Below are positions 1 to 64,000 of a stretch of 64,000 nt of DNA, in pieces. This stretch comes from Hyaloperonospora brassicae (lineage: Eukaryota > Oomycota > Peronosporomycetes > Peronosporales > Peronosporaceae). A program made the translations under genes and the position numbers. The notes below the pieces were generated by a model. The model worked only from the letters and a program-made list of their open reading frames with translations, was not told the DNA's origin and ran no database searches. Numbering within the stretch: the first letter of the stretch is position 1; the number at the start of each line of letters is the position of its first letter. The stretch lies in assembly GCA_947650285.1 (NCBI GenBank), contig CANTFL010001425.1:62001-126000 (forward strand). Reading direction: 5' to 3'.

Positions 1-316
1 TGCGCGCGTGTGCTTCCCAGCTGTGACTTCCCATCCAGCGCTTGGTGCAGCTTTGCTGGGTCACGAGCGTTCAGACGTGCACATTGCCGGTCCGTTTCAT
101 TTTGGTCCTGCCTATTTTTGATGCGGCACAAATTGTGTTCGAGCGCAGCGGCTCAACACTTTCGTAACGCATATCGACACAAAACTGCTCACGCACATCT
201 GAGCAAAGAACACCAGAGCTGTCCAGCCTCTACGTTCACGTCTGCAACATTGTCGACTTCGCCGTTCCTGCTCTCGCTTTGACTCTACGTACGCATAACT
301 TGACGAACATCGCAGC
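1..316. other. 5' edge, no gene recognised
   Basis: I see no convincing coding exon here. The stretch probably holds the 5' flank and promoter of the gene starting at 317. Short open frames on both strands are low-complexity and have no recognisable motifs. Confidence 0.4.
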
Positions 317-2270
317 ATGGCGTCGATATTCAGCGCAGGGCAGTCCATCTCGAGCATCGGCAAGTCCATGACAGCTATTGCTTGCGTGAAGGACCATCTG
401 GCTACTTTTATGAAAAAGGTGCGAGACGTATTGGAATGATAAGTACCGCCCATGCTTCCCCTTAGATAGAGCACCGTAACGTTGAGAATGACCACAACTG
501 CATTGGTTGCTGCTGACAGGTGATTTACCATGAGAAGTTCTTCCAGCGCATGGGACCGAATCTGCCCGTTTGTGCGTCTACAGTCGCTATTGCGTATTCG
601 TAGACGACTGGACTGCCCAAGTCACTAGCTAACTGACTTTTGCTTGCACCGAATGCGTCATGTAGGCGTTGTCAACGCAGCGGCGCTGCTCTTCCAGCGC
701 TGCTACGAGTACCGGGACGAGATTCGCGATGAATTGGAGTAGGTCGGACGCGTCTCGATTCGCGGCACTAACTCATGCTGACTCGCTGGCTGGTGCTGTC
801 TGCAGGTCTAGTGTCGCCTATGTCGCTGATGCAGGTCGTTGGGTCGTGGGGATGGGAGACTGGAACAGCAAGATGGAGAAGCGGTTGAGCCAGATCAGCG
901 AGCTGGTGCTGCTTGCGAACACATTGCTGGCAGAGTACGCGGTGACGGGGGAAGTGGGAGCAAAGGGCTGTCGCGATGAGTTAGTCGCGTATCTACAGCT
1001 TTTGACAGCAACTGTGACGTTGAAGAATGCACATGCAAACGTAGGCGATGAGAAGTTGGTAGCAGCGATGGACGGTCGGCTTCCACGTGCCGGCGCACAA
1101 TCGGTAACGGCGGCTGAATTTAGCTCGGAGATATCGGCACTGGGATCGGAGATATCTGGGGCCTTTTCGGAGATGTTTGGCATCAACGGCGTTGAAAAGC
1201 CGGTCGGGTCGGACAGGACCGGACAGACGTTCGCGCCTCACGCTTTTGACACTGATGACGATGCGAGGAACCCATTTGCAGCTTCGTTTCAGCGTCCTTT
1301 TGACCCGAGCTGCAATGGCACAGGCAGTGGGAATGCGTCTGTCGCTAGCAGCATTCAAAGCCGTTTCGACACTGCATCAGCAGGCACAAGCGCAGCGCCA
1401 GATTGTCCGCTTTCGGATCGAGATACCCTGGAGGGCCCATTGAGTCCTGTGAGCATGGGAGAGTACGAGTGTTTGGACCTGCGTGCTATCCCCAAGTACG
1501 CTGCATTCAAGTCTTCCGCTCAACGAGCTGCGCGACACAAGTATGCATACGGCAACGGAAGCTTTACAGCCGGCATGACAAGTGATGGAGAGCAGAGTAT
1601 GCACAGCGACTTGAGCACGGAGTACAACGAGTTGTTTCCGTCAGCACCAGTATCGACGCAGGCCGTTTCCAGAAGCTTAAGCGTTGTAGACACGAATGCC
1701 GACCTGAAGAAGAAGCGCATGGAGAAGCCGATGATGGATACGACTTACTCGTACGATGTCCAGTGCGAGGTGGCGCACAATCCATTTCTTTCACCAAGTG
1801 CGCCGGGACCGATAATGCCACACCTTGAGAAGGATTGCTCTCGTACGACACAGCACGAGTTGTCGTTGCAGGAGCAGCAACCGACTCAGTCGGCTGGCGC
1901 AACTTCGAAAACGATGCCAGCATTGTCACCGTTGGCACCGACAGTGGTGACATCAGAAACAAACACTGGTCAAACGCACGTACCTGACCCGCTCAGTGCC
2001 GCCCCGATGGCTTCTTCTGTCTTCAGATCAGCTCCTGCACCACCGCCGATGTTACAAGAAGCTGTCGATCAAGTACCTGTATGTACTGCATCTCCATGTG
2101 CACAGAACGGCAGCACGCAACGCTCGAGTCGAAATAGCGTACAGGGTCTCGTACGAAACGTAGACGAAACAAACGCGCAGACGGCTGCTCCGACTGCTGA
2201 GCATGATCACGAGCACGAACTTTGCAGTAGTGACCAGGAGTGCGATCTGTTTGGAATATATCAATCGTAA
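317..2270 (+). CDS. Unknown protein with helical N-terminus and two NPF motifs (4 exons)
   Basis: I assemble four exons: 317-418, 520-571, 666-738 and 806-2270. All junctions are GT-AG and phases agree (0, 1, 2), giving about 563 aa. The donors are GTGCGA, GTGCGT and GTAGGT. The first ~150 residues look helical and alanine/leucine-rich. The rest is Ser/Thr/Pro-rich and probably disordered, with NPF tripeptides near residues 231 and 401. NPF motifs bind EH domains in endocytic adaptors, so a trafficking role is possible, but I do not recognise the family. A reading that starts at 669 in the frame of exon 4 runs through two introns and gives a poor N-terminus, so I prefer the spliced model. The gene converges on COQ4 with about 108 bp between stop codons. 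Confidence 0.7.
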
Positions 2271-2378
2271 GCAACGCAAATTGCTCGGTACACAACACCT
2301 TTCTCTTCTCGCTCGCGCTCTCACTCATTGTGCCGCTCGCACCTTTTCCACAAGCGCTTGTCGCCCTCAGCGCGCACG

Positions 2379-3221
2379 TCACTTGTGCTCCGACAACACT
2401 GGAGCGACTTCAATGTTCAGCCGCTCACGCAGCTCTTCAATCGGCGTCTCAAACTCTTCTTCGTACATAACGCAGTGCAACGAGTGCGCCTTCTTCGACG
2501 CGCGACACGCCCATGGCACGTACACAGTCGCCAGCAGCCGCCGTTCGTCGCTCGAGAGGCGCAACGGGCCCACGAACGCACTCAGCGCACTCACCGGCAG
2601 CTGTGCGTGCGCCATCTCGACGTACTTTAGCGCCAACTCGCCCACGACCGTCGCGGGCAGGCCAAACAGCGTGTGCCAAAAGTCGTGCGACTCGCGATGG
2701 CGCTGCATGACGTACGCCAGCTCCGGGTCATCGACGAACCGCACGGGCGCGCGGTCGTCGGCATCAAAGCCGTAGCGGTCCATAAACAGCGCGTACTGAT
2801 GGCCGAACGTGTGCGTCGGCAGTGCGCGCAGACGGTCGCGATCGATCCGATGGTTGCGGATCACGGGTTTGTCGGCCAAAATGCGTGCGCCAATGGGATC
2901 CGCGCACATGTGTGCATGGATCCGGCGCAGTGCGTCACGCCCCGTGACGTCGCCTAGCACGGCCAGCATGTCGCTGCGGTTAGGGTTGGCAAACACCGAG
3001 ACCGCCGACGTCACGGCCAGTACGAGTTTCTGGAGCGGAGTTGTGGGCACGTGCGCGTCGTACAGGAGACGACGCTGCGGCTCTCCTGCTACAGGCCCTG
3101 GAGCGTGACCGGTAGTAGTGGACACGTGCGCGACCGACCCGAGCGCCATTGACGGTGTCGTCGCCCGCGTGCAGATGCGCGCGGCAGTCAGTCGAGGGCG
3201 ACGCGCCATGCGAGTGCGCAT
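2379..3221 (-). CDS. COQ4: COQ4, ubiquinone biosynthesis protein (mitochondrial)
   Basis: A single-exon 280-aa protein. The diagnostic COQ4 metal motif is present: H179-D180-x2-H183 followed by E195 (HDxxH-x11-E). In the family COQ4 sits on the matrix face of the inner mitochondrial membrane, organises the coenzyme Q synthesis complex, and has been linked to removal of the C1 carboxyl of the quinone head group. The first ~45 residues are rich in Arg, Ala, Ser and Thr without acidic residues, as expected for a mitochondrial presequence. Length fits the family (about 230-280 aa). It is divergent from the kinase gene that begins at 3409 and probably shares its promoter. No frameshifts are seen. 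Identification is confident; the exact start (Met1 or Met5) is not. Confidence 0.93.
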   Translation of the reverse strand: MRTRMARRPRLTAARICTRATTPSMALGSVAHVSTTTGHAPGPVAGEPQRRLLYDAHVPTTPLQKLVLAVTSAVSVFANPNRSDMLAVLGDVTGRDALRRIHAHMCADPIGARILADKPVIRNHRIDRDRLRALPTHTFGHQYALFMDRYGFDADDRAPVRFVDDPELAYVMQRHRESHDFWHTLFGLPATVVGELALKYVEMAHAQLPVSALSAFVGPLRLSSDERRLLATVYVPWACRASKKAHSLHCVMYEEEFETPIEELRERLNIEVAPVLSEHK

Positions 3222-3408
3222 TCTAAATCAAGAATGAAGGTCACTGCAACGTCGGGTCGACGGTATCAGCCAATCAGCACGCGAACACCGCAGAGTGACA
3301 TGGGGAAAGAAAGGATCGCGCGGATCGTGTGGTATTCGCTTAAGTGCGACAATGACCGCCGAAGGGACCGGTCGATCGATCAACCCGACGAACGACAAAT
3401 CGACGACG
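3222..3408. promoter_or_regulatory. Bidirectional promoter between COQ4 and the Arb2-AGC kinase gene
   Basis: This 187-bp gap separates two divergent start codons. It contains a CCAAT box at 3270-3274. CCAAT boxes are common in oomycete promoters. I could not place an initiator element with confidence. Confidence 0.4.
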
Positions 3409-6216
3409 ATGGCAGACAGCAGACGCGTGTTCGTGCAGCGGGCGGTCGCCAAGGGACCGGTCGTGGACGTGAGTGCGCCCGTCATGGCGTTCGTCCTGCC
3501 CACGGATCCGTGGCCCACTGTTGTCAATGAATTCCTCATGGTCGGTCGTCGATGTATATCTCTCCTCAACTTGTCGCTGCGATGTAGGCGTGTACCCACG
3601 TCTACAGTCTATTTATAGTCAAAGTCTATTTATAGTCACCACGACGAACTGACGTCTGTTTTCTGTGTCACGTTGTGTACTGTTGACACTGTGTGGACCA
3701 TCTGGTGAGTCTAGAGCTGCAACGACGACGACGTGGACGTGCCGCAGCGCGAGCCAGGACTGCTGGCCAACTGCGTCGTGCTGCTCGCTGCGTCGCTCGA
3801 GCAGGTCACAGAGTCCGCGAGCTGCGAGGACGGCAGACAGTACATTCTGTGCATGAATGCAGAGGACGCCGCGCGTCTCCAGACCCAAAAGTTCGGTGGC
3901 AGTAGTGCCAGCTGTGTTCCTGGCACAACTGACGGCAATGCACCACCCGCTCGCGAAAGCATTGCGCTTACGGACCAACTCGAGTCCCTCGAGGAGCTGG
4001 ACTACTACTTTGATGACGCTGGCACGCTGCGTCACTGCCGCACGAACCAGGCTGTGTACGAGCTCATGAGTGACGAGCGAAGAGCAGGCGAGCTCGACGA
4101 TATCGTGAAAGCCGCCATCTTCCACATACAGATGGAAATGCTGGCCGAGCTGGCGTTCAAACAGGCGCGCGTGCCATTGGACCTTCAGCCACACGAGCCG
4201 AAAGAAGCTCGTACGAGTGTGTTCCTCACGTCTGACTGGCGCACAAATAGCAACCTGCTGGTTGTTGTCAACGGTGGCCGCGGCGCCCAGCCTGGGATTT
4301 GGAGTCGGGATCTGCTGATTCAAGAAGGACTGGAGCTCGGATCAATGCTGCCCGTCATGCGCCGTGCGACAGCAGGGAACTTTGCAGTGGCTGTGTTGAA
4401 CCCGTCAACGAACAATGTGACGATTGGGAGCGCGACATTCTCGATTCGTGAAAACTCATCACCAGATGAGCATATGTTGTATGTATGGGATAACATTATC
4501 TCACGTGCACAAGCTCGCAACGTGTATGTGCTGGCTTACTCTTTCGGAGCAAAGTCGGTGCTGACGCTCATTCAGAAGCGTGAAGAACAGGTTGTTCAGC
4601 GCGTGAATGCAGTAGTCTTTGCAGAAGGTGCGTACCGCATGGATCCATCGACCATGTCTTCGCCGATGGCTCAGTTTATGAAACAACGTGTTATCAACTT
4701 CAAGGGTGACGCACATGTTCCGGTGGGCGGGCACATTCCAGCAGAAGAGGAGAAACTATCGTGTAGCTGCTTATCTGTGGGAGACCCCACGGCACCAGCT
4801 CCATCAGACGATGGCAAAGCATCGCCATCTGCAGCTTCCGTATCAGCGCTACATAAACGAAGTAGTAGCAACAAGGCCCGCACTATCAGTCTTTCACTGG
4901 AAACGACGTTCGCATATTTCGTTGCAGCGCGCGATCGTGGTTGCAGTGCAGCCCAGTTCATACACGAGTCAGAAAGCAGGACACGGACATGGCTCGGAAG
5001 TGTCATACGACATCGTCTTGATTCGTTGAAGCCCCGCAAACAGAGTCGCCGTCTCAGCACTGCAATGGGCGCTAACGCAAGCGAATCGTCGCACCACCGG
5101 AAAACTGCCCGCCGCTCGTCGTTGGATACTGATGCGAGTACGTCGGCATTGCGGGCATCTATATCTAGCAGCCGTGGTAGCAGCTCCAGCCACTTCGCTC
5201 ATGGCGTATCGGTAAGCGACTTTGACTTGATCAAGGTCATCGGTAAAGGATCGATCGGGAAGGTGTTTCTTGTCCGCAAGAAAGATACACAGGTTGTGTA
5301 TGCTATGAAAGTGCTGCGCAAGAAGAACGTAGTTCGCCACGGCTTGGAAGAACACATCAAGACCGAGCGTTTGATTCTTGAGGAAATTGATCACCCATTT
5401 ATCGCGCGGCTGCGTTTTTCGTTCCAGACCAAAGATAAGCTGTACCTCGTGACCGATTATTGCTCTGGCGGAGAACTCTTTCACCACATGTCTGATGAAG
5501 GCTTCTCGTATGAGCTGTGTCGATTTTACGCTGCCGAGCTGGTACTTGGGCTGGAGCATCTGCATCGGCTGAAGGTAGCGTATCGTGATTTAAAACCCGA
5601 GAACATTCTAGTTGAAGCCTCTGGACATCTGCGCATTACCGACTTCGGACTGTCGAAGCTAAACGTGGTCTCGGACAAGGGGGCGCAAACGCTCGTGGGC
5701 AGTCCCGAGTACCTGGCGCCTGAGGTTTACAATTTGCAGAAATACGGATTTGCCGTAGACTGGTGGTCGCTGGGCGTGTTTCTCTACGAAATGCTGACAG
5801 GTGTGCATCCATTTTTTGACGATAATCGCGAGGTCATGGTAAGAAAAATCATGACGCCTGGTTTAGTTAGTACGATGATGCCGCCGGAGATGCCTCCCGA
5901 TGCTGCGTCGATAATTTGTGGCCTGCTTACTTTCAGTCCGACGGAACGTCTTGGATCGCGTGGGGCGCAAGAGCTGCGCGACCATGCGTTTTTTGCGGGG
6001 ATTTCTTGGAATGGACTGATGCAGCGGGAGGTGGCACCGCCGTGGCACCCGGTGGTGCAGGATGAGCTCGACGTGGGCAATTTTGACGCCGAGTTCACGT
6101 CCGAGCCGGTCGTGGACAGCGTGTGTACGCACCAATCCATGGTGCTCAGCACAACGTTTGCTGACTTTACCTTCAACCCTAGCATCTCGGACTCCATGCG
6201 CAACCGACGCGATTAA
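3409..6216 (+). CDS. Arb2-domain / AGC protein kinase fusion
   Basis: The long frame has no ATG near its 5' end: it opens after a TAG at 3712. I infer exon 1 at 3409-3468 (ATGG context, donor GTGAGT) joined in phase 0 to an exon starting at 3715 (acceptor TCTAG). This gives about 853 aa. Residues ~95-370 resemble the Arb2/FAM172 alpha-beta-hydrolase-like domain, with the NLLVVVNGG strand, the YVWDNIISRAQARNVYVLAYSFG segment and Glu-rich helices. A Ser-rich linker follows. The kinase has a glycine loop from G530, Lys552, YRDLKPEN with Asp645, DFG at 663, and an APE. The AGC C-tail ends in a hydrophobic motif FADFTF near 835, so PDK1-type activation is likely. AKT/SGK/S6K-like kinases are nearest. 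Arb2 domains are known from fission yeast Argonaute siRNA chaperone complexes; a functional link here is inference. Confidence 0.85.
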
Positions 6217-7255
6217 AGACCATGGCGTGATCGTATCTTCTGAGTTTAAGTGGATGAATGAGTGTCCCCGAGTGCGTACGAAACGCAACGAATCTTAGGC
6301 CGATGAAGTGTCCAACGTTGCTCGAGGAACAGACACGACAGAAACTATTACGAATTTACGAACATCTAGCAACGGGAGTCCAGAGACAAAGGTCAGTGAA
6401 AAGAGCGGCGCTAAAAGGAGACAAATGGGGCTGAGCGACTCGGCGAGGCGACCAAGTGTAACGGATGTATCGACGTTGCAGAGGTTCGACCAAGTAAAAG
6501 GCGCACACGAGACCACTTCGAGCCGGAGGACGGTTACCTTTGTTATCGGACCTTCCGATGTGAGTGGATAGCCTCACGAGTCCGACTCCACGCACTTGTT
6601 CACAATCGTCGTAGTGGTACGTTCTTTTGTAACATACGGGCTACTTGGAAAGACTGGTTGCCCACGAGACCAAGTTCACGACGGAGAACGTTGCCATCGT
6701 GTGCAGTTGCTGAAATGACGCAGCCGCGGTCAATGGCGACAAAGCATCTGAGCTTGCAGCCGAAACAAAGCAGTCAGTCGGCACTGCGTCCGTGACCCTG
6801 CCAACTTTTCATTGAAAAAAGATTGGCGTTGTCACTAGAGAGTCGTTTCGAAACGGCCACGCGTAATGTTCCGTTTGCATCGGTCGGCATGTTCGATGAG
6901 GCCGTCGCTGCAGAGGGACACCTGGCCGAGACCGATCGAGCCCCACGTCCTTGCGCCGTCAAGTAAACCACAGCGCTAGCGCAGCAGTGTTTTGCAGTCG
7001 AGCACTGCGCCAAGTGTGTCGAAATCTTCCGCTTGACCTCCTCGCTTTAACTTTGTTGTTGCTGCAAGCCACTGAGCTACCTACCACGTGCGTCCTTTCA
7101 CGACCCGAGCGACTCTCGTTTGCGGGAACTCGTATCAGCTTTTCAGCGTGCGTGAGTCGAAGATCTCTTGTGCGCCTCTTGACTCGACCTGCGTGCTCGG
7201 TCGTCACAATCCAAGCCGACGCGTCCAGTCAACTTGCTCTTAGAAAAAGACAAAC
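6217..7255. other. Intergenic, 1 kb, no gene recognised
   Basis: Short open frames (for example 6308-6571) lack motifs and are not supported. The 3' half should hold the promoter and 5' UTR of the CRIB-RhoGAP gene. No repeat or RNA gene was recognised. Confidence 0.4.
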
Positions 7256-8320
7256 ATGCTCAACATACAACTACCTCGACACTCTTCGATCAAGAGCGAC
7301 AGTGGCTCGCCGTCGTCGCCTTCGAGTGGTGCTCAAGCTCAGGGCGAGCAAGACTTGAGCCCGTTCTTGGACATCGGCTCGCCCTTTGGGTTCAAACACG
7401 ACATGCACATTCACTACAACTTTCAAGAAGCTCGATTCGAGGGCATTCCCGACAACTTTGCCGACTTTTTCCATCGCAAAACGTCTGAGCGAAGTCGGGC
7501 TGAAACCATCTCGGCAGTGGATGCCTCGGTAGCTCTCGATTTCAAGCGTACGTACTTGTCGAAACAGCGCCGATCCCGCACGAGCTCCGCCTCTTCAGGG
7601 AGTTTCAGCTTGTCCAGCATCATGAGTGGAAGTAGCAGTAGCAGTAGTAGTAGTCCACACGAGTCGGAAGACATTGTGGACCCCGTGCGGATCCTCAACC
7701 AGCACTTTAAACTGCCATTTCGACAAGTGCCACGCGTTGCGGTCCCAGGCTATGACGAACGCATTCCTGCCGTCTTGGTCATGCTGCAGCAGCATTTCGT
7801 CGCCAAAGAGGGTTACCTGACGCCTCACATCTTTCGAGAGTCACCGAGTAAGGCCGAACGCGATCAAGCCATGGTGGACATCAATTGCGGCGCCTTTCAG
7901 GGGGCAGCGCACGACGTCAGGGTCGTGGCAGATTTGATCAAGCTCTGGTTCCGGGAACTCCCGCGTCCAATTTTGCACGAAATACCGACGAGGGACATGG
8001 AACGTCTTGCGTCCACTGAGAACGTCTATGTGGAACTACTCAGCGTCTTGGGAAACCTCGAACGCTGCATCGTGCTGTGGTTAGCGGACCTTTTGTCGTT
8101 CGTAGCCGAGTACCAACCGCACAACCACATGGGTGTGGACCAGCTTGCGATTATCATTGCACCAAATCTCGTTCGTCTCGAGACGGCAAACCCAATGGTG
8201 GCCGTAGCTCTCTCGAAAGCTGCCGTCGACCTCTTTCGAGGTGTGCTTCGAGCACGTTTTCAGCTTCGCCAGGAGTTGAAGGCAGCTGAAGGCGTGGAAA
8301 CCGTCGACGAACGTGCGTGA
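7256..8320 (+). CDS. CRIB-domain Rho GTPase-activating protein
   Basis: A single-exon 354-aa protein. Residues 40-55 (IGSPFGFKHDMHIHYN) form a CRIB/PBD motif that binds GTP-loaded Rac/Rop-type GTPases. A Ser-rich linker, including a run of consecutive Ser at about 126-133, leads into a RhoGAP domain from ~165. The arginine finger is R194 in HIFRESPS, and the conserved Asn is N304 in IAPNL. The protein should stimulate GTP hydrolysis by a Rho-family GTPase and so control actin and polarity. CRIB before RhoGAP is the order seen in plant RopGAPs and is uncommon in animals and fungi. The HIFRESPS context differs from the usual GIFRxSG, but the catalytic Arg is kept. No introns are seen and the ATG has A-rich upstream context. 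Confidence 0.88.
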   Translation: MLNIQLPRHSSIKSDSGSPSSPSSGAQAQGEQDLSPFLDIGSPFGFKHDMHIHYNFQEARFEGIPDNFADFFHRKTSERSRAETISAVDASVALDFKRTYLSKQRRSRTSSASSGSFSLSSIMSGSSSSSSSSPHESEDIVDPVRILNQHFKLPFRQVPRVAVPGYDERIPAVLVMLQQHFVAKEGYLTPHIFRESPSKAERDQAMVDINCGAFQGAAHDVRVVADLIKLWFRELPRPILHEIPTRDMERLASTENVYVELLSVLGNLERCIVLWLADLLSFVAEYQPHNHMGVDQLAIIIAPNLVRLETANPMVAVALSKAAVDLFRGVLRARFQLRQELKAAEGVETVDERA

Positions 8321-8702
8321 GTTCATTCAAGAGTAGTAGTGGATGCAGTTATCAAGCGTGTTTTCGATACCTGCTCAAATGTATAAGCTCGAGACTATTG
8401 TCAAGAAGTACAACAGCAACGAGTTCGGGTAGCGGCTATGAGTGACAAACAATGACCGTAATTCTATTGTGGAACCGTTTGACGTGTGTGTGTGTGACGC
8501 CTTGACATTGAGTTTATGCCACAGACAAGGCTTGCTCGTGTTCGATGATGCCGCTACGAGACGAGAGAGCACACGAATGTCAACCACGCAAGCAACTAAA
8601 TTCCTGTACTACTACTTACAAGCTAGGTTGCTGGACAGGATGCTAAATGTTATCTATCTTCAAGCTCGGAAATGCCGCCAGCCTCTTTTCGAGCGAAGAT
8701 TG
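8321..8702. other. Short convergent intergenic region
   Basis: This lies between the convergent RhoGAP and glycosyltransferase stop codons and should hold both 3' UTRs. Nothing else was recognised. Confidence 0.4.
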
Positions 8703-10316
8703 CTAGTACAGGTACGACTGTAGTTTCTCGATATGAATCTCATCCTGGCAAAAACTCTCTTCTAATGCGGTCATAGCGTTGAGGAAGTATACACGGTCCT
8801 CAAGGAACTTTGCACGCGAGCGCTTCCCCATACGCTGGCGCTCCTCGATGGAAAGCAGCAAAATCTGCTCGACGCCCCGCTCAATATCGGCTACGCCCAC
8901 TCGTGCTAGCGGCACGAACAAGTCTCCTTTTGTCTGCCACCACCAAGCATGTGGCTCTCCTACGAGCACGCCGCTCTCCTCGTCCACGAGCTCGTTCATC
9001 GGAGGCACATTGGTTGTCAAGATAAGCGCGCCAACACTGCGGGCCTCGTTTATGTAGTGGCCAAAACCCTCGGCCTCACTCGGACACAAGTGAAGTCCAA
9101 TCCGGTTTTGCAACTGACCTTTTTCTTCGGCAGGCATCGAGCCGCAAGCGTAGTCCACGTTGTGGAGTTGCCACGAGTCTTTGTCGCCAAATCGATCCTC
9201 AATCCACTCGCATAGATCAGCTTTGATAACACGAACGATGACTTGCGGCCATTCGGGATGCAATGCCCACGCCTCGAGGATCACTCGCGTGTTTTTGAAC
9301 GGACTCGAGCCTGCGAGGTGAAGGAACGATGTCCAATCGCGCTGTACGGCAGGTTGGTACACATCGCGACTTGTGTGCTTGGTGTAGAACACCGAGTACG
9401 AAAGTTGATGTCGATACCTGTATTCAAGTATCTTCTTCAGCCCTATTCGGTTCTTGACAATCATCACGCCGACTGTAGGATTCTCGAGCTCATGGCGATC
9501 AAAAAACTCGATGTTTTGCATCATCCAGATGGTCTTGCCCTTAGGTGCACGAAGGTTTGCATAGTACTTCTTATCCACAGGATGTCGTTCCAAGTAAATA
9601 TCAATCACAGACGTGGGCATGTCCAGCTGCTTGTCCATCTCGATACCCAAGGTATCGTTCTTCTCTTCTCCATTGCCGCTGTACGCATACACTGGCCGAG
9701 CAGATGGCAGAGCATTCAAGTACAGCTCAAAATCGAGCAACATTCCTGGCGAGTCACTCGGCGTGACCACATTAATGCAATAAGCAGCTTTCGAGTCAAG
9801 AGCTTCGTGTCCCTGTCCTTGTGTCTGCATGAAAAAGCCCGGATGTAGCTTCATCAGCTCCTCTTTCTCTCGTGCCGCTATCTGGTTGTCCAATCGCCGC
9901 AGCCTCGTTGCCTGTGTGTCGCCCACTGCCTCCTCCCCTTGGAACGGAATGTCCAGATCTTGATACGTTCCTTCGTGGTCGTGTCTCGTCTGCGCCAGCT
10001 CTCCGTTCGTCCCGTACTGATTCCATCGCTCTTTTTCTCGTTCTACTCGTTTTTCTTCAGCTTTTTGCTGTGCTTCTATTGCTACAGGGGACACAAACAG
10101 CGACTGGAACAACAACTTCATTGGCGGCGTGAGCTCTGCGCTCGTCGGCGGCGGCGCAAGCAGCAAATGCGACTCGACAGTGGCATTACAGTACGCCACG
10201 TGCATTCGTATCTGCGGCAATCGTGCGAAGAAGACGAGCTGGAGCAGACTGGCGATCAGGAGCAATAGGAACACGCACGCGCGCAAGAGGAAGCGCGGCC
10301 CTGACGACTCGGCCAT
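8703..10316 (-). CDS. Type II membrane glycosyltransferase, GT4-like
   Basis: A single-exon protein of 537 aa starting at 10316. The frame stays open for 160 more codons upstream, but that part runs antisense through the start of the neighbouring apyrase-like gene and is low-complexity, so I chose the Met just before a hydrophobic segment. Residues ~9-30 form a signal anchor (LLRACVFLLLLIASLLQLVFF), a charged stem follows, and the catalytic domain faces the lumen. Near the C-terminus SEAEGFGHYINEA carries the E-x7-E pair (E416, E424) typical of retaining GT4-type enzymes. Donor and acceptor are unknown. It is divergent from the apyrase-like gene at 10492 with 175 bp between starts. Role in Golgi or ER glycan synthesis is inferred from topology. 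Confidence 0.78.
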   Translation of the reverse strand: MAESSGPRFLLRACVFLLLLIASLLQLVFFARLPQIRMHVAYCNATVESHLLLAPPPTSAELTPPMKLLFQSLFVSPVAIEAQQKAEEKRVEREKERWNQYGTNGELAQTRHDHEGTYQDLDIPFQGEEAVGDTQATRLRRLDNQIAAREKEELMKLHPGFFMQTQGQGHEALDSKAAYCINVVTPSDSPGMLLDFELYLNALPSARPVYAYSGNGEEKNDTLGIEMDKQLDMPTSVIDIYLERHPVDKKYYANLRAPKGKTIWMMQNIEFFDRHELENPTVGVMIVKNRIGLKKILEYRYRHQLSYSVFYTKHTSRDVYQPAVQRDWTSFLHLAGSSPFKNTRVILEAWALHPEWPQVIVRVIKADLCEWIEDRFGDKDSWQLHNVDYACGSMPAEEKGQLQNRIGLHLCPSEAEGFGHYINEARSVGALILTTNVPPMNELVDEESGVLVGEPHAWWWQTKGDLFVPLARVGVADIERGVEQILLLSIEERQRMGKRSRAKFLEDRVYFLNAMTALEESFCQDEIHIEKLQSYLY

Positions 10317-10491
10317 GTCTCGCGTCAAGGGCCGTATCGTTGGGGGAAGTGCCACACCAAGTGTACATCGAAGAGGACGACGGGGTGGACCACATGCAGA
10401 GGGCAAAACGACCCGTCTCTTGCCCGACGCTCGCAAGAGACAGACCACCGACCAATCACGTGATCGATCGACCAAGTGAGGTACAATCGAA
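10317..10491. promoter_or_regulatory. Bidirectional promoter with CCAAT box and CACGTG palindrome
   Basis: The gap between two divergent start codons holds CCAAT at 10452-10456, directly followed by the palindrome TCACGTGA at 10456-10463, an E-box-like site. Both suggest a shared promoter. Confidence 0.4.
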
Positions 10492-12327
10492 ATGACGTCT
10501 TTTGTACGACGACGATCGCTGCTGCTGCTGCTACTTCTGCTGCTTTGGACGCAAGCCGCAGACGCGTCGACGGCCAGAAGTCCGTTACGGGACGTGTTCA
10601 TGCCGCCGCCCGCACGTGCGCACTGCCGCGTGTTTGTCGTCGCAGCGAGAACGCACACGCGCGTGCTGGTTCTGCAGAACGCGTACGAGCAGGACGCGAT
10701 CAATGTGTACGACCACGTGCCGGTCGTGTCGTCGATCTTACAGGGAACACTCGAGCACAATTCGAGCAACGTGCAGATGGACGAGAAAAAGGCCACGACC
10801 CAAGCGTTTCAGATCTTGCGGCCGGCAATGGATCTTGCTGCTGAGTGGCTGAAAAGCCGCGACGACCCGCGCCGGTGTTTCGCCCACTTTCTTGTCGCGG
10901 ATTCCGAAGTGCCAGCTGGTTTTCCAGCACCCGACGACACGACGACCGCAGCGTCACGTGTGACGAGGCGTCTTGAGCAACTCAGGGACATGGCGTGGCA
11001 CGACCGTGACTTTCCGTTTGCTGTGGACGAAAGACGCCAAGAAGACGACGACAGCGTCCCGTCGAGTGGGATAGTGTCAGCTGCGTGGCGTCTCTATTTC
11101 CACGTGGTTGGGATCAACTACTTCTCCGAGCGCGTGGCGCCATCACTCAGTCCTGGCCAAGTTGAAGTGTTTGGACTGGTGCACGTGGATGCAGGGGGAC
11201 ACGCTGGACAGTCTCGGTTCGAGTCGGACGCGAATGCTGCTGCAGTGGTCTTCGATGTGCGTGAACGATGGCGACGCGGCAAACGACAGCGCCAGACAAA
11301 CGTCGTGCTGAACTCTAGTGACTTTTACGGCTACGAGTATGCTGGGTTTGGACGCCAGCAGGTGCAGCAGGCGGTAGTCAAGCTGAAGCACGCGAAGAAC
11401 AACAGTGCCGACGCTGTGCAACATCCGTGCTTCTTTCGAGGTCACACATTGGTCGTGGAAGATGTGAACGTGACTGTGGAAGGCGCGGGGGATGCCGATG
11501 AGTGCATGACACTGCTCCGGTCGCATATTGCCGCGAGCAATGTAGATTGTCCACCTGAGAGTTTCTGCTTTTTAGGAGGCGTGCCCCAACCACAAAAGTC
11601 TGGGTCCTTTTACGCGTCAGGAGTGCTACAACGAGCGGTGCTTCGTGCAAATCGCGTGTTGGAGCACGTGAGCAATACACACAACGAGGATGATGTGAGC
11701 CCGCTGATGTTACCGGCCCCGTCGCTCCTGGCGCTTCGACATGCTGCCAAGACTCTGTGTGAGCTGCCGTTTGAAGACGCAGCAGCCGGGATGGTACGTC
11801 CACATTCAACTGCGCTAGAGGCGGCATCTCTAGCCGTTGTTATGGAAAAGACGATTGAGCCGCCTAGTGCTCTATGCTTCGACTTGAGCTACACGGTGGT
11901 ACTACTCGAGCAGATTGGTGTCCAGGATTATGATGAGCGCGTCCACTTTGTTGACAGCTTCCGAAGGCAACCGATGGAACACGGATCGGTGCCGGATGAA
12001 GCTCACAGCAGTTCGTTTGAACTGGTGGCATGGCTGACAGGTACCTTTTTATACCTAGAGGCGCTTCAGCGCAGAGTAACATTCTCTCTCGAGTCGGAGT
12101 TGTTAGCGGAGCAGCTCAGCGCTGGGCTTCCCCTCGGCTGGAATCTAAGTATGCTGGTGTTTCTCGCAGCATGCATCTACTTGTACCTTACAACCGGGCG
12201 CCTAGCGGTCTCTGGACGAGCTAGAAGGGGCTCAAGTGGCTACCATCGTGTCGTGAATGGAGGGGCCAAGGCAAAGTACGAGGACATGACACGATCGATC
12301 ACGTTTGTAGACGATGCTCGAGATTGA
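10492..12327 (+). CDS. CD39/apyrase-like type I membrane protein with degenerate catalytic motifs
   Basis: A single-exon 611-aa protein. It has an N-terminal signal peptide (long Leu run, residues 9-19), a luminal domain, and one C-terminal transmembrane segment at ~548-566 followed by a basic tail. Remnants of the GDA1/CD39 fold are seen: residues 48-58 (FVVAARTHTRV) occupy the place of the DxGST phosphate loop, DAGGHAGQ (233-240) matches apyrase conserved region 4 (DxGGxSTQ), HPCFFRGH (311-318) and LCFDLSY (461-467) match later family signatures. The first phosphate loop lacks its Asp-Gly-Ser residues, so it may be catalytically dead or altered. If active, it would hydrolyse nucleoside di/triphosphates in the secretory pathway. 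Family placement is moderately sure; activity is doubtful. Confidence 0.65.
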   Translation: MTSFVRRRSLLLLLLLLLWTQAADASTARSPLRDVFMPPPARAHCRVFVVAARTHTRVLVLQNAYEQDAINVYDHVPVVSSILQGTLEHNSSNVQMDEKKATTQAFQILRPAMDLAAEWLKSRDDPRRCFAHFLVADSEVPAGFPAPDDTTTAASRVTRRLEQLRDMAWHDRDFPFAVDERRQEDDDSVPSSGIVSAAWRLYFHVVGINYFSERVAPSLSPGQVEVFGLVHVDAGGHAGQSRFESDANAAAVVFDVRERWRRGKRQRQTNVVLNSSDFYGYEYAGFGRQQVQQAVVKLKHAKNNSADAVQHPCFFRGHTLVVEDVNVTVEGAGDADECMTLLRSHIAASNVDCPPESFCFLGGVPQPQKSGSFYASGVLQRAVLRANRVLEHVSNTHNEDDVSPLMLPAPSLLALRHAAKTLCELPFEDAAAGMVRPHSTALEAASLAVVMEKTIEPPSALCFDLSYTVVLLEQIGVQDYDERVHFVDSFRRQPMEHGSVPDEAHSSSFELVAWLTGTFLYLEALQRRVTFSLESELLAEQLSAGLPLGWNLSMLVFLAACIYLYLTTGRLAVSGRARRGSSGYHRVVNGGAKAKYEDMTRSITFVDDARD

Positions 12328-12978
12328 AGTGCGTGCGAATGCTGTCGCGGTCATTGGAGCTGTATCGATTCGATTACGCTAACATGTGTGCAGCTGTCGT
12401 ATGCTAACATCGAGCCTAAACAAACCTAAAAGTCGATGGGCGCCAATGCACAATGCTGGCGTCTTCTCCCTCTTCTGTGAAAAAACTGAACGTGGACGTG
12501 TAGTATTCCTCTCTTTTTTGGTTGGGCCGTACCGGTCAGCCTGGGCTGTTGAAACTCCTCAATCGATAACGAATGACACACGGTCAGATGTTGTCGAACA
12601 CTTGCTATCTGCAACTTTTACAAGTCGGATCTTAACGAAACTAGTAGATGCACTATGTGACGGTGTGTACACATCGAATGTCACCTTCGTTAAAAAGATT
12701 GCGTGTTTGGCAACGATCGAATCGAAAGGAGTAGGATACTCTAGAGGTGACGGCGTGCTAACTACGTGATGAGTGTATCGAACCAGTAAGTAGTTCAACA
12801 GGCACGAATTTGGACACATACGATTCTTGTGTGTCCATGGGCTGTAGAGTCTTCAGCCATGGTTGTCATATGTCCAGAAGCCGTTATCACGTCAACAAAA
12901 AGAAGCCATGTTTGGTGCACGAACGTAGGCAGATTTTTCTTCGTCCCTAATCATTTGTCGTTGGCAATCAGCTCACCT

Positions 12979-13022
12979 AGGACTGGTGTTGACTGCCTAA
13001 TGATGCAGTCAACACCAGTCCT
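12979..13022. repeat. Perfect 18-bp inverted repeat, 8-nt loop
   Basis: Arms 12979-12996 and 13005-13022 are exact reverse complements. It lies in non-coding sequence. It could be the residue of a small hairpin-ended element. Confidence 0.85.
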
Positions 13023-13067
13023 CAGACGTAACGGGTGTAGAGCACGGTCGACGCATTGGCAATGCTG

Positions 13068-13162
13068 CATTCTAAGAATGCATTTACTGGGCTACAACAT
13101 CCATTTCAAAGCACACCATTCTAAGAACGCACTATTAACGGACTACAACTCCATTCCGAAGC
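13068..13162. repeat. Two imperfect ~45-bp direct copies
   Basis: Copy A (13068-13112) and copy B (13117-13162) share CATTCTAAGAA, CTACAAC and CCATT blocks in the same order. They look like an old tandem duplication. Confidence 0.5.
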
Positions 13163-14782
13163 TCCGGTGTGCATGATGGTGACGTATCTTCAGCAGCGCC
13201 AGATCTATCAGTTTTGTTTACTGACCCCGTTTCTTCAAAGTGGTTCAGCAAAATTTCTGCATCGTCGCCCTGTGGCGTCATTTAGTTGAGCAGCTTAGTT
13301 GCAAAGCCATTGGGCTGGACTTTGACATCACGATATGATGAGGAATGTGACAAGTGTAGACACGTGGTGTCGACACTCTTATATACACGGCGACGCGGAA
13401 GCATACAGCGTTGATAGTGATAAAACAAGTGATCCAGTATGGGCGAATATCGTCATCGTACAGGATGGACGTAAAACGTAAATATCGGAAGCTATAATTC
13501 TTTCGGCCGCCTAAACGCACAAATACATGTACTGGATTTTCATCACGGTACTTCAACTTTTATGCCAATAGTTTGTGGTAATTCGTTTCCCTTAACATAT
13601 CACAAGTAGAAGATAGCTCACATTCTTTTCGTTATGAGTAGATCCTTTTGTAAGATGTGCTCGTGGAAAACGATTCGTTATATGGCCACGTATACTGTCA
13701 TCTATTTGCTTACGTAGGCTATTGGTATCCATGTAGCATCTTTGAGTCTGGACCTACCTACTATCTGAAGTGTGCAGCAGCCGCACTGCTACTTCATCCG
13801 TCGACGCCAAACTATCATTTTTGCGGCTAAATTTATGTGCATACTAGACACAAAAATTGGTCATGACGCTTGCTCGCTTCTTACTTACATTAGTAGACGA
13901 CAGCAAAGTTTTTCATGCGCGTTGCATGCAGATGATGCAAATTTTAGTCGCACGGGCTGATTTACTAGTATCATCAGAACGATACACTACCAAAAATAAG
14001 CCGAGGCAATTAGCAGTCGAGACCAATAACATGGTGAATACAGCTACTGTGGAAAGATATAGACATCCGGACGTCAAACTAGATGCAAGCTTGCTTTACT
14101 TAGTGGCATCTCGAACAGCTCAAGCATACTTTGAGGGCTTATTCATCCCGTCAGAACATGATTCCGACCCAAAACGAGTGACACGTCGAGGGTTTTTCTA
14201 GTCGGCGCGACGTCTACCAAATATAGAGACGCTTTAAATTACTATAAGCAAAACGCCTCCTATCACTGGACCCTGTACTATTTGCGCGTGGATCATGTCG
14301 GTATACATACGCAGACTAGCTCTGGCAACGACTTCAACACGATGATTATGAATGACGTAGTATCTGGTAGAATCGAGATCGCGTCAATAGAACAATGAGA
14401 TCCGGAACTGCAACACTACTTCTAGATATCCAGTGATTATGGCGCTATCCACGCTTGAAGTCCTACGTTTTTGATGGCTGCACTTATCCACATTCGCCAC
14501 AATATAAACGATGCTCCGTCACAATGGCTTTACGAAGATCATGCGCAATCACGACCCGTTCCACGATGTACGAGTTCAAAGAATGTCAATATGAATATTA
14601 CCTCAGCAGCTGACACAATGTGTCCGAAGGCGATCTGGCAAATGTCACATTCCGCACCGGCAGTCTGCCCTGTCCGATTCAGTCCAAACAATGATAGCGT
14701 AGCGCACATTCTTCCGCGACTATTCACAATCATTTTTCGCTTCTGGGCACGCAAAAGCATACACCACTTTAGGGCAAAAGAG

Positions 14783-16585
14783 ATGCGGCTCCGTCACGTA
14801 CCAGCCGTCCTCGCGGCCGGAGTGATGGGGCTAGCGGCAGAGGCGTCAGCTGTTCCCGTAGACAACGTGTTCCACGAGTGGTACCCGTGCTCGACGTACA
14901 CTGTGTCGGACGGGACAGACAATGGCGATAACGCTGCCGAGTGCGCGATGTTTGCGGCTCCTCTATGTTACCCCGGCATCTGTGAGGCACCGACCAACGC
15001 AAAGCCGACGATCGACGTGTTTGTCAAGCGACTGTCGGCTTCGGTGGGCGATGCAGAAAAAGCGTCTAACGTTTGGCTCATTGCAGGTGGACCCGGTGCT
15101 CCCTCGACGGACTGTACGTGAAGGTCGTATCGATACAGTATCAGTATCCGAATCCTCCAAACTTATCGCCGACTCTTGTGTATTGAAGTGGAGTATCTTA
15201 TGGAGACGCTAAACTGGCGTCTAGAAGGAGCAGTCAACGTGTATACGATGGACCACCGCGGCACTGGACGCAGCACGCTACTCGACTGCGTGTCATCGCA
15301 AAACAAGACGAGTGGGTCTGCATCCAGCCGCTTGATTGATATATCTGAAGTCCCTTCATGTGCTGAAGAACTGCACGCAAAGTATGGAGATCTTTCTTCG
15401 TTCTCGACCACAAGCGCTGCCACGGACATCGCTGCCTTCATCTCCGCACACACAAATGGTGCAAGTACCGTTGTTTTCGGCGTGAGCTACGGAACGATGG
15501 TAGCTCAACGTTTGATGCACCTCAATCCTTTAAACGTGACTGGATACGTTTTAGACAGCGTCGTGACGTTTTCAGGAGCACCGAACGATATGGCACACTT
15601 CACGAACATGGACGCTGATTTTGGTGACGTGGGTGAGCGTTTCATGGCGCTTTGTGGGCAAGACAGCGACTGCAGCTCTCACTTCAGTGCCACTAGCGTG
15701 TCGACCACACTTCATAACGTGCTTTCGGCATTTGAGATGGACCCCAACTCAACTTGTGCTGCTTTGATACGAAACGTGAGTGAGGTAGAGCCGTCCGTTG
15801 TACTTCGACGGACACTAGGCAGACTTATCAAGGATTCCGAAACACGGCTCGTAATACCACCGTTAGTGTACAGGCTCCATCGCTGCGATGTGGATGATGT
15901 CGGCGTCTTGACACACTTCTTCGAGTCTAGAAAGGCACTCGGCTCTAAGCCGCATGGAGATCCGGGTCACATGTCTGTATTGCTCCACTATCTTATTTTG
16001 TTTTCCGAAATGTGGGAGACGCCTTCACCTTCCTACACCGAACTCCAAAATCGACTTGCAGATGTGAACATTGCAAGTGGAGCCGCCTTCTACACGCGTC
16101 GCTTTTACTGCGCGTTTTCGAAAGAAAAGTCGCCGGGTTGTGAGGAACCCGAACTTGGCAACTACGAAGCAGGCAGCATTATATATGCGCGTGATCAATT
16201 CTGGAACAAAACTGCTCTTATACCCAAGCAAGCCAGCGTGCTTCTGATGAATGGAAAACTAGACCCGCTGGCTCATTACCGATACGCCACGTCTTTATTT
16301 GAGTCGCTCGATACGCCCAGAAAGAAGCTCATACTGTTTGACTACGCACCGCATTCTATGATAGACTCCACATTTTTTGACGATGACGAAATTACTTGCG
16401 GTGTGGAGCTGCTAGCATCGTACGTCGCCAATAATGGTGATCTTGAACGTTTGGACAAGTCATGCATCGCTAAAATGCCTGTATTCGATATGACATTGAC
16501 GCCTGGTACCTTGGATAGCTTATTTGGCACCAATGAGGCGTATGACGGTGTCTTCATTCCAGCTAATCTTAGCGAAAGCGTTTGA
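14783..16585 (+). CDS. Secreted S33-family peptidase (alpha/beta hydrolase), 2 exons
   Basis: Exons 14783-15113 and 15189-16585 (75-bp intron, donor GTACGT, acceptor TGAAG) give 575 aa. The first ~23 residues are a signal peptide ending in EASA. Exon 1 ends just after the oxyanion motif GGPG. Exon 2 supplies the nucleophile elbow GVSYG (Ser210), the acid in GKLD (Asp469) and the His in DYAPH (His499), a complete triad. The family includes prolyl aminopeptidases and tripeptidyl aminopeptidases that trim short peptides. Four or more conserved Cys in the cap region and N-glycosylation sites fit an extracellular enzyme. A paralogue with the same intron position lies at 62112-63918 and a broken copy at 32135-40917. 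The intron is confirmed by the paralogue, which uses the same phase and acceptor. Confidence 0.88.
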
Positions 16586-17841
16586 TCGAGTAATGTGACG
16601 CTTAGGTGAATTGTAGAGACGAAGTCAATCATCATCCGTCTCGCTGAGCTTTTCAGCTGAGTCATGTAAAGCTGTTCTTTCTCTTGCTTGACAACACTAC
16701 ACAGCTTTTTGACATGCACATACATCTAAGGTTACCGTTCAAGTTCTGCGCTCAATGAAAAGAGTATACGCTAGTACGTACGCTACGTTATGGTCGATAC
16801 TTCCCATTGCCATCGCGACCAAAAAGTTAGCCTGATCCAAAATATGTGCGACGGTAGCTGACAATGTAAGTGTGAGAGATCACGCTCGCTGTACATCGTG
16901 AGTCGGCCTCATGAATTTCATAGGTCGGCTCGGCTTAGCATCTCTTCAGACATGAGCCGCTTCGAAGCAAATATCCATTGATGAATCAATCGCATTTGTG
17001 CGTGTGCGTCGTTGACCACTCGGAACTTGGCAGTCCAAAAATTCTCGTTTTACTTGTGTAGTTCACGTTTGTTTTACTTGCGTACTATATATTACATACC
17101 CCGCTGGTCCTGCAAATGGAGTCTCGACCTGTATCATATCGCCAGGGGGATCATCCAGTTCGAATCGATGGCTGCACCAAATCGCCCGCTGTGGTGCACT
17201 CTTCACAACTACATATTGTAGAATCTCACGTGTTTTTTGCAGAAAGGGTTACGTTCTTTCGCTCCAGACACAGAGGTTGTCGGAGATAAACACGTCCGCA
17301 TCTGCAGGCACAATTGGCTCTGCGTCCCGAAGTAGTAACCCTCTTGGATGAGAGGCGTCACTGAGTCTGTGGAATGAAAATGGCCGACGATGGAAGCTTG
17401 TCTGCGATGCTAGTGCCGAATTAACTGTCACTTTTCTTTGTACAGGCGTAGAAAGACAGCAGCATCACAGATTCACCTGTCAGCCATGGGCTGGTATTGT
17501 CTAGCTGCCATTCACCCTTACAAAGATGTACCAGTGTGTCTCGTTCATCTTCATCACCTTCTTACCCACATTGATTGACGACGGAGCGGCTCGACACAGC
17601 GTGTAAAGCGAAGTAAGTATCAAGAGCAAATGCATACCTTTCACTCTCCTACGTGAAAAGCCTGTCGACCATTCCGATTGTATTGTTTGTAGCGAATGCT
17701 CTTCTCTCGTCAACCTCCACTTGTTTGACAACGACACTGTAAGGACGTAAGCCCGTACGTGAGTTTAGCGGCACCTGTCTACACTGTGACAATGCAGGTA
17801 GCTTGTACAATGTCTCTACAAGCGGATAGTGCCCCGTTGTA
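16586..17841. other. Intergenic, probably includes a decayed LTR
   Basis: The last bases (about 17826-17841, GATAGTGCCCCGTTGTA) match the 3' end of the Gypsy LTRs in this window, so the upstream part probably contains a decayed LTR whose left end I cannot place. No gene was recognised. Confidence 0.4.
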
Positions 17842-18505
17842 CCTGTTGGCACAATGTGGTCCTCATCGATATTCCATCCAACGATTTCATGTCGAATTGG
17901 AAAGAGGATTGCTTTCGTGCCACGCGTGAAGAATCACGCTCATTTGAGCGATATCAAACGGGCGGCGGTCGAAAGGGCGAGTTCAACCTTTGGCAGACCA
18001 ACTGTCAACCCATACTGCTCACTCTGAAAGGAGGTGAGCAGCATGCAGCGCTTTCCAAGCTCATCATTCAGGAAATTGATATGGCGCAGGTGAAAGTGAC
18101 TTCGCTACGCCAGCAAGGTTCTTGATACACAGAACTGTTGAGATATCAGGGTCCCCATCTATTCGAACTATTGAGGCAGCAGAACCCATCGTTCTGCTCA
18201 TAATAGACACATTAACATCTACCGATAGCTTGAAGGTTGACATCGCTAATTGAAGGGATATAGATTGGACTTGCTGCTAAGATGGCTCGTCGAGTTAGAC
18301 AAAGCGATAAGGTTTTGTCGTACCACAGCAGAAGAAGATATGAAGGTTACATTGACCGAGTCAAACTTGACCAAACGTGCCAAACCTTGGACCCCAAAGC
18401 TCAAGCTGCACGACCCCATATGCGTTGGAGTCGTGGATGATCTTATCGGTCCATCTCAGACATACATTTGCCCGCCAAGGAGTCAGTACAGGGATCGATC
18501 GTAGC
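17842..18505 (+). pseudogene. Gypsy gag relic
   Basis: Directly after an LTR-like end, the sequence keeps the primer-site spacing of the intact elements (CCTGTTGGCACAATG versus CCTGGTAGCACTTTG). Conceptual translation in several frames then matches the gag of E1 and E2: FRATREE near 17910, GEQHAALSK near 18030, and LLLRWLVELDKAIR with KLKLHDP at about 18265-18415. Frameshifts and stops are frequent. Further pol parts are not recognisable downstream. Confidence 0.65.
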
Positions 18506-19669
18506 CTTCATTGTCCGTCGCGTGCGAGGTTGTGATCAGGCTGATACATGTACTGCCCGTTGAAAAGGTCGTTCAAAGCGGCATAGTTTGTCTCTGACGA
18601 TTGTCCGAAAAATATATCCAAACCGATGGTCTGCGCTTGATGAAGCTACATCACATCACATTTGCTATAGTGTGATCGGACTCAACGAGATTCGAGAATG
18701 AGAGAAGTCTTCGCGCGCATGAAGCACCCAATGTTTATGTGTACACGAATTGATGGGATCGACGGTGTCATATGTAACACAAGCTAAATTGAAATATATG
18801 ATCGACGCGTTGTGCAGCGCTTTTCTCAAACAAATTATTCTATCTCAGGGTAGGAAGTGCGAACAAAGAAGAGTCACGCCATAGTGGTAAGACGTCTAAT
18901 ACGAGCACTGTAAGCAAGCCGCAAGAAGGCCAGCAAGCAGGCGATTGCGTCTACCTTGATCCTACTTCGATCATATTAGACAAACAGGATCGTGAATTCA
19001 CCTTCGCATGCCATAGGCACTCACTCAGCGGACGGACTTGGCTGTTGCATGGCGAAATGAACAGCCTGTAGATGAAAGTTAACAAACCTTGCTGTCAGAA
19101 CTTCTGTCATAGCAATCAACATCATTAAGATAGAATTTGAGACCAAGTGACAAGCTACACCATTGAAGCATACACTACACTTCTACTGCAGCACTCGCCA
19201 TCAGCGTGAAGCCGAAAAAGAAAGGGTGGTAATATATACGTTCGAGTGATGATATACAAAGCATGATGTTAAGTCGAATGAGACAATGTAATATCTTTCC
19301 ATACGTCGGCGCGTGAAGCGAAATTGTAGTCAACTAAATCGTTCACACTATGAGCATGAGAAATGTTTCACACTATTCGGTCGATCCATTTATCTCACCA
19401 ACGAAATAGTGATAACCTCTCTAAAAATTGAAGGGCGTCACTTTCTATTCGATCCGCTTTCATGCTTATCATTGTAGAGTTTATCATGCCTAAATATTCT
19501 CACATGTCTTGAAACCGATAAGCGAGCGCGACGACGATGAGTATGAATACCTCTTTTGTCACGCACGTCCATGTAGGCTACTAGCCGGGTCAAATGGCTA
19601 CGTAGTGATGTATCTGACATAATGACGAATGCAAGCTAATAAGTTTAACCAACCGTCGTCGGCTTCTCG
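18506..19669. other. Decayed, no gene recognised
   Basis: Between the gag relic and the solo LTR. It is probably eroded retrotransposon sequence. No motif could be assigned. Confidence 0.35.
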
Positions 19670-20060
19670 TGTAACGGGGTAGCCCGTTACATGGAAATTG
19701 TCATTCTAGAGATAATGACAATAAAGAATATGAAGTTGAATATTCTTTGAACAATATCACTAAAGTGGTGATATTGATGGGTCGACCAAAGAGTCTGTTC
19801 ATTGGTTAATATCTTGATGATATCAACTCACCAATCGCCGCAAGACGCGCGCAATGAGCGGTGACGAGACGTCACCATGCACTCAGTTATATTAGCATAA
19901 TTAAGTTAAGTCAAACAGAGAGACAGTAACAAAAGACTTAATTATATTAATATAACAGTTCTGCTTTTACCTTACCTACGCTTCCTCGCTTGCCTTGTGT
20001 ACGTCTGTCGGGGCACCGATACCCTTGCGTTAAGTTCACGCAAGGGTGTGCCCCGTTACA
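19670..20060 (+). repeat. Solo LTR (Gypsy, E2-type) with 5-bp target duplication
   Basis: It begins TGTAACGGGG and ends CCCCGTTACA and is 391 bp, close to the E2 LTRs (392-393 bp), which it resembles along its length. The flanks are TCTCG at 19665-19669 and TCTCG at 20061-20065. A single LTR inside an intact target duplication indicates loss of the internal part by LTR-LTR recombination. Confidence 0.92.
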
Positions 20061-23000
20061 TCTCGCATATTAAAATAATAGTAGCTACATTCTAGCAAAG
20101 TCTTTCCCTTTTGTGCTTGTTGAGATTAAAAAAATTGTATGCATTGTACTCGTTCAGGCTCAACCTGAATCATATTCGTACCCCTCAGCTAGTTCGGAAA
20201 GCAGAAAGGAATAGAATTAGGCTGTTGATATTTATTCTTCATACTCTGAAGATGGATAGAAGACCTGCAATCCCAATGATTGAGTTTAGCGCCTAACTAT
20301 AAGCACACATGTCACTACCTTTCTATAAAGTGGATCGCGCGGACAAATTTGATCGCGCTGGAGTGGAGGGCCGCGATGGAGCGGCATATCGAGATGCATG
20401 GTCATGTAATTGAGTCGTAGCTGAACACACAATTCATATGTCGGAGGTGTAAGCTGCTCATACAGATACGCATGCATAAGCATCGGAAATCGCGAAGCTT
20501 GTAGGACGCTACCCAATCGAAGAAACAGAATAAGATATTTAGGAGCCACTTGTTGGAGTTTATGGCTTCGCGCTTGTGCAGGTAGCACACTTTGTCAATG
20601 ATCGCGAGGAAGTGCGTAACAAGAAGTAAATATATAAGATAGATGGATTCATTGTATATTTATATTAAATGTAAGCAAAAGCAACGCGCTTGTAGCGCGA
20701 GGAGAATCGTTTATACGAAAAACCTTCTTTAATTTAACATTTATGACTCCGGCTGACCCCATCAATAATCGCTCATCAATCAGTAGGTCGCACAATACTT
20801 ATCGTCAAAGGTCACTCCCGGTCTCTCTTGTCGAGTCGAGGCAATTTAGACACAAACGTGAGCTTCATTTCCAAAAACGAGGTAGTGTTTATAGAAGTGA
20901 ATGCCGTAGGCAGTTCCCGTTCAAGACTTGCTCTATTTTTACGTACCGATTCTTCGTTGCGAACGGCCATATCGCGCTAGGCCCCACGAACTTCCACCAA
21001 CACTCGATTTATATTAAGATTTGCGTCGCAATTAAAACTGTTACTCATGGGATAAATACGTTGCGATCACACAGAAAATTGTTTCCCTTACTACTCGAAG
21101 GAATAAATCTGAGTTATATAAGCATTTTTAGACGATCTTGAGCACCACGAATATAATCTTTGCTTCGAACATTATTTCTTTGTACTTGTACGTCTTGTTA
21201 ATCGCTAGCTAAAATGTTGAAAGTAGGTTCGCTGCTAGGCAAAAATCACTGCGGAAGCCTTATCAGATATAATGTTCATCACCGTACGGACGAAGATAAA
21301 ATGATACCAACTACATGATTTGTAGCTAGAACGAATCCGCATGTCGAGAATCGATGCAGAAAGATTTTTTTGGAGAAGCGGCCTTTAATCATTGCTATAA
21401 TAACTGTTCAGCGTGTTTGAACTCAGACCAGAGCGATAACAAATGACGGAGAATTATAAGATATATTATATAATCGAATTGCACACCGGTCAGGATATAA
21501 AAAGTGGACTAGAATCATAGAACGTAGAGTCAAGATCAATTTCGTTTTATCAACTGGTGCGAATGAGTACATAAGCGATACATATTAACACATATAAGTA
21601 AAATACCGTGATTCTTAATCGTAGATGAGAGATTTATTTTTGATGCGCAGTCTAGGATCGGCTTTGTATGACCGACTCATATGAGGACCATGTGAGGGTT
21701 TGTAGACAAAATCGTTTGATATTGTTGAAGTAATGGCAGTGATGCAATCTGCGTGATAGCTCGATCAGAATCGCAAAGAGCTTAACTCTCGAAGTAACGG
21801 ATAGGGGCTTCTAATAGGCGTGGACAAATGATATTACGTACGAATAGATAACCAAAGAATGTGACTGAGCCATATCATGTATACAAATAAAACTATGCGA
21901 TACACATACTACAACAGAATCAAAGAATGTAGCTGAGCCACATCATGTATTCAGGCAGCATACAATATGTGGAATTGCGTAAAGTAGGTGGTATTCATGA
22001 TGTATGTAAATGAAGTACGTTATATAAATTGTAGAAAATTACTGATCCACTTAATATTCAGCGCACACGATGACGTTTGCATTTAGTATGTCTGCGATTC
22101 AAATACAGCGATATAAGTGTACGCGATAAAATAGTATCATTTTGACTTGAGACTCCATCCATCATGAGCGCATTAGTAACGATACGTTGCTACTGGTTCA
22201 CGATCCATAATGCATAGGCAGACGGATTCGTAAACGAACATTGATTGGTCTTCCATAAAACTAAATCATGTTTTGCTCTTTAGCAGCACGTGTCATAATT
22301 GTTTTGGGTAAAAACTAATTGCCTTACCGACGTCATAAAATATCATCCATGAATATCCGATGATCATCCTGAATTATTATCTGTTTACTCAATTTCCCTC
22401 ATCAAGCCCTAGTCTTTCATAGGCCTCATTGATCCATATGCGAGAATTTAAAAGATCAAGAGATAGCTGAAGTTGTCAGAAGGCAAATTACTAAGCATCA
22501 AACCTAGGACAAGGCAATCTCAAGAAGGTCAGGCTGCCTTAGATAGTGTAACCGAAGCGTAATCGCAATCGTGTAGAAAATTACGCACGATTTAACCCCA
22601 GGTAACCTCCAAGAAGATATTATTCAGCGTCTATACAAGTCATTAGGTGAGTGAAACCCGATCTACTAAAGTAACACTCAGCAAGAGAGAACATTCATAC
22701 AAAACGTTGCAAATAATCTATCATCATATAGCCGCCCGTGCACCAATGTACAGTCGAAAAAACATCAGCAATTTTGTGAATCCCACTTCATGAAATGAAA
22801 TCCATATAAACGTAAAGACACGCGTATTCTTCCAATAGATTAAGTCGTTGACGACCAAACGCTTTCCATAAAAGACCTGATAAATAAATCGTGATACAAG
22901 CTCAACTTTATTCGGCATCATTTAGTCTACCATGAAGTCTGGAAGGCGGAGATCTATGGAGAATAAATTATGCTGTGCAGAGGTCTCGACCCCTCTTTGT

Positions 23001-23329
23001 ACAGGATATTTTCAATTCTTAATGTGCGTCTGTATCAGAAGCTAAAGTACTGCGCCTATGATTACAGTGCTTCTCGTTCAGGGTTTACGAATCTAGCGAG
23101 ACAATGCACCGTCCGACCGGAAGATATAAGGATGCAGATTCGACATTCATTTGAAGTTGCAACGACGTAGCAGACAATAACATATTCGGGGCCAGTAGAT
23201 TAGAAACGCACTGATAAGCTAGCAACGTCAAGGAAATTCGCAGGCTTGTTCAAGAAAGGATGTCCTAAAACTCAGTCTTGTTGTGTAGCTGCATCGGACG
23301 ATCAGTCATTCCTTAAGCCTAGAAGACCG
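20061..23329. other. AT-rich gene-free stretch
   Basis: No gene is recognisable. An imperfect ~32-bp direct repeat lies at 21851-21882 and 21919-21950 (AAAGAATGT, CTGAGCCA, ATCATGTAT blocks). The sequence is markedly more AT-rich than the gene island. Confidence 0.45.
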
Positions 23330-24740
23330 GGGTGAAAAAGCATTGTCGCTACAAGTCGTAAATGAATTTGGAGCGTCAAATACATTTTCTCGACGCTGGT
23401 CGCCAGGATTAAGTAGTCTTAAGTTTGCTCAATGCTATTTCTCTCCAAAGAAAATAGTATCCGACACAGATCAGAACTATGTAGCGGGAACTAATTTACG
23501 ATTGATAATGAACATTCCGAAGCTGATTGTATATTATTTGTTTTGTGCCAATAGCTCGGTCTCGTCCTTTATTTTTCAAGTTTTCAAACCTTTGAGCCAT
23601 TAATCTGCTGGCAGCTATGATCGGTGAATGTGCCTGTCAATATTTCATGAGATGCAATCTGATGAATGTCTGGACAACAACGAGCGCGTGAATGTTCTAC
23701 GACTCCGTGAAATGATCACATTTTTTGCCAGTATCACAACTGCACAGACTCTAGTGTACGTAAAACCCACATTGTGAACCAAGCTGCCGTCCGCCGTGTT
23801 AAAACAAAGGTATCAGCAAGGAGTTTACAACTCGAATAAGCCGATTCGACCGAGACATAAATGAACGTCTAGTAGTAGCGGGAAAATAATAAGATGCATG
23901 CTTCCTTTCAGTTGAATAAGAATAAATATAGGTCGACAAGAAAGCCGACAGTGTAAAGTGGCTGTGGTAGCGCTCCCACCTCTATAAATCTTTGAGATAA
24001 CATTTATCCATTGACCTGAGAATACTAACTTTCAGGACATAATCGAGGCACCGAATGTCTTGGAATTGATTAATTTAAGTGCAGTAGCATATAAAATTGA
24101 CATACTAGTGCTTAAAAAATCAAATCAAAAGATCACTATGGTGTTAACGATAGCACTGGGACGGTATAACGAGTTTTTTGTAGTAGCAAAGCTAATAAAA
24201 TACGTATAATCGTCGCATAGAAACACGAAAACTAAAATTTACGGTCGGCTTTAGTAACAAATGATAATAAACGAGGTTTATAGCAGCTCACCGATGAAAA
24301 GAAGTTTCCTTGACGAGAGTGCTCAGATGTAGCACTACACACATCAATACTAAATATTCTAAGGCAGCTTCTTTTTACAACAGCTATGATGGAATTTAGT
24401 AATGTTTTCCTCTGAACTCCCACGGTGCGAGCTGCCAAAAGATACAGACCCTAACTGCAAAATAGAAGTAAACCCATTTTGATATACTATGTCTAGATCA
24501 GCAGAATTTGCCTCGTGAACAAGTGATTGCGATCGACAAATTCTCTGCCAATCTCTTTGCAGCGGGAGCTATGGACGGATCAACAAAATATACATGGCTC
24601 TCGGACTTTATTTGTTAGGACGGCCACGATAAAGTGGCGGAAAATGTACTCATTCAACAATTTGAGGTTTGATATGGTAGAGACTTCGATATCGATACCG
24701 AGGATGGACGTTGTCATAGTGAATACGTCTGATATTCATT
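23330..24740 (+). pseudogene. Gypsy protease-RT relic
   Basis: Near 23345 translation gives LSLQVV-N-F-GASN-F-RR, matching the retropepsin region of the intact elements (LSLRALVDCGASNNFVRR). From about 24505 to 24720 the DNA matches the RT start of E1 and E2 (PREQV-AIDKF, then a KATxxWR-like stretch, then IPR-DVVI). It is decayed by many substitutions and indels toward AT. Where E1 and E2 have a TAG stop after TVPA, this relic appears to read TCG. Confidence 0.6.
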
Positions 24741-27700
24741 GTGTCGTTGTATATTTTATAATATTCTATTAGAACATCCTGAGCATTCGAGATATCCTTT
24801 ACACAATAGTAAGCTTCCTACTATGATATTGTGAGAGTAACGTGTGATACCATTAAGACTTTGTATCGCCGCTGCCACAATTAACGGATGGGGCACACAA
24901 TATTTCAATATAAATACGAGAAATCGTACAATGGTTCTATACCGATCGGATCGTACACAGCCTATTATTGATAAAGGCACGTACTAAAAACTACTCATGC
25001 CATTTGTAAATTCATTATATTGCTATCCGCCAGGAGATTGTTCCTACTTTCAATATTTGTATTCAAATTATACGAAATGACGCTTGATTGGCGCATCTAT
25101 AGTAAAAGCGACTTGCGCGTTGACATGAAATAACTTAAACAAATATCGACCATTCGATGTCGTGTAATGGTATGTTGCTTGATCTCGAGGCATGGTGACA
25201 CATGTCCCACTCAACTAGGCTATTGTTTGCAACCAACTTCTTAAATACGTTAGCCAATAAAACCCAACATCTGCTTTTTCAGCGCTCCTTGATCAGCTTA
25301 AGGTGAGACATTTATAAAGTATAGGCGATAGAAGAGCCAGATAAACTTTTTATGTGGGCTTTGACGCCAGCAATATTGCAATTGGCTGAAAGCTGAAAAA
25401 AGGTTCAGGAGACGCTAAAAAGGCGTCATCACATTTTAATTTACACCTAAAGCATATGTGCAAGCAGCCCAGTGCATATAATACTTTTTAACATCGCGGT
25501 ATGTACTGAACATATGCAGCTTCTGTCAGTTGAAAATAGACTCGGCATTGTGTACAATTACATTCATTTTAACGCTGAAGCGCACACACTTATCGTCGCT
25601 CATGGTCATGATACTAGCAACAGAGATGACATTATCGATGTTGGATAGAGTAAATATTTGCTCTTCGCTTAAAATTACGAAATGTAGTAACTTCATAGTT
25701 AGTGACATTGGAGTTTACTCAAAACGTAGTGGTCGCAATCGTTCAATCTTCTATCATGAGAATTGAAGATGAGTAATAATAAATAATGGCAGAAGATGGA
25801 CATAAATCGTAATTTTATGTAGCTTCAATGACTTTGTTTATTGCAATACGTAATGTCTAAAACAAACAATGACAAGCGTAAGAAGGAGCAGAAATCATCT
25901 ATTATATGCGCACGTCAGTGTGCGACCCTGCTGACGCAACTCATACGCGACCGATTTTTACAAGCAGATTGTATACGGATCCTCGGTTTTGCGGCCGAAT
26001 TAGCTCTACCCACAAGTCAGAACACGACCGCTCTCGATCAAAAAAGATGCCATTTTAAAATCATATTTCCCAATAAATTCTTGATCGCATAATGTTTTTT
26101 TTACATGGGTGTGCAAGTTCTAGATTTCCCCTTTTAATATAGGTACTACGCGAAGAACTGTCGAAAAAACTATACTTGCTCATTTTCGAATTAGTCAACC
26201 GCAAACTATAATTGTTATTCTCCCGGGTATTGTGATAAGTCTACATGGGGAATGACCTGAGTATAAAGCTCAAGATTGAGATCATAAACAACGCGTACTT
26301 TTCCAATGGTCAATGATAACATGATCGGTCAGTAGAATAGTTGGAAATAACATCCTGAACTTGTTGTGCTTCCATCACCACCATATCTGCTTCGTGATTA
26401 TCATAGGGGTCGACGCTCTAACGAAAAGCGCATTATGTCATGGAGCCTTTAAGTGATAAATACATAAGATCTACGGCTTGCTTCTCAGACTATGTTTCTT
26501 CAAACGGCAGTATGGAGTTCAGATCACCAAGTAATTGTAGACGTTTGCCTTATGGCGTCGAGCAGAATTGTAGAATATCATAACTTAATTAATGATGTAG
26601 GAAAACGAGCGTCTGTTGAACTGAAAAGGATACTGTTTAGCAGCAAATCTTCGTGAATCTTACATACAAACGCGATTTCTTTAACATGATTAATCGAGGA
26701 GTTACGTCTATTTTAAAAGCAGAAGTCGAATCGAAATTTAGGAGCATACAATGACCGTGACATACAATGCAATCCTACCGATAAAATTGATGCGATCTGT
26801 ACCTGCCACAAAATCTTGTCCTCGTCTCGTATCCATCAAGTACCGTAAATTATAATTATTCTGTCTTTACCATAGAATTCCAGGTCACTACTGGTTATCG
26901 TCGTTTAAGCGTGAATATGTAAAATTCCATTCTTCCTGTAACAATCAATACATGACCCGATTTTTTCACAAGTCGTCAGTGGAAATACATTGCACAAGCT
27001 TAATTTGTCTTGCATCATTCTCAAGGCCATGCATGACTCATTGTTGCATCGAATGTTTAGAATAAAGCCGATAGCTTGTCACATGTCGTTATGAGATCGA
27101 CAATCGAGTTCCTGCGATGACATCACCACTTTTTCTATCATTATTGATGCAAAACGCTGTTGCTGGTGTGCTTACACATAAATTTAGTAGGTGTAAAAGT
27201 AACTCGAGTCGGTCGATGAATTTTTGACGAATATGGTGACGTATTTTTATGTCACTGAAGGTTCTAAGATGGGCCTTCAGATAACTCGTCGCATAGTCGT
27301 TACCCGTTAAATTTGCGTACGGGTTTATTCGACAGACAAACGATTTTTTCTGATACGTTTTTATCGGTTCGCATCCTACAGATTGCTAAAATTTTCTTGG
27401 AAGACGCCAATTTCCCTTAAGCCATGTAGATACATGCAATGCCCGTATTCCCTACATACATGGAATTCATCTCGAAGTCATTGTGGTGCATAAACAAGGT
27501 GCAAACTTACGGAATACTAAAGCGGAATCAGGTTGGTATGTGCCTGCATCGACGAGTGATCTTCTGCTGCTCGAATCTATTTTTTACAAGCGACTACGCA
27601 CAGTCGTGTTGCCGCACTCATTGCAGCTTTCGCTGCACACCTCACAAACGTTTCATCAGCCAAATAAAGGTATTGAACTGGGTATGTTCGAAAACGAGTA

Positions 27701-30059
27701 ATTCATTTGCTTATAACTACTCCACAAAGATCACTTGCTCAAATAATCTAAAACATAAATTTGACGTTGGTATATAGCGCGGTGATAACACGCGGTGACC
27801 ATTTCCATTAAATTATGCAATGTGTAACTTTACATTGCGAATGTTATGTTCTAACTCCTATATTCTTATATGCTAGTTAGACATGTATGAAAATTATTCA
27901 GCTTGTTTGCTATAAAAGACTACTATACCACTAACAAAGCTTCCGATCAGTCGAGGATTCACGATATGGGTGGCAAGTAGATAGCAACTGTTTGCACTTG
28001 TATCCGAAAAGTAGTTAATGTTTTCAACAAATTTATCGACAATCTTTTAAATTAAGGAGGCATATCATTGCATTATCAGTTAAATTAGCGGGCATGTCAA
28101 TTAAGCTGGTGTACAATATTCAATTCCGCGGATGCTACACGTCGCAATATTATGTGATGTAAACAAGACTACAGAATGATCGCATCTGCTGCGATATCAA
28201 TACGTAGATCGATTGGATTCATGACTTCAAAGGCATATTAATTATTACAATCAATAAAATAAAGGTCGATCTTATTTCGATATTTATTATTCATATGTTC
28301 ACCCACTATTCGTCCACTAGTTCGATAATGTTGGAAGCAACAATTTATGTGAAAGTCACCAGATTGAATACACGTCCATTTTCAATAGTAAAATTAAGTA
28401 TGATTGTAGTTCGTGTTGTTATTTCTGCCCTTACCTTTACGTTAGGTTTCGTAGCACCTGACCACACTAGGTCAAGTGTTATTGGTCTTGTATTATTGCA
28501 ATTTAAGCGCGTCTAATCGGTATATTTATACGGGTCATATATAAATGTTCGTAATCGCACTGATTCATCTAGCTCTTTTGAGCCCCATATTCCAAACAAA
28601 GATTTACTGTACTGATTTGAACATACAAACATCGTCCGTAGTTATTATCGTCTCTGATGCGGCAATTTGCTAACTTCATCATGTACGACGAATGATATCC
28701 CTTAAAAGTAAATCATGACAGAATTGAACTTAGAAGTGTAAACCTACAAGGCCTCGGGTCGACGCACATGGGTGGGGACGCAAACATTATCTGGTTTTGC
28801 TGTTGTCTTGACAGAATAAATGAATGCATTGTTTTTTTGTAAGCACGCTATGTTTAGGTAAGGCATCTGGTGATGCATGCGGGGGATTTACTTTCCTCCG
28901 CGTCGTAGTTATATTGCTTGAATTAGGACATCACGCCATACCGGTTATCTTCATGAGCTTAAATTAAATGGGGCTTCGAGTGAATAACCGACGACAGAAC
29001 TCGCGCGCCCAATTGCCTTCTATCTAAGGTTGTGATAGCACTAACCGTTTCATGTACTAATTGATAAAGTATATAATGTAGCGCTTGTAGTGGTCATGAA
29101 ATACCACTATCATGGTTCAATATTTTGTGATCGTTAGACGGACCTTAAAGTGCTACCAGGTATGACGGGGTGCACTACGCTTATATGATACCTGTTGAAA
29201 TTATTTTCGTTGACTATGCTTTATGAAGCTGCGCTGATATATTAACGTTCACTTTATTGTGTAGATCCCGCGATAATTTAGACGGAAAGTCAAATTTAAT
29301 TGTAAGAAATACATCCCTTTATTAATCAAGACAATTTCTGCTTACCCTTACCTAATCACACCCGACTATTAATATGTGTGCTGGCGCGTTGCATTACTCT
29401 CATTTCGCGCGTCCATCACTGAGTCGTCGTTTGGTTGATATACTGGCCCATATTACCAATGAGTAACATGTCACCTACTGCGAAGAATAGTTACGCCAGT
29501 CGTAAAATATTCGAATTTTAATCGTTAGCTTATCGTTCACATCAGTATTGTCCTTCCTCATATGAGGTTATCGGGCCTGGCTATCGGCCGAAATGATCGC
29601 TACAATTATAATATAACCATGTAAATGAACCTATTCGACGGAGGGCACGGGCTGAAGAAATACATTGGTCGTATTGCAGCCGGTTATCTGGCACTATATA
29701 GAGGAGCTAACGTCCAAGGTGTAGCGCAGAAGCACATTTATGACTGCAGATTGTACCTCACACGAAAGCTGATTACTTTACAGGTGTTAAAGCCTGATTG
29801 TACAGATAAGAACTGGAGACATGCGAGACGTAGCATGCGTGCACAAGACGTAACTTTTAGTATCTGCACAAGCAGTGCTTAAAGCAGACATTAGCGGTCA
29901 TTCTAGTGCAACGGCGGGCAGTGGTAGACAAGACGAAACAACACTGCCAAAATTTCGCTGCCAAAGATATAGTCGCAGTGACTTCTCGCAAGCGTCGCTT
30001 CTCTGTGTATATAGTGACACATGGCAGCATTGCGCATTTGGCATGACTGTTGGGGCCAC
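24741..30059. other. 5.3-kb AT-rich gene desert
   Basis: Only short, motif-free open frames are present. It is likely old transposon debris. I saw no tRNA, rRNA or intact element. Confidence 0.4.
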
Positions 30060-30346
30060 TGTAACGGGTCAACGATAGCTACGTACTTAACTACCAGTGC
30101 GAAGCCAATTCTCACTGACAGTAGTGAAGGTTAGTGCCCTGCTAGCTCTATACACAATGTAGAAGAAGGGTAAACGACTAAGACAAATGCTTTAGTCGTA
30201 GAAAAAGTAAACTGCTATTTAACATAGTTAAACTCAATATCTCATGTTGTCTCATTTGTCCTAACTTAATTATGGTAATATAACTAAACGTATAATGATG
30301 TCTACTTACCACCCATTTTTTGCAGCGATTGGTGAATTGATATGAG

Positions 30347-31552
30347 GGAGAATAACAAAAAGTTGCCCCATTTAATCACGAAAATAAACAAATGCCCCAC
30401 ATCATTGGGAAATACAATAATTGCCCCACGTACTAGTATACTAAAGTTTACATGGCACACATAAAATCACACGTCCTTAATGTTTTTCGTTTTCCCAGTT
30501 TACGGCCGCGACCAACCCCCACCCTGTTAAGGAAGCCGCGGAGAGGGTTCTGCCGCGGGCGTGCTGCGCTTTCAACCACCAGTTGCACACGCAGACGCGA
30601 GGTATGAGGACGTAAACGCGTCGTATTATCATCGTTTGCGGCCGTTAGCACAGATAGTCGGTTTTAATGTTGTTGATATAAATGTTATTGCTTTTCTTAT
30701 TGCTGTTTCTGCTGCTGCTGTTGTTGTTAATTTGGTAAATCTGATACTGCTGTTGCTACTGTTGTTGTTGTAGGTGCTGCTGTTGCTGTCGTTGTTTCAG
30801 TATCTATAGTTGATGCTGCTACTGCTGTTAATGCTGCTGTCGTTGTTGTAGGTTCTGCGGTTGCAATATCGGTTGTTATACTTGCGGGATCGCATTACGC
30901 GCTCAACGGCGTTTATTCGACGACGTGGACCGTCGACGTTCCGCAGCAGGCGACATCGACGTTTGACAAGTCCGTTACGACGCCGGCGGAGTTTGAGTCG
31001 CAGTTGCAGTCGGACTTTAACTCTCAGTACGGCCCGATTCGTAGATGCAGTAGTTGGAGCAGCACAGATGACGATGCAGTCGCGTGTGGAAGAGGTAAAC
31101 GCACGAGATGCAGTCGTTGCAGTGGGTGAAGTCGCGTCGACGAACGCCCGCAACACGCGCGTGCTGGTGCTCAATGACGGACAGTGTACGTTTGTGTGTA
31201 GCAAGAAAAAGACAAGTGGGTACTGCTCCTACCGAGCTGCGTTGAAGACTGCTGACACAATTTATATTATGATTGAATTAAAGCAACTAACACTCTGATT
31301 TGCCAGTACCTACTTTGAGGATTTAGAGCAGGTTGAATCATGCTCATACAAATTGCGTTGAGAAGTATCATAAACTAGAACCAAAATTTTGTATCAATGT
31401 GCTGCGCTTGAGTTAAAGTAAGTGTGGCTGCATCATTATTCTCGACATGAGAGGCACTTGGGTATACTAGGACGTGGGACGTTTTTTATACTTTATAATT
31501 ATCTGGAGCATTTTCTTTCGCGATTAAATGGGGCATTTTTATTCTCTCATTT
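30347..31552. mobile_element. Non-autonomous TIR element (Mutator-like size of duplication)
   Basis: The 1206-bp insert interrupts the decayed LTR. Its ends are imperfect inverted repeats of ~40 bp sharing GAGAATAA, AAA and TGCCCCATTTAATC-CGAAA. The LTR sequence ATATGAG occurs on both sides (30340-30346 and 31553-31559), with flanking bases that could extend the duplication to 8-9 bp, in the range of Mutator-like elements. No transposase is present. It contains a GC-rich coding-like segment. Confidence 0.7.
30561..31190 (+). pseudogene. Captured gene-like segment inside the TIR element
   Basis: From 30561 a frame reads a soluble stretch (FQPPVAHADARYEDVNASYY) and then hydrophobic Val/Leu/Ala-rich sequence encoded by GTT/CTG triplets. 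It ends, and an overlapping frame continues with hydrophobic sequence, then GSHYALNGVYSTTWTVDVP and PAEFESQLQSDFNSQYG to about 31040. A third frame carries on with VDAVVGAAQMTMQSRVEEVN to RVLVLNDGQ near 31185. The segment is GC-rich against an AT-rich background and behaves as one membrane-protein gene broken by two frameshifts or introns. I do not recognise the family. It could be a host gene fragment captured by the element. Confidence 0.45.
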
Positions 31553-31704
31553 ATATGAGCACGATAGTAATCAATGAGTAGACCTGTGGGTCAGCTCAAC
31601 AATATTGCTAAATCTAATTATATTGTTAAACCAATATTCAACATGATACTCTTTATTACCATTTCTCACAATGGCAATTTTATGTAACGGGATGCCCTGT
31701 TACA

Positions 31705-32134
31705 ATACGTGTCATGAACATCAAAGTAGAGTAATGCGAATATCAAATGTATCAGTGATATTCTCCACAATTTACCATAAATAGTAAATATCGAAGCACC
31801 ATTTAAAATAATGGAAACATTAGGCACGGATCCTTTTTATAGGTCAGTAAGCGCCATTCAATCAATTACCTGAATCACTAATTGCTTTTAGACGCGTGCA
31901 ATGGATTGTGAACAGCTAGCTGTGTATAAAATCTAGCTCAACGTAGTTCAACTACGACTAAAGAGGTATTTTGAGAGACGTACCATATATTTAAACATGT
32001 CCACCTTTTCCTGTTACTAAGCGTATCTGCTCAAAAGGCATATCTTCCTCTGCACGAAAAGTGTTCGTATTATTTTGATGCATTTGCCTTCACTACTGTC
32101 ATGATAGGTTAATTATTCTGTGATAGCATAAATA
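31705..32134. other. Short spacer, no gene recognised
   Basis: AT-rich sequence between the LTR relic and the broken S33 copy. Nothing recognised. Confidence 0.35.
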
Positions 32135-32624
32135 TTGGGGCCCGAAACAAAGAACAGGCTCAACCGCTGCGAAGCCAATGACATCCACGTTCTGACGCGC
32201 TTCTTAGATCTTGACAGTGCATACAACTCAGCGCCGAAAGGAATACAGAGTCAATCGTCAGATCAACTATCTGGTCAGCTTCTCCGAAATATAGGAGACA
32301 CCCACGCCTTCCTACGTCGAAATATTGAATCGGTTCACAAGCGTGAGCATTTTCGTGTCAAGGTATCTACCATATGCTCCCCTCCTACTGCGCCTTTTCG
32401 AAAGAAAACACGCCAGGATGCGATATCTAAGGACTCGACAGCTACGAAGGGAATGGTATCCGTTACTCGTGTGACCAGTGTGGAACAAGACTGCCGTACC
32501 CGATCAAGCCAGTGTGCTGCTGATGAGTGGGAAGATGGTCCTCCGGGCCTACTACAAATACACCGAGTCTTTGATGAAGGGGATCGACCGCCGAGAAAGG
32601 AGCTTCTCAGATTCGACTACGCAC
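32135..32624 (+). pseudogene. S33 peptidase pseudogene, part 1 (interrupted by E1)
   Basis: In shifting frames this encodes the C-terminal half of the S33 family seen at 14783 and 62112: NRCEANDIHVLTRF, then CAFSKE-like residues, then WNKTAVPDQASVLLMSGK and KYTESL. The catalytic Asp position reads GKMV instead of GKLD, so the acid is lost. Several frameshifts precede the break at FDYA. The 5' half, including the Ser nucleophile, is absent. The last five bases, CGCAC (32620-32624), are the target duplication of E1. Confidence 0.85.
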
Positions 32625-33066
32625 TGTAACGGGGTAGCCCGTTACATGAGATTGTCATTAAAACAATTTGACAATAAAGAATATTACGTCGAATATTATT
32701 TTAACAATATCACAAGACATGGTGATATTGTTGGGATGACCGAAGGGTCTACTCATTGGTTGATATCGTGATGATATCAACCCACGAATCGCTGCTAGAC
32801 GCGCGCAATGGGTGGTGAGTAGACTTCATCATACATACAGTTATATTAGTATAATTAAGTCAGGACAACAGAGATTCAAGGAGTTATACGACTTAATTAT
32901 ATAAATACAGTTTTACTTTTACCAAGAGACTAGTATGACTACTTAGTCTCCTTTCCTTCTTCTGTGTTTCCTTAAAACACCTAGCAGGGCACTGTCGACC
33001 ACTGTCGTCAGTGGAAGTATACTCCGTACTGGTCAACCAGTACGTAGTCAACAGTGCCCCGTTACA
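32625..33066 (+). repeat. E1 5' LTR (442 bp)
   Basis: Starts TGTAACGGGG, ends CCCCGTTACA. The first 22 bp form a hairpin (32625-32633 with 32638-32646). A TATA-like stretch TATATAAATA lies at 32899-32908. Further hairpins include GTACTGG/CCAGTAC near the 3' end. Confidence 0.95.
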
Positions 33067-33085
33067 CCTGGTAGCACTTTGTAGT
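33067..33085 (+). other. E1 primer-binding site (putative)
   Basis: Two bases after the LTR comes TGGTAGCACTTTG. TGG matches the complement of a tRNA CCA end. E2 has TGGTAGCAATTTG at the same place, so the site is conserved while neighbouring sequence differs. The tRNA was not identified. Confidence 0.55.
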
Positions 33086-33116
33086 CCGTCCAAGGACCAC
33101 AACCCCATCGCCCAAC

Positions 33117-34283
33117 ATGAACACGTTGAAAGATGTAGACGGCGACAGCTTTCACGGAACCCGTGAAAGCTTCTTCAATTTGAGCGACATCGAATGGAGT
33201 GCGATCAAACGAATGAGTTCGACCGTTGGCGAGGAAGCCATCTGGGCCATGCTATCCTCAAGGAATAGGGACCAGCAACATGTCGTCATTAGCAAGTTCT
33301 TGCAACGAGAACTTGATGAGTCGCGAGCGCAGGTGACCTTGTTACAACAACAAGACCACCAGCGGACCGAAGCACTGAGACAACAACAGTCTCAGTCCGC
33401 AGAGCCGACGCGTGAGCGTCGACGGGAGTCTCTAAAATTAGAGGTCTCCAAGTATCAGAAGGTCGAGGAAGACTCCCTGTTGAGGTGGCTCGTCGAGATG
33501 GACGATGCCATCGATGCTCGTCGCATCGATGATGAGCGAATGCAAGTCTCATTTGCTCAGTCTAACCTGGCAGGAGAAGCCAGAGCTTGGGCCCTAAAAT
33601 TCAAGTTGCACGACCCACATATGTTTAGGTCGTTGAGAATCTTTAAGACCCTGCTCAGTGAGACGTTTCGGCCGCCCAGAGCAGAGTTCAGGTCTGTTTC
33701 GGAGCTCCTGCACATCAAGCAGGGTGAGTGTAAGGTTCACGCTTACGCTCAACATGTCCGCTACCTTGCAAGCTGCATGTTAGTGAACCCTGTGAGTGAG
33801 TTTGTGTTGATCACAATCTTTATTCAAAGGCTTTCAGACGGTCCCGTTAGGGACCACCTGTTCCGCGGAGAGCTAAAGACGCTATCAGAGACAATCTTCG
33901 CAGCGGAGCAAGAAGATTATAGCGTGAGACAGTCTCACGCTACGTTGAACCCGCATCGTCCACAGAGACGATTAGCCGTCGAAGCCCCAGAACCAATGGA
34001 CCTCTGTAATGTTGAGGGCGAGAAACCTCGCCCTGCGAATGACAAGCGAATAGTGAGATGCCATCGCTTTCATAAACTGGGACACTCCGCATATGAATGC
34101 AGTATTCCCCGCTCAGAACCCCGCGGGGCTGAGCGCAGTGTTCACCCACCAACAAGAAGAACTGGAGGGCGAGGGTCCGTTGCTGTTGCGAAGTCGCAAC
34201 AGCAAGGTAGACCATTAAAAAACGGTCGGGATCTGTTGGTTCGGAGCGCCCTACTGGTCCAGCAACATCAAAAGAATTTGTGA
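33117..34283 (+). CDS. E1 gag
   Basis: 388 aa, open from the first ATG after the LTR. The N-terminal ~110 residues are a coiled-coil with Gln-rich runs, followed by the Ty3/Gypsy capsid core (SLLRWLVEMDDAI through PVRDHLF, residues ~120-245). The zinc knuckle near the C-terminus reads C-H-R-F-H-K-L-G-H-S-A-Y-E-C: the second Cys of CX2CX4HX4C is Phe, so RNA binding may be impaired. E2 gag, about 55% identical by eye, keeps an intact CCHC. Many short hairpins run through the coding sequence, for example an 11-bp stem at 33147-33157/33161-33171. Confidence 0.9.
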   Translation: MNTLKDVDGDSFHGTRESFFNLSDIEWSAIKRMSSTVGEEAIWAMLSSRNRDQQHVVISKFLQRELDESRAQVTLLQQQDHQRTEALRQQQSQSAEPTRERRRESLKLEVSKYQKVEEDSLLRWLVEMDDAIDARRIDDERMQVSFAQSNLAGEARAWALKFKLHDPHMFRSLRIFKTLLSETFRPPRAEFRSVSELLHIKQGECKVHAYAQHVRYLASCMLVNPVSEFVLITIFIQRLSDGPVRDHLFRGELKTLSETIFAAEQEDYSVRQSHATLNPHRPQRRLAVEAPEPMDLCNVEGEKPRPANDKRIVRCHRFHKLGHSAYECSIPRSEPRGAERSVHPPTRRTGGRGSVAVAKSQQQGRPLKNGRDLLVRSALLVQQHQKNL

Positions 34284-35044
34284 ATCTTCTGAAGAAGGTT
34301 GCTCCCGACACACAATATCTGTGTGTCTCTGCACCTGGTGATGAGGTGTCACTCATCACCTTGAAGTTAGAAGTGACAAAAGACTTGTCACTTCGCTCCC
34401 TAGTTGACTGTGGGGCGTAGAACAATTTTGTTCGTCGCCAGTCGCTAGAGGCAGGAAGTTTAGCTTCGTGAAGCGGAAGATCCCTCTAGCGAAGATGACG
34501 GTGCACCTAGCGACAGTCGTATCGATTACTGTGAAGAAAAAAGTAGTCGGAATCCACTACACATTAGAAGGCGAACACTAGGATGATGATTTCATCGTGC
34601 TTGACCTAGATGACAAGTTCGACGTCATCTTAGGGTTGCCTTGGCTCAGAAAGTACGAGCCAAGGGTGAGTTGGCATTATCGATCGGTTACGATACCTGC
34701 CACTTGTTCCTCAGATAACCATCTGACCAAATATCTTGGAACGCTAAAATTCATGTGGGCGTACTGCGAGTGAGTGCGATGGCCTCACTTGCGGTACGGT
34801 CGTTAGCACGACTGCACAAGATCACAGTGTAGTTGATCATTACACTGTGGAGCAAGCTCCCGGCGGCTGTACAGAAGTACAGGCTGCGCCGAAGGTCCAC
34901 CACTCGAATAAGTCGAGTGGACCGGGACATGGATGCATGCCTAGCGGGCAGCATCTTAGACAAAAGTAACCTATTGCCCCCAAGGGGCAACATGAAAATC
35001 CTAGGTCGACTGGAGATTCGACCGTAGAGGATCGGTGCCTGACT
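34284..35044 (+). pseudogene. E1 protease region, broken
   Basis: Frames recovered from several phases match a retropepsin: LRSLVDCGA followed by a TAG and then NNFVRRQSLE. The DxGA core is kept, but the stop and later frameshifts inactivate it. Left of ~34764 this region is strongly diverged from E2; right of it the two elements are almost identical. Confidence 0.75.
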
Positions 35045-36290
35045 GTGGTTGCACAGCCACAGTCAGAAGACGTCGAGGGAATAGGTCCCCACGTACGTGA
35101 GGAAGGAATTCCTCAAGAGTCACTGGCTGAGGGATCAGGCCCTCAGCAACCTGTGGAAGCAAGTTCACAGGAAGAAACCGAGACGGTGAACGTCTTGGTT
35201 AATGAAGGATCAAGCGTAGGCGCTTATACGCTTGATCTGATTGTGCCTCCGAAGTCAACTTCGGAGATAAGTCAGTTGCCAACGCTAGAACCGAAACGGT
35301 TTTTGCGTGATCTGCGTAGTGGCAAAGTCAAGCAGATCTGCATACTCGTCACAGAGGATGAGAATGTGGCCGATATTCGGTCGGCAACAGTATTTGCTGA
35401 GAACGAACGGGTTCTCAGCAGCTCATCGATGGACGAAAGTGTCCTCGATGAGAAGACTCGGATTGAGCGATACACGTCTCAATCCTGGGAGTCACTTCAG
35501 GCAAATCCTTTGTATAAGGATTTGATCGAATTCAGGGATGTGTTCCCTGAATCCGTACCTTGCGAGTTGCCTAAGAACAAAGGCACTCGACACGAGATCG
35601 AGCTCAAACCGGGCTCGAAGCACTGTGTCATGAAGCAGTGGCCACTGCCTCGTGAACAAGTACTAGCGATCGACAAGTTCTTTGCCGATCGCTTAGCAGT
35701 GGGACATGTGAGGGAATCAACATCCCCTCACAGCTCTCCGACCTTCTGTGTGCGAAAGGCCACAGAATGGTGGCGGATAGAGCACGCATTCAACAAATTG
35801 AATGCTGCAACGGTACCGGCTTAGACGCCGATACCGAGAAAGGACGTAATCATAGATGGTATGTCAAAGAGTACCATCTTTTCGTCCATGGATCTGATGG
35901 ATGGATTTTATCAGATCCTCATGCGTGGACGGGACATCCCGTTCACAGCAGTGAGTACCCCCAGCAGGATGCTGTGGGAGTGGCTAGTGATGCCACAGGG
36001 GCTGATCAATGCCCCTGCAACATTCAACAGATGTGTTACAAATATGTTGAGACCGGTACGAGACTTCGCACCAAGTTACTTCGACGATGTGTTCGTCCAT
36101 AGCCGGGCTATGGACGGAAAGACGGACGTTGAAGTTCACAGAACTCGCGTTCGTCAGGTTCTTCAACTTATGCGCAAGCATAAGTTGTACGCCAAACCTC
36201 AAGAAGTGTATATTCGCGGCAAGCGAAATACCACTTCTTGGGTGCATCGTCGGCAAATACGGCGTCCGCCCTGATCCCGAAAAGATCAAG
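35045..36290 (+). pseudogene. E1 reverse transcriptase, stop codon and frameshift
   Basis: The RT begins around PREQVLAIDKFFADRLAVGHV and continues through SSPTFCVRKATEWWRIEHAFNKLN. An in-frame TAG (35822-35824) interrupts it after TVPA, and the same frame continues with TPIPRKD, SSMDLMDGFYQI and the catalytic YFDD of YFDDVFVHS. A one-base excess in the AAA at 36194-36196 then shifts the frame before LKKCIFAASEIPLLG. Both lesions are also present in E2. Confidence 0.88.
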
Positions 36291-36847
36291 GCGATCACCG
36301 AATGGCCAGTCTCAGTCGATGTCAAGGGACTAAGGAAGTCCCTTGGCTTGGCGGCATACTTGCACAAGTACTCGCGCAACTACGCCGAGATGACTGTTCA
36401 TCTTTCTTGCTTGCTCAAGAAAGATGTGAAGTGGTCATGGAACGCTGAGTGCCAGCGTTCCTTTGAAGGTATCAAGCAAAGCATGATGCAATCGCCAAGA
36501 TGGGCGATTGCAGATCAGGACAGACCTTTTCATGTGGTCTGTGACGCAACGATTTTGCAATCTGCTGTGCGTTGATGCAGTATGACACAGACAGCGCAGA
36601 GCGCGTCGTCTGCTATCAGTCGCGTCAGCTGCAAGCAGCTGAGCGCAATTACCCAGTGCATGACAAGGAACTCCTTGCCATGAAATATGCACTGGCTAAG
36701 TTCCGGGTCTATCTCCTCAGAGATAGACCGTTCATCGTCTATACGGACCATGCGTCACTACGCACGGCTGTAAACAGTCTACACCTCTCGCAAAGAATGG
36801 CGAGGTGGCTGTCTTTCTTCGCGGAGTATAACTTCTCCGTGGAGTAG
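36291..36847 (+). pseudogene. E1 RNase H
   Basis: Ty3-type RNase H: FHVVCDA, then NYPVHDKELLAMKYAL, then YTDHASLRTA supply the acidic residues. A one-base loss near 36550 (absent from E2) breaks the first motif, and a TAG at 36845-36847 after NFSVE ends the frame; that stop is shared with E2. Confidence 0.85.
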
Positions 36848-37788
36848 AAACCAGGACGACTTAATGTCGTCGCTGATGCGTTATCACGTCGGCCCGACTT
36901 CGGGCCAACGACCCGAGTCAACAGTGAGGCCTTGCCCACTGTTGCGACACTGTCCATCAGTGTGCCGTCGTCGCCGTTACTCGACGACGTGCGGAAGGCA
37001 TACTCAGGAGACCCAAATTTCCTCCGTTTGATGGGTCATCTTGCGAATCCATCCCGGAAATCCTTGTCGGATTTGCCGGCCCTGTACCGTTCCTTTTTGG
37101 ATCGGTACAATAATCGCAATGGCCTGCTGTAATATACAGCAGTTGCCGACGACACGCCTCGTGTCGTCGTTCCCGATCATGATTAATGCGATTACGCATC
37201 ATGTTCGAGTGTCACGATGCGCCATCTGGCGGGCATCGTGGCCGAGAAAAGACTTACCTCACGGTCAGTCGTGACTTTTACTGGCCCCGCCAGTATCAGT
37301 TTGTCCGCAAGTACATTTTTTCTTGCGAGGTTTGTCAACGGGTGAAGCCTAGTCCTTCATCCCATGCAACCTTACAACCTCTGCCGGTCCCGGCAGAGTG
37401 TTGGGAGTCCGTGTCCATGGACTTTGTCTTCGGGTTTCCCGAAGGCTCTCACAAGAATAATGGTATTTTTGTATTTGTGTATCGTTTCAGCAAGATGGTA
37501 CATCTTGCTGCTGTCCCCGAGTCGATCATGGCTCAGGGTTGTGCTCGTGTCTTTCTCGACACGGGCTTTAGACTCCACGGTTTACCCTGTGAACTCGTAT
37601 CCGACCGTGAACCTCGGTTCACGGCGGAATTTTGGCAAACTGTGTTCCGTTCTCTTGGAACACGATTGAAGATGTCAACCTCTGACCATCCGAAAACAGA
37701 TGGTCAGACGGAACGTGCGAACCGTGTCCTCGAATAGATCCTCTGAGGATATGTCCACTCGCTTTCGAGTTGGAGCGAATTCCTTCCA
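36848..37788 (+). pseudogene. E1 integrase, broken
   Basis: The HHCC zinc domain (HDAPSGGH ... CEVCQRVK) is followed by the catalytic core with D in MDFVFGFPEG, D in VSDREPRFTAEFW and E in DGQTERANRVLE. Stops interrupt it: TAA at 37130-37132 and TGA at 37744-37746 are shared with E2, TAG at 37735-37737 is private to E1. This stretch shows the densest hairpin array I mapped. Confidence 0.88.
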
Positions 37789-39123
37789 ATGGTGGAATTC
37801 GGCATCAATAATTCGGTGCATGCTTCCACACAGCACACACCGTTTTACGTGAATGGCTTACGCCATCCACGTGTTCCCGCCCTTCTAGCTTATGACTCTT
37901 GGATAAGGGGGGAAGGGACTCGCTCGAGCGAAAACCGTTCTGGCTCTTGCTCATCACGTGTCGACGCTAACGTCGTCACGTATGATGCCGATGTCGATCA
38001 GGTCGACATCGATGAAGAAGATCACCTCAATAATAGCGACGACGCTATTATTGACTCGGATGGTGATGACGATGCTGGTATATTCAGCATCGTCAACGAT
38101 TATTCCAGCGAGGAAGAAGACAACCACGCTGAAGAAGAGAACAATCTCTTATCAGTGCACACGAAGCGCACTGAAAGACAAAACAAAGAGTCAGCAGAGA
38201 ACTTCCTGCTGACTCGAGAGGCGGTAGTCCGTTTCGTTCAGGACTCCATCGCAAACGCGGTGGACCGCCAGAAACGGAACGCAGACAAGAATGGAAGAGC
38301 AAATGTTCTTTCATTTAAAGTTAATGACCTAGTACTACTGTCTACGGTAAACTTACCTGGACATGCAGTCACTAGTGTCGGCAGTAGTGAACTACTGCCG
38401 AAGTACATTGGGCCATTTCGTGTGTTGCACCGCAAGGGCAATGCATACACGATTGAGTTGCCACGTAAGATGCGCACGCATCCTACGTTTTACGTGGGGA
38501 GGCTCTGCCCGTACCATCAGTACGAGGCCTCTTGCGAGAACGGAGATAACTGGCGCTCTCAAGAATCCCCAACAGATTCTTGTGATCACGGACCAAACAC
38601 TGAAGTTGGTCCTTCGTCGAAAAGATTTGATACTTCATCGACGCGGCCTTGCGACGAGCCGTCTCTAGCTCGTCGTGCAAACGACGCCTCTCGCGTTCAC
38701 TCTCAAGCTGAGCGAACGCGAATTCCGATCGGTCCTTATCCCTATCGGCACGAAGACGTCGCACGTCCGACTGCAAGACGTGCAGACGATTGTATTCGTG
38801 ATCGACATCCTCCCTCAGCTCAGTCAGGTAATGCTCGTGGGTACCCAAAGTCTCGTGCAGTTCCGGCGGCTGATCCGGACCTTGTCTTTCCACCACCACC
38901 GGAACCACTGGTGGATTCCCACGGTAGTCAACACTTTCTTGTGGAGAGTATCTTGAACCACCTTGGCTATTCAGAATCGAGGATGAGTTACCTCGTCCGG
39001 TGGCGTGGGTACCCACCTTCCTTTGACAGATGGGAACCTCGTTCCCAGCTGATGGCTGACGTTGAAGGTCTCGTCCACCAGTATGACGAGACTCAATCGA
39101 TAGGTCATCGGGCCCATCTGTAA
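37789..39123 (+). CDS. E1 integrase C-terminus plus chromodomain
   Basis: An open frame of 444 codons in continuation of the integrase. It holds an acidic insert, a GPF/Y-like module ([21 protein letters not shown]), a Pro/Ser/Arg-rich linker and a C-terminal chromodomain ([12 protein letters not shown] ... YLVRWRGYP ... WEPRSQL). Chromodomains steer chromovirus integration toward modified histones. The sequence after ~38501 is diverged from E2, and the linker and chromodomain lie opposite the coiled-coil half of the antisense ORF (38483-39226). Confidence 0.85.
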
Positions 39124-40119
39124 ACACGCGCCCTAGGCGCTTGTAGACGTATTGCAAGTTTGCAATCGCGTCCCGCTTCTCAGCCGAGATGTATGCCCTT
39201 CCCCAGTGCGAACTTAAGGAATACACGTCCCTATGTGCACGATGCGAGTTGTCGACACAGCTCGCACAAGGATCACCTTAAGTGAAGCATGTAATGCCGG
39301 CCTCACTTGACAGATTATGCAACCGGTACCTTGCACCGGTTGGCGTTCGCTTTTCGAACCTGAGGCGTGTCGCCTCAAGCTTCTTAAGCCATCCCTCTCG
39401 TCCAAATTCTTGATATTTTGGACGAACGCGTTCCACGCTGCCAAAAGCGAGTTCTTGTCACGCTTTTGGTTGCCATTATACCATCTATGTCTAAGAAAGG
39501 CATCGAGATAAAAGTCCTCTTCAGCGCGGAAGTTAATCGCGCTAAAATGTAAGCTATGAAGCTCAGTTGCATAAAAAAGGATTCGATGGTGTTGGCTTGT
39601 CTCGTGAGACAAGCCATTGATGAGCCGTTCAGGCAAACGCCACGGTTTCAGCTCATCATGATTCACAGTGGTACCTCTGTCGGTACCACGGCTCCCAGAA
39701 TGACGACGGCTCACGCCATCGTCATCACGCTCGTGCGAAGAGGCACGAGTCGGCGGTGGTAAGGAGTAATACTCCTCACCACTCTGATGACCTTCATCAT
39801 CACTGCCGAACAGAATGTGATGCATCTCACAAGTCCGTTCGTTCGGCAGTGGCCTTGGCAAATACTGAGGCGTCGCCGGTGATCGGGATGCCTCAGGAAC
39901 GTTGCGCGGGTCAGGCACGTCTGACTCGGCAGAATTGATGACCTCATTGCCAAGGTCATCATGAGCACGTGGTGCGATACCGCGTGCACCTGCAGCACCT
40001 GTTGCTGCAGACGGAGAACAAGCATCAGATGCCGAAGCGTCTGCCGTAGAGGCTGGCACAGCAGCAGGCTGTGTGGTCTCTGAATTATCTCGCATCGACA
40101 TGTTAACTATGCGAGACAA
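38483..40119 (-). pseudogene. E1 antisense ORF, one frameshift
   Basis: Opposite to gag-pol, starting ~115 bp inside the 3' LTR. The first part (301 codons, 39214-40119) is Ser/Pro/Ala-rich and acidic, then has a conserved FYLDAFLRHRWYNG / LLAAWNAFVQNIKN domain. The second part (38483-39226, 247 codons) is in another frame and forms a coiled coil ([28 protein letters not shown]). The break is a missing T in a T-run where E2 has one more. E2 encodes a homologous protein. No known domain was recognised. Such antisense ORFs are known from some plant Gypsy elements; function is unknown. Confidence 0.7.
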
Positions 40120-40220
40120 GGTCAGGAGTGAATGGGTCTGGCCAATAAAGTGCTCCCTGTCCTACTGGTGTCCATCGGGTGGCCACCAAGTTTTCGATAG
40201 TCACAAGGTGACTATCAGAT

Positions 40221-40233
40221 AAGGGAGGAATGA
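40221..40233 (+). other. E1 polypurine tract
   Basis: AAGGGAGGAATGA directly precedes the 3' LTR. E2 has AAGGGAGGGGTGA at the same place. It would prime plus-strand DNA synthesis. Confidence 0.75.
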
Positions 40234-40675
40234 TATAACGGGGTAGCCCGTTACATGAAATTGTCATTAAAACAATTTGACAATAAAGAATATTACGTCG
40301 AATATTATTTTAACAATATCACAAGACATGGTGATATTGTTGGGATGACCGAAGGGTCTACTCATTGGTTGATATCGTGATGATATCAACCCACGAATCG
40401 CTGCTAGACGCGCGCAATGGGTGGTGAGTAGACTTCATCATACATACAGTTATATTAGTATAATTAAGTCAGGACAACAGAGATTCAAGGAGTTATACGA
40501 CTTAATTATATAAATACAGTTTTACTTTTACCAAGAGACTAGTATGACTACTTATTCTCCTTTCCTTCTTCTGCGTTTCCTTAAAACACCTAGCAGGGCA
40601 CTGTCGACCACTGTCGTCAGTGGAAGTATACTCCGTACTGGTCAACCAGTACGTAGTCAACAGTGCCCCGTTACA
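40234..40675 (+). repeat. E1 3' LTR (442 bp)
   Basis: Same length as the 5' LTR with about four substitutions, including TG to TA at the first dinucleotide. Confidence 0.95.
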
Positions 40676-40917
40676 CGCACCGCATATGGTTGTGTATGAG
40701 ACTCCGTATGAGGAGGTAGAAGGAAGTGTGGTAGGGATATCCGAGATTTGTACGTTGCCGACAAAGGTAACCTCGGCCTTTTGGACAAGTCGTGCATATC
40801 TAACATGCCCGCCATGAACATGACGCCCACGCCCGAACTCGTGGTGTATTGGCTTGTTACTGACGAAGCGTACGATATTGTGGCAGCTATATTTGTGCTT
40901 AATTGTAGCAATTAGTA
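40676..40917 (+). pseudogene. S33 peptidase pseudogene, part 2 (after E1)
   Basis: Starts with the duplicated CGCAC. Removing E1 and one duplicate restores FDYAPH, the catalytic-His motif of the S33 family. Downstream, NLGLLDKSCISNMPAMNM and TDEAYDIVAA match the C-terminus of the intact copies in shifted frames. Confidence 0.88.
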
Positions 40918-42871
40918 GCACTTTGGAGGGACGTGTCAATTGGATACAAAGCGGAGGGTTGCGTTTGTGTCCTCATTCAGGAGCTTTTTGTTTGCACATC
41001 ATATTCATTGACCATTCAAATATTGCTGTTGCGTAAATGTGGTTTGACGAACCATAGCCAAATATCATAAGGATGCATACGTGCATGTAATCCAACGAGC
41101 AAACATTTTCTCAAAAGATGGATGCTCGTAAAACGATGAAGCAGACCATAGCTGGTACTCGCATTCCATCGAGATTGTGGTCGGAAGCTCATTATGAATG
41201 CATAGTGTATGTAACTCGGACAACGTGAACGAAAGGACTCTGTACGTATTATCGATGGCCTCGATAATACTGACACACTCACGCCAGCATTAGCGTTTGT
41301 CCATCAATGATCGACAATTAATGTTTGATATTTGACCGCCCTTGGGAGTGTCTTATATTCGAACGCAAGCACTCGTCTACCTTACCGATGTCTATTACTA
41401 GGTCACGACGCGACACTGTGTATGCGTACGATGCTTGTACATTACACGTACGTCAGCAATTATGGACCTCCAATTAGGTTCAAGGTAAATTTGAGCAAAG
41501 ATGCCTTCATTAAAAGCGATGATACAGCATTTTCGCAGATGAGTTGCCTTCAAAGAAAAGTTAGAAACTTTTTTTGTGACACCAACGATAAAAAATTGTC
41601 AGATACCGTGCGAACAATCTGCTGAGCGGCGTTTCATATCGTTGTCATAGTTTGTCAGTGGACAAATGAGAAAGCGCTCGTGTCGACAGTTGGCTGTATC
41701 TTTTGGTCCCTTAGTTTGTACTGCTTATCAAAACAGTACGACAGGAAACTTCAGTTGAAAATTTGCTCTTGTTGCGTGAAAAAGGAAAGTGAGCGAAGAT
41801 TGCTTGCTCTTTAGGTCAATTTCTCTCTTTATAAACCGCTGGCATGTTTTCGACTCTTTCCTATACCTGGTTATATTGTGAAGAGGATAGTAAGTCTAGC
41901 CACGTATCATTGATGCACCACACGCGGAACGCGATCAAAACTTGCCTTTTCCTATCCGCCAGGCAAGCAAATTGAATCCTACTCGTCAACATAACCAATA
42001 CAAGTGGTACATCTTATAAATCATTCAAGTCTACAAATATTAGCCAAGTATGCACGTTTATGCTAGTGCATTCACTAGCGTACACCGATACTTCCGAACT
42101 TCCTTTAGGGCTTGTCTGTGTGCGCAGTTGTCCAGAGAGTAATACTACAAGCGAAAAGCGCCAACATACTGCCTCATTATGGATGTAGACGGCGCTTTCG
42201 TTGTCACTCACTGTGGTCTAATTTGAACCATAAAGCTCATAGTAGACTTACGTGACGAGGACCCTATATGACTATCTCATTTTCTACAGCAGGTGAAATT
42301 CGATCGGTGCTTGCTATAACAATTGCGACACGGAAATGGTTGAACTAATAAACATGGTTATGCATGCTACTGCCTTTCTGCCGAGACAAACGGTGCTGTA
42401 CCGTCGCTACAGCGCAAATTTGTTGTTTCAGTCGTCTACAATGCATATTTACGATGATTATATCTACGTTTATAGTGTGTCCCTGGTCACTCTTACTTTC
42501 GAATTATCGTAACCTGCAGGACTCGACGCACGTTTTTTGACGTATTGAAGAGCTATAAATTCATACGATTCCCGAAGCGTACTGTAGCTAGAACACTCTC
42601 GCTAGGTTTGCGTGACTAAATTAATGCATTGCACAAGGTGATATAGGCCCACAAACGCAGGTCCCTGATGAGAATATACGCTCAAAAACCTCGTTGCGAA
42701 GTCGCTCGCGTTGTGTGCCCAAGCGACGACAATCAAGCGCGTAGATTGTTCATAATTTGTATCACGTTCGACATGGCCAGTCCATCGATTCGGTCGTCCC
42801 ATCCACACAAAAGAATAGTTTAATGGCTGAGGGCTGCTTTCTATTCTCTACTTCCAATCTTAATCTTATTC
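40918..42871. other. Spacer between E1 and E2, no gene recognised
   Basis: Single-copy-looking sequence with motif-free frames up to 97 codons (for example 41332-41625). Nothing could be assigned. Confidence 0.4.
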
Positions 42872-42876
42872 GCATC

Positions 42877-43269
42877 TGAAACGGGGCACACCCTTGCGTA
42901 AACTTAACGCAAGGGTATCGGTGCCCCGGCAGGCGTACACAAGGCAAGCGAGGAAGCGTAGGTAAGGTAAAAGCAGAACTGTTATATTAATATAATTAAG
43001 TCTTTTGTTACTGTCTCTCTGTTTGACTTAACTTAATTATGCTAATATAACTGAGTGTATGGTGACGTCTCGTCACCACTCATTGCGCGCGTCCTGTGAC
43101 GATTGGTGGGTTGATATCATCAAGATATTAACCAATGAGCAGACCCTTTGATCGCCTTCACCAATATCACCACTTTGGTGATATTGTACAAAGAATATTC
43201 ATGTTAATATTCTTTATTGTCTTTCTTTCTTTAAATTGACAATTCCATGTAACGGGCTGCCCCGTCACA
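42877..43269 (-). repeat. E2 3' LTR (393 bp)
   Basis: On the + strand it begins TGAAACGGGG and ends CCCCGTCACA; both ends have one substitution against the other LTR. It contains the nested hairpin GGGGCAC / CCCTTGCGT and the 9-bp terminal stem. Confidence 0.95.
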
Positions 43270-43282
43270 TCACCCCTCCCTT
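43270..43282 (-). other. E2 polypurine tract
   Basis: Reads AAGGGAGGGGTGA on the minus strand immediately before the 3' LTR. Confidence 0.75.
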
Positions 43283-43402
43283 ATCTGATAGTCACCTTGT
43301 GACTATCGAAAATATGGTGGCCACTCATTGGTCACCATTGGGACAGGGAGCAATTGTTGGGTCAGTTCCGTTCGTAACTCGACCTGACCTCGCATAGTAA
43401 AC

Positions 43403-45012
43403 ATGTCTATGCGGAGTGACTTACGGCACACAGAGTCTGTGCCTGTGCCTGCTTCTGCGGCAGACGATTCGTCGTCTGCCGCTCGTTCTTCGCCTGCAGC
43501 AACAGGTGCTGCAGGTGCACGCGGCACCATACCGCGTGCGCATGATGACCCCGACATTGAGGTCATCTATTCTGGCGAGTCAGACGTGTCTGACTCGGGC
43601 AATGTCCCAGAGGCGTCTCGATCACCGGCGACGCCTCAGTATTCGCCAAGACCACTGCCGAACGAACGGACTCGTAAGTTGCAACACAGTCTGTTCGGCA
43701 GTGATGATGAAGGTCATCAGAGTGGTGAGGAGTATTACTCCTTACCACCGCCGACTCGTGCCTCTTCGCACGAGCGTGATGACGATGGCGTGAGCCGTCG
43801 TCATTCTGGGAGCCGTGGTACCGACAGAGGTACCACTGTGAATCATGATGAGCTGAAACCGTGGCGTTTGCCTGAACGGCTCATCAATGGCTTGTCTCAC
43901 GAGACAAGCCAACACCATCGAATCCCTTTTTTTATGCAACTGAGCTTCATAGCTTACATTTTAGCGCGATTAACTTCCGCGCTGAAGAGGACTTTTATCT
44001 CGATGCCTTTCTTAGACATAGATGGTATAATGGCAACCAAAAGCGTGACAAGAACTCGCTTTTGGCTGCGTGGAACGCGTTCGTCCAAAATATCAAGAAT
44101 TTTGGACGAGAGGGATGGCTTAAGAAGCTTGAGGCGACACGCCTCAGGTTCGAAAAGCGAACGCCAACCGGTGCAAGGTACCGGTTGCATTGTTTATCGA
44201 GTGAGGCAGACATTCCTTGCCTCACATGGGGAGACCCTTGTGCGAGTTGCGTTGACAACTCGCAGCGTGCACGTAGGGATGTGTATTTCCTAAGTTCGCC
44301 CTGGGAAAGGGCACACATCTCGGCTGAGATGCGTGACGCGATTGCAAACTTGCAATCCGTCTACAAGCGCCTAGGGCGCGTGTTTACTGATGGGCCACAG
44401 GACTCATCGGATAAGTCTCGTCATACTGGCGGACGAGACCTTCAACATCCATCAACAGCTGAGAGCGGGGCTCCCAGCTGTTCCAAGAGGGTGGATACCC
44501 ACGCCACTGGACGAGGTAGCTCTTCCTTGATTCTAAATCGTCACGGTGCCTCAAGATACGCTCCACTAGGAAGCGCTGACCACCGTGAGCATCCACCAAA
44601 GGATGTGGTGGAGGAGGAAAGACCTCCTCCAGATGATTCGGTTCACCATCTCGACCCTTACGAGATGGATCGCGCAATCGATGAATTGCGCGATGACTTG
44701 AAGCACGATCGCGACCGGCGCTACGCTTTGACTGATACCGTGCGGAAGAACCGCAAGTATCGCGAGGCTGATCGGGCGAGAGACCGCGCCGATTACGCCA
44801 CAGCTCAGCTTCAGGTCGAGCGGGAGGTCCGCTACCTTTTCGGCGAGCTGGCGACAGCTCGCGGAGAGATATCTCGGTTGAGTTCCGAGGTATCATATAT
44901 GCGCGACCAGACGGATCGTCTGGAGCGCGAACGCAAGAACTTGATGGATGTTCTTGAACGTGGAGGCTATCTTCATCGGATGAAGGAGGCTTGTACTGAA
45001 AGTATGGCCTGA
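43403..45012 (+). pseudogene. E2 antisense ORF, one frameshift
   Basis: Starts 134 bp inside the 3' LTR and runs opposite to gag-pol. Part 1 (43403-44293) is acidic and Ser/Pro-rich up to LINGLSHETSQHHRI, where two extra bases in the CCCTTTTTTT run shift the frame relative to E1. Part 2 (44062-45012) reads NSLLAAWNAFVQNIKNFGREGWLKKLEATR, a Cys-containing stretch (PCLTWGDPCASCVD), then a long coiled coil ([37 protein letters not shown]). Taken together the ancestral protein was about 530 aa. Homologous to the E1 antisense ORF; E1 and E2 are broken at different points, so neither lesion is ancestral. Confidence 0.72.
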
Positions 45013-45018
45013 GCCCTC
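44384..45018 (-). CDS. E2 linker and chromodomain
   Basis: Continues the integrase after a one-base insertion at the GGGAGGG near 45013. A Pro/Ser/Arg-rich linker leads into a chromodomain ([27 protein letters not shown] ... WEPRSQL). The linker is poorly conserved with E1 whereas the protein on the opposite strand is well conserved. Confidence 0.8.
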
Positions 45019-46670
45019 CCCACGTAAAACGTAGGATGCGTGCGCATCTTACGTGGCAATTCGATTGTGTATGCGTTTCCCTTGCGATGCAACACTCGAA
45101 ATGGCCCAATGTATTTCGGCAGTAGTTCACTACTGCCGACACTAGTGACTGCATGTCCAGGTAAGTTTACCGTAGACAGTAGTACTAGGTCATTAACTTT
45201 AAATGAAAGAACATTTGCTCTTCCATTCTTGTCTGCGTTCCGTTTCTGACGGTCCACCGCATTTGCGATGGAGTCCTGAACGAAACGGACTACCGCTTCT
45301 CGAGTCAGCAGGAAGTTCTCTGCTGACTCTTTGTTTTGTCCTTCAGTGCGCTTCGTGCGCACTGCTAAGAGATTGCTCTCTTCTTCAGCGAGGTTGTCTT
45401 CTTCCTCGCTGGAATAATCGTTGACGATGCTGAATATACCAGCATCGTCATCACCATCCGAGTCAATAATAGCGTCGTCGCTATTATTGAGGTGATCTTC
45501 TTCATCGATGTCGACCTGATCGACATCGGCATCATACGTGACGACGTTAGCGTCGACACGTGATGAGCAAGAGCCAGAACGGTTTTCGCTCGAGCGAGTC
45601 CCTTCCCCCCTTATCCAAGAGTCATAAGCTAGAAGGGCGGGAACACGTGGATGGCGTAAGCCATTCACGTAAAACGGTGTGTGCTGTGTGGAAGCATGCA
45701 CCGAATTATTGATGCCGAATTCCACCATTGGAAGGAATTCGCTCCAACTCGAAAGCGAGTGGACATATCCTCAGAGGATCTCTTCGAGGACACGGTTCGC
45801 ACGTTCCGTCTGACCATCTGTTTTCGGATGGTCAGAGGTTGACATCTTCAATCGTGTTCCAAGAGAACGGAACACGGTTTGCCAAAATTCCGCCGTGAAC
45901 CGAGGGTCACGGTCGGATACGAGTTCACAGGGTAACCCGTGGAGTCTAAAGCCCGTGTCGAGAAAGACACGAGCACAACCCTGAGCCATGATCGACTCGG
46001 GGACAGCAGCAAGATGTACCATCTTGCTGAAACGATACACAAACACAAAAATACCATTATTCTTGTGAGAGCCTTCGGGAAACCCGAAGACAAAGTCCAT
46101 GGACACGGACTGCCAACACTCTGCCGGGACCGGCAGAGGTTGTAAGGGTGCATGGGATGAAGGACTAGGCTTCACCCGTTGACAAACCTCGCAAGAAAAT
46201 ATGTACTTGCGGACAAACTGATACTGGCGGGGCCAGTAAAAGTCACGACTGACCGTGAGGTAAGTCTTTTCTCGGCCACGATGCCCGCCAGATGGCGCAT
46301 CGTGACACTCGAACATGATGCGTAATCGCATTAATCATGATCGGGAACGACGACACGAGGCGTGTCGTCGGCAACTGCTGTATATTACAGCAGGCCATTG
46401 CGAGTATTGTACCGATCCAAAAAGGAACGGTACAGGGCCGGCAAATCCGACAAGGATTTCCGGGATGGATTCGCAAGATGACCCATCAAACGGAGGAAAT
46501 TTGGGTCTTCTGCGTATGCCTTCCGCACGTCGTCGAGTAACGGCGACGACGGCACACTGATGGACAGTGTCGCAACAGTGGGCAAGGCCTCACTGTTGAC
46601 TCGGGTCGTCTGGCCCGAAGTCGGGCCGACGTGATAACGCATCAGCGACGACATTAAGTCGTCCTGGTTT
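45019..46670 (-). pseudogene. E2 integrase, broken
   Basis: Same domains as E1: HHCC zinc domain, catalytic D (MDFVFGFPEG), D (VSDRDPRFTAEFW) and E (DGQTERANRVLEE), then the acidic insert and GPF-like module (44973-45728). Stops at 46385-46387 (TAA after NGLL) and 45771-45773 (TGA after EEIL) are shared with E1. Where E1 has a TAG after RVLE, E2 keeps GAG. Confidence 0.88.
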
Positions 46671-47322
46671 CTACTCCACGGAGAAGTTATACTCCGCGAA
46701 GAAAGACAGCCACCTCGCCATTCTTTGCGAGAGGTGTGGGCTGTTTACGGCCGTGCGTAGTGACGCATGGTCCGTATAGACGATGAACGGTCTATCTCTG
46801 AGGAGATAGACCCGGAACTTAGCCAGTGCATATTTCATGGCAAGGAGTTCCTTGTCATGCACTGGGTAATTGCGCTCAGCTGCTTGCAGCTGACGCGACT
46901 GATAACAGACGACGCGCTCTGCGCTGTCTGTGTCATACTGCATCAACGCACAGCCGATTGCAAAATCGCTTGCGTCACAGACCACATGAAAAGGTCTGTC
47001 CTGATCTGCAATCGCCAAGATCGGCGATTGCATCATGCTTTGCTTGATACCTTCAAAGGAACGCTGGCACTCAGCGTTCCATGACCACTTCACATCTTTC
47101 TTGAGCAAGCAAGAAAGATGAACAGTCATCTCGGCGTAGTTGCGCGAGTACTTGTGCAAGTATGCCGCCAAGCCAAGGGACTTCCTTAGTCCCTTGACAT
47201 CGACTGAGACTGGCCATTCGGTGATCGCCTTGATCTTTTCGGGATCAGGGCGGACGCCGTATTTGCCGACGATGCACCCAAGAAGTGGTATTTCGCTTGC
47301 CGCGAATATACACTTCTTGAGG
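46671..47322 (-). pseudogene. E2 RNase H with RT thumb
   Basis: Intact RNase H motifs FHVVCDASDFAIGCAL, DKELLAMKYAL and YTDHASLRTA, ending at the shared TAG after NFSVE (46671-46673). The upstream boundary is the shared one-base frameshift (TTT at 47323-47325 on the + strand). Confidence 0.85.
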
Positions 47323-48687
47323 TTTGGCATACAACTTATGCTTGCGCATAAGTTGAAGAACCTGACGAACGCGAGTTCTGTGAACTTCAACGTCCGTCTT
47401 TCCGTCCATAGCCCGGCTATGGACGAACACATCGTCGAAGTAACTTGGTGCGAAGTCTCGTACCGGTCTCAACATATTTGTAACACATCTGTTGAATGTT
47501 GCAGGGGCATTGATCAGCCCCTGTGACATCACTAGCCACTCCCACAGCATCCTGCTGGGGGTACTCACTGCTGTGAACGGGATGTCCCGTCCACGCATGA
47601 GGATCTGATAAAATCCATCCATCAGATCCATGGACGAAAAGATGGTACTCTTTGACATACCATCTATGATTACGTCCTTTCTCGGTATCGGCGTCTAAGC
47701 CGGTACCGTTGCAGCATTCAATTTGTTGAATGCGTGCTCTATCCGCCACCCTTCTGTGGCCTTTCGCACACAGAAGGTCGGAGAGCTGTGAGGGGATGTT
47801 GATTCCCTCACATGTCCCACTGCTAAGCGATCGGCAAAGAACTTGTCGATCGCTAGTACTTGTTCACGAGGCAGTGGCCACTGCTTCATGACACAGTGCT
47901 TCGAGCCCGGTTTGAGCTCGATCTCGTGTCGAGTGCCTTTGTTCTTAGGCAACTCGCAAGGTACGGATTCAGGGAACACATCCCTGAATTCGATCAAATC
48001 CTTATACAAAGGATTTGCCTGAAGTGACTCCCAGGATTGAGACGTGTATCGCTCAATCCGAGTCTTCTCATCGAGGACACTTTCGTCCATCGATGAGCTG
48101 CTGAGAACCCGTTCGTTCTCAGCAAATACTGTTGCCGACCGAATATCGGCCACATTCTCATCCTCTGTGACGAGTATGCAGATCTGCTTGACTTTGCCAC
48201 TACGCAGATCACGCAAGAACCGTTTCGGTTCTAGCGTTGGCAACTGACTTATCTCCGAAGTTGACTTCGGAGGCACAATCAGATCAAGTGTATAAGCGCC
48301 TACGCTTGATCCGTCATTAACCAAGACGTTCAACGTCTCGGTTTCTTCCTGGGAACTTGCTTCCACAGGTTGCTGAGGGCCTGATCCCTCAGCAAGTGAC
48401 TCTTGAGGAATTCCTTCCTCAAGTACGTGGGGACCTATTCCCTCGACGTCTTCTGACTGTGGCTGTGCAACCACAGTCAGGCACCGATCCTCTACGGTCG
48501 ACTCTCCAGTCGACCTAGGATTTTCATGTTGCCCCTTGAGAGGCAATAGGTTTCTTTTGTCTAAGATGCTGCCCGCTAGGCATGCATCCATGTCCCGGTC
48601 CACTCGACTTATTCGAGTGGTGGACCTTCGGCGCAGCCTGTACTTCTGTACAGCCGCCGGGAGCTTACTCCACAGTGTAGTGATCAA
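47323..48687 (-). pseudogene. E2 reverse transcriptase with internal TAG
   Basis: Open from 48687 to the TAG at 47695-47697 after TVPA, then again in the same frame through TPIPRKD to the catalytic YFDDVFVHS. The stop is at the same codon as in E1. The N-terminal third is a Glu/Ser-rich spacer between protease and RT. Confidence 0.88.
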
Positions 48688-49231
48688 CTACACTGTGATC
48701 TTGTGCAGTCGTGCTAACGACCGTACCGCAAGTGAGGCCATCGCACTCACTCGCAGAACATCCACACGCTTGTGGACGCTCCAAGATGTTCATCAGATGG
48801 TCATCTGATGAACAAGCGGCAGGCATCTTCACGGATCGATGCTGCCAGCTCACCCTTGGCTCGTACTTTCTGAGCCAAGGTAATCCCAGGATGACATCAA
48901 ATTTGTCATCCAGATCTAGTACGATGAAGTCATCATCGTACTGTTCGCCCTCTAACGTGTAGTGGATTCCGACTACACGTTTCTCAACGGTAATCGATGC
49001 GCCTGTTGCAAGGCGCACCGTCATCCTCGTGAGGGGAATGTCGCGCTCAACGAACTTGAGCCTACGAACCTCTAGTGACTGGCGACGAACAAAGTTGTTC
49101 GACGCGCAACAGTCTACTAGGGCACGAAGTGACAAATCACTTGTCGCTTCCAACTTCAAGGTGATGAGCGAAACGTCATCCCCAGGTGCAGAGACACACA
49201 ACGATTGTGTATCTGGAGCAACTTTCGTCAA
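48665..49231 (-). CDS. E2 protease
   Basis: An open frame of ~188 codons, in a different frame from both gag and RT. ALVDCCASNNFVRRQSLE is the retropepsin site; the usual Asp-x-Gly is Asp-Cys-Cys, so the flap-side Gly is lost and activity is doubtful. A second conserved block is DDDFIVLDLDDKFDVILGLPWL. It ends with a TAA where E1 has CAA. Confidence 0.75.
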   Translation of the reverse strand: MTKVAPDTQSLCVSAPGDDVSLITLKLEATSDLSLRALVDCCASNNFVRRQSLEVRRLKFVERDIPLTRMTVRLATGASITVEKRVVGIHYTLEGEQYDDDFIVLDLDDKFDVILGLPWLRKYEPRVSWQHRSVKMPAACSSDDHLMNILERPQACGCSASECDGLTCGTVVSTTAQDHSVVDHYTVE

Positions 49232-49281
49232 GAGATTTGCAAATTCTCTTGAGGTTGCTGGATCAGTAGGGCGCTCCGCCC

Positions 49282-50436
49282 CTACTGACCCCGACCATTT
49301 TTTGATGGTCCGTCTCGCTGTTGCGGCTTCGCAACAGCGCTGGACCCACGCCCATTGCCCTTTCTGGCAAATGGTCGTCCATTTCGCTCAGTACTGTTTG
49401 GTACTGGGCGTGGAGCACTACACTCGTATGCGTAGTGCCCTAACTTCTGACAGCGATTGCACTTCTGCAATCGCTTGTTGTTTGAAGAGCGAGGTCTCTC
49501 GCTCTCAACATAGCAGAGGTCCATTGGTTCTGGACCTCCGATCTCTTGTCGTCTCGGTGGACGATAAGAGTTTGAGCTAGCATGAGCCTGTCTCATGCTA
49601 AAGTTTTCCTGTTCCGCGGCTGATATCGCTTCTTCAAGCGTATTCAGCTCAAGGCGGAACAGGTGGCTCCTGACGGGCCCTTCTGCGAGCCCTTGCATGA
49701 ACACCGTAATCAACGTGTGTTCATGTACTGGGTTGGCAGTTATACTACTCGCAAGGAGTCGTATATGTTGTGCGTAAGCGTGCACATCACGCTTACCCTG
49801 CTTGAGTATCAGGAGCTCTGAACGAGCCCTGAACTCAGCCCGTGGCGGCTCAAACGTTTGTCTGAGCCGGGACTTGAAGTCATCTAGCGACCTAAACACA
49901 TTTGGGTCGCTACTCTCGAGCCCCAGGGACCAAGTTTTGGCACGCCCTGCCAAGTGGGTTTGAGCAAATGTGAGTTTCATTTGCTCATCTTTGACGCGAC
50001 GAGCCCTTAAGGCTCTGTCGAGTTCGACAAACCACAGTAACAGGGAGTCTTCCGGGACCCCACTGTACTTGGAGATGTCAACTTTCATGACCTCGGGGCG
50101 GCGCATGCGCGTCGTCCCGCCCACAGCAGCATGGAATTGCTGCTGTCTCAACAGCTCTGTCTGTTGAGCACCGAGTTCTCTCAACTGCTCGGCCTGTTGA
50201 GAGCCTTGCTGGTGAAGCAAGGCTACTTTCTCCCTTTCGGCGACAAGTTTATGTTGAATGGACTTGGCTATAGCGGCATGTTGTTGGTCTCTGTCTAGAG
50301 ACTCCAACATGGCGCTAATGGCGAGTTCGCCTACGGTAGAACTCATTCGTTCTACCGCACTCCATTCGATGTCACTCAAATGGTTAAACCCTTCACGCGT
50401 GGCGTGAAAGGTCTCTTCATCATCCAACATGTTCAT
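49282..50436 (-). CDS. E2 gag
   Basis: 384 aa with an N-terminal coiled coil and Gln-rich stretch, Gypsy capsid core (SLLLWFVELDRALRAR to PVRSHLFRLELNTLEEAI) and an intact CCHC zinc knuckle CNRCQKLGHYAYEC. It is about 55% identical to E1 gag by eye, far below the near-identity of the pol core. Hairpins are frequent, for example 49486-49493/49498-49505 and 49578-49586/49592-49600. Confidence 0.92.
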   Translation of the reverse strand: MNMLDDEETFHATREGFNHLSDIEWSAVERMSSTVGELAISAMLESLDRDQQHAAIAKSIQHKLVAEREKVALLHQQGSQQAEQLRELGAQQTELLRQQQFHAAVGGTTRMRRPEVMKVDISKYSGVPEDSLLLWFVELDRALRARRVKDEQMKLTFAQTHLAGRAKTWSLGLESSDPNVFRSLDDFKSRLRQTFEPPRAEFRARSELLILKQGKRDVHAYAQHIRLLASSITANPVHEHTLITVFMQGLAEGPVRSHLFRLELNTLEEAISAAEQENFSMRQAHASSNSYRPPRRQEIGGPEPMDLCYVESERPRSSNNKRLQKCNRCQKLGHYAYECSAPRPVPNSTERNGRPFARKGNGRGSSAVAKPQQRDGPSKNGRGQ

Positions 50437-50461
50437 GTTGGATGTTGTGGTCCTTGGAAGG

Positions 50462-50478
50462 ACTACAAATTGCTACCA
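50462..50478 (-). other. E2 primer-binding site (putative)
   Basis: On the minus strand TGGTAGCAATTTGTAGT lies 2 nt after the LTR end, matching the E1 site except for a few bases. Confidence 0.55.
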
Positions 50479-50480
50479 GA

Positions 50481-50872
50481 TGTAACGGGGCACACCCTTG
50501 CGTGAATTTAACGCAAGGGTATCGGTGCCCCGACAGACGTACACAAGGCAAGCGAGGAAGCGTAGGTAAGGTAAAAGCAGAACTGTTATATTAATATAAT
50601 TAAGTCTTTTGTTACTGTCTCTCTGTTTGACCTAACTTAATTATGCTAATATAACTGAGTGTATGGTGACGTCTCGTCACCACTCATTGCGCGCGTCCTG
50701 TGACGATTGGTGGGTTGATATCATCAAGATATTAACCAATGAGCAGACCCTTTGATCGCTTCACCAATATCACCACTTTGGTGATATTGTACAAAGAATA
50801 TTCATGTTAATATTCTTTATTGTCTTTCTTTCTTTAAAGTGACAATTCCATGTAACGGGCTGCCCCGTTACA
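50481..50872 (-). repeat. E2 5' LTR (392 bp)
   Basis: Starts TGTAACGGGG and ends CCCCGTTACA on the + strand. Contains a nested stem (GGGGCAC 50487-50493 with 50525-50531, enclosing CCCTTGCGT 50495-50503 with 50511-50519) and a 9-bp stem at its very end (50851-50859/50864-50872). Confidence 0.95.
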
Positions 50873-50877
50873 GCATC

Positions 50878-51686
50878 GGTATCGCACTCTGACTTGATGC
50901 ATTATGTCTGTCGAATGTGTGGCGCGCTAAGGTGTGGCACATGTGCAAATAGACTAGAGGCGTATATCAGAAGTTTATACGACTGTCACTTAAACGTAAG
51001 CACGGACGTCATTGCTCAGCATCCGTTTCTTTCTATGGTAAACAATCGACAACATATGCGGCCGCGGTGCCGCTCCTAGCACGTTGCTAAAAAGTCTGAT
51101 CACGGGCTAAGGGCATCAGCCGCGTGCTCAACAACGTTCTGTAAAGGCGTAGTTGAAAGGAAGCGGAAGGCCCTGCACGGAACATTCATCTGAAAAAACC
51201 AAGACAGAGCTCCGAGTAGCCCACGACGGGTAATTCATTTCAATTGTTGTGTTGCTATCCTATATATGAAGCCATGGGCTACTGTCCGCCTTGACCGGAG
51301 ATCTCGGACAGCTTCTCTTCACCAAATTTCACCTCAGCGTACCGCCGACATTTTGCCTGCCATCTGATAGTCCGTGATCAGCCGCGTATGAATGTGGCTA
51401 GCATCAGCCGTTTTGCAGCGCGCTCCTTCGCCAGATGACACCGGCTTTTCATGAGACGGTAAAATGCATGCGCCTACCGAGTACAGTTGAGGTGGTCAGC
51501 ATCCAGTCGGTTTTTTTTCATCCGGCATAGAGCAAACAACTGTCTCGCTTGCTACGGACAATCGATCAACATGCGTACGTGTGATTGTCGAAATTAACAC
51601 GCGGTGTCGTTATCGCCAGGCAGTCGTGCATAGTTCGTTTACCGTATTGACTGAGCACCGTGCACAGTGTCCAAGAGCAATCATAG
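50878..51686. other. Spacer, no gene recognised
   Basis: No supported gene. The 3' end is the likely promoter of the secreted-protein gene at 51687. Confidence 0.4.
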
Positions 51687-52397
51687 ATGAGAGGACTTGA
51701 GTCTTTGGTGTATGTAGCTGCGCTCGCAGCGCCATCCAATGCCCTGCAAATCAGTGTTTGCGGCGATGCTACGTACGACTTACCAATGGACCGTGATGTA
51801 ATTTGCGCGTCGGTGAGCAGCCCAACGCCGGGGACGGCCTGTCCACTGAAAGGAGACGAAGCGAGCACGGATTGCTACGAGAAATTGTCATCGTACAACG
51901 GCAGCACCTGTGTGGCGCCAGAAGACGCCGTATGCGCACTAGTAACCGACACGACATGGGGCTGCGTTTTTCCGTCGGTTGCGTGTGGCGAGGTATCGCA
52001 TGCAACGGTGGCCGAAGAAGCCTGTTCGGACCAGTGTGAGACTTGGGAATACGACGTGGATTACCCGGCGCCTCGCAGCGATGCTGAATCAGTGATTGAC
52101 GGCATCACTGATCACGATGCAACCTGGTTCGTGCAGATGACGAAAGTGACGGCGCTGAGCGCGTGTGGCACCGTCAAAAGCACGGCGGAGCCAACGTTGG
52201 AGCCCACGGAAGCACCAACTGTCAATCGAGCTGACTTGTGGGTCCCTGCGCCGACGCCAGCGCCCACTCTTGATCACTCGCTTTTGGAGCGTACGCCAGC
52301 ACCGACGTCACTTTCTAATGACCGATCGTCGTCTATCATCGGAGATTCAAGGTCCGGAGAGCCCATAGCTTCGCACACCAACGATGGCTTATCCTAG
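51687..52397 (+). CDS. Secreted Cys-rich protein with PTPAPT-rich stalk
   Basis: 236 aa. A signal peptide (about 1-20, ending SNALQ) precedes a ~140-aa domain with some 14 Cys (ISVCGDATYDLP, CVAPEDAVCALVTDTTWGCVFP, ACSDQCETWEYD) and then a Thr/Pro-rich mucin-like stalk with PTPAPT-type repeats. This plan is common in oomycete cell-wall proteins. The frame stops at 52397, but an overlapping frame continues with WLILAGVIARKRR and a basic tail to about 52613, like the end of a membrane anchor and cytosolic tail. So the ancestral protein was probably membrane-bound, and this copy has lost its anchor by an indel, or an unrecognised intron joins the two. I do not know the ligand. Confidence 0.65.
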   Translation: MRGLESLVYVAALAAPSNALQISVCGDATYDLPMDRDVICASVSSPTPGTACPLKGDEASTDCYEKLSSYNGSTCVAPEDAVCALVTDTTWGCVFPSVACGEVSHATVAEEACSDQCETWEYDVDYPAPRSDAESVIDGITDHDATWFVQMTKVTALSACGTVKSTAEPTLEPTEAPTVNRADLWVPAPTPAPTLDHSLLERTPAPTSLSNDRSSSIIGDSRSGEPIASHTNDGLS

Positions 52398-55300
52398 CCG
52401 GTGTCATTGCACGCAAGAGGCGGCTCAGCTCTGGGCGATACAGAATTGGCAAAGCGAGACAGCCGACATCAGCCACCGTATATGCGTCGTCGGATATAAC
52501 GACATTGAACCTGGGTCGGCGACCTGCGGACACGACAGAGCCAGTGATGACTTTGTCAGCAGTAGAGATGACCGGGACGCTGTCTTTATCGACGAAGGTG
52601 GTGTCGACACCATGATGCATTCACAAAGACATTGGATTTGCGAGTACGCGGTTGACAGCTCAACGAAAAGTAGGAGACCCTACTAGGGATGATGATGACT
52701 CGTTAGTGGTACAGCCCGAGCTTGCGTTTATTCACAGACAAAGGGATGTGAAGGAGCTGTGGGTTGGAGGTTGATTAATTAGCAACGCAATGAAGCTGTT
52801 CGTTTCAGATGGTCGAATTTGTAGACGCTTGATTGCTTTTTTGGTGCAATAAATGGTGCTTACATATCTCTGGGATTGCGCTCTTTGCCGGGACAAAAAT
52901 GTTCTGCTTGGAATCGCTGTAGACAATGTTGTACGGGCCGAGGCTTTCGTCTGGAGTCAAGAGGTGATCTTGACATATACAATAGAGTGCATCTATCTGA
53001 TTAATGTTAGCAGTTGCCGTCGCTTATGCTTGCTCGATGTTAGTTGCTTTGTTGTACAACGCTCACAACAATGGCCTTATCAAAGAAGTGCACAACGCTA
53101 GAATCTTTGACTCTCTACCCTACCAGCTCAAGCTCGTGACTGGCTGACACCATAAGTTTTGGCAGCGAAACCCCTCTCGCTGCGCCACGAATTCTGGAGT
53201 ATGCAGGGATGATACACCCATCTTCTACTAAGTCGAGAGACATACCTGTAGAAAGCGTTCTGTCGAAGTTATACTAACGTGATCCTGCCTCCAAGATTGC
53301 TCCAGTATCCTCGGGATCTGACTGTTTGATTCTCACCCGTCCGGTAGAAGCGCCTGCTCAACTTGTAGTACGCATCACGATCGTCTCGTACGTGTTTGCA
53401 GAAAGCCGCGTCAGACAATATAATGGCAACGCTGCCAACATTGGCGAAATAGCGTGATGTACGCGGGCGTTCGTGTTTAACTTCGCAACCGAATTCGCTG
53501 CAAAGTAAAATTCGGCGACATGGCTGGTTCACTGGAGTAAATGACAACGCACTCATTCACGTCAAATAACAGGTTGTATGCATATGTGCGAGAGCGGTCG
53601 AATAAGAGTATGCTTACCGTTGTCGTGCGTGATTGGTCATGAGAGAGTATACATACCGTTGCCTTGTGTGAAGGTGCTCACGCACTTCTTACTACACCAC
53701 TATTTTTCAGTAGTGTTGCAAGAAGTGCGTGAACCACGACATCGTTCGTGCGTGGCCCAAGACTTAACAAAGAGTTATTTCACACATTCTGATAATTTTA
53801 TAAGTGCAACATGAATCCTGCATCACATTATCAGGACAAAGAAAACCTCTAGAGGCGGCAAAAAGACCGCTGGAGTCATTATCGGGGCGGATGTTTGTGG
53901 TAGTATCCTAACCGCACGCTATCATGCTCAAGGTATCTATGGTGATGCTTGCATCGAGCTTTTTACTCCAGTGGCGGGAAAGTAAGCGCACATTGATTCG
54001 TCGACGTGAAAAGTGGCAATCTGCTTGAGTCCGTGCTCAAGGTCTGTTGACTCGCTGCGCTCGGCGAAGATGAGATGTTCATATGAAGCTTTGTGATTTT
54101 TAATAGGTAGCCCTCTCAAGATGACTGATCATTGTGTGCGTTTGCAAGCCGACCCGTTCATTTTTACTTATAGGTGGACAATACTTTTTCACGCAGCGAT
54201 TGACAATGAAAGGTTCACATCATCCTAACCTTTTGGTTATCACAGCTTAGGGTGGCGTAAGTCCCACCACATTGGACAATGTACGTGACGAAGCCTGAAA
54301 GCGCGACTATGGTAAAACCGCCACAAACGCACATCGAGCGTGTTGCGAGTTTTCAACTCTTCCTATACGATCGTTAATACTCTATCGCAAAGTCTTAACG
54401 AATGTGTCGCGCGTATACGGCCTTGGGGTCTTAATGGATCTGCACAACCAGTCACACTTGTGCCAAGAAATTCTATCCTTGACTAAAAGCTAGCTTTGCA
54501 AACAACATGCCAACATGTCAACTCATTGCCTACAATGATAGAGTTGCTTGTCTCTACATTCCAATCTGCTGAAGTCACGTATTCTTTGCGCCTCCATCTA
54601 CATCCGTTGGGGCAGCCTCACGAGATTGACCGCCCATTTGAGGAATAAGTTTCGCCGCACTACTACAAATTCATCATTACGATGAAGTGCTAATGTAAAT
54701 TCGCGGGTTGCACTACTGCACGTCTCCCGTGCAGCAGCAGCTCACGGTTTCATGTTGGCTTGTTCCTGAATATGATATTAGTCGAATCATTCACATCGAT
54801 GCCAATGTATGAACAACGGCAAGGGCAATTGCTATTTCTACTGCTACGTTGTAGGTGTCCGGACTCGAGTATTTCATCTTTCAGCAGCTTATTTAATTCA
54901 AGAGTAGATATCCATTGCAATGTCTACATTTTGTTCGATTAGTTATCTACGAAGCAAATGGGAAGGATGTAACCACCTGTATGTCTTCAAATCAGATAGC
55001 AATCCCGTGGTAGCCATCCCACGGCCTACTTGCCTCAGACATGAACCCTCATCCTGCTTTCTAGTGTATACTCACGAGTTCGCAGAGACGAAATATCATC
55101 GTTTAATTTTCTTGTACATGGTGGCAAGAGGAAACGAGGGCGAACGTAGAAACGCCCATTGATGCAGTGTTCAATTTATGTCGATATTTGTGATGGACAT
55201 CTTGATGCCACTTGTATCTCACAAAGTGCTTTCTTGTGAGCAGTGCCAACTAAAGTTAAATCTTCAGTTTTTTTTACATTTGCAAGCTTTAATTTTGTGC

Positions 55301-55429
55301 TACAAAAATGTGATTTACAAGATCAAACTATGCTATTTGGCTCAGATCGTAGTCGTTTTTTTCTTTACAAAACGTGGAGTAGAACATAAATTTTGTGGAA
55401 AATTATAGCAGGCAACACCCCTCACGTTT
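52398..55429. other. 3-kb region without a supported gene
   Basis: Apart from the tail-like frame to ~52613 noted for the upstream gene, I find only motif-free frames. It holds the long hairpin at 53678-53732. Confidence 0.4.
53678..53732. repeat. 55-bp hairpin with 13-bp outer stem
   Basis: Arms 53678-53690 and 53720-53732 are exact reverse complements, with an inner CACTA/TAGTG stem (53698-53702/53711-53715). Just upstream are two imperfect ~27-bp copies sharing AGAGTAT and TACCGTTG. It could be a small MITE-like remnant. Confidence 0.7.
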
Positions 55430-56320
55430 TGTGATCAGCACATGCACGAGAACTTCAACGCTAAGTTTGCAATGCGACACTGAAAGACCTAGTGTGGAAG
55501 CTAGCCAAGGCCTCGGAGGTTACGTCGCTCGAATGGCGAGCATGGGTGATTTAATAAAAAGAGAATTCAAATGCGGGTCCAATGGCTACTCAGTACCGAC
55601 AAGCTCAAATAGGCTGCCACGTATAGTACACGTCCACGATTTGGGGCTATGAAGAGCAACAATGTGGAGTCTGTGCATAGCGTTTTGCTTCAAGCTAGAG
55701 AGAAGCCACTTTTGGACTGTCTCACGACGGCTGAAAAGGTACATGGGGATCAAGTAAATTAAGTTTGTCGCCATGCCGGCTTCGTGGGAAGAACTCACGG
55801 CTTATACAGCCGAAGAATTAGAGCACAAGCGCTATGCTCTATCACTGTCAAAATCGAAATTATTTCGAGTTGCATGTCCACCTTCATGGTCAAGGTAATA
55901 GATGGAAAGCTGCATGTCGGGTATTCTGTCGATCTAACTACTTATACATATTTGTGTCCTTGTGGCTACTGTGGCGACAAGAAAGAACTATGTTCTCATT
56001 TCCACGCGGCTTCTTGATCCGTTGGTAAGGTCTCGCTATTCAAGAATTTTGCGATGCGTCGTGTACCATGGAGCTGTACTAGCGTGCTTTCGATCCTTTA
56101 GTAAAGATGAGTCCATGCGCGACGAAAAATGAACTGACGCGTTTTGAAAAGCACCACCCACTCATGGTGTCAAAGAGGCGTGGCCGCCGGAACAAGTCCA
56201 AACAAATAGTGTCTCAGTCTCTCACAGAAGCGTTGAAGAAGAGGCGAAACCAACAAGTGCACTACATGCGGCAACTACGGCCACGAGAGAGGGAAGTTAG
56301 CCCTATAGCGCATCTATAAG
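55430..56320 (+). pseudogene. Mutator-like (MULE) transposase relic
   Basis: In shifting frames from about 55650: SNNVESVHSVLLQAREKPLL, the region before the SWIM domain of MULE transposases. It continues to a SWIM zinc finger around 55880-56010 (CPCGYCGDKKELCSHFHA, CxCxnCxH) and ends with a basic KRRGRRNKSK and a zinc knuckle KCTTCGNYGHE near 56260. The DDE core is not recognisable, so the copy is truncated and dead. Confidence 0.7.
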
Positions 56321-57523
56321 GGCTTATTTCTCCGTCGTGATCACTCAATGTATTTTTCATATGTTTACATGGAGTTTAAACTTTTTAGTATATATTTCAT
56401 ACCCCTGCATGAACTTGAGTCTTTTTGGTATATCACCATATACTACAATTCGCCCGTAAAGTATCAGTTTGAATATGATTTTGATATTTACAATGTTAGG
56501 TGGTATAAAATTTCCATTTTTTACCCTTTAGTATAAAAAGCGTATTTTTGCCAAAAGTGGTATATAATTCAAAGGTCCCCTTCCTTCTTTTGCTTTTATG
56601 AACAAGTTTTGAGTTTTTAATAGTACCATCATAGCTGCATTTGATACAACCATTGCAAATGTCCATGTACTTAGTGTATATTGTAGAGATCACGAGACTT
56701 GCACATTTCCGGAGTCGTGCAAAGCCCAATCACGATTAGATGAGGACAACTTCATTAGCCACGAGCAATAACAATGTGACGCCACATACGTTGACGTTTT
56801 GTCTATCTTACAGTATCCTTACATCCATTAGTGACGACGAGGTTAACGCGGCTTCATCAAGAGAATGGCGCACTCTCTGTTATGCCAAGTGTGACAACTG
56901 CACCAATCACTTACCTTCGTTTCCACATATAAATACTTGTTGTCGTGCTGGATTGGTCGACGCTAGCTTCACGGTCGTGGGTTGAATGTTTTTACGTTGA
57001 ACGATGACGCACACTTCACCACTTGATCAAATGGACGTAGCATTAAATCTCCTTCGACAATAATACCGAAGGCCGGTGCTTAGCTGTACCGTTCGATCGC
57101 TTGCTTATGGAAGCGTAGTGTTTCATTATGACGAGCAATTTGAGGACCGTTTCTCAACGGCGAAGTATTGTGATCACGCACAACTTGGCCTATGGATCAA
57201 GCAGCCGGCCGCAAGTGCGAGGTAAACATCAAACAGCTCTATCAATGCCATGCAGCGTACTCGACATCCGCTTGGTCAATTTTTAATTGACAAAGATCCC
57301 GTATAACAACGCGCAGATGGCTGCAAAGCGCCACCGCAAAGTTTGGCGACGAACAAGCAACGTCAAAGTATGCTACGAGCGTAACGAAAACGAGTTTGTA
57401 TGAAAGAGGCAGTCAAAATGTGCGGATAATGCAATGATCCTGCTGTTGCTGCCGAGTCATGGCTTTCACACCTCCTTTCCGTATTTGCGTTACTTGCTTC
57501 AGGCAGCTCTGCAAAATTGGCGT
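56321..57523. other. 1.2 kb, no gene recognised
   Basis: Starts with a very AT-rich block (56348-56700) that may be the end of the MULE. No coding or repeat structure could be assigned. Confidence 0.4.
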
Positions 57524-59723
57524 TCACAGGTGCTCTCCCTCAGAACGAATATACAGGACGACGCCGAGGGCAATCGTCAACACAAATATGAAAAAATTGT
57601 CGGACTGAAGGATGTCGCCGATAGTAACACGCGAAATCGCATCCGCGCTCACGTTTGCATCACCTGTTCACCACTTCTTCAGCCAAACAAGCACTCGTGT
57701 CCTCGTCAGTGTGAGCAACGTTTTGACTGCTACTCGGCGCGATGCCCGATGAAGCTGACGAATGCAGCCCGTTATCAGCAACCGGTTGCACGGCACCTAC
57801 CAACTCTCTCCACCATTTCGTCCATGAACGAAAATACGCGTGGGCTCGCAATTTCTATAGCGCAAGCACTACTGGCGCGTCGGCATCGCTGTGGGCTACA
57901 CGTGCCTTGCCAAAGTAGCGCTTGGCTAGATAAGCACCTTAGTCCACTCCGTGCTCGTACATTAGCGCAAGATTGAACATCGCTTCTGCATTCGACCGTT
58001 TCCTGCAAGGGAATAGTGCGCACTAGCCTTAACAAAGTCTACCGGATGGCCCCCTTTACCATCATAGAAAAAGTCGCCAATCTTCAAGTTTGCATCCACA
58101 TTGCCCTGCTGCGCTGCCAGCCTGTACAACATCAGGACAGTTGAAGTCGCGCCATCCGCGTCGAGTCCAACACTTATGCGACAACGACAGCATGGGCGAC
58201 AACGACAGCATGGGCGACAACGACAGCATGGGCGACAACGGTGACGGTGTCAAGAAGTCATAGTCCAACAGGTACGCAGCATCATGCTGAGCGACCTCGT
58301 AGCCTTGTTGTGCCAGCACAGCGTATCTTATGAAAGCTGCTTCGTAGTCGTGGCGATTGTACGTAAGAAGGCAATTTTGCAAGAAGAACAGGTTCCCCAT
58401 CTCCACACTCATCCACCAATTCATACGACTTGCCTGCACTCTTGCACAACGGAGCTGTGCCGATCCCGTGCAGTCTCATATGTCCAACTTTGTGACTCGC
58501 AACAGTGTGGCCTTGGAGCGCAGCCACCTGGAAGAAGCTGTACGCGACTTCATATTCAGGATGATCCGCTGCAAATCAAAATCTCGTTGCGCCTTACCTT
58601 GCAGGTGTAGAACGCCCAAGTTGTAAAATACATCCATGCTTCCTTGCTTCGCTGCAGCCTCGTACAGCTCTACCGCTCGCACCTCGTTCGGTTCAACGCC
58701 CTTTCCAATCAGATACATGTGCGCCAGCTCATTCTGCGCCGCGGCGATGCCCTCATTCACTGCCCCTTGCAGATATTCAAACGCTGTCTCATTGTTCTGC
58801 ATCACACCAATGCCATAACTGTATATGTTCCCCAGATGGTACGCTCCCTCACTGGCTCCCAAATCGTAAGCCTTCTGAAAAGGAGTGCTGTGCGGTCCAA
58901 GTCCTGCGTCGATCCGCGCGCGCCGTAGTAGTACAGCGTCGCAAAGCTCAATGTAGCATCTGCATCGCCTCTGTCAGCCGAGAAGCGAAAGTAGATGACA
59001 ATCGCACTGTCACTCGGCGCATTCTCTTCTGCTCCTTCTCCGCCATGTTTTCAGTCGGCGCTGCAGCAAGCCGTACATGACGGGACGACTGGCGTTTTCA
59101 TCCCGTCTCGCCACTGCATCGTCAGCTGCCACTTCATAGTACCGCACGGCTAACTCGCACTTCTTCAGGGCGCCAAGTCCCATGTGGTACTTGTATCCCA
59201 GTGCCATGGTAACGACAATGTCCCCACCAAACGCAGCAAAGTAGTAGCGCGTCATGGCACCAGCTTCGTCCAGCGGAAAGCCCCACAGGCCGTAGCTCAG
59301 CGCTACGCCCACGTGAAACTGCGCCCTCGGCGCCCCCAGATCCGCTGCCTCTGCGTACAGCCGCATTGCGAGCGTGTCGTTCACGCGCGTGTCGAGCGAG
59401 CGGTTGCCGTAGAAATACATGTCTCCCAGCTGCACCAGCGCTTCGCGACGCTCGGCAGCAGACACGAGAGGCGACAGCGCAGCGTTGCTGCGGTCGCGCA
59501 CGGCGGCGTGTTCAGTCTGTACGCGCTGGAGCGCTTCTGTGAGTGGTAAAGACGGGGTATTGGCATCTACAGGAGGCAGGAGCACACAAACGACATTGAC
59601 ACAGAGTGAGAGAGCGCGACACGAGAGGCAATAGACAGAGCGACGGCGCGTTGGCCGCGTACCGGTCGCGCGGGTCTCAACGACGCCCGAGCAGGACGCG
59701 AGAGCGACAAAGAGAGCGGCCAC
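57524..59723 (-). pseudogene. SEL1L/HRD3 (ERAD Sel1-repeat protein) pseudogene
   Basis: Sel1 repeats appear in order in changing frames: FAFGG and ALGYKYHMGLGALKKCELAVRYYE (59010-59723), SEGAYHLGNIYSYGIGV and AAAQNELAHMYLIGKGV (58476-58862), AALQGHTVASHKVGHMRLHGIGTA (58282-58527), AVLAQQGYEVAQHDAAYLLD (58062-58439), GNVDANLKIGDFFYDGKGG, EAMFNLALMYEHGV, and a C-terminal transmembrane segment FFIFVLTIALGVVLYI before a stop at 57524. Order and the final membrane anchor match HRD3/SEL1L, the ER adaptor of the HRD1 ubiquitin ligase. I count at least five frameshifts and one stop, several in homopolymers. One of them fits a 29-nt GTAAGG...CAG segment. The start codon is not clear. Pseudogene is the best call; sequencing error at homopolymers is the alternative. 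Confidence 0.75.
58177..58239. repeat. 18-bp minisatellite, about 3.5 copies
   Basis: Unit GCGACAACGACAGCATGG starts at 58177, 58195, 58213 and partly 58231. It lies within the SEL1L pseudogene and would encode LSPMLS repeats on the minus strand. Confidence 0.9.
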
Positions 59724-60304
59724 GACTTGCGGTGGCCGCGAGTGGGTGGCGACACGACCGGCGCATGAAGAAGAGCAGCAGAGTAGAAGCAGAGATGACG
59801 GTACGAATGGACTTCGACGTGCGACTGTCGTTCTGAAGAGCTATTGACGTGCAGACGATGGGTGGAATAGCTTTGTACGGTATTGCAATATGACCTGTAC
59901 GTCACGTATTATCTGCAAAAATTTGAAAGACGAATAAATTACTTGAGGTACATTCGACATTCAAGCGGCAAATTACACATAATGAAAACATAAAAATCAT
60001 CAGAACGGCACATGCAAATAATATTACAACCTGAAAAAAAACTCTCTGAATAGTCTCTAAACAATGGACCAGAAATGTATACTATACGACCAAATTTACA
60101 AAGGCTAACGATCTCACATTATATATGCGAGCTTTTTGATCGTATTTAAGGTAGTGCTGTTGAAAATTGCGTACAAACAATATTCTTCACTATTTCTGTT
60201 TTTTGTCTACCTTTTGTCTCCAATAATTACTTCGTTTGCATCATGAATTATTGTTGAGACACCAACGCCTTTTTATATGAAAGGCAAGCAATAGGATGCT
60301 GAAT

Positions 60305-60363
60305 CATGGCCGCTCTACCCGCGAGCATCATAGTTATATTTCCTCGCAGGTAGAGCGACCATG
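60305..60363. repeat. Imperfect 21-bp inverted repeat
   Basis: Arms 60305-60325 and 60343-60363 pair except at two positions (CGCTCTACC and GCGAG blocks). It is in non-coding sequence. Confidence 0.75.
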
Positions 60364-61388
60364 AATAAAACTGGCTCGATGAAGTGCTATCATGCAGTGC
60401 TACTTGTGAAATGTTGCATCAAAGAGGCAAAAAAAAGGTGCGCTTGCGTGCATCGTACCCAGCAGTATAGATTGCACTGTTGCATCTATCTTTACAGCGT
60501 CTACACTGCAATATCCATGGCAAAGCCAACAACACCAACAGCATCGGCATCAGCAGCTTGTTTTCTGTGGCAACTATGGCAGGTTCCCAACATTACGTGC
60601 TTTGTTAGCATGCGATCCACCTATCTGTCCTCAAGCATCCACGTGTTCACCTGTTATTGCACCAACATACTTTGTCTGATCTCCACCATCCTATCTCCTC
60701 TTGATGTTGTTTGTCTATCTGTCGTCTCTTGCTGCCTCGGGTCGTGTCCTACACATATTTGTGCATGCTTTATTCAAGTAGGCGCTATTGCATCTTTTTT
60801 ACTTTCGACGATACTGCCAAGACGACAGCTATACATTACTACCATGTCAGAGCACAAGATTCAGGTAGAGGAGTTGAGAGCAACCTGACAATGTAATGAA
60901 CGGCAACATTATTGGCACGTGACGCTTGGAGCGTACACCCACCTTTTCCTTCTTCACAAATGTTTGCTGGTTAAGGTGGACAATGAAGGTTCTAACGTTG
61001 CTACTTGAAGAGTCTTTGACCTCACGTAACGCGTCAACAGAATAATTCTTGGTGTATACTATCAGTAACACGCATTGTAGAATGCCAGTAAATGGCTGCA
61101 GGGCTTCGGGTTATCTCCTTTTGAGCGATGATGTTCGATGGCAGGTTTCGCTCGTCATCAAAGGAGTACATGTAGCCATGAAGCAGCAAGAACGTGCTCG
61201 ACGTTGATGCATAAAATGCTGCGGTACTTGATTATGTCCGCAAATATGCAGCTACCGACCTCACTTCCGGCAACTGGCTCAAAAACAGTAGCCATAAGAA
61301 CGTATGTATCCAAGTTTGGTCATGAATCGCCAGGCGAGCAATGGTCCCAGATGTAACGATCGGGCACAAGAAGAATCGTTGAAGATGC

Positions 61389-61685
61389 TCATGACTTGAA
61401 ATTAACAGATAGAGCCGATTCTACAGCAGCATCTTCGATGACGTCGCTGGCCCATTTTATGGTTCTGATCCTCATGTTTTGAATTGTGCCTTTTGCAGCT
61501 GCGTTATCGATAAGGATGCTGTGATTGAAGCAGCTGTGCGTCACAGTTGGTTGCAATGTGCTGCTAGCGAATGCGGGCGGGCATTTGCTGCCAAACAGGA
61601 CGAACGAGGCGACCGAGATGTATCCATCATGGCAAAGCTGGGCGCTGTTGGCCTTGTATATTGATCTATCTTGTGTTGCGTGCAC
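61389..61685 (-). pseudogene. Possible Copia RNase H remnant
   Basis: The translation SVASFVLFGSKCPP ... STLQPTV ... IDNAAAKG follows the order SxSGFVF / KLQPTVALS / DNxAA of Copia-type RNase H. The match is weak and the catalytic residues are mostly lost. It may be chance. Confidence 0.3.
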
Positions 61686-62111
61686 CTACCACAGCCGAAA
61701 GGATAAGGTGAACAGAAGCAACGCTACTCACCCCGCGACTAAAACAAGGCCATACACATTACAAAGATCAAGGATTATGGGCAACGTTTGTCGTTCATAC
61801 GAAGTGATCATATGAGCTAGAAAGCACGGTGGGTCGACCACAAGAGCTGGGCAAAATGCGAGCAGAGCTTCGAACCAGACGTTTTATATGTCCTTATGTG
61901 CTGATAGCGCTTTCATGTGAGCAAATACAAAGTCCGAACGGTAGACTGCGTGCACATGTGCATATCCAAGATGACTGACTACTACTGTCTAATTGCACAG
62001 TAGCAACAACAGAGTTTAATCGACAATGTGTCTATTATTCGCAAATGGAAAGCTTTCTATGCATCAAAAAACATGCACACCTCTTCAGATTCGTGCACCA
62101 TTGTGTTGTCG

Positions 62112-63918
62112 CTACTGCGATTCGGCGGTCTCGTTTGGCGCGACTTGAGCTGCCACACCGTCGTACGATTCGTCAGTGCCGAAGAAAAAGTCCACGTCTA
62201 ACGGCATGGCTGTCATATTCAAGGCAGGCATTTCAGACATGCACGACTTGTCCAACAGGCTGAGATCACCATTGTTCGCGACGTACGAAGCCAGTAGTTC
62301 CATTGCACAGGTCAAGTTACCATCTCCGAACGGGGTTGTCTGCAGCAGAAAATGCGGCGCGTAGTCGAATACGACCAGCTCCTTTCTGGGTGTTTCGAGC
62401 GCCTTGAACAAAGACTCGGCGTATTTGTAAGGAGTCTGCGGGTCCAGCTTCCCATTCATCAGGAGCACACTAGCTTGATCGGGTACGGCAGCAGTGTTGT
62501 TCCAGTACTGGTCACGTGGATAAATTATCCCATTTGCTTCGTAGTTGCCGAGTTCGTAGCCATCACACACTGGCGACTTCTCTTTCGAAAAGGCGCAGAA
62601 CAAGACAAGTGTGTTGTAGACGGATCCGCTCGAGATGCTCGCGCTTGTAAATCGACTCTTGAGTTCGGCGTAAGAAGGCGTAGGCTCCTCCCACATCTCA
62701 GAAAACACGATGAGATAGCTAAGCAGCAATGAGCTCGTATTCGAATCGTCATTTGACTCGGAGCCTGATGCAGATCTGCGCTCAAAGAAGCGCGCCAAAA
62801 CGTTGACGTCATTGGCATCGCAGCGATTGAACCTGTACACCAACGGAGGGATCAGAAAGCGTAGCTTACCATCCTTTAAAAGGTTGCCCAGTGTATATCG
62901 GAGAGCAATGGATGGTTCGTCCTGTGTCGCGTTTCTGATCAGATCAGCACAGGTCGAGTTGGGGTCGAGCTCGAATCTCGATATCGTGTTTCGAAGTGTT
63001 GTCGACAAGTTATTGACTTTGAAGTGAGCATCACAGTCCCTGTCTTGCGCGCACAGATCCATGAACTGCTCGCCCACCTCACCAATGTCAGTGTCCAGGT
63101 TCGAGAAGTAAATCCGGTCAACCGGTAGTCCTGAAGCAGTCACGATGCCGTCTAAAACGTATCCGGTCACGTTTGGCGGATTGAGGTGCATCAGGCGTTG
63201 AGCTACTATCGTTCCGTAGCTAAATCCGTACACGATAGTGTGCGCACCATTTGTGTACTTCGAGATGAAGGCAGCGGTGTCCATGGCAACACTTGTAGTT
63301 GAGAACGAGGAGAGATCTCCATACCTCATTTGCAGTTCCCTAGCACAGAACGGAACCTCCGAGGGATCAATGAAGGGGCCGGATGAAGATCCACCCGTTG
63401 TGATCTGGGACGATACGGAATCCAGTCGCGAGCTGCGTTGAACGCCGCGGGGATCCATTGTATACACGTTGACTGATCCGTTAAGACTTTCGTGAAGTAT
63501 CGCCATCGAATGCTCCACTTCGGTGTACAACAGTATATGATTAGTACCAAACCGCTAGTAGATATAAGAGCAAACACCTCCACTTACAGTTAGAGGACGG
63601 GTCACCGGGTCCGCCTGGAATCATCCACACGTTCGATGCCTCGTCTGCACTGACCGACGAAGCAGGCAACCGCTTCACAAACACTTCAATCGTCGGATTT
63701 GCACTTGCCGGTGCCTCGCAGATACCGGGGTAGCACAAAGGAGCCGCAAAAGTCGCGCACTCGGCATTGACGTTGCCATTGCTGGCCTCGTCAAATAAGG
63801 TGCAGATCGAGCACGGGTACCACCCGTTCAACGAGTTGCTCAAAGTGGCGTGAAATGCCTCCGACACTTGACCTATGAATACAACCGCAAGGACGGTCAG
63901 CGCGTGATATCGCTGCAT
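62112..63918 (-). CDS. Secreted S33-family peptidase (alpha/beta hydrolase), 2 exons
   Basis: Exon 1 63918-63588 and exon 2 63517-62112, with a 70-bp intron (donor GTAAGT, acceptor CGAAG, phase 1), give 578 aa. A signal peptide is present at about 1-21 (ending VSEA). The oxyanion motif is PGGPG at the end of exon 1. The triad is Ser210 (GFSYG), Asp469 (GKLD) and His499 (DYAPH), at the same residue numbers as in the paralogue at 14783. It shares Cys pattern and N-glycosylation sites with that copy, but the loop after the second exon start differs (DPRGVQRSSRLDS versus DHRGTGRSTLLDC), which may alter specificity. It points toward the repeat block and is about 45 kb from its paralogue. Confidence 0.9.
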
Positions 63919-64000
63919 AGCTTTTGCTCCGGGGTCGTAGAGGTCCTAGCAATCAGAAAGTGACTCATGTATTTTCACGGAGCACGCGCGCTATTCATCG

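Follow-up and report, generated by a model that had tools for sequence, protein, structure and literature searches.

The retrotransposon E1, which lies at positions 32625-40675 on the forward strand of the 64-kb stretch of DNA analysed here (the window), is built along its whole length of closely packed perfect hairpins. This hairpin excess is genuine and stronger than the first-pass annotation had claimed. We consider the chances to be about even that the hairpins of this family were created, and have been kept perfect, by hairpin-dependent template switching, most likely during reverse transcription.

E1 is a member of a Ty3/Gypsy chromodomain LTR retrotransposon family. The element ends were read in the sequence: a 5' LTR of 442 nt (32625-33066) and a 3' LTR (40234-40675), both on the forward strand, differ at 4 of 442 positions and are bounded by a 5-bp target-site duplication, CGCAC, found upstream at 32620-32624 and downstream at 40676-40680. 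The gag ORF (33117-34283, forward strand; ORF list and Pfam) matched Retrotrans_gag above the cut-off and Ty3_capsid slightly below it. Using the pol of family copy L058 in tblastn, protease to integrase was placed at 34284-37900 (forward strand), where the E1 gene is broken, with reverse transcriptase (RT), RNase H and integrase pieces in three frames, in-frame stops and frame changes. An ORF at 37789-39123 (forward strand) carries the 3' part of pol, with the SH3-like domain (SH3_Tf2-1) and chromodomain (Chromo) both above the Pfam cut-offs. E1 therefore has the LTRs and target-site duplication of Ty3/Gypsy elements, and Pfam applied to L058 and the E1 ORFs, with the order taken from tblastn, showed gag upstream, the RT-RNase H-integrase order and the 3' chromodomain. 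The 3' region (39124-40233) has no sense ORF but an antisense ORF at 39214-40119; it is hairpin-dense, and its antisense ORFs had no match in Pfam. The source genome is probably that of an oomycete resembling the downy mildews. The nearest named proteins were those of Peronospora effusa (88% identity), followed by other oomycetes; relatives outside the source genome were matched as proteins only, with none among the viral contigs or genome contigs searched.

Stems were mapped in each part of E1, in agreement with the earlier remark that gag, the LTRs and the antisense-ORF region also bear hairpins. They lie at 32625, 32703, 32758, 32850 and 33025 in the 5' LTR and include 33147-33171 and 34180-34205 in gag; pol has 38 stems of at least 8 bp within 3617 nt, and the 3' region has 9, compared with 14-18 in E2, L018 and L022. 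All 14 stems named in the first-pass annotation are present, comprising 12 of 12 in its integrase-gene test stretch (37120-37710, forward strand) and those starting at 33147 and 36706. Twelve of the 14 were recovered in a list of stems of at least 7 bp, where 37379-37398 and 37605-37624 appear as 9 bp with a loop of 2, and the two 6-bp stems (37306/37322 and 37546/37558) were confirmed by reading the sequence. E1 contains 108 non-overlapping stems of at least 7 bp with loops of up to 30. Their placement is irregular (coefficient of variation 0.673, compared with 0.665 for random placement), and regular stem spacing was therefore rejected.

Density was expressed as non-overlapping perfect stems of at least 8 bp, with loops of 3-15, per 2-kb bin. 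The E1 bins across 34001-40000 contain 22, 17 and 14 stems, whereas dinucleotide shuffles of E1 bins (8 per bin) gave 0.12-0.25 per 2 kb, or approximately 0.1 per kb. The second family copy, E2, lies in inverted orientation (42877-50875, reverse strand; LTRs at approximately 42877-43272 and 50481-50875) and is equally dense, with 12, 21, 21, 26 and 10 stems per bin. The pattern thus recurs in E2 as had been proposed, though E2 is not independent of E1 because the two are 90% identical over 5.5 kb and 99% identical within an 801-bp integrase piece. The host genes at 3-12 kb had been described by eye as free of the pattern. Window bins away from E1 and E2 hold 0-3 stems, with the exception of bin 18001-20000, which has 6; a solo LTR of the E1 family (19670-20063) with six stems of 9-10 bp is located there.

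As the reading frames of E1 are broken, the codon-shuffle comparison suggested earlier was performed on L058, whose pol is open over 1018 codons. It has 42 stems of at least 8 bp, compared with a mean of 0.64 and a maximum of 3 in 100 synonymous permutations. By both shuffles and codon permutations, the reverse-complement arms are perfect beyond chance, as template switching predicts. It is exceedingly improbable that the pattern stems from sequence composition, from codon usage, from repeats or from faulty assembly. We found no support for such an origin: these same controls abolish the pattern, and many contigs carry it independently in homologous but diverged sequence, one 10-bp hairpin being found at 620 sites genome-wide.

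Twenty further copies were compared, a non-random sample consisting of the best matches to one integrase piece among 40 listed of 1834 candidates; gapped-alignment stems (2467 comparisons) and copies with short or diverged LTRs were left out before counting. E1, E2 and all 20 of these copies have 6-13 perfect stems of at least 8 bp per kb, or roughly one hairpin per 100 nt, compared with 0-1.3 per kb in 20 of 20 Copia loci (the top 20 among the matches listed). Of 12 further RT loci, 7 (three Gypsy families, three non-LTR elements) have no stems. Among the families compared within the genome, hairpin density is restricted to the E1 family and a sister family, whose pol has 22 stems compared with 0.80 after synonymous permutation. 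The next family, L060 (Gypsy, same genome, 62% amino-acid identity), has none. The stems of the sister family lie at other positions, individual stems not being conserved between the families at 65% amino-acid identity, and conserved functional stems were rejected for this reason.

Base pairing in the stems bears on whether the sense genomic RNA is the object of selection, whether for packaging, protection from RNA silencing or a genome-scale ordered structure. Such selection, which we regard as unlikely, would be consistent with the strongly negative folding z along the element and with covariation. The minimum-free-energy comparison advised in the first-pass annotation (RNAfold, 150-nt windows) gave L058 z values of -5.73 on the forward and -5.84 on the reverse strand, whereas those of two host genes were -0.23/0.07 and 0.02/-0.01, and covarying pairs between subfamilies numbered 40, compared with 4-6 in slid controls. 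However, the folding excess in L058 is equal on both strands, the antisense being as strong as the sense, and pairing is strictly Watson-Crick: G-T, harmless as G-U in RNA, is no commoner than A-C. Mismatched stem columns numbered 66 for each, and counting by stems gave 101 G-T and 158 A-C against a neutral input of 193 and 166. The lack of a G-T excess together with strand-equal folding argues against selection on sense RNA, as do the unshared stem positions and the folding of the sister family, whose z of -1.19 is no better than the -0.97 of stem-free L060 despite 22 stems where 0.8 are expected. An RNA packaging structure, as once suggested, is likewise unsupported, since stems are spread evenly over the LTRs, gag, pol and 3' region (in the 4 of 22 copies tabulated) and their positions are not conserved. 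The companion suggestion of an anti-RNAi structure is not supported for sense RNA by the G-T comparison, but a structure required to form on both strands might still act in this way. RNA editing and strand-specific hypermutation were rejected, private substitutions being balanced between the strands (C>T 309, G>A 302, A>G 206, T>C 192).

Hairpin loops that have been inverted exactly are a footprint of template switching. The scan for them required conserved flanks and at least 4 differences, a scan without that requirement being swamped by unalignable flanks. Between copies, it found 6 segments at 5 sites exchanged for their exact reverse complement, compared with 1 reversed and 0 complemented. 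All five sites are hairpin loops bounded by perfect stems of 8-11 bp, each private to 1 of 22 copies, so that the loop is inverted while the stem stays intact. In the 10-bp hairpin at 36487-36512 (forward strand, RNase H part), the E1 loop (36497-36502) is inverted relative to 21 other aligned copies, replacing Ile-Leu by Arg-Trp. Genome-wide, 630 sites have the arms and flank of the first hairpin, with the standard loop at 533 and the inverted loop at 2; these two copies have no other rare derived base in common over 1.5 kb. The second hairpin is inverted at 14 of 765 sites and in two loop alleles, and the third (533 sites) has at least 2 inverted loops among the matches listed. Among 1891 pairs, GC (504), AT (483), TA (455) and CG (449) lacked the bias toward G-C and T-A expected of intrastrand switching, which fits an inter-strand or symmetric process. 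The first-pass annotation had also raised palindrome-forming replication errors, and this idea is favoured by the loop inversions, Watson-Crick pairing, strand symmetry and absence of stem positions common to the sister family. Loop inversion could nevertheless be a by-product of hairpins present for another reason.

Under template switching, one hairpin arm would serve as template for the other during replication, probably reverse transcription. In keeping with this, loop lengths peak at 4-8 and fall to background at 14. We infer that the switching that inverts loops is the same process that copies arm onto arm, and that it would operate in the reverse-transcription phase rather than in host replication. 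Protein function would filter the surviving hairpins, leaving them in a codon-compatible register. A simple copying simulation at 8-9 stems per kb overshot, producing many stems of 14-29 bp (one run per setting), whereas real stems rarely exceed 12 bp; a ceiling or selection is therefore also needed. Nearly all stems are 12 bp or shorter, none exceeds 13 bp in the five tabulated sequences, and copy L007 has one private stem of 14 bp; such a limit may be maintained by the loss of over-stable hairpins or by selection. In a broader version, which we hold more tentatively than the mechanism itself, this is a self-palindromising lineage: frequent switching by the replication enzyme at small hairpins may have turned the whole element, its genes as well, into a succession of perfect 8-11 bp DNA hairpins, with this mutational drive strong enough to determine synonymous codon choice and the sister family having done likewise, independently and elsewhere.

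Further observations count against pure copying. Stem lengths peak a second time at 8-10 bp, a feature not expected from copying by itself. Of 42 rows with multi-base differences between shared haplotypes, 38 have them on both arms and 4 on one arm, where a single switch predicts one arm; this test is blunt because the lineages diverged over many events. Individual copies L024 and L025 are candidates for a multi-base change on one arm. Compensated double changes on terminal branches were near chance (4 compared with 4 non-pairing; 25 and 21 at a looser threshold), clustered changes created new stems in 6 of 250 clusters where 2.06 were expected, and 64 of 78 private stems are one base away from the nearest copy. 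LTR stems compared within elements had no inversions, n = 68 being too few to time the process relative to insertion. Hairpin density was not correlated with LTR divergence over 21 copies (rho -0.07), several of these divergences being inflated because the cut-out 3' ends extend into flanking DNA. Age decay was accordingly rejected, and density is set by subfamily rather than age.

Stem lengths lend themselves to a different reading, that local perfect hairpins are favoured wherever they arise, because they work as DNA hairpins in single-stranded cDNA or must form in both sense and antisense transcripts, with switching an occasional by-product. The gain might be a nucleic acid that is compacted, shielded or a poor target. 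We consider this diffuse selection quite possible, though less likely than template switching. Stems are typically 8-10 bp with a steep drop above 11 in L022, E2, L018 and L058, the mode in L059 being 8; longer stems tend to have shorter loops (rho -0.30, n = 290). Folding energy across 180 stems common to at least 4 copies had a spread of 3.0, compared with 4.2 for permuted pairs (0 of 300 permutations). Positions turn over while density remains high, and amino-acid conservation is lower in stem codons than in other codons (0.57 and 0.66 in L058; 0.49 and 0.64 in L059). However, the relation between GC content and length that underlies the energy set point is not seen in L058 by itself (rho -0.02, n = 65) and runs the other way in L059 (rho +0.44, n = 29), and loop permutation gave an energy spread slightly below that observed. 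As the energy set point appears in the 180 pooled stems and not in L058 or L059 alone, we retain it only as a lead. Diffuse selection also does not require loop inversions, and no known function demands Watson-Crick-only hairpins along a whole retroelement.

If copying is the cause, this would be a natural system in which thousands of codons owe their form to biased mutation rather than functional selection. Its hundreds of element copies would then let one watch how perfect stems and compensatory changes originate, a question long under debate. If selection is the cause, the retroelement would have a new whole-length nucleic-acid architecture. On either reading, base-pair covariation, often held to be proof of functional RNA structure, would need a second explanation here.

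The first-pass annotation knew of no Gypsy family with such hairpins, and we found no description of one in the open-access literature. Like other chromodomain (chromovirus-like) Ty3/Gypsy elements of oomycetes, the E1 family has TG..CA LTR ends, a 5-bp target-site duplication, the same gene order and the SH3-like and chromodomains, but it differs in the density of perfect hairpins over its full length, Gypsy L060 of the same genome having none. In Escherichia coli, quasipalindrome correction perfects imperfect inverted repeats by template switching at a hairpin; there it concerns hot spots of bacterial replication, whereas in the E1 family the whole element is affected. Genome-scale ordered RNA structure (GORS) of RNA viruses, as far as the available accounts describe it, resembles the E1 family in a folding excess across coding and non-coding parts, but E1-family stems are short, Watson-Crick and strand-equal, and do not show the genomic-strand excess with tolerated G-U. 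Ty3 and Ty1 genomic RNA probed by SHAPE (PMC11381356) is likewise structured, the RT region included, but in the available part of that report its stable and dynamic regions form a mosaic, and no chain of perfect hairpins is described. The available part of Monttinen and Loytynoja (2022; PMC8794818) reports that template-switch mutations create and maintain hairpins and takes loop inversion with an intact stem as a sign of an inter-strand mechanism. Reverse-complement arms, compensatory pair changes and an inverted loop on an intact stem are common to both systems; the events described there are rare, concern rRNA and microRNA genes and arise in replication by DNA polymerase, whereas here hairpins saturate a mobile-element family, coding sequence included, with inverted loops in up to 14 of 765 copies.

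Fourteen perfect stems had been named in E1, a Ty3/Gypsy chromodomain element, and all 14 were present: 12 were among our listed stems of at least 7 bp, and two 6-bp stems were seen by reading. Density was compared across the window by counting stems of at least 8 bp, with loops of 3-15 nt, per 2-kb bin. The E1 bins covering 34001-40000 held 22, 17 and 14 stems, and shuffled controls in the E1 and E2 bins averaged no more than 0.75. The pattern had been said to recur in E2 and, by eye, not to show in the host genes at 3-12 kb. The E2 bins held 12, 21, 21, 26 and 10 stems and bins outside the two elements held 0-3, except for six at 18001-20000, a bin containing a solo LTR of the E1 family (19670-20063). 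Old remnants of this element or of a relative, comprising part of an RT and stretches of LTR at 66-75% identity, lie at 24015-24814, 30060-30343 and 31550-31704.

E1 (32625-40675) is bounded by a 5-bp target-site duplication, CGCAC, and its LTRs, 442 nt each, differ at 4 positions. Pfam matched gag (33117-34283) and an SH3-like domain plus chromodomain (37789-39123); in L058, a family copy with open pol, it matched RT, two RNase H models, integrase zinc-binding and integrase core. Two putative antisense ORFs at the 3' end (38483-40119, minus strand; 247 and 301 codons) had no Pfam match. Among the best 120 of 1441 protein matches, the closest named proteins belonged to Peronospora effusa, with 88% identity across 94% of the query, followed by those of Globisporangium and Phytophthora; the organism is accordingly likely to be an oomycete of downy-mildew-like kind. 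E1 and E2 (42877-50875, minus strand) are 99% identical in an integrase piece and about 79% in their LTRs. The two elements look as if they were mosaics of two LTR subfamilies, formed through recombination. Both pol genes contain in-frame stops; because stops are common to E1 (35045-37900) and E2 (45600-48423) and the LTR pairs are merely 1-3% diverged, defective copies seem to have been mobilised in trans.

Hairpin density is a property of the family and not of the genome (100.56 Mb in 898 contigs). All 20 family copies retrieved whole, the closest matches to one integrase piece, carried 6.4-12.5 stems per kb, and the top 20 Copia loci 0-1.34. Inner density was about 6.5-9.6 per kb in the subfamily with 442-nt LTRs, which includes E1, and 8.4-13.2 in that with LTRs of about 392 nt, which includes E2 and the copy L022. 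Twelve RT loci of 1.2 kb were also compared with permuted sequence (means 0.1-0.7 stems of at least 8 bp). Two loci of E1's family had 18 (L046) and 10 (L055), three of a sister family had 5 (L047), 4 (L052) and 4 (L053), and the other seven (L048, L049, L050, L051, L054, L056, L057) had none. An RT tree built on 309 columns from 25 sequences assigned L058 and the sister family to different clades, and L060, of a hairpin-free Gypsy family, did not lie outside both, deep support not being strong; the trait was therefore possibly gained twice or lost once.

The stems were reported in coding and non-coding parts alike, and indeed LTRs, gag, pol and the 3' region were of similar density in the four copies tabulated. 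The excess also survived a codon-preserving control: the 1018 open codons of L058 held 42 stems of at least 8 bp against 0.64 (maximum 3) in 100 synonymous permutations. The sister-family copy L059 held 22 against 0.80 (maximum 3), and L060 none against 0.72. Third-with-third codon register was the least common in L058 (9 of 53 stems), as expected if wobble positions complete the pairing. Amino-acid conservation in stem codons was 0.56-0.58 versus 0.66 elsewhere in L058, and 0.48-0.50 versus 0.64 in L059; at sites where the other two families share a residue, the additional loss in stem codons was significant for L059 alone (p = 0.014; L058, p = 0.42).

None of the 22 L046 stems of at least 7 bp that were compared was fully paired in L047, L052, L048 or L054 (L053 was partly gapped). 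Mismatch columns common to at least three copies comprised 66 G-T, 66 A-C and 112 other, and one-mismatch stems 101, 158 and 154, respectively, beside 1025 perfect stems of at least 9 bp (24 related sequences summed); post-insertion input was 193, 166 and 223. The folding check supported a structural excess, with mean z-scores on the two strands of -5.73 and -5.84 in L058 and -5.80 and -5.29 in L022; in L059 it did not exceed that of L060 (-1.19/-1.11 versus -0.97/-1.39). A conserved RNA structure was rejected on the absent cross-family pairing, the lack of a G-T excess and the strand-equal folding. As the stems are unconserved, without G-T preference and equal between strands, the structure resembles a hairpin of DNA, or else one needing to form on both strands.

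Two Watson-Crick types, each in at least three copies, occurred at 40 of 1249 stem pairs (each seen in at least three copies), versus 4-6 in four slid controls. Subfamily-fixed differences included 30 double Watson-Crick changes versus 11 other double and 97 one-sided. Evidently, hairpin arms can act as template for the opposite strand. Such a process would also mend mismatches between arms, would handle G-T and A-C equally, leaving both strands equal, and would require hairpin-sized loops, acting in coding and non-coding parts; loop lengths peaked at 4-8 and reached background from 14. Its restriction to a clade, despite other Gypsy and Copia families in the genome, leads us to infer that it resides in the element's own replication, not the host's. 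We consider this copying model evenly balanced between right and wrong. Simple copying simulated at 7.7-8.7 stems per kb yielded stems as long as 27-29 bp; the real spectrum drops sharply after 10-11 bp (L022: 25 of 7 bp, 39 of 8, 29 of 9, 31 of 10, 7 of 11, 2 of 12 and 1 of 13), the longest being one private 14-bp stem. Of 42 rows in which shared haplotypes differed from each other at several bases, 38 had the changes on both arms, and on terminal branches compensated double changes were near chance. Given these three results, a stability ceiling or selection must supplement copying; diffuse selection for hairpins as the rival origin seems to us the less probable of the two, at about one part belief to two of doubt. 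The outermost pair was most often C (5' side) with G (3' side), in 60 of 169 stems pooled from L022, E2, L018, L006 and E1. Stems of L059 are shorter and GC-rich and those of L058 longer and GC-poorer, with similar mean folding energies (-12.6 and -11.5 kcal/mol); this match is possibly a stability set point.

Copying between arms was also considered through loop inversions, scanned in 22 copies with conserved flanks required and with reversed and complemented segments as controls. Exact reverse-complement swaps with at least 4 differences numbered six segments at five sites (L024, L014, E1, L009, L021), versus one reversed and no complemented; at 3 or more the counts were 15, 1 and 4. All five sites were loops closed by perfect 8-11 bp stems, as was one further site, in L019, that differed at 3 positions; other 3-difference cases lacked a flanking stem (one had 1 bp) and were at control level. 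Inversion at 36497-36502 in E1 changes Ile-Leu to Arg-Trp. Genome-wide, this hairpin with its flank occurred at 630 sites, 533 with the standard loop and 2 inverted. Over 1.5 kb, all three rare derived bases common to E1 and the second inverted copy, L061, lie in the loop, so the inversion is either a recurrent event or a transfer by recombination. The 34180-34205 hairpin was inverted at 14 of 765 sites (11 from one loop allele, 3 from another), and one near 40032 had at least two inverted loops among the matches listed, of 533 sites. The first-pass annotation's statement that no described Gypsy family is known to have this property agrees with searches of an open-access library, which listed no account of such an element. 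For Monttinen and Loytynoja (PMC8794818), a loop inverted in full points to template switching of the inter-strand kind.
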